Source of the DNA: Candidatus Delongbacteria bacterium
Lineage (GTDB): Bacteria; Delongbacteria; UBA4055
Reading direction: 5' to 3'
Assembly: GCA_027858795.1 (NCBI GenBank)
Contig: JAQICF010000117.1
Span: forward strand, 1 to 16,921
DNA length: 16,921 bases
Of this stretch, positions 1 through 16,921 are shown one piece after another; position 1 is the stretch's first letter; every line of letters begins with the position of its first letter. The notes under the pieces are model-generated. The model was not told the origin of the DNA. It made no database searches and saw only the letters and a program-made list of their open reading frames with translations. The position numbers and the translations under genes were made by a program.

Positions 1-86
1 CCATGGAATGTAAATCCCTGAGCTAAAACATTCGAGCTGACACCTAATAGGAACAAAATTCCTACAACAATTAATAAATTTTTCAT
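1..86 (-). CDS. Secreted protein of unknown function (5' end only)
   Basis: Only the first 28 codons are in the window; the gene continues past the left edge. The start at 86 is well supported: an AGGAGT Shine-Dalgarno sequence lies at 96-91, four bases before the ATG. The translation begins MKNLLIVVGILF and continues with a hydrophobic core ending in NVLAQG, a typical Sec signal peptide with probable cleavage after Ala-22 (VLA / QG). The protein is therefore exported to the periplasm or outer membrane. Nothing of the mature domain can be seen beyond a few residues (GFTFH), so no family can be given. It is transcribed divergently from the surface-glycan operon and shares the 186-base gap with it. 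Confidence 0.75.
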   Translation of the reverse strand, partial: MKNLLIVVGILFLLGVSSNVLAQGFTFH

Positions 87-272
87 ATACACTCCTGTTT
101 AAATTAACATACGAACACATCTTAACAATAAATACAAATTTCAAAAAACATTCAAGGAAAAACTTTGCAGAGTTTAACTACGTTTATCACAATATTTATT
201 ATATTGCTTATTAAAGGTTAAAATATTATTTTTGTCTAAGTAAAATATTATATAAATTAAAGAATATTTAAA
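87..272. promoter_or_regulatory. Divergent intergenic region, candidate promoter for the glycan operon
   Basis: This is a very AT-rich gap between two divergent starts, so it should hold a promoter for each side. On the plus strand the best sigma70-like match is TTGCTT (204-209), a 17-base spacer and TATTTT (227-232), which would give a leader of about 35 bases before the ABC exporter. In DNA this AT-rich such matches arise easily by chance, so the exact boxes are weak. The minus-strand promoter could not be placed. No hairpin terminator or clear operator palindrome was found. Confidence 0.3.
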
Positions 273-2174
273 ATGGAAAATATAAAGAAAATATTTAAGA
301 TCGCTTTAAGATATTGGAAATTAATGATTCTTGGCTTCTTTACAATGACCTTATTTGCATTGTTCGGTAGTATTAGCGTAACACTTGCAATTCCTCTATT
401 TGATCATGTTTTCGGTGAGAAAGCAGTAATTATTTATGCTGATTTTAATAGTTTTATTGATGCAATAGTTTCTACTTTTGACAAAGAAATTATTTATAAT
501 TCTTTCAGTTCTATCTTCAGCAAGAGTACGTATACCGTATTTTTCGATCAAATCAATTTAATTCTTAAAAAAACAGATCCTTTTCTCCTACTTAAAATAA
601 TCAGCATTAGCTTAGTCACTTTAATAGCAATTAAAAATGTGTTTTACTATGCAAATAGAATTGTCTTTGTAAATTTGCGTGGAAAAACTGTTAGAGATAT
701 CAGAACATTTATTTACAAGAAATATCTTTATCAATCCTACGCTTTTTTTAGTAAAAACAGAGTCGGTGACTCTCTTGTAAGAATCTTTTCAGATGTACAA
801 GTTGTCAATAATCTTTTTATAGGCTCATTGTTCAATGCTATAAGAGATTTATTAACTGTGCTTTTCTTGGCAGGCGTAGCTCTTATGATAAGTCCAAAAC
901 TTTTTTTCATAAGCCTGACAATCGTTCCTATTTTTACATATTTAGTCGGGAAAATCGGAAAAAAAGTAAAAAAATATGCTAAAAGAATTCAGAGAGAATC
1001 TGCAAATATGTTTTCAAGTATTGAGGAAACTCTTAACGGTATAAAAATTGTCAAAGCTTTTTCGAAAGAAGAACGAGAGTATAAACGATTTTACAATATA
1101 AATAGCAAATACTTTAATTTCTGGAGAAAATCAGAGATTTATAGTGCAGCAAATGTTCCACTTTCTGAAATAAATGGTGTAGTAACTGCTATTTTAATTT
1201 TAATAATCGGTGGGCAATTGATGTTTGCAGAAGGAAGTACTTTCTCTCCGGGAAGTTTTTTTGCATTTTTAGGGGCTATACTTTCCATGCTACACCCTTT
1301 TAAAACTTTATCAAAAGCGTTTAACGATATGAAGAAAGCTATGGTTTCCTTGGATAGAATATCTGAAATAATGAATAATGATTCTGAAGTGAAAGAAATC
1401 GAGAACCCAATCAAAATAGATAAATTTGAAGAAAGTTTAGAATTTAAAAATGTATCGTTTACTTATAACGGAAAAGATAAAGTTCTGGATAATATATCTT
1501 TTAAGATAACTAAAGGTCAAAAAATAGCTCTTGTAGGCAATAGTGGCTCTGGAAAAACGACTTTAACGAATCTGCTTTCCAGAATGTATGATGTAACTTC
1601 GGGTGAAATTTTAATTGATAATACAAATATTAAGAATTTTTCTATTAAAAAGTTGAGAAGTTTATTTGGAACAGTTACTCAAGATACTATACTTTTTAAC
1701 GAAACCATTAAAAACAACATCGGATATGGTTCAAACGAAAATATCGATGATGAAGTAATTATAAATGCTGCTAAAATTGCTTATGCCGACGAATTTATCG
1801 ACAAATTACCTAATAAATATGATGAAATGCTAAATGTGAAAGCAAACAATCTTTCAGGTGGACAAAAACAGAGATTGTGTATTGCAAGGGCTATAGTCGG
1901 AAACCCTCCTATACTAATTTTTGATGAAGCTACAAGTGCTTTAGATACTGAATCTGAAAGAAAAGTCCAAATAGCTATTGAACAAGCAACCGAAAATAAA
2001 ACAGTAATTGTTGTAGCACATAGATTGTCAACTGTTTTAAGTTCCGATCAAATCGTTGTATTTGATGATGGTAAAATTGTTGGTATTGGAAAAAGTAATG
2101 ATCTTTTACAAACTTGCGATAAGTATAAAATGCTTTATGAATTACAATTTCAAACTAACACTCCCGGAATGTAA
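273..2174 (+). CDS. MsbA-like ABC exporter (permease fused to ATPase)
   Basis: A half-transporter with a membrane domain followed by an ATPase domain; a homodimer would flip a lipid-linked substrate across the inner membrane, most likely lipid A-core or another glycolipid given the locus. Visible ATPase motifs are Walker A GNSGSGKTT (residues 422-430), signature LSGGQ (527-531), Walker B ILIFDE (547-552) and switch His-583, so the ATPase looks intact. The membrane domain spans about residues 15-350. At 633 residues it is longer than E. coli MsbA (about 580). The extra length lies mainly in the first extracytoplasmic loop, about residues 44-108, between the first two membrane helices. No strong Shine-Dalgarno sequence precedes the ATG. 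It heads the operon, and its stop codon directly abuts the start of the next gene. Another exported lipid or glycan is possible, because the sequence does not fix the substrate. Confidence 0.9.
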   Translation: MENIKKIFKIALRYWKLMILGFFTMTLFALFGSISVTLAIPLFDHVFGEKAVIIYADFNSFIDAIVSTFDKEIIYNSFSSIFSKSTYTVFFDQINLILKKTDPFLLLKIISISLVTLIAIKNVFYYANRIVFVNLRGKTVRDIRTFIYKKYLYQSYAFFSKNRVGDSLVRIFSDVQVVNNLFIGSLFNAIRDLLTVLFLAGVALMISPKLFFISLTIVPIFTYLVGKIGKKVKKYAKRIQRESANMFSSIEETLNGIKIVKAFSKEEREYKRFYNINSKYFNFWRKSEIYSAANVPLSEINGVVTAILILIIGGQLMFAEGSTFSPGSFFAFLGAILSMLHPFKTLSKAFNDMKKAMVSLDRISEIMNNDSEVKEIENPIKIDKFEESLEFKNVSFTYNGKDKVLDNISFKITKGQKIALVGNSGSGKTTLTNLLSRMYDVTSGEILIDNTNIKNFSIKKLRSLFGTVTQDTILFNETIKNNIGYGSNENIDDEVIINAAKIAYADEFIDKLPNKYDEMLNVKANNLSGGQKQRLCIARAIVGNPPILIFDEATSALDTESERKVQIAIEQATENKTVIVVAHRLSTVLSSDQIVVFDDGKIVGIGKSNDLLQTCDKYKMLYELQFQTNTPGM

Positions 2175-2561
2175 ATGAAGAAAGTAATAACATACGGAAC
2201 TTTCGATTTATTTCACTATGGTCATTTAAAAATTCTTGAAAGAGCAAGATCTTACGGTGATTATCTGATTGTAGCAGTTTCGACAGATGAATTCAATGCC
2301 CTTAAAGGTAAAATTTGCACATATCCATATGAACACAGATCAAAAATCGTTGAAGCTTTGAAATTTGTTGATGAAGTTATCCCGGAGAATAATTGGGAAC
2401 AGAAAATCGATGATATAAGAAATAACGAAGTAGATGTATTTGTAATTGGAAATGATTGGGAAGGTAAATTCGATTTTTTGAAAGAATACTGCAAGGTCAT
2501 TTACTTGCCAAGAACAGATAATATATCAACTACCCAAATAAAAGAACATATCAGGAAATAA
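2175..2561 (+). CDS. tagD: Glycerol-3-phosphate cytidylyltransferase (CDP-glycerol synthase)
   Basis: Predicted to make CDP-glycerol from CTP and sn-glycerol 3-phosphate in the cytoplasm. At 128 residues it has the normal length of the TagD family. The nucleotidyltransferase signature is clear: GTFDLFHYGH near the N terminus (HxGH at residues 14-17) and an R-T-x-x-ISTT-x-IK motif at 113-123, equivalent to the RTxGISTT motif of TagD. The usual Gly before ISTT is Asn-116 here. Its ATG follows the exporter stop codon with no gap, so translation is probably coupled. Two TagB/TagF-like proteins at 10449 and 12668 are the likely users of CDP-glycerol. The family also contains related cytidylyltransferases for other alcohol phosphates, but those two partners favour glycerol. 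Confidence 0.9.
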   Translation: MKKVITYGTFDLFHYGHLKILERARSYGDYLIVAVSTDEFNALKGKICTYPYEHRSKIVEALKFVDEVIPENNWEQKIDDIRNNEVDVFVIGNDWEGKFDFLKEYCKVIYLPRTDNISTTQIKEHIRK

Positions 2562-2574
2562 GGAGATTTATCAG

Positions 2575-3516
2575 ATGAAAATAAGTGGCTTCTCTATGGT
2601 TAAGAACGGCATAAAATTATATTATCCTGTGGTTGAAATGATTAAATCAATTTTACCAATAGTTGACGAATTTATTATAGCTATAGGTGAAGGTGATGAT
2701 GATACAAGGGAAAAAGTAGCATCGATTGGAGATCCTAAGATTAAAATAATTGATACTAAATGGGATCTTGAAAAATATCCGAGAGGAATGGAGAACGCTC
2801 ACCAAACCGATATAGCAAAAAATGCTTGTACAGGTGACTGGCTATTTTATCTTCAGGCTGATGAAGTAATCCATGAAAAATATTTAAATAATATCAAAAA
2901 AGCCTGCGAAGACAATTTAAATAATAAAGAGATCGAAGGTCTACTTTTCAAATACAGACATTTCTGGGGTGATTACGATCATTATCACTCAGGACATGGT
3001 TGGTATCCTCATGAGATTAGAATTGTCAGGAACGATCCGGAGATACATTCATGGGAATCTGCTCAGTCATTCAGAAGAATTCCTGGTTTTGGTGGCATTA
3101 ACTACAGACAGAAAGAAGGAACATATAAGCTCAAAGTAGCATTGATAGATGCCTATGTTTATCATTATGGCTGGGTAAGGCCTCCTAATCTTATGGTAAA
3201 TAAGAAAAAAGCTTTAGACACCGTTCATAAGGGAGAAAAAAGAGTCGAAGAAATATATAAAGACAAATCTGACGAATTTGACTACGGCCCTTTGAATAGA
3301 CTTGCAGTATTTACAGAGACACATCCTGAAGTTATGAAAGAAATGATAGCTGAGATGAACTGGAAAGATAAACTACAATATTCAGGTAAACCTTCAGAAG
3401 AAAGAGAACTTCATAAACATGAAAAACCGAAATACAGATTCCTTTCCTTCATAGAAAAATACTTGAACGGTGGTAAGCAGATCGGTGGATTTAAAAACTA
3501 TAAGTTGATCAAATAA
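2575..3516 (+). CDS. Glycosyltransferase, GT2-like (GT-A fold)
   Basis: A 313-residue protein with the layout of a family 2 transferase. The start MKISGFSMVKNG is the usual first nucleotide-binding strand, a strand ending IAIGEGDDDT holds the next acidic cluster, and LFYLQADEVI (L93-Q94-A95-D96-E97) occupies the place of the metal-binding DXD motif. The first Asp of that motif is replaced by Gln, giving QAD. The middle and C-terminal parts are rich in His, Tyr and Trp (for example HYHSGHGWYPHE), probably the acceptor side. No membrane segment is evident, so it should act at the cytoplasmic face. An AGGAG site at 2561-2565 overlaps the stop of the cytidylyltransferase and sets the ATG at 2575. 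The donor sugar and acceptor cannot be told from sequence. Confidence 0.8.
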   Translation: MKISGFSMVKNGIKLYYPVVEMIKSILPIVDEFIIAIGEGDDDTREKVASIGDPKIKIIDTKWDLEKYPRGMENAHQTDIAKNACTGDWLFYLQADEVIHEKYLNNIKKACEDNLNNKEIEGLLFKYRHFWGDYDHYHSGHGWYPHEIRIVRNDPEIHSWESAQSFRRIPGFGGINYRQKEGTYKLKVALIDAYVYHYGWVRPPNLMVNKKKALDTVHKGEKRVEEIYKDKSDEFDYGPLNRLAVFTETHPEVMKEMIAEMNWKDKLQYSGKPSEERELHKHEKPKYRFLSFIEKYLNGGKQIGGFKNYKLIK

Positions 3517-3528
3517 TTAAGAGGAATA

Positions 3529-4251
3529 ATGAATATTTACGATACTCACTTTAAAGATGTTAAATTTTCAACAAATTTGAAATTTGAAATTCCATTTTCT
3601 GAAAAAAATAACGAAGATAGAATTACAATTTTAAAAAAACTTGTTTCAAAGAAGAATATTATTCATTTAGGATGTGCTGATCATTTAGAAATCATTGAAA
3701 AAAAAATGAAGCATAATACTTGGCTGCATAAACACCTGAACGAATCGGCAAATAAATGTTTGGGGATTGATATTAATGAAAAAAGTATTGATTTCATAAA
3801 ACAAGATCTTGGATACACAAATACTATTTGTGCAAATATACTAACAGATAATATCTCGGCAATAACAGATCAGAAATGGGATATTCTTGTTCTGGGTGAG
3901 ATTCTTGAGCACATTGATGATCCGGTAGAGTTCCTTAAAAATATAAAGGCTAAATATCAGAATAACATTGAGACAATTATTATAACAGTACCCAATGCGT
4001 TCTATATTGATAATTTTTATAATACTGTTAGCGATGTTGAAATTATTAACTCAGACCATCGTTACTGGTTTACTCCTTACACCCTTTCTAAAATTATGGT
4101 TTCAGCAGGTATTAAGCCTACAGAAATTTATTTATGCCAAAGATTTCCATATAATACTAGATCTCTAAGATTGAAAAAATTATTTAAAAAATGGATATTA
4201 AAAAAACATCCTTATAGTAGAAATACTATCATTGAATTGGGTTGTTTTTAG
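3529..4251 (+). CDS. Class I SAM-dependent methyltransferase
   Basis: A 240-residue Rossmann-fold methyltransferase. Motif I is IHLGCADH (residues 45-52), the acidic residue binding the ribose of S-adenosylmethionine is Asp-81 in GIDINEKS, and the motif IV region is GEILEHIDDP (123-132), typical of the Methyltransf_11/23 (UbiG-like) group. A C-terminal HRYWFTPYTL segment resembles proteins of this group found in glycan clusters. It probably methylates a sugar or a lipid-linked saccharide made by its neighbours; a chain-capping role is possible but unproven. The start is supported by AGAGG a few bases upstream, 12 bases after the preceding stop. The C terminus is basic (KKLFKKWILKKH), which could help it sit at the membrane. 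Confidence 0.82.
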   Translation: MNIYDTHFKDVKFSTNLKFEIPFSEKNNEDRITILKKLVSKKNIIHLGCADHLEIIEKKMKHNTWLHKHLNESANKCLGIDINEKSIDFIKQDLGYTNTICANILTDNISAITDQKWDILVLGEILEHIDDPVEFLKNIKAKYQNNIETIIITVPNAFYIDNFYNTVSDVEIINSDHRYWFTPYTLSKIMVSAGIKPTEIYLCQRFPYNTRSLRLKKLFKKWILKKHPYSRNTIIELGCF

Positions 4252-4315
4252 ATTATTAATTTAATATTGAAGAATTGGAAATATATTCTAATTATGCAGT
4301 TGGAGAAATAATAAG

Positions 4316-5527
4316 TTGAAAAAAGTATTAATAATTTCATACTACTTCCCGCCAAACGCGGGTGCTCATGTCCAAAGAATTACTAAATTTGCAAAATATC
4401 TGTCTTGTTTTGGATATGAACCTATCATTTTAACAAACAAGATACATTCGAAAAGAACAGATAATATTTTAGCAAGCGAAGTATCTCATATAAAAAAATA
4501 TTACTGCCCTGATCTAGGGAAAATCATACCCGGTGAAATTAAAAAAACATTATCTAGATTCCTTCAGCCTGATAAACAATCGATCTGGAGGTTTACTTTG
4601 ATTAAATATGCTTTAAAAATTATTAAAAAAGAAAATATTGATATTGTTTTTGTCTCAAATCCACCTCATTCAGTAGGATATTTCGGATCAATAATTTCAA
4701 ATAAAGCAAAAATACCATATGTTTTAGATTTCCGGGACGAATGGATTACTTTCCCATTATTCAAAAAGAAAAAACATCTAGATGTTCAGGAAGCTATGTA
4801 CAATAAAATGTTACTAAACTGCACAGCTATAACAACAATAAATAAAACCATTAAAGAGCGTCTGAAGAAAAGTTTTCCAAATGAGATACCTTGCCATGTA
4901 ATTTACAACGGTTTCGATGATACTGATATCCCCGAAATTACAAACAATATTACAGATGGAAAAATTCGAATATGTTATATCGGAAGATTCATTCACTTTC
5001 ATGATCCAACAGCTTTTTTTAAAATGCTACAGAAGATTTTATTATCGGATGATTCTATCAGAAACAACATTGAATTTATAAGTATAGGTGATAGGAAGAC
5101 TAATGAAAGTTGGATGAAAAAATTTCCAGAAATTCTTTCAATTACAGAATTCACAGGCTATATTCCTTTGCAAGAGGCTTACAAGATTATTGGAAATTGT
5201 GATGTTTGTCTAGTTTCTCTTACAAATTACGGAGAAAGTTCTGCTTTTCCATTAAAAGTATTTGACTATGTTGCTATGGAGAAACCAATCATTGCGTTCT
5301 TGGAAAAAAAGGATGAGTTTTACGATTTTTTGGAAGGATATAATGCTTCATGTATTATTTTAACAGAAAATAATTCTGATGTTGAAGATACAGATAGACT
5401 TTTTAGATTTTTGAAAAATGTAAAATCACATACGATTAATATAAAGAGCAGTTATAAAGTTGATTTCGCTAGAAAGAAACAGACTCAAAAACTCGCAGAA
5501 GTATTCAATAAATGCTTAAATTTATGA
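4316..5527 (+). CDS. Glycosyltransferase family 4 (GT-B fold), WbuB-like
   Basis: A 403-residue GT-B transferase. The N terminus SYYFPPNAGAHVQRI (starting at residue 8) is the acceptor-side glycine loop of WbuB-like GT4 enzymes. The donor-binding half contains GRFIHFHDP, SIGDRKTNES, FTGYIPLQEAY and the FPLKVFDYVAMEKPII segment (F311 onward) that contacts the nucleotide sugar in this group. The start is TTG at 4316, chosen because GGAG lies at 4302-4305 and the conserved MKKVLIISYYFPP begins immediately. It follows a 64-base gap, the largest inside the operon. Its last four bases overlap the preferred start of the next gene. The transferred sugar is not predictable. Confidence 0.85.
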   Translation: MKKVLIISYYFPPNAGAHVQRITKFAKYLSCFGYEPIILTNKIHSKRTDNILASEVSHIKKYYCPDLGKIIPGEIKKTLSRFLQPDKQSIWRFTLIKYALKIIKKENIDIVFVSNPPHSVGYFGSIISNKAKIPYVLDFRDEWITFPLFKKKKHLDVQEAMYNKMLLNCTAITTINKTIKERLKKSFPNEIPCHVIYNGFDDTDIPEITNNITDGKIRICYIGRFIHFHDPTAFFKMLQKILLSDDSIRNNIEFISIGDRKTNESWMKKFPEILSITEFTGYIPLQEAYKIIGNCDVCLVSLTNYGESSAFPLKVFDYVAMEKPIIAFLEKKDEFYDFLEGYNASCIILTENNSDVEDTDRLFRFLKNVKSHTINIKSSYKVDFARKKQTQKLAEVFNKCLNL

Positions 5528-6444
5528 AAAACAACAAAAAAATACTAATAATAACACATCCTGGGTTTAAGATCGGGATTCAAAATGTTGCCCGTTCTCT
5601 TAATGAATTTACTATTGATGTTTATTCTTTCAAAGATAAAGAGTGGAGAAACAGATCTATATTTTCAAGGTTCAGTCTAGTAAGAAAGTATAATATTGTA
5701 CATTTTTTCTGGGGTTATGCAAAAATTTTTGATTTTATTATATATAGACTGCTTGGAAATTCTAAGATAATAAATCATTTTATCGGCACTGATCTGTATA
5801 ATATAATCAAACGCTCATTTCTCAAGCGTACAGAACTCAAATTATGCTCTTATTTATCAAATTTTTCATGTGTAAGCAGTATCTTATCGGAAGATCTAAG
5901 AAAAATAAATATTCAATCTTCAATTTTACCTTTTGTGAATCAGAATATAAAAAAAAGGAATTTAAATTACCCTTTAGAAAACAGAATAATGGTTTATCTT
6001 CCTTCTGAAAGAAAGAAGTTTTTTAAGCATGACATGCTTTTAAAATTAGCAAAAGAAATGAAAGATATCAATTTTACATGGTTTCCATACAAAAAAGATC
6101 CAAATGAAATATTACCCGATAATATTTCTACTATAGAGCGTATCGAGAGAGAAAATATGTTTAACACATTTAATGAACATAAGATCTTTATACGCATACC
6201 TGAACATGATGGACTTCCTAATACAATTCTTGAAGCATTAAGCATGGGGCGGTGGGTCATTTGGAGTTATGAAATGAATAACGTCACCAAAGTAAATAAT
6301 TACGACGAACTATATCAGTCTGTTAAGTTCATGATAGAAAATCCTAACCCAAACGTTGAAGGTGCGGATTTTGTGATTAATAATTATTCATTTAAACATA
6401 TATGTGAGTTATTCAACAAAAACTACAGAGAGCTACTGATTTGA
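5524..6444 (+). CDS. Glycosyltransferase, GT4-like
   Basis: A compact, divergent GT-B protein of 306 residues. The recognisable part is the donor-site segment FIRIPEHDGLPNTILEAL, where the usual E-x7-E pair appears as Asp-229 and Glu-237, followed by SMGRWVIW. The N-terminal half has FFWGYAKIFDF and HFIGTDLY, which resembles acceptor-side regions of GT4 enzymes. The ATG at 5524 is preferred because it forms an ATGA overlap with the previous stop, the same 4-base coupling seen at the next junction. An in-frame ATG at 5512 would add four residues (MLKF), and neither start has a clear Shine-Dalgarno sequence. It is shorter than most GT4 enzymes (350-400 residues) but both domains appear present. 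The substrate is unknown. Confidence 0.78.
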   Translation: MKNNKKILIITHPGFKIGIQNVARSLNEFTIDVYSFKDKEWRNRSIFSRFSLVRKYNIVHFFWGYAKIFDFIIYRLLGNSKIINHFIGTDLYNIIKRSFLKRTELKLCSYLSNFSCVSSILSEDLRKINIQSSILPFVNQNIKKRNLNYPLENRIMVYLPSERKKFFKHDMLLKLAKEMKDINFTWFPYKKDPNEILPDNISTIERIERENMFNTFNEHKIFIRIPEHDGLPNTILEALSMGRWVIWSYEMNNVTKVNNYDELYQSVKFMIENPNPNVEGADFVINNYSFKHICELFNKNYRELLI

Positions 6445-7580
6445 ATATTGCTTATGTCCATACCGGCGACTGGCCTTCAAATTCACCCAGCACTACATTT
6501 GCAACCTATAATTGTATTGGACTTTCTAAGCATGCAGAAACATGTCATTTTTTCATAAAAAGAAATTCTAATAGATCCTCTGACGAATTATTTTCCGAAT
6601 ATTTCAATATGAAAAGGCCTGAGAATCTGATCATTCATCAAATGAACAAACCTTCTATAAATTCAAATTTCTTTTACTACAGAAAAATTTACAAAGAATT
6701 GAGCCTTATGCTCAAAAGCGGTTCCATTGATGCAATAATAACTCGAAGTGTAACATTCCTGCCATATCTTGTAAAACTCAAAAATAAATTTAATGCCAAA
6801 GTATATTTTGAATCCCATGATTTCTTTGCTGATCTTTCCTTGCGTAAGGATATTAACATCAATAAAAAAGTTAAACAATCTAAGATCGAAAACAAATTCA
6901 TCCCTCAGCTAACAGGATTGATCTGCCTTCAAGAAGCACAGAAGAAATTATATCTCAATGTTTTCCCTGACTTGAAAGCCGGAGTTTTCAGAACTGGTAT
7001 ATTGAATTATCACAAAACCGGTTCAAATAAAAAATATATTTCTTACATTGGTTCTCTGGATACTCTGAAAGGAGTAGAGACATTGATCGAATCTTTGCAA
7101 TACACAACAACTAAACCGAAGCTTCTAATAATCGGTGGCAAAAACAAATTAGAAATTGAGAAAATAGAAACATTTATCAAAAATGTAACTCCTGAAGCTG
7201 AAGTTATTATTTCAGGATGGATAAATAAAAAGAAACTTGATGAATTATTAAAGGAAACTATATTAGGCATTGTTCCTATGAGAGATACTTTCTTTAACAG
7301 GTTTCTTACATCTCCTTTGAAATTGTTCGATTTCTATAGCTACGGAATTCCTGTAATTTGTTCTGATCTACCTACAGGTCGTGAGTTGATATCTGAAAAT
7401 ATGACCGGATTATTTTTTGAACCCGGAAATCCTCAAGACCTTGCAAAGAAAATTGATTCACTTCTTATTGATGACAATAAAATCGCAGAAATGAGTAATT
7501 ATATTTTTGAGAACACATCAGATTTACTTTGGGAAAACAGAGGAAACAAAATAATTGAATGGATAAAAGGTCATGAATAA
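6441..7580 (+). CDS. Glycosyltransferase family 4
   Basis: A 379-residue GT-B transferase. The N terminus YVHTGDWPSNSPSTTFATYN is the acceptor-side loop, SHDFF and GLICLQEAQK belong to the inter-domain region, and the donor domain shows YIGSLDTLKGVETLIESL, LLIIGGK and the SPLKLFDFYSYGIPVICSD segment starting at Ser-291. The tail TGLFFEPGNPQDLAKKI is typical of Glycos_transf_1 domains. Translation begins at TTG (6441), which overlaps the previous stop as TTGA. Its final eight bases overlap the following gene. This arrangement implies tightly coupled expression of successive transferases. The donor and linkage cannot be assigned. Confidence 0.87.
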   Translation: MNIAYVHTGDWPSNSPSTTFATYNCIGLSKHAETCHFFIKRNSNRSSDELFSEYFNMKRPENLIIHQMNKPSINSNFFYYRKIYKELSLMLKSGSIDAIITRSVTFLPYLVKLKNKFNAKVYFESHDFFADLSLRKDININKKVKQSKIENKFIPQLTGLICLQEAQKKLYLNVFPDLKAGVFRTGILNYHKTGSNKKYISYIGSLDTLKGVETLIESLQYTTTKPKLLIIGGKNKLEIEKIETFIKNVTPEAEVIISGWINKKKLDELLKETILGIVPMRDTFFNRFLTSPLKLFDFYSYGIPVICSDLPTGRELISENMTGLFFEPGNPQDLAKKIDSLLIDDNKIAEMSNYIFENTSDLLWENRGNKIIEWIKGHE

Positions 7581-8334
7581 TAAACTTTCTGTAGCGATAA
7601 TAACCAAAAACGAAGAGAATAACATTGCAAGATGCTTAAACTCTGTGTCTTGGGCGGATGAAATTGTTGTTGTTGATTCCGGCTCTACAGATAAAACTGT
7701 TGATATATGTGAAAAACATAGCTGCAAAATAATTACAACCGATTGGCTTGGATTCGCAAAAACGAAACAATTTGCTGTAGATAATTGCAGTAATGACTGG
7801 GTTCTTGTTCTTGATGCTGATGAAGAAATAACCGAACCTCTAAAAATTAAAATTGAGCTTATACTTCAAAATCCTAAATTCTCAGGATATAGAATTAAAA
7901 GAAGTTCGTTCTATCTGGGAAAATTGATCAAGCATTGCGGGTGGGATAAAGATTATACTCTTAGACTCTTTGATAAAAATAAAGGGAAGTTCAACGAAAA
8001 ACTTGTTCATGAATCAATTATTATAAAAAACGGTAAAATAGGAATTATTGAAGAAGTAATGTTACACTATACATATCCAACTGTTGATCTTCACTATGCA
8101 AAGATGGAAATGTATTCAGAATTAGGAGCAAAAACTCTTTTTAATAAAGGACGCAGATCAGGAATTTCCAATGCAGTTATCAGGGGTGCTTTAAAATTTA
8201 TAAAAATGTATATAGTTAAGCTTGGTTTCTTAGATGGAAAAACAGGATTTATACTTTCTATTAACTCATCATACGGAGTGTATCTAAAGTATTTAAAGTT
8301 GAGTAAATTAAATAAAAACAAAACTGATGAATAA
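7573..8334 (+). CDS. LPS core glycosyltransferase, WaaE/KdtX-like GT2
   Basis: A 253-residue family 2 transferase close to the WaaE/KdtX group, whose characterised members add beta-1,4-glucose to inner-core heptose. Motifs are AIITKNEENNIARCL at the N terminus, VVDSGSTDKT (Asp-35) and the metal-binding DAD in VLDADEE (residues 81-83). Group hallmarks are LVHESI, a HYTYPTVDLHYAKMEMYSEL stretch, and a C-terminal membrane-associating segment ending LGFLDGKTGFILSINSSYGV. It lies within the same coupled run as a heptosyltransferase, which fits a role on the heptose region. It overlaps both neighbours by eight bases. Family membership is clear, but the actual sugar may differ in this lineage. Confidence 0.88.
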   Translation: MNNKLSVAIITKNEENNIARCLNSVSWADEIVVVDSGSTDKTVDICEKHSCKIITTDWLGFAKTKQFAVDNCSNDWVLVLDADEEITEPLKIKIELILQNPKFSGYRIKRSSFYLGKLIKHCGWDKDYTLRLFDKNKGKFNEKLVHESIIIKNGKIGIIEEVMLHYTYPTVDLHYAKMEMYSELGAKTLFNKGRRSGISNAVIRGALKFIKMYIVKLGFLDGKTGFILSINSSYGVYLKYLKLSKLNKNKTDE

Positions 8335-9430
8335 TATTAAAATTTTACATATTGACACAGAAATGGGTTGGAGAGGTGGTCAGCAGCAGGCTGTTTATCT
8401 TTTTGAGAATTTATTTAAAAAAGGTTTTTCTACTGAATTTGTCTGTAAACCAGGATCAGAACTATCCGCATATTTTAAGAAGAATGATCTTCCATACATT
8501 GAAGTCAAAATGAGCAATGAACTTGATTTCATATCTGCCTACAAGATTGCAAAACACTGTAAAAATAATAAATTTAATATTCTGCACCTACATTCCGCTC
8601 ATGCTCACTCAATAGGCCTTCTTGCAAAATTTTTCTATAGGAAACTTAAGATCATCGGTGTTCGAAGAGTAGATTTTAAAATTAAAAATAATATTTTCAG
8701 CAGATTCAAGTATAACTCATGGCTGATTGACAAAATAGTTTGCATCTCCGAAGAAATAAAAAGAGTTATGCTCAGCAGTGGTGTTGATAAAGATAAATTA
8801 ACTGTAATTCACAGCGGTGTTAATTTAAATAAGTTTGATAATGTTAAAGCCGATCCTTATCTGAGAAAACAATATAACATACCTGCGAATGATATTATTA
8901 TAGGTACAGTAGCTGCACTTGTCGGTCACAAGGATTATCCAAATTTACTGAAAGCTGCCTCAATTGTTCTGAAGAAAAGAAAAGATGTGACTTTTCTTGC
9001 AGTTGGTGATGGTAAAAACGAAGAAGATATAAAAAAGCTTCACAAAGAACTCGGGTTAGGAAACAAATTCATTTTTGCAGGTTACCAGAAAGAAGTAGGT
9101 AAATTTCTGAGATCTTTTGACATTTTCGTTCTGGCTTCAAAGATGGAAGGCCTTGGAACTTCAATCCTTGATGCACAAAGCGTAGCACTTCCAGTCATTG
9201 CAACCAAAGCGGGAGGAATTCCCGAAATGATCGAAAACGGAGTAAACGGGATCCTTGTGGAACCACAATCACCTGAGAAACTGGCAGAAGCTATCTCTGA
9301 TCTTGTTGACAATGAAGAGAAAAGAAATATTATTGGTAAAAATGGAAATGTGAGTGTTGAACAATTCAGTATAGATCATACAGTAGAAAAAAATATCAAC
9401 CTGTATGAAGAATTATTGGGATCAGAATAA
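8327..9430 (+). CDS. Glycosyltransferase family 4
   Basis: A 367-residue GT-B transferase with full GT4 architecture. The N-terminal DTEMGWRGGQQQAVYLF is the glycine-rich acceptor loop, LHLHSAHAH and GVRRVDFK follow, and the donor domain carries VIHSGVNLNKF, GTVAALVGHKDYPNLL, FLAVGDGKNE and the EGLGTSILDAQ motif. The E-x7-E pair here is Glu-274 and Asp-282, a conservative change also seen in some LPS-associated GT4 proteins. The ending GIPEMIENGVNGILVEP is typical of Glycos_transf_1. It overlaps the WaaE-like gene by eight bases, and its stop shares one base with the heptosyltransferase start (TAATG). It likely extends the LPS core, but the sugar is unknown. Confidence 0.9.
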   Translation: MNNIKILHIDTEMGWRGGQQQAVYLFENLFKKGFSTEFVCKPGSELSAYFKKNDLPYIEVKMSNELDFISAYKIAKHCKNNKFNILHLHSAHAHSIGLLAKFFYRKLKIIGVRRVDFKIKNNIFSRFKYNSWLIDKIVCISEEIKRVMLSSGVDKDKLTVIHSGVNLNKFDNVKADPYLRKQYNIPANDIIIGTVAALVGHKDYPNLLKAASIVLKKRKDVTFLAVGDGKNEEDIKKLHKELGLGNKFIFAGYQKEVGKFLRSFDIFVLASKMEGLGTSILDAQSVALPVIATKAGGIPEMIENGVNGILVEPQSPEKLAEAISDLVDNEEKRNIIGKNGNVSVEQFSIDHTVEKNINLYEELLGSE

Positions 9431-10440
9431 TGAATTATAAAAAGATACTTGTAATACAGACAGCTTTTCTTGGAGATGCGATCTTAACTACACCAATGCT
9501 GAAAGGGCTCAAGGATATTTTCCCGGATTCTAAAATCGATATTTTATGTTTACCTCAAACAAAATTAGTTTTTGAAAACAATCCCAATATAGATGATCTT
9601 ATTATTTTTGATAAAAGGAATAAAACGAAGAAATTCATCTCTTTCATAAAATCAATTATCAATATTAGAAAAAACGAGTATGATCTCGGTATTTCGATCC
9701 AAAGTTCATTTACCTCTTCCCTGCTGATGAACCTTGGAAATATCAAAACAAAACATGGTTTTTCAAGGCAAAAATTAATAGATATGTCAGTTAATCATGC
9801 CGAGATAAAAGGTGCACATAAGATCGATAAAATTCTAAGGTTATTAGAACCGTTCTCAAATAATAAATTTGATCGTCAAACTGAACTTTATTATTCTGAA
9901 GAAGATAAAATTTTTGTTGAAAATAAAATTGGAGATATTGAGAATTTTAAAGGTAAAATCATTGGTATTGCTCCGGGTTCTGTCTGGTTTACAAAGAAAT
10001 GGCCTAAGGAGTATTTTACCACTTTGGTTAAAGAACTTACTGAGAACAATTTCAAAGTTTACCTTTTAGGAGGTCCGGAAGACTTTAATCTCTGTGAAGA
10101 AATAGCAAGAGATACAACAGCAGTGAATTTAGCAGGAAAATTAACGATCTTACAATCCGCTGCAGCTATAGAAAAATGCGACCTCATGGTTACAAATGAC
10201 AGTGCTCCTCTTCACATTGCCAATGCTGTTAAAACTGATGTAATCGCCATTTTTGGACCCACAGTAAAAAGCTTGGGATTCTATCCATACCGAGAGAATG
10301 ATATTGTGATTGAACTGGACATGGATTGCAGACCTTGTGGCAAACATGGTGGGAACAAGTGTCCTCTTGGACATCATAATTGCATGAAAAATATTACTCC
10401 ACAGATGGTCTTAGATGTAATTCTAAATAAAATAGGTTAA
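9430..10440 (+). CDS. waaF: ADP-heptose:LPS heptosyltransferase (WaaF type, GT9)
   Basis: Transfers L-glycero-D-manno-heptose from ADP-heptose to the LPS inner core at the cytoplasmic face of the inner membrane. The 336-residue length is normal for GT9. Visible motifs are IQTAFLGDAILTTPML with the probable catalytic Asp-16, the donor phosphate-binding PGSVWFTKKWP (182-192), LLGGPED, VTNDSAPLHIANA (Asp-257) and AIFGPT. The C-terminal Cys cluster DCRPCGKHGGNKCPLGHHNC (Cys-300, 303, 311 and 318) is a hallmark of the heptosyltransferase II branch rather than WaaC. This is the strongest evidence in the window for a heptose-containing LPS and hence a diderm envelope. The start forms a TAATG overlap with the preceding stop. 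Confidence 0.92.
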   Translation: MNYKKILVIQTAFLGDAILTTPMLKGLKDIFPDSKIDILCLPQTKLVFENNPNIDDLIIFDKRNKTKKFISFIKSIINIRKNEYDLGISIQSSFTSSLLMNLGNIKTKHGFSRQKLIDMSVNHAEIKGAHKIDKILRLLEPFSNNKFDRQTELYYSEEDKIFVENKIGDIENFKGKIIGIAPGSVWFTKKWPKEYFTTLVKELTENNFKVYLLGGPEDFNLCEEIARDTTAVNLAGKLTILQSAAAIEKCDLMVTNDSAPLHIANAVKTDVIAIFGPTVKSLGFYPYRENDIVIELDMDCRPCGKHGGNKCPLGHHNCMKNITPQMVLDVILNKIG

Positions 10441-10448
10441 GATTATTA

Positions 10449-11579
10449 ATGGGAAAAAACATCGTTTTTCTATATTTAAATGGCACTCACCAATTATTCC
10501 ATAGTGCCATGACAGCTTTTGAACTTGCAAGAATGCAAACGGATTTCAATGTTCAACTTATTGCTTGTCACATTGATCACTATGACATATTAAATTCAAT
10601 GAAAGAATCTTATCCTGAAAGCAAATGTCAAATAATTTTACTCCCATTACCATTTCGATTTAAATATTTTAATTTTAAGAAGAAAACTTATCCCTCGCCA
10701 TATTCTACAATTAAAAAAGCAAAAGAATATTTAAAAGATGCCGTAACCATTGTTACAACATCTCACATTTTACCGAAATTATTAAAAAAAATAAATGTCT
10801 TAAACCCTAAAGTTATTTATCAATTCCATGGATGCGGAGACAGGAAATATAGTTTTGATCCTGAATATAAATATTTTGATCTTCTTTTAGCTCCCGGTTC
10901 ATATCACAAGCAAAGATTACTTGCAGAAAATATTGTTTCTGAGGATAAAATAGAAATTATCGGATATCCAAAACTTGATATTCCATTAGAGATAAAAAGT
11001 ATCAAAAAATCATTATTTAATAATAATAATAAAATATTTTTATATACTCCGCACTGGGATCCGAAATTATCCTCGTATAAAATTTGGGGTGAAGAAGTAA
11101 TTAACTACTTTAAAATCAATAATCAATATAATTTAATTTTTGCACCTCATGTTCAACTTAAACACTGGCAATATAAATGCGGTTACAACACAAATCTAGA
11201 TCATTTGAGATCAGAAAATATTCATATTGATTTTGGTAGTCTCCAAAGTGTAGATGGAACTTATACTAATATTTCAGATATTTATATTGGGGATGTCAGT
11301 AGTCAAATTTATGAGTTTATTGCACTTCAACCGAAACCTGCAATATTTTTAAATCCTAATAATTTTAAATGGCAAAACAATATTGATTTCAAATTCTGGG
11401 AGCTTGGAATTGTTATTGAAAATATTAGTGAGTTAGAAAAAGCTATTCAGTTATCATACGAATCAAATGCTCTTTCTGAACTTCAGCAAAAAAGAATAGA
11501 TGAGTATATCAATATTACCGATGAGAAATCCTCTGTTAGGGCAGCTGAGACAATATTGAAATTCACAAAATTGTTATAG
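10449..11579 (+). CDS. CDP-glycerol glycerophosphotransferase-like protein (TagB/TagF fold)
   Basis: A 376-residue GT-B protein resembling the Glyphos_transf family (TagB/TagF), which moves glycerol phosphate from CDP-glycerol to a glycan or lipid acceptor. Family landmarks are an N-terminal HG pair (His-127, Gly-128 in YQFHGCGD), GYPKLD after the inter-domain linker, LYTPHWDPK (198-206), FAPHVQL, and DIYIGDVSSQIYEFIA with Asp-282. The last matches the family's D-x-x-I-x-D-x-S-S consensus. There is no membrane segment. It starts eight bases after the heptosyltransferase stop, without a strong Shine-Dalgarno sequence, and closes the plus-strand operon. Its base composition is visibly more AT-rich than the second homologue at 12668, and the two are not close copies. 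Whether it uses CDP-glycerol is inferred from the tagD gene in the same operon. Confidence 0.8.
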   Translation: MGKNIVFLYLNGTHQLFHSAMTAFELARMQTDFNVQLIACHIDHYDILNSMKESYPESKCQIILLPLPFRFKYFNFKKKTYPSPYSTIKKAKEYLKDAVTIVTTSHILPKLLKKINVLNPKVIYQFHGCGDRKYSFDPEYKYFDLLLAPGSYHKQRLLAENIVSEDKIEIIGYPKLDIPLEIKSIKKSLFNNNNKIFLYTPHWDPKLSSYKIWGEEVINYFKINNQYNLIFAPHVQLKHWQYKCGYNTNLDHLRSENIHIDFGSLQSVDGTYTNISDIYIGDVSSQIYEFIALQPKPAIFLNPNNFKWQNNIDFKFWELGIVIENISELEKAIQLSYESNALSELQQKRIDEYINITDEKSSVRAAETILKFTKLL

Positions 11580-11595
11580 TGAAATCATTAGATCG

Positions 11596-12525
11596 TTACC
11601 AATACTTTTTAAAATACTCTATAACTTCGTTATTGTAATACTCTCTTGGATTGTCTGATTTCTCGCATGGAATATTTGAAAGAGTAATCGTCTTTTCTTG
11701 TGCTTTATTTTTTCTGAAGACTCTTGATTGATGCTTATCCCTCTTACTTCTGAATAAAAGTTCTGATTGTGCCGGGATAGAATATCTTATTATTGAGTTT
11801 CTGGCAAAATATCCACTCAACCAAATATCGTCCATATAAAATGCTCCATCAGGTGCACCTTTGTAATCCCAAAGAGATTCATCAATCAATTTCAGCGTTA
11901 GAAGATAACCTCCTACTCCGGTAATGATATCAACCTCTCTGACCTGATCAAGTTTTGGTCCTAATACTACTTTTGAATTTGAATAAATGAAACTTTCATC
12001 TAGGCACCTTCCCCTGTTACATAAAATAGCGTTTGGGAATTTTTTATGATACTTGATAAAATTAGAAATCATTGTTCTTTGATAGATTTGATCATCATCT
12101 ACTATTACAAAAACAACATCATCATTATTGTTTTCAAATTCCCTCTGTAAAATTGGAATAAATTTAGTTGCAGGTCCCCAATCTTTATCTGATTTTAAGA
12201 TTGTAATTTTTGGAGTTTTTATAAAATAATTTGAATTTTTATTTTTTTCTATTATTTTATTTATAAATTCCGGAATAATATACTTTTTTTTCTCTCTAAC
12301 AGATAATTCAGGTATAGATATAACTATTTCATCCGGTAATATGGTTTGATTAAGAAGTGAATTAATAGTTTTCTTTAAATTTACAATTCTGCTTGGAAGA
12401 GTTGTAAATGAGACAATGATTTTATGACTACCTGATTTCTCAACTTCCCCGGATGTAAATAAACCTCTAATCTTATGCTTGAAATAGAAATTGGAGCTAT
12501 TGATAAATTTATTAAATGAAATCAT
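11596..12525 (-). CDS. DXD glycosyltransferase, GT2-like
   Basis: A 309-residue protein on the strand opposite to the operon. Its GT-A features are VSFTTLPSRIVNLKKTINSL, SLLNQTILPDEIVISIP, the WGPATKF segment, a metal-binding triple Asp in VIVDDDQIY (Asp-143 to Asp-145), a VGGYLLT loop and an acidic MDDIWLSGYFA motif (Asp-232, Asp-233) in the position of the GT-A catalytic base. No signal peptide or membrane segment is evident, so it should act in the cytoplasm. Its gene converges on the TagB-like gene ending at 11579 with only a 16-base gap and no hairpin terminator. A good promoter sits just upstream. Its separate orientation suggests an independently acquired or independently controlled modification of the same glycan. 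The substrate is unknown. Confidence 0.8.
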   Translation of the reverse strand: MISFNKFINSSNFYFKHKIRGLFTSGEVEKSGSHKIIVSFTTLPSRIVNLKKTINSLLNQTILPDEIVISIPELSVREKKKYIIPEFINKIIEKNKNSNYFIKTPKITILKSDKDWGPATKFIPILQREFENNNDDVVFVIVDDDQIYQRTMISNFIKYHKKFPNAILCNRGRCLDESFIYSNSKVVLGPKLDQVREVDIITGVGGYLLTLKLIDESLWDYKGAPDGAFYMDDIWLSGYFARNSIIRYSIPAQSELLFRSKRDKHQSRVFRKNKAQEKTITLSNIPCEKSDNPREYYNNEVIEYFKKYW

Positions 12526-12667
12526 TTTTTATATACACATTACAATTATAAAATAACGCTTTATATTAAGTTTTTAATAAAATTAAGTCAAGTCTTTAAT
12601 AAAAAAGATTCCATATTGCTTGAAATTATATTATTTTGCATTGAATTCTATTAAATAAGAGCTTAAA
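12526..12667. promoter_or_regulatory. Divergent intergenic region between two glycan genes
   Basis: A 142-base, very AT-rich gap between the divergent glycosyltransferase (minus) and TagB/TagF-like gene (plus). The minus-side promoter is listed separately. On the plus side I could not fix a promoter: TTGCTT at 12616-12621 has no acceptable -10 at normal spacing. Only a weak AAGAG precedes the ATG at 12668. An imperfect inverted repeat, ATTAAG / CTTTAAT around 12582-12600, overlaps the -35 box of the minus promoter, but it is short and may be chance. Confidence 0.4.
12563..12591 (-). promoter_or_regulatory. Sigma70-type promoter for the minus-strand glycosyltransferase
   Basis: Reading the minus strand, TTGACT (12591-12586) is followed by a 17-base spacer and TAATAT (12568-12563). 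Five of six bases match the -35 consensus and four of six the -10 consensus, with ideal spacing. Transcription would start near 12556, giving a leader of about 30 bases before the ATG at 12525. This is one of the three best promoter matches in the window and has the same form as the two before the rhodanese gene. Confidence 0.6.
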
Positions 12668-13756
12668 ATGATCAAAGTACTGTTCGATCTTAAAAAAGAA
12701 TATTATTTCAATTCACTTTATCCACTGTATAAAGAAATGGTGAAAGATCCCAATTATGATATATACTTTCGTATAGGCAAAGATCAGAAAAGATTCCTTG
12801 GTATTTTTCTTATAAATGAAAAGAACAGGATAGCTGAATGGATGAAAAAAGAGGGTTACAAGCTTACTGAAGATAGAAGTGGATTTGATCTTGTTATCTG
12901 TGGGGATGCATTTAAAGATCCTGAAAAGTACGGTGATTGTATTCGTGTCCACCTTGATCACGGAGTAGGTATTAAAACTCTTAGAATACGAAATATAGTT
13001 AAGCAGAAGGATTATCATTATCATGTTTTCCTCGAAGGTCAATATTGGTATGACTACATTAAATCTCTTAACTGGGAAAATAAAGCAAATTTTTATGTTA
13101 CAGGGCTTCCTAAACTTGATCCTTTCTTCTGGGAAGGAGAATATGACAAAGAAGCAATTGTTAAGAAAATCGGTATCGATCCTGCAAAGAAAACAGTTCT
13201 TTATGCACCTTCCTATAAACCAAGCTGTATCGAGCATATCAAAGGTAGGATCGCTGAACTGCTTCCAAAATATAATCTTGTTATAAAGCTTCACCCTTAT
13301 AGCTGGGCTGGAAAATATGCTTCACATTCTCAGCACAAGTTCTATGAAAAACTGGCTAAGAATAATTCTTCGGTTTTCCTGATCGAAAAAGAAGACTACG
13401 ATATTTATCCATATATGTATATTTCAGATACTCTTATCAGTGATACTTCAAGCGTTATAAATGAATTCCTTGCAATGGGTAAACACGGTATTATCTATGA
13501 ATTACCTTATGATAAGCTTAATCACTCTGATGGAATGCCAGTATTGTCTATAGACCCAAAAGAATGGTTGCTAGGTGCATTTCCTCACATGAAATCACCT
13601 GATGATCTTATTCCAGCTCTAGAACAAGCTTTGAATCCAACTGATGAGATGAAAACAAAGCTTGAAGAATACAGAAATTATTTCTTCACTGGTTTAGATG
13701 GTAAGTCAGGTGAAAGAGTAAAAGCTAAGATCGATGAAATAATGAAGCTTATTTAA
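12668..13756 (+). CDS. CDP-glycerol glycerophosphotransferase family protein (TagB/TagF-like)
   Basis: A 362-residue GT-B protein of the Glyphos_transf family, a better match than the homologue at 10449. Motifs are LDHGVGIKT with His-98, VTGLPKLDPFFW, the LYAPSYKPS nucleotide-side loop (178 onward), IKLHPYS (His-209) and DTLISDTSSVINEFLAMG with Asp-259, Ser-261 and Ser-262. In characterised family members these regions bind CDP-glycerol and catalyse glycerol-phosphate transfer. There is no membrane helix, as expected for a peripheral enzyme at the inner membrane. It probably adds one phosphoglycerol unit or a short chain to the surface glycan, using CDP-glycerol from the tagD product. It is transcribed alone, divergent from a glycosyltransferase, and its 3' end overlaps the convergent rhodanese gene by eight bases. 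The donor assignment is inferred. Confidence 0.87.
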   Translation: MIKVLFDLKKEYYFNSLYPLYKEMVKDPNYDIYFRIGKDQKRFLGIFLINEKNRIAEWMKKEGYKLTEDRSGFDLVICGDAFKDPEKYGDCIRVHLDHGVGIKTLRIRNIVKQKDYHYHVFLEGQYWYDYIKSLNWENKANFYVTGLPKLDPFFWEGEYDKEAIVKKIGIDPAKKTVLYAPSYKPSCIEHIKGRIAELLPKYNLVIKLHPYSWAGKYASHSQHKFYEKLAKNNSSVFLIEKEDYDIYPYMYISDTLISDTSSVINEFLAMGKHGIIYELPYDKLNHSDGMPVLSIDPKEWLLGAFPHMKSPDDLIPALEQALNPTDEMKTKLEEYRNYFFTGLDGKSGERVKAKIDEIMKLI

Positions 13757-14420
13757 CCTTAGGACCTACATTCTTTTTTACCGGATATCCATTTCGTGCC
13801 CATTCTGAAATCCCGTACCGCATGTTATAAATATTCTTAAATCCATTACTAATCAGTATCCTAGACGCAACAGTACTTCGGTTTCCAGTTGCACAATAGA
13901 TCAGGATCGGCTTATCCTTATAGTCGAGTAGTTTTGTATATTCGCGTTGAATATTCTGAACAGGAATTAGTTTTGAACCTTCAATATGACCCATACTATA
14001 TTCCCTAGGTGTTCTTACATCCAGTATCAATGGTGAAATATTTGCGATTATCTCTTTAGCTTCTTTGGCATTAACTGCTTGGTAATTTGGTTGTGAATAC
14101 TCAATCACATTGATCTTACCTTTTAAACCACCGTATTCAAATTCGTACATACCGGTTTTCTTGAACTTCACATAATTCTTCTTCCCTTTTACAGCAGGAA
14201 AAACATGCTTGATCTTAAGACTGTCAACCGTAAGTGTTCTTCTCTTTACTTCCTTTGCAGGAAAAACTACATAATCTCCACGATATAACGTTATCGCTTT
14301 AGAAGAGACTTCATCATTCGACAATATTCTAAGACCGTTAACTATTTTACCTGAAACTTCTGCTGCCAACGAACTTGTAACCGTAGAAACAAGCAGAGAT
14401 AATAATAATAATAACTTCAT
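13749..14420 (-). CDS. Secreted rhodanese-like sulfurtransferase with an N-terminal beta-domain
   Basis: A 223-residue exported protein. Residues 1-20 (MKLLLLLSLLVSTVTSSLAA) form a signal peptide. Residues about 21-110 form an all-beta region (VSGKIVNGLRI, YRGDYVVFPA, MYEFEYGGLKGKINVIEY) that looks cupredoxin- or immunoglobulin-like. I see one His and no Cys there, so a copper site is unlikely. Residues about 118-215 are a rhodanese domain: LILDVRTPREYSMGHIEGS and the active-site loop CATGNRS with Cys-176. It should handle persulfide sulfur or thiols in the periplasm. The start at 14420 is chosen over an in-frame ATG at 14459 because AGGAG (14430-14426) lies five bases upstream and the longer form would bury the signal peptide. 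It follows the DUF3570 operon by 170 bases but has its own promoters. Confidence 0.88.
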   Translation of the reverse strand: MKLLLLLSLLVSTVTSSLAAEVSGKIVNGLRILSNDEVSSKAITLYRGDYVVFPAKEVKRRTLTVDSLKIKHVFPAVKGKKNYVKFKKTGMYEFEYGGLKGKINVIEYSQPNYQAVNAKEAKEIIANISPLILDVRTPREYSMGHIEGSKLIPVQNIQREYTKLLDYKDKPILIYCATGNRSTVASRILISNGFKNIYNMRYGISEWARNGYPVKKNVGPKVK

Positions 14421-14425
14421 AGATG

Positions 14426-14430
14426 CTCCT
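14426..14430 (-). promoter_or_regulatory. Ribosome binding site that fixes the rhodanese start
   Basis: AGGAG on the minus strand, five bases before the ATG at 14420. It decides between this start and the in-frame ATG at 14459. The latter has no Shine-Dalgarno sequence and lies at about the predicted transcription start. Confidence 0.8.
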
Positions 14431-14465
14431 TTGTATATTTTACTTTTCATATTTCTCATATGTGT

Positions 14466-14494
14466 AAGTTAGCTTTTTTCATAACAATTGTCAA
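14466..14494 (-). promoter_or_regulatory. Strong sigma70-type promoter of the rhodanese gene (proximal)
   Basis: On the minus strand, a perfect -35 box TTGACA (14494-14489), a 17-base spacer and the -10 box TAACTT (14471-14466; four of six). Transcription should begin near 14459, leaving a leader of about 39 bases. This is the best promoter match in the window. Confidence 0.72.
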
Positions 14495-14517
14495 GTAAAA
14501 TATTTATTTGTGAGTTT

Positions 14518-14546
14518 AATATACAACAACTACCAAGATAAGTCAA
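14518..14546 (-). promoter_or_regulatory. Second, distal sigma70-type promoter of the rhodanese gene
   Basis: On the minus strand, TTGACT (14546-14541), a 17-base spacer and TATATT (14523-14518). It lies 52 bases upstream of the proximal promoter with identical spacing, so the rhodanese gene seems to have tandem promoters. It lies within the 170 bases separating the rhodanese start from the DUF3570 stop. Confidence 0.6.
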
Positions 14547-14590
14547 TATGGAAGATGATACTTATAACCTATCGATTGCTAAAATAAAAC

Positions 14591-16018
14591 TTAATCCCCT
14601 ATCACGAATTTGGTCCCGAATGTAATTATATGAGATTTTAATCCTGTATCTCTGTCATAATAACTATAGTCCAAACTTACAGTCTTAAGTTTAAATTTCC
14701 ATATATGGAATTCTGTAAAAACATCAGTGTACTTTATTCCAAACCCATACTGTGAAGCACTAAATTCAGATAGATCATAGTCAGATGTATAGAATTCCTC
14801 TGTCGATAAATGTTCTTCATAAGGAGCGAAATAATCTGAAGCTGTCTGTGTATAGTATCTGTAGGAAGGATATAAAGTAAATTTATCTGATACTTTAATT
14901 GGGAGTTCTATTTCAGCTGTATGAGAATTCACACCCCAGTCATCAAAGTAATACCTGTAATAATTCCTTAAAACCAAATATTCGTTAACAAAATAATTAA
15001 ATCTGATACCAACTGGTGTTTTCAAACGGTTATCAGGGAGTCTTTCGATATCATCGGCAAGTTGAAATACATCTGTATTTTCAGAAGAGGTGTAATATGG
15101 AATACTCGACTCCTCGCCAATAAAATAGTTATCTCTGTCCTTAAAGTATACTCTCTGCATTGGATTGGAAAGCCAGCCTGACTGAATCACAATATCTGAA
15201 AACAATGAAATCTGGGCATCGGGTGACAACATTTGAGAAAATATCACTGAGAAAGAATAAGTATTTCTACCGTTATCCTCTACCAGAGTAGTATTGACAG
15301 GACTCCAATTTACAGGATTATCGTCTTCAACTTCAATTCCATTATTATCCAGAATATCCACTTCATTGAAGAACCCTTCTGATAAGTCTCCACCCTCCTT
15401 AATATAACTGATAATTTCAGTCGGATAAGCAGGTCTCCATGAATCAATATATACATTTACTTTTAATCCCAATTCAGTATTTTGTTTATTGAAAAGCCTT
15501 GTAAAATTTCCTCCAAAACCCAACGAAGAATAGTCATATTCATTAGCATAGCTAAAATTAGCTCCGAAAATATTATTTCTATCATCGGATGAATGACTGT
15601 AACCTAAGTTCACGCTTGTCCACACATCTTCACTTGAAGCTCCCGAAGATTCTACCCAAGGACTACCTGTAACAACACCCGTAGTAGAAGCTCCTGAAAA
15701 AGGATTAAGGTTGCTTGAAGATGCAGAAGTATATGCTGATACAGTACCGTCTATTGAAAGAACATCATCATCATTAACAGGAATAGAAATATTTATATAA
15801 GTCGCATAGTCTGTTAATTCCTCAGTCCCTATACCCCCTGTAACTGCTGCATTATCTCCATCTTGAGTATAGTAACTCGTAAGAATATCTATTTCCGTAC
15901 TTTCAAGGACTCTCTTCTTGTATTCAGAATTCCCTTGGGAATACATACTACTGACAGCGATCATCAATATAATAACATATACTGAAATATTTGTTCTAAT
16001 TACATCCACAACCGCCAC
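14591..16018 (-). CDS. DUF3570 outer-membrane beta-barrel protein
   Basis: A 475-residue DUF3570 protein. Family landmarks are strong: YYTQDGDNAAVTGGIGTEEL near the N terminus, FSYANEYDYSSLGFGGNFTRL, the MQRVYFKD segment, DDIERLPDNRLKTPVGIRFN, LRNYYRYYFDDWGV, and the very characteristic YRYYTQTASDYFAPYEEHLS followed by TEEFYTSDYDLSEFSASQYG. The sequence alternates amphipathic strands rich in Tyr, Ser, Asn and Asp with acidic loops, as expected of a barrel of about 16 or more strands in the outer membrane. I see no Cys. The signal peptide runs from about Arg-8 to Gln-28 (RTNISVYVIILMIAVSS then MYSQ). The start is a GTG at 16018 (or GTG at 16009), overlapping the end of the DUF4266 gene. The function of DUF3570 is not established; its linkage with DUF4266 and ApbE is the main clue. 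Confidence 0.9.
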   Translation of the reverse strand: MAVVDVIRTNISVYVIILMIAVSSMYSQGNSEYKKRVLESTEIDILTSYYTQDGDNAAVTGGIGTEELTDYATYINISIPVNDDDVLSIDGTVSAYTSASSSNLNPFSGASTTGVVTGSPWVESSGASSEDVWTSVNLGYSHSSDDRNNIFGANFSYANEYDYSSLGFGGNFTRLFNKQNTELGLKVNVYIDSWRPAYPTEIISYIKEGGDLSEGFFNEVDILDNNGIEVEDDNPVNWSPVNTTLVEDNGRNTYSFSVIFSQMLSPDAQISLFSDIVIQSGWLSNPMQRVYFKDRDNYFIGEESSIPYYTSSENTDVFQLADDIERLPDNRLKTPVGIRFNYFVNEYLVLRNYYRYYFDDWGVNSHTAEIELPIKVSDKFTLYPSYRYYTQTASDYFAPYEEHLSTEEFYTSDYDLSEFSASQYGFGIKYTDVFTEFHIWKFKLKTVSLDYSYYDRDTGLKSHIITFGTKFVIGD

Positions 16019-16214
16019 CTGCTTTTCCGCCGTTAGCTCCTGCTGAACCTTCTCTATATATCTGAAAGGTTATCTCAAATTTGTTCTCTTTCCTGTCAGA
16101 TAATTCCATATCAGGATCACTTAAATTCACTTTTTCATATCCCTTAACTGTAGCACATGACGATAACATTAGCATCATCAGAAGAATGACTACAATAAAT
16201 ATCTTATGCTTCAT
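15996..16214 (-). CDS. DUF4266 small lipoprotein with GGGCGCN tail
   Basis: A 72-residue lipoprotein of the DUF4266 family. A short basic start and hydrophobic core lead to the lipobox LSSC with lipidated Cys-20; Ala-21 at position +2 favours outer-membrane delivery. The mature part is only about 53 residues: a conserved-looking YEKVNLSDPDMEL segment (26-38), FEITFQIYREGSAG (46-59), then a Gly-rich tail ending GGGCGCN (66-72) with Cys-69 and Cys-71. The invariant-looking tail and neighbouring ApbE suggest covalent modification or metal/redox chemistry, but no biochemical role is known to me. Its ATG overlaps the ApbE stop as ATGA, and its 3' end overlaps the DUF3570 start by 23 bases, so all three genes are translated as a block. 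Confidence 0.9.
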   Translation of the reverse strand: MKHKIFIVVILLMMLMLSSCATVKGYEKVNLSDPDMELSDRKENKFEITFQIYREGSAGANGGKAGGGCGCN

Positions 16215-16921
16215 TTCTGATTTATCCTTATGTTTTTGGAGTTATGTAAATTTCCTTTTTCGTCAACTATTACACATTCTATATCCGGCAGTTGATCGAT
16301 CCTGTCTATACCTGCATCGATTCCCATTACAAATATTGATGTCGCGAGTGCATCTGCCAATTCAGCAGAAGATGAGAATACTGTAGCACTTATGATTCCA
16401 GTTGTAGGATAACCTGTTCTGGGATCTATTATATGAGAATATCTTATACCGTTGAAAATTACAAATTTCTCGTAATTACCTGAAGTGACTACCGCTCCGC
16501 TAGTAATTGGTAATAGAGCAAAAGCTTTTTCCTTATTCATTGGATTGGTTATAGCTACGGTCCACTCTTTCCCATCAGGCTGCTTACCCCATGTATTCAT
16601 ATCTCCGGAAGCATTTATTATCCCAGAAGTTACTCCTTTTGATATCAAAAGCGATTTAGCTCTATCTGCGGCATAACCTTTACCTATTCCTCCGAAACCT
16701 ATCTTCATTCCCTCAAGTTTCAGAAATACAGAATGATCTTTTTTATCCAAAACTATGTTTTCATAACCCACTTTTGATACTGACAATTTTATATTTTTCT
16801 CTGTAGGAAATTCTTTCATACTACCGTCAAATTTCCAGATCCTATCCATTGATGCGTAAGTTATGTCAAAGGCACCGTCTGTCAATTTTGAAATTGCAAT
16901 TGAACGTTCGATCAGATCAAA
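16211..16921 (-). CDS. apbE: FAD:protein FMN transferase ApbE (5' end beyond window)
   Basis: The C-terminal 236 residues of an ApbE protein; the reading frame is open to the right edge (first visible residues FDLIERSIAIS). ApbE cleaves FAD and attaches FMN through a phosphoester bond to a Thr or Ser of target proteins, normally outside the cytoplasm, using Mg2+. Family motifs seen are TDGAFDITYASM, GGIGKGYAADRA, INASGDMNTWGKQPDG, VTSGNYEKF, SHIIDPRTGYP and the metal-binding ELADALATSIFVMG. The N-terminal part, including any lipoprotein signal, is not visible. No classical flavinylation target (FMN_bind domain with a D-G-x-T/S-x-A type motif) is present in the window, so the direct neighbours DUF4266 and DUF3570 are candidate partners. 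It is the first visible gene of the overlapping three-gene operon. Confidence 0.93.
   Translation of the reverse strand, partial: FDLIERSIAISKLTDGAFDITYASMDRIWKFDGSMKEFPTEKNIKLSVSKVGYENIVLDKKDHSVFLKLEGMKIGFGGIGKGYAADRAKSLLISKGVTSGIINASGDMNTWGKQPDGKEWTVAITNPMNKEKAFALLPITSGAVVTSGNYEKFVIFNGIRYSHIIDPRTGYPTTGIISATVFSSSAELADALATSIFVMGIDAGIDRIDQLPDIECVIVDEKGNLHNSKNIRINQK

Follow-up and report, generated by a model that had tools for sequence, protein, structure and literature searches.

At the end of the window, by which I mean the whole analysed stretch of 16,921 nucleotides from a Candidatus Delongbacteria contig, three genes are found on the minus strand. Read from position 16921 down to position 14591, these are apbE, coding for a FAD:protein FMN transferase (16211..16921), a gene for a DUF4266 lipoprotein of 72 amino acids (15996..16214), and a gene for a DUF3570 protein of 475 amino acids, a predicted outer-membrane barrel (14591..16018). 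The operon is truncated at its 5' end by the edge of the window, which lies inside apbE; the C-terminal 236 residues of ApbE are visible, its N-terminus falls outside the window, and its Pfam match begins at profile position 55 of 266. Open reading frames are present at these coordinates for all three genes, and their products score above the Pfam gathering scores (PF02424, 236.2 bits with a gathering score of 25.6; PF14086, 69.6 bits with 27; PF12094, 121.9 bits with 25, for ApbE, DUF4266 and DUF3570, respectively), by which the three-gene operon of the initial annotation is confirmed. The overlap between apbE and the DUF4266 gene is indeed the sequence ATGA, 4 nt in length, while the overlap of 23 nt claimed for the DUF4266 and DUF3570 genes depends on translation starting at the GTG at 16018; a start at the in-frame GTG at 16009 would reduce it to 14 nt. 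These overlaps suggest translational coupling, rather than the fixed stoichiometry that had been read from them.

In phmmer searches the visible part of the window ApbE is matched to ApbE proteins of solved structure, 1vrm and 7esa among them, and its blocks HIIDPRTGYP and DALATS are conserved and align with the solved ApbEs. I take these blocks to be catalytic, and from its sequence the window protein is predicted to be active as a transferase. A Pfam search detects no FMN_bind domain in any of the three window proteins. The DUF4266 protein combines its PF14086 match with a lipobox, LSSC, judged by eye, and with a C-terminal CXC. Counting Cys20 of the lipobox as residue 1, the mature lipoprotein has the 53 residues reported initially, and the GGGCGCN tail described for it is present as well; the lipobox cysteine is invariant in all 39 aligned DUF4266 proteins. 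The tail CGCN occupies residues 69-72 (15999..16010, minus strand), and all of the 217 distinct tails, to which 285 entries (120 listed homologues plus the loci described below) were reduced, terminate in a CXC that only one or two residues follow. An AlphaFold2 model of the protein (mean pLDDT 60.8, residues 61-72 below 50) resolves no fold: apart from the signal helix it contains a single weak helix, and the tail is modelled at low confidence. This is compatible with a flexible arm and proves nothing further. Searches by sequence against solved structures returned one weak row for DUF4266, at an E-value of 0.92.

In order to compare the operon with its relatives, 80 genome loci were gathered through DUF4266, being the best 80 of 461 confirmed relatives, and wide regions were added from 20 of 22 places (or their neighbours) of one survey and from 40 places in a phylum of 395 genomes. 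These 140 loci yielded 135 DUF3570 proteins; L143, L144, L146 and L213, where DUF3570 gave no hit, and L067, where it is a fragment, were dropped, the longer part was counted where DUF3570 is split over two open reading frames (L041), and one DUF4266 protein was missed by its own profile (L007). Near-copies and overlapping loci were kept in the counts. An apbE gene lies within 6 kb of DUF3570 on the same strand in 116 of the 135 loci, a count that, like the other linkage counts among these loci, is conditional on DUF4266, through which the loci were collected. Among the best 80 of the 461 relatives, apbE is present in 77 and DUF3570 in all 80. Among these loci apbE thus accompanies most DUF4266/DUF3570 pairs, which speaks for the linkage, and the gene order and the thioredoxin-like neighbours anticipated for relatives are conserved too.

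Within the phylum of 395 genomes, which is that of L051, a Bacteroidia record, DUF4266 is found in 113 genomes and DUF3570 in 118; all 113 carry both, and five of the 118 have DUF3570 without DUF4266 (Fisher p about 8e-94, with relatedness ignored). The DUF3570/DUF4266 system is therefore widespread there, being present in 113 of the 395 sampled genomes. DUF4266 occurs in 4 of 124 genomes in the phylum of L014 and in 17 of 82 in that of L061. The association of the three families is beyond chance. A rhodanese gene downstream is unsupported as a constant member, as it was found in three of the 140 loci (L059, L078 and L203).

In most relatives a fourth gene accompanies the three. An open reading frame of 110-200 amino acids with a CxPC motif ends just before apbE, or before DUF4266 if apbE was not found, in 71 of the 80 loci, and the four examples that were checked in Pfam (L001, L003, L045 and L014) all belong to Thioredoxin_7. 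The L014 example is fused to ApbE, and among the 120 best hits to this protein, 30 combine a Thioredoxin_7 with an ApbE domain. Taking the best BLAST row for each protein, the visible part of the window ApbE has a mean score of 374 bits against 88 unfused ApbEs and of 353 bits against 30 fused ones; its top score is likewise to an unfused protein (393 bits, with 380 bits for the best fused one), whereas its highest identity is to a fused ApbE (80.1%, with 78.7% for unfused). As to a thioredoxin domain on the window ApbE itself, these values favour neither the fused nor the unfused form.

The DUF3570 protein carries a PF12094 match and two canonical SGAS sites, which are the features of an ApbE substrate, and I regard its role as such with high confidence. 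ApbE recognises the motif D-x-x-[ST]-G-A-[ST] and attaches FMN to the final residue, according to the relevant parts of a 2025 review, which also report that one substrate retained about 50% of its flavinylation when the Gly was replaced by Ala (PMC12052999). The first SGAS, numbered here as site 2, spans residues 108-111 (15686..15697, minus strand), and the second, site 3, spans residues 125-128 (15635..15646, minus strand), with the column of Ser128 occupied by Ser in 111 and by Thr in 7 of 136 aligned proteins, namely the 135 relatives and the window protein. Upstream of both lies site 1, TSAS, at residues 97-100 (15719..15730, minus strand), in which the motif Gly is replaced by Ser; Ala99 and Ser100 are each conserved in 125 of the 136. 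A search for [ST][GSA]A[ST] over the whole window protein returns these three sites and no others.

An AlphaFold2 model of DUF3570, based on 55 sequences (pLDDT 86.2, pTM 0.80), is beta-barrel-like. It lists 19 strands, of which about 16 are long by my reading, which leaves out three strands of 3 residues. Among the PDB matches listed for the model, outer-membrane barrels make up most in Foldseek, with low TM-scores, and all in VIA-align; by structure comparison the fold resembles that of solved outer-membrane barrels, while searches by sequence against solved structures gave nothing at an E-value of 0.1. In the secondary structure of the model, residues 98-129 (15632..15727, minus strand) form a loop between the strands 85-97 and 130-143, and within it lies the acceptor residue of each of the three sites, Thr97 of site 1 being the final residue of the preceding strand. 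With 16 strands, the loops on the side of the barrel that bears the sites measure 9, 32, 2, 55, 48, 4, 27 and 4 residues, and the turns on the opposite side measure 4, 5, 4, 2, 4, 13 and 10 residues; the loop 98-129 itself is modelled at low to middling confidence, in blocks of 61 to 79. Both termini of outer-membrane barrels are periplasmic, and by this general rule the loop 98-129 would be on the extracellular side. The model therefore makes it fairly likely that the flavins are on the extracellular side, and they probably sit in one outward loop. The barrel region is free of Cys in 126 of the 136 proteins, and the window protein has no Cys at all, so that partner proteins would have to supply any thiol chemistry.

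The sites vary over the family, and L014 retains SGAS at site 3 only. In the loop region, [ST]GA[ST] is present in 66 of the 135 relatives, 65 have only [ST][SA]A[ST], and four have neither; an apbE gene is found within 6 kb on the same strand for 53 of the 66, for 59 of the 65 and for all of the four, which read YASAS. The Gly-less forms are D-H-Y-T-S-A-S, D-G-V-T-S-A-T, D-G-I-S-S-A-S and similar, and the Asp of the motif is kept in many of them; Gly-less proteins of the Flavobacterium type carry DHYTSAS and NSSAS. Two residues vary together: among the 134 of 136 proteins covered, 56 combine Asp94 (of site 1) with Ser126 and 46 combine Ser94 with Gly126, while Asp94 occurs with Gly126 in two and Ser94 with Ser126 in none. 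In the 136 proteins the loop region contains 99 occurrences of the 7-mer Dxx[ST][GSA]A[ST], and the remainder (48,444 residues, the first 30 excluded) contains one, with 2.1 expected from shuffled loops; these numbers have to be read in the light of a pattern framed after the family had been seen and of the relatedness of the proteins. Of the 99 loop 7-mers, 21 have Gly and 78 have Ser or Ala.

On a quick tree built without the loop, from which two identical DUF3570 proteins were removed and for which several long-branch warnings were given, the presence or absence of Gly requires three changes. Under three changes the 65 Gly-less proteins fall into two groups (11 and the rest), and one additional change allows a single group; they represent few events, not 65. 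Even though 65 of the 135 proteins have only the Gly-less motif, 59 of these are near apbE, and therefore the motif probably allows more variation than has been stated, in two clades, and the substrate motif currently used is probably too narrow, as far as sequences can tell. However, 13 of the 66 proteins with a canonical site have no apbE within 6 kb, some of them on short contigs; the adjacency of apbE to DUF3570 is not universal and is an imperfect guide. Alternatively, the conserved serines of the Gly-less sites could be structural. If ApbE does tolerate Ser or Ala where the motif has Gly, searches of flavoproteomes that are based on [ST]GA[ST] miss many substrates.

The operon is almost certainly a member of an envelope electron-transfer system of ApbE, DUF3570, DUF4266 and a thioredoxin-like protein that has already been described. 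The parts of Méheust et al. (2021, eLife, PMC8238504) that were compared report clusters of ApbE, DUF3570, a thioredoxin-like protein (PF13899) and DUF4266, some of them with DsbD. They also report that the DUF3570 of Chlorobium luteolum is flavinylated when co-expressed with its ApbE, and that flavinylation was abolished only when both [ST]GA[ST] serines were replaced; the constructs, as described there, flavinylate DUF3570 without DUF4266. The CXC tail of DUF4266 is proposed in these parts to be possibly redox-active, cycling between states, and DUF4266 is not among the tested proteins they name (PMC8238504). In open-licence PMC text I found no other paper that names DUF3570 or DUF4266 and no experiments on DUF4266, and the modelling section of a 2024 follow-up does not include DUF3570 (PMC11334425).

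As in the published clusters, the three families are neighbours in the window and DUF3570 has two [ST]GA[ST] sites, but where those clusters include thioredoxin-like and DsbD genes, three genes are visible here, the window ending inside apbE. As the discovery of a system, in print since 2021, the finding is ordinary; it is useful as a sharpening. This analysis adds the three ApbE-like sites on one loop, placed by the model on the long-loop, presumably extracellular, side of a predicted Cys-free barrel, the replacement of the motif Gly by Ser or Ala as the sole form in 65 of 135 relatives, and the thioredoxin–ApbE fusions. Neither the location of the loop nor the clades with a Ser or Ala motif appear in the compared parts of PMC8238504, and the words "fused" and "fusion" are absent from its main text.

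Two better known kinds of systems are similar in part. In FMN_bind electron-transfer chains, such as those of NqrC, RnfG and extracellular electron transfer in Listeria, FMN is attached by ApbE outside the cytosol, as is proposed here; however, the FMN carrier would here be an outer-membrane barrel, and the three proteins have no FMN_bind domain. Mtr-type cytochrome conduits also combine a barrel with a redox partner at the outer membrane, but in the three genes of this operon flavin and thiols would replace the haems.

The following path is, on balance, likely to be the best explanation of these observations; flavinylation by experiment comes from a relative, and the remainder I infer. ApbE would attach FMN to Ser111 and Ser128 of DUF3570, presumably before the barrel is inserted, because ApbE acts in the periplasm, and the loop that bears the FMN may lie on the extracellular side of the barrel or be folded into it. 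DUF4266 would act as a flexible arm anchored by lipid, with a CGC at its C-terminus that cycles between an oxidised and a reduced state. Electrons may reach this CGC from the CxPC thioredoxin-like protein, which is encoded just upstream in relatives and could be fed by DsbD or another donor. From the CXC they would pass to the FMN in the barrel loop, DUF4266 being assigned this step because the barrel itself has no thiols, and onwards to an acceptor outside the cell, which I would guess to be a metal, either iron or copper. The initial annotation had offered a carrier of thiols or metal as an alternative role for the tail, and this fits a CXC at the end of all 217 distinct tails; I lean slightly towards DUF4266 as the thiol relay partner of the barrel.

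However, CXC is a known pattern of metal ligands, and it could bind a metal rather than cycle. DUF4266 would then carry copper, zinc or iron and pass it to or through the barrel, and the flavins would reduce the metal without taking electrons from the tail. Seven upstream proteins were identified at the six loci scanned (six of 68 listed genes and the RND gene of L045), and they are mixed: VIT1, cytochrome b561, an RND pump, two proteins of the CusB/HlyD type, a cation ATPase and an amino-acid permease. These neighbours point weakly to metals, with VIT1 near L008, the RND pump and a CusB-like gene near L045 and another CusB-like gene near L026, each beside a single relative, and VIT1 is present in 25 DUF3570 clusters according to the same parts of PMC8238504. 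Against this, few of the scanned neighbours are metal genes, and the usual partner is the CxPC thioredoxin-like protein, which also occurs as fusions with ApbE; I consider a metal carrier possible, though rather unlikely.

The initial annotation suggested that DUF4266 is itself the substrate of ApbE, with FMN on its tail, for instance at Ser57, and with the barrel displaying or transferring it. The gene adjoins apbE, and the tail does have a near-motif, EGSAGAN, at residues 55-61 (16032..16052, minus strand); of the 214 distinct tails in which the acceptor place could be parsed, 120 have SGAN and 49 have AGAN. However, Ser57 is outside the acceptor place, which is that of Asn61, and Asn61 stands where Dxx[ST]GA[ST] requires a closing Ser or Thr, on which ground this candidate is rejected. 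In the parsed tails the acceptor place is held by Asn, which has no hydroxyl, in 183, by Ser or Thr in 17 and by others in 14; the three tails outside the parsing pattern (P0091, L001 and L032) have Asn there by eye. The full [ST]GA[ST] is present in 2 of the 217 tails, L051 and L131, and neither of these has an apbE gene on the same strand at a distance of up to 6 kb, the genome of L051 having an ApbE elsewhere. As mentioned, DUF3570 is flavinylated from constructs described without DUF4266 (PMC8238504, in part). DUF4266 is therefore very probably not the flavinylation substrate, and the opposite reading is highly improbable.

A RiPP-like cassette of modifying enzyme, small precursor and membrane exporter, for which one could cite a small protein with a conserved C-terminal tail encoded between the genes of an enzyme and a membrane protein, is hardly credible in view of a lipobox cysteine conserved as for a lipoprotein, of DUF3570 as the enzyme's substrate in the compared parts of PMC8238504, and of a tail that, by its sequence, appears to lack an acceptor residue for ApbE, although the wider neighbourhood may still contain a protease or a transporter. 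Of the earlier description of the operon as a redox system at the outer membrane that resembles a peptide-maturation cassette, the former part stands, while the latter has no positive evidence.

Taking the flavinylated barrel with its thiol arm further, I tentatively suggest a haem-free conduit across the outer membrane, in which two or three covalently bound FMNs on an extracellular-side loop of the Cys-free barrel, loaded before insertion, would be reduced from the periplasmic side by the CXC tail reaching into the barrel, and in which about half of the sampled family, in two distinct clades, would use a Dxx[ST]-S/A-A-[ST] site that had not been stated for ApbE before. If the flavins do face outward, these bacteria would have a route of extracellular electron transfer without cytochromes.

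Some relatives have clusters of a different composition. In the cluster types of L136 and L177 the thioredoxin-like protein is of the AhpC-TSA/Redoxin type. The L136 cluster contains an NHL-repeat protein with a T9SS tail and a hydrazine-synthase-alpha-like protein, with no apbE close by, and the L177 cluster contains DsbD and a cytochrome c gene. Near L009, the cytochrome b561 gene gives a hint of a quinol donor.

The loci gathered from relatives via DUF4266 include clusters of differing make-up (coordinates are those of each locus). Locus L177 (2939-11806) combines DUF4266, DUF3570 and apbE with genes for an AhpC-TSA/redoxin protein, for DsbD and for a cytochrome c-type protein of several domains, and in L045 a thioredoxin-like gene is directly preceded by an RND pump and a CusB-like membrane-fusion gene (2987-8537). 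In L014, Pfam assigns Thioredoxin_7 and ApbE to a single fusion protein of 460 residues (2359-3738), and 30 of the best 120 matches to this protein are such fusions.

The DUF4266/DUF3570 cluster of L136 (5408-11933) lacks a close apbE; its members include a protein with an HZS_alpha domain and an NHL-repeat protein that ends in a T9SS-type tail, and its DUF3570 contains DAITGAS. A rare form of DUF4266, in L051 (9989-10219), carries the complete SGAT motif; I found no apbE adjoining it within 6 kb on the same strand; an apbE lies elsewhere in that genome.

Downstream of DUF3570 in the window, after 131 bases and on the same minus strand, lies a gene for a rhodanese-domain protein (PF00581, Pfam; 13749-14459) with a signal-like N-terminus, relatives of which occur close to the operon in 3 of the 140 loci searched. 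Outside the operon, positions 273-13756 resemble an envelope-polysaccharide cluster; Pfam matches there mark one gene as of the CDP-glycerol glycerophosphotransferase type (PF04464) and another as a glycosyltransferase of family 2 (PF00535). A predicted ABC transporter and several glycosyltransferase-like genes in the same stretch were named by reading alone.
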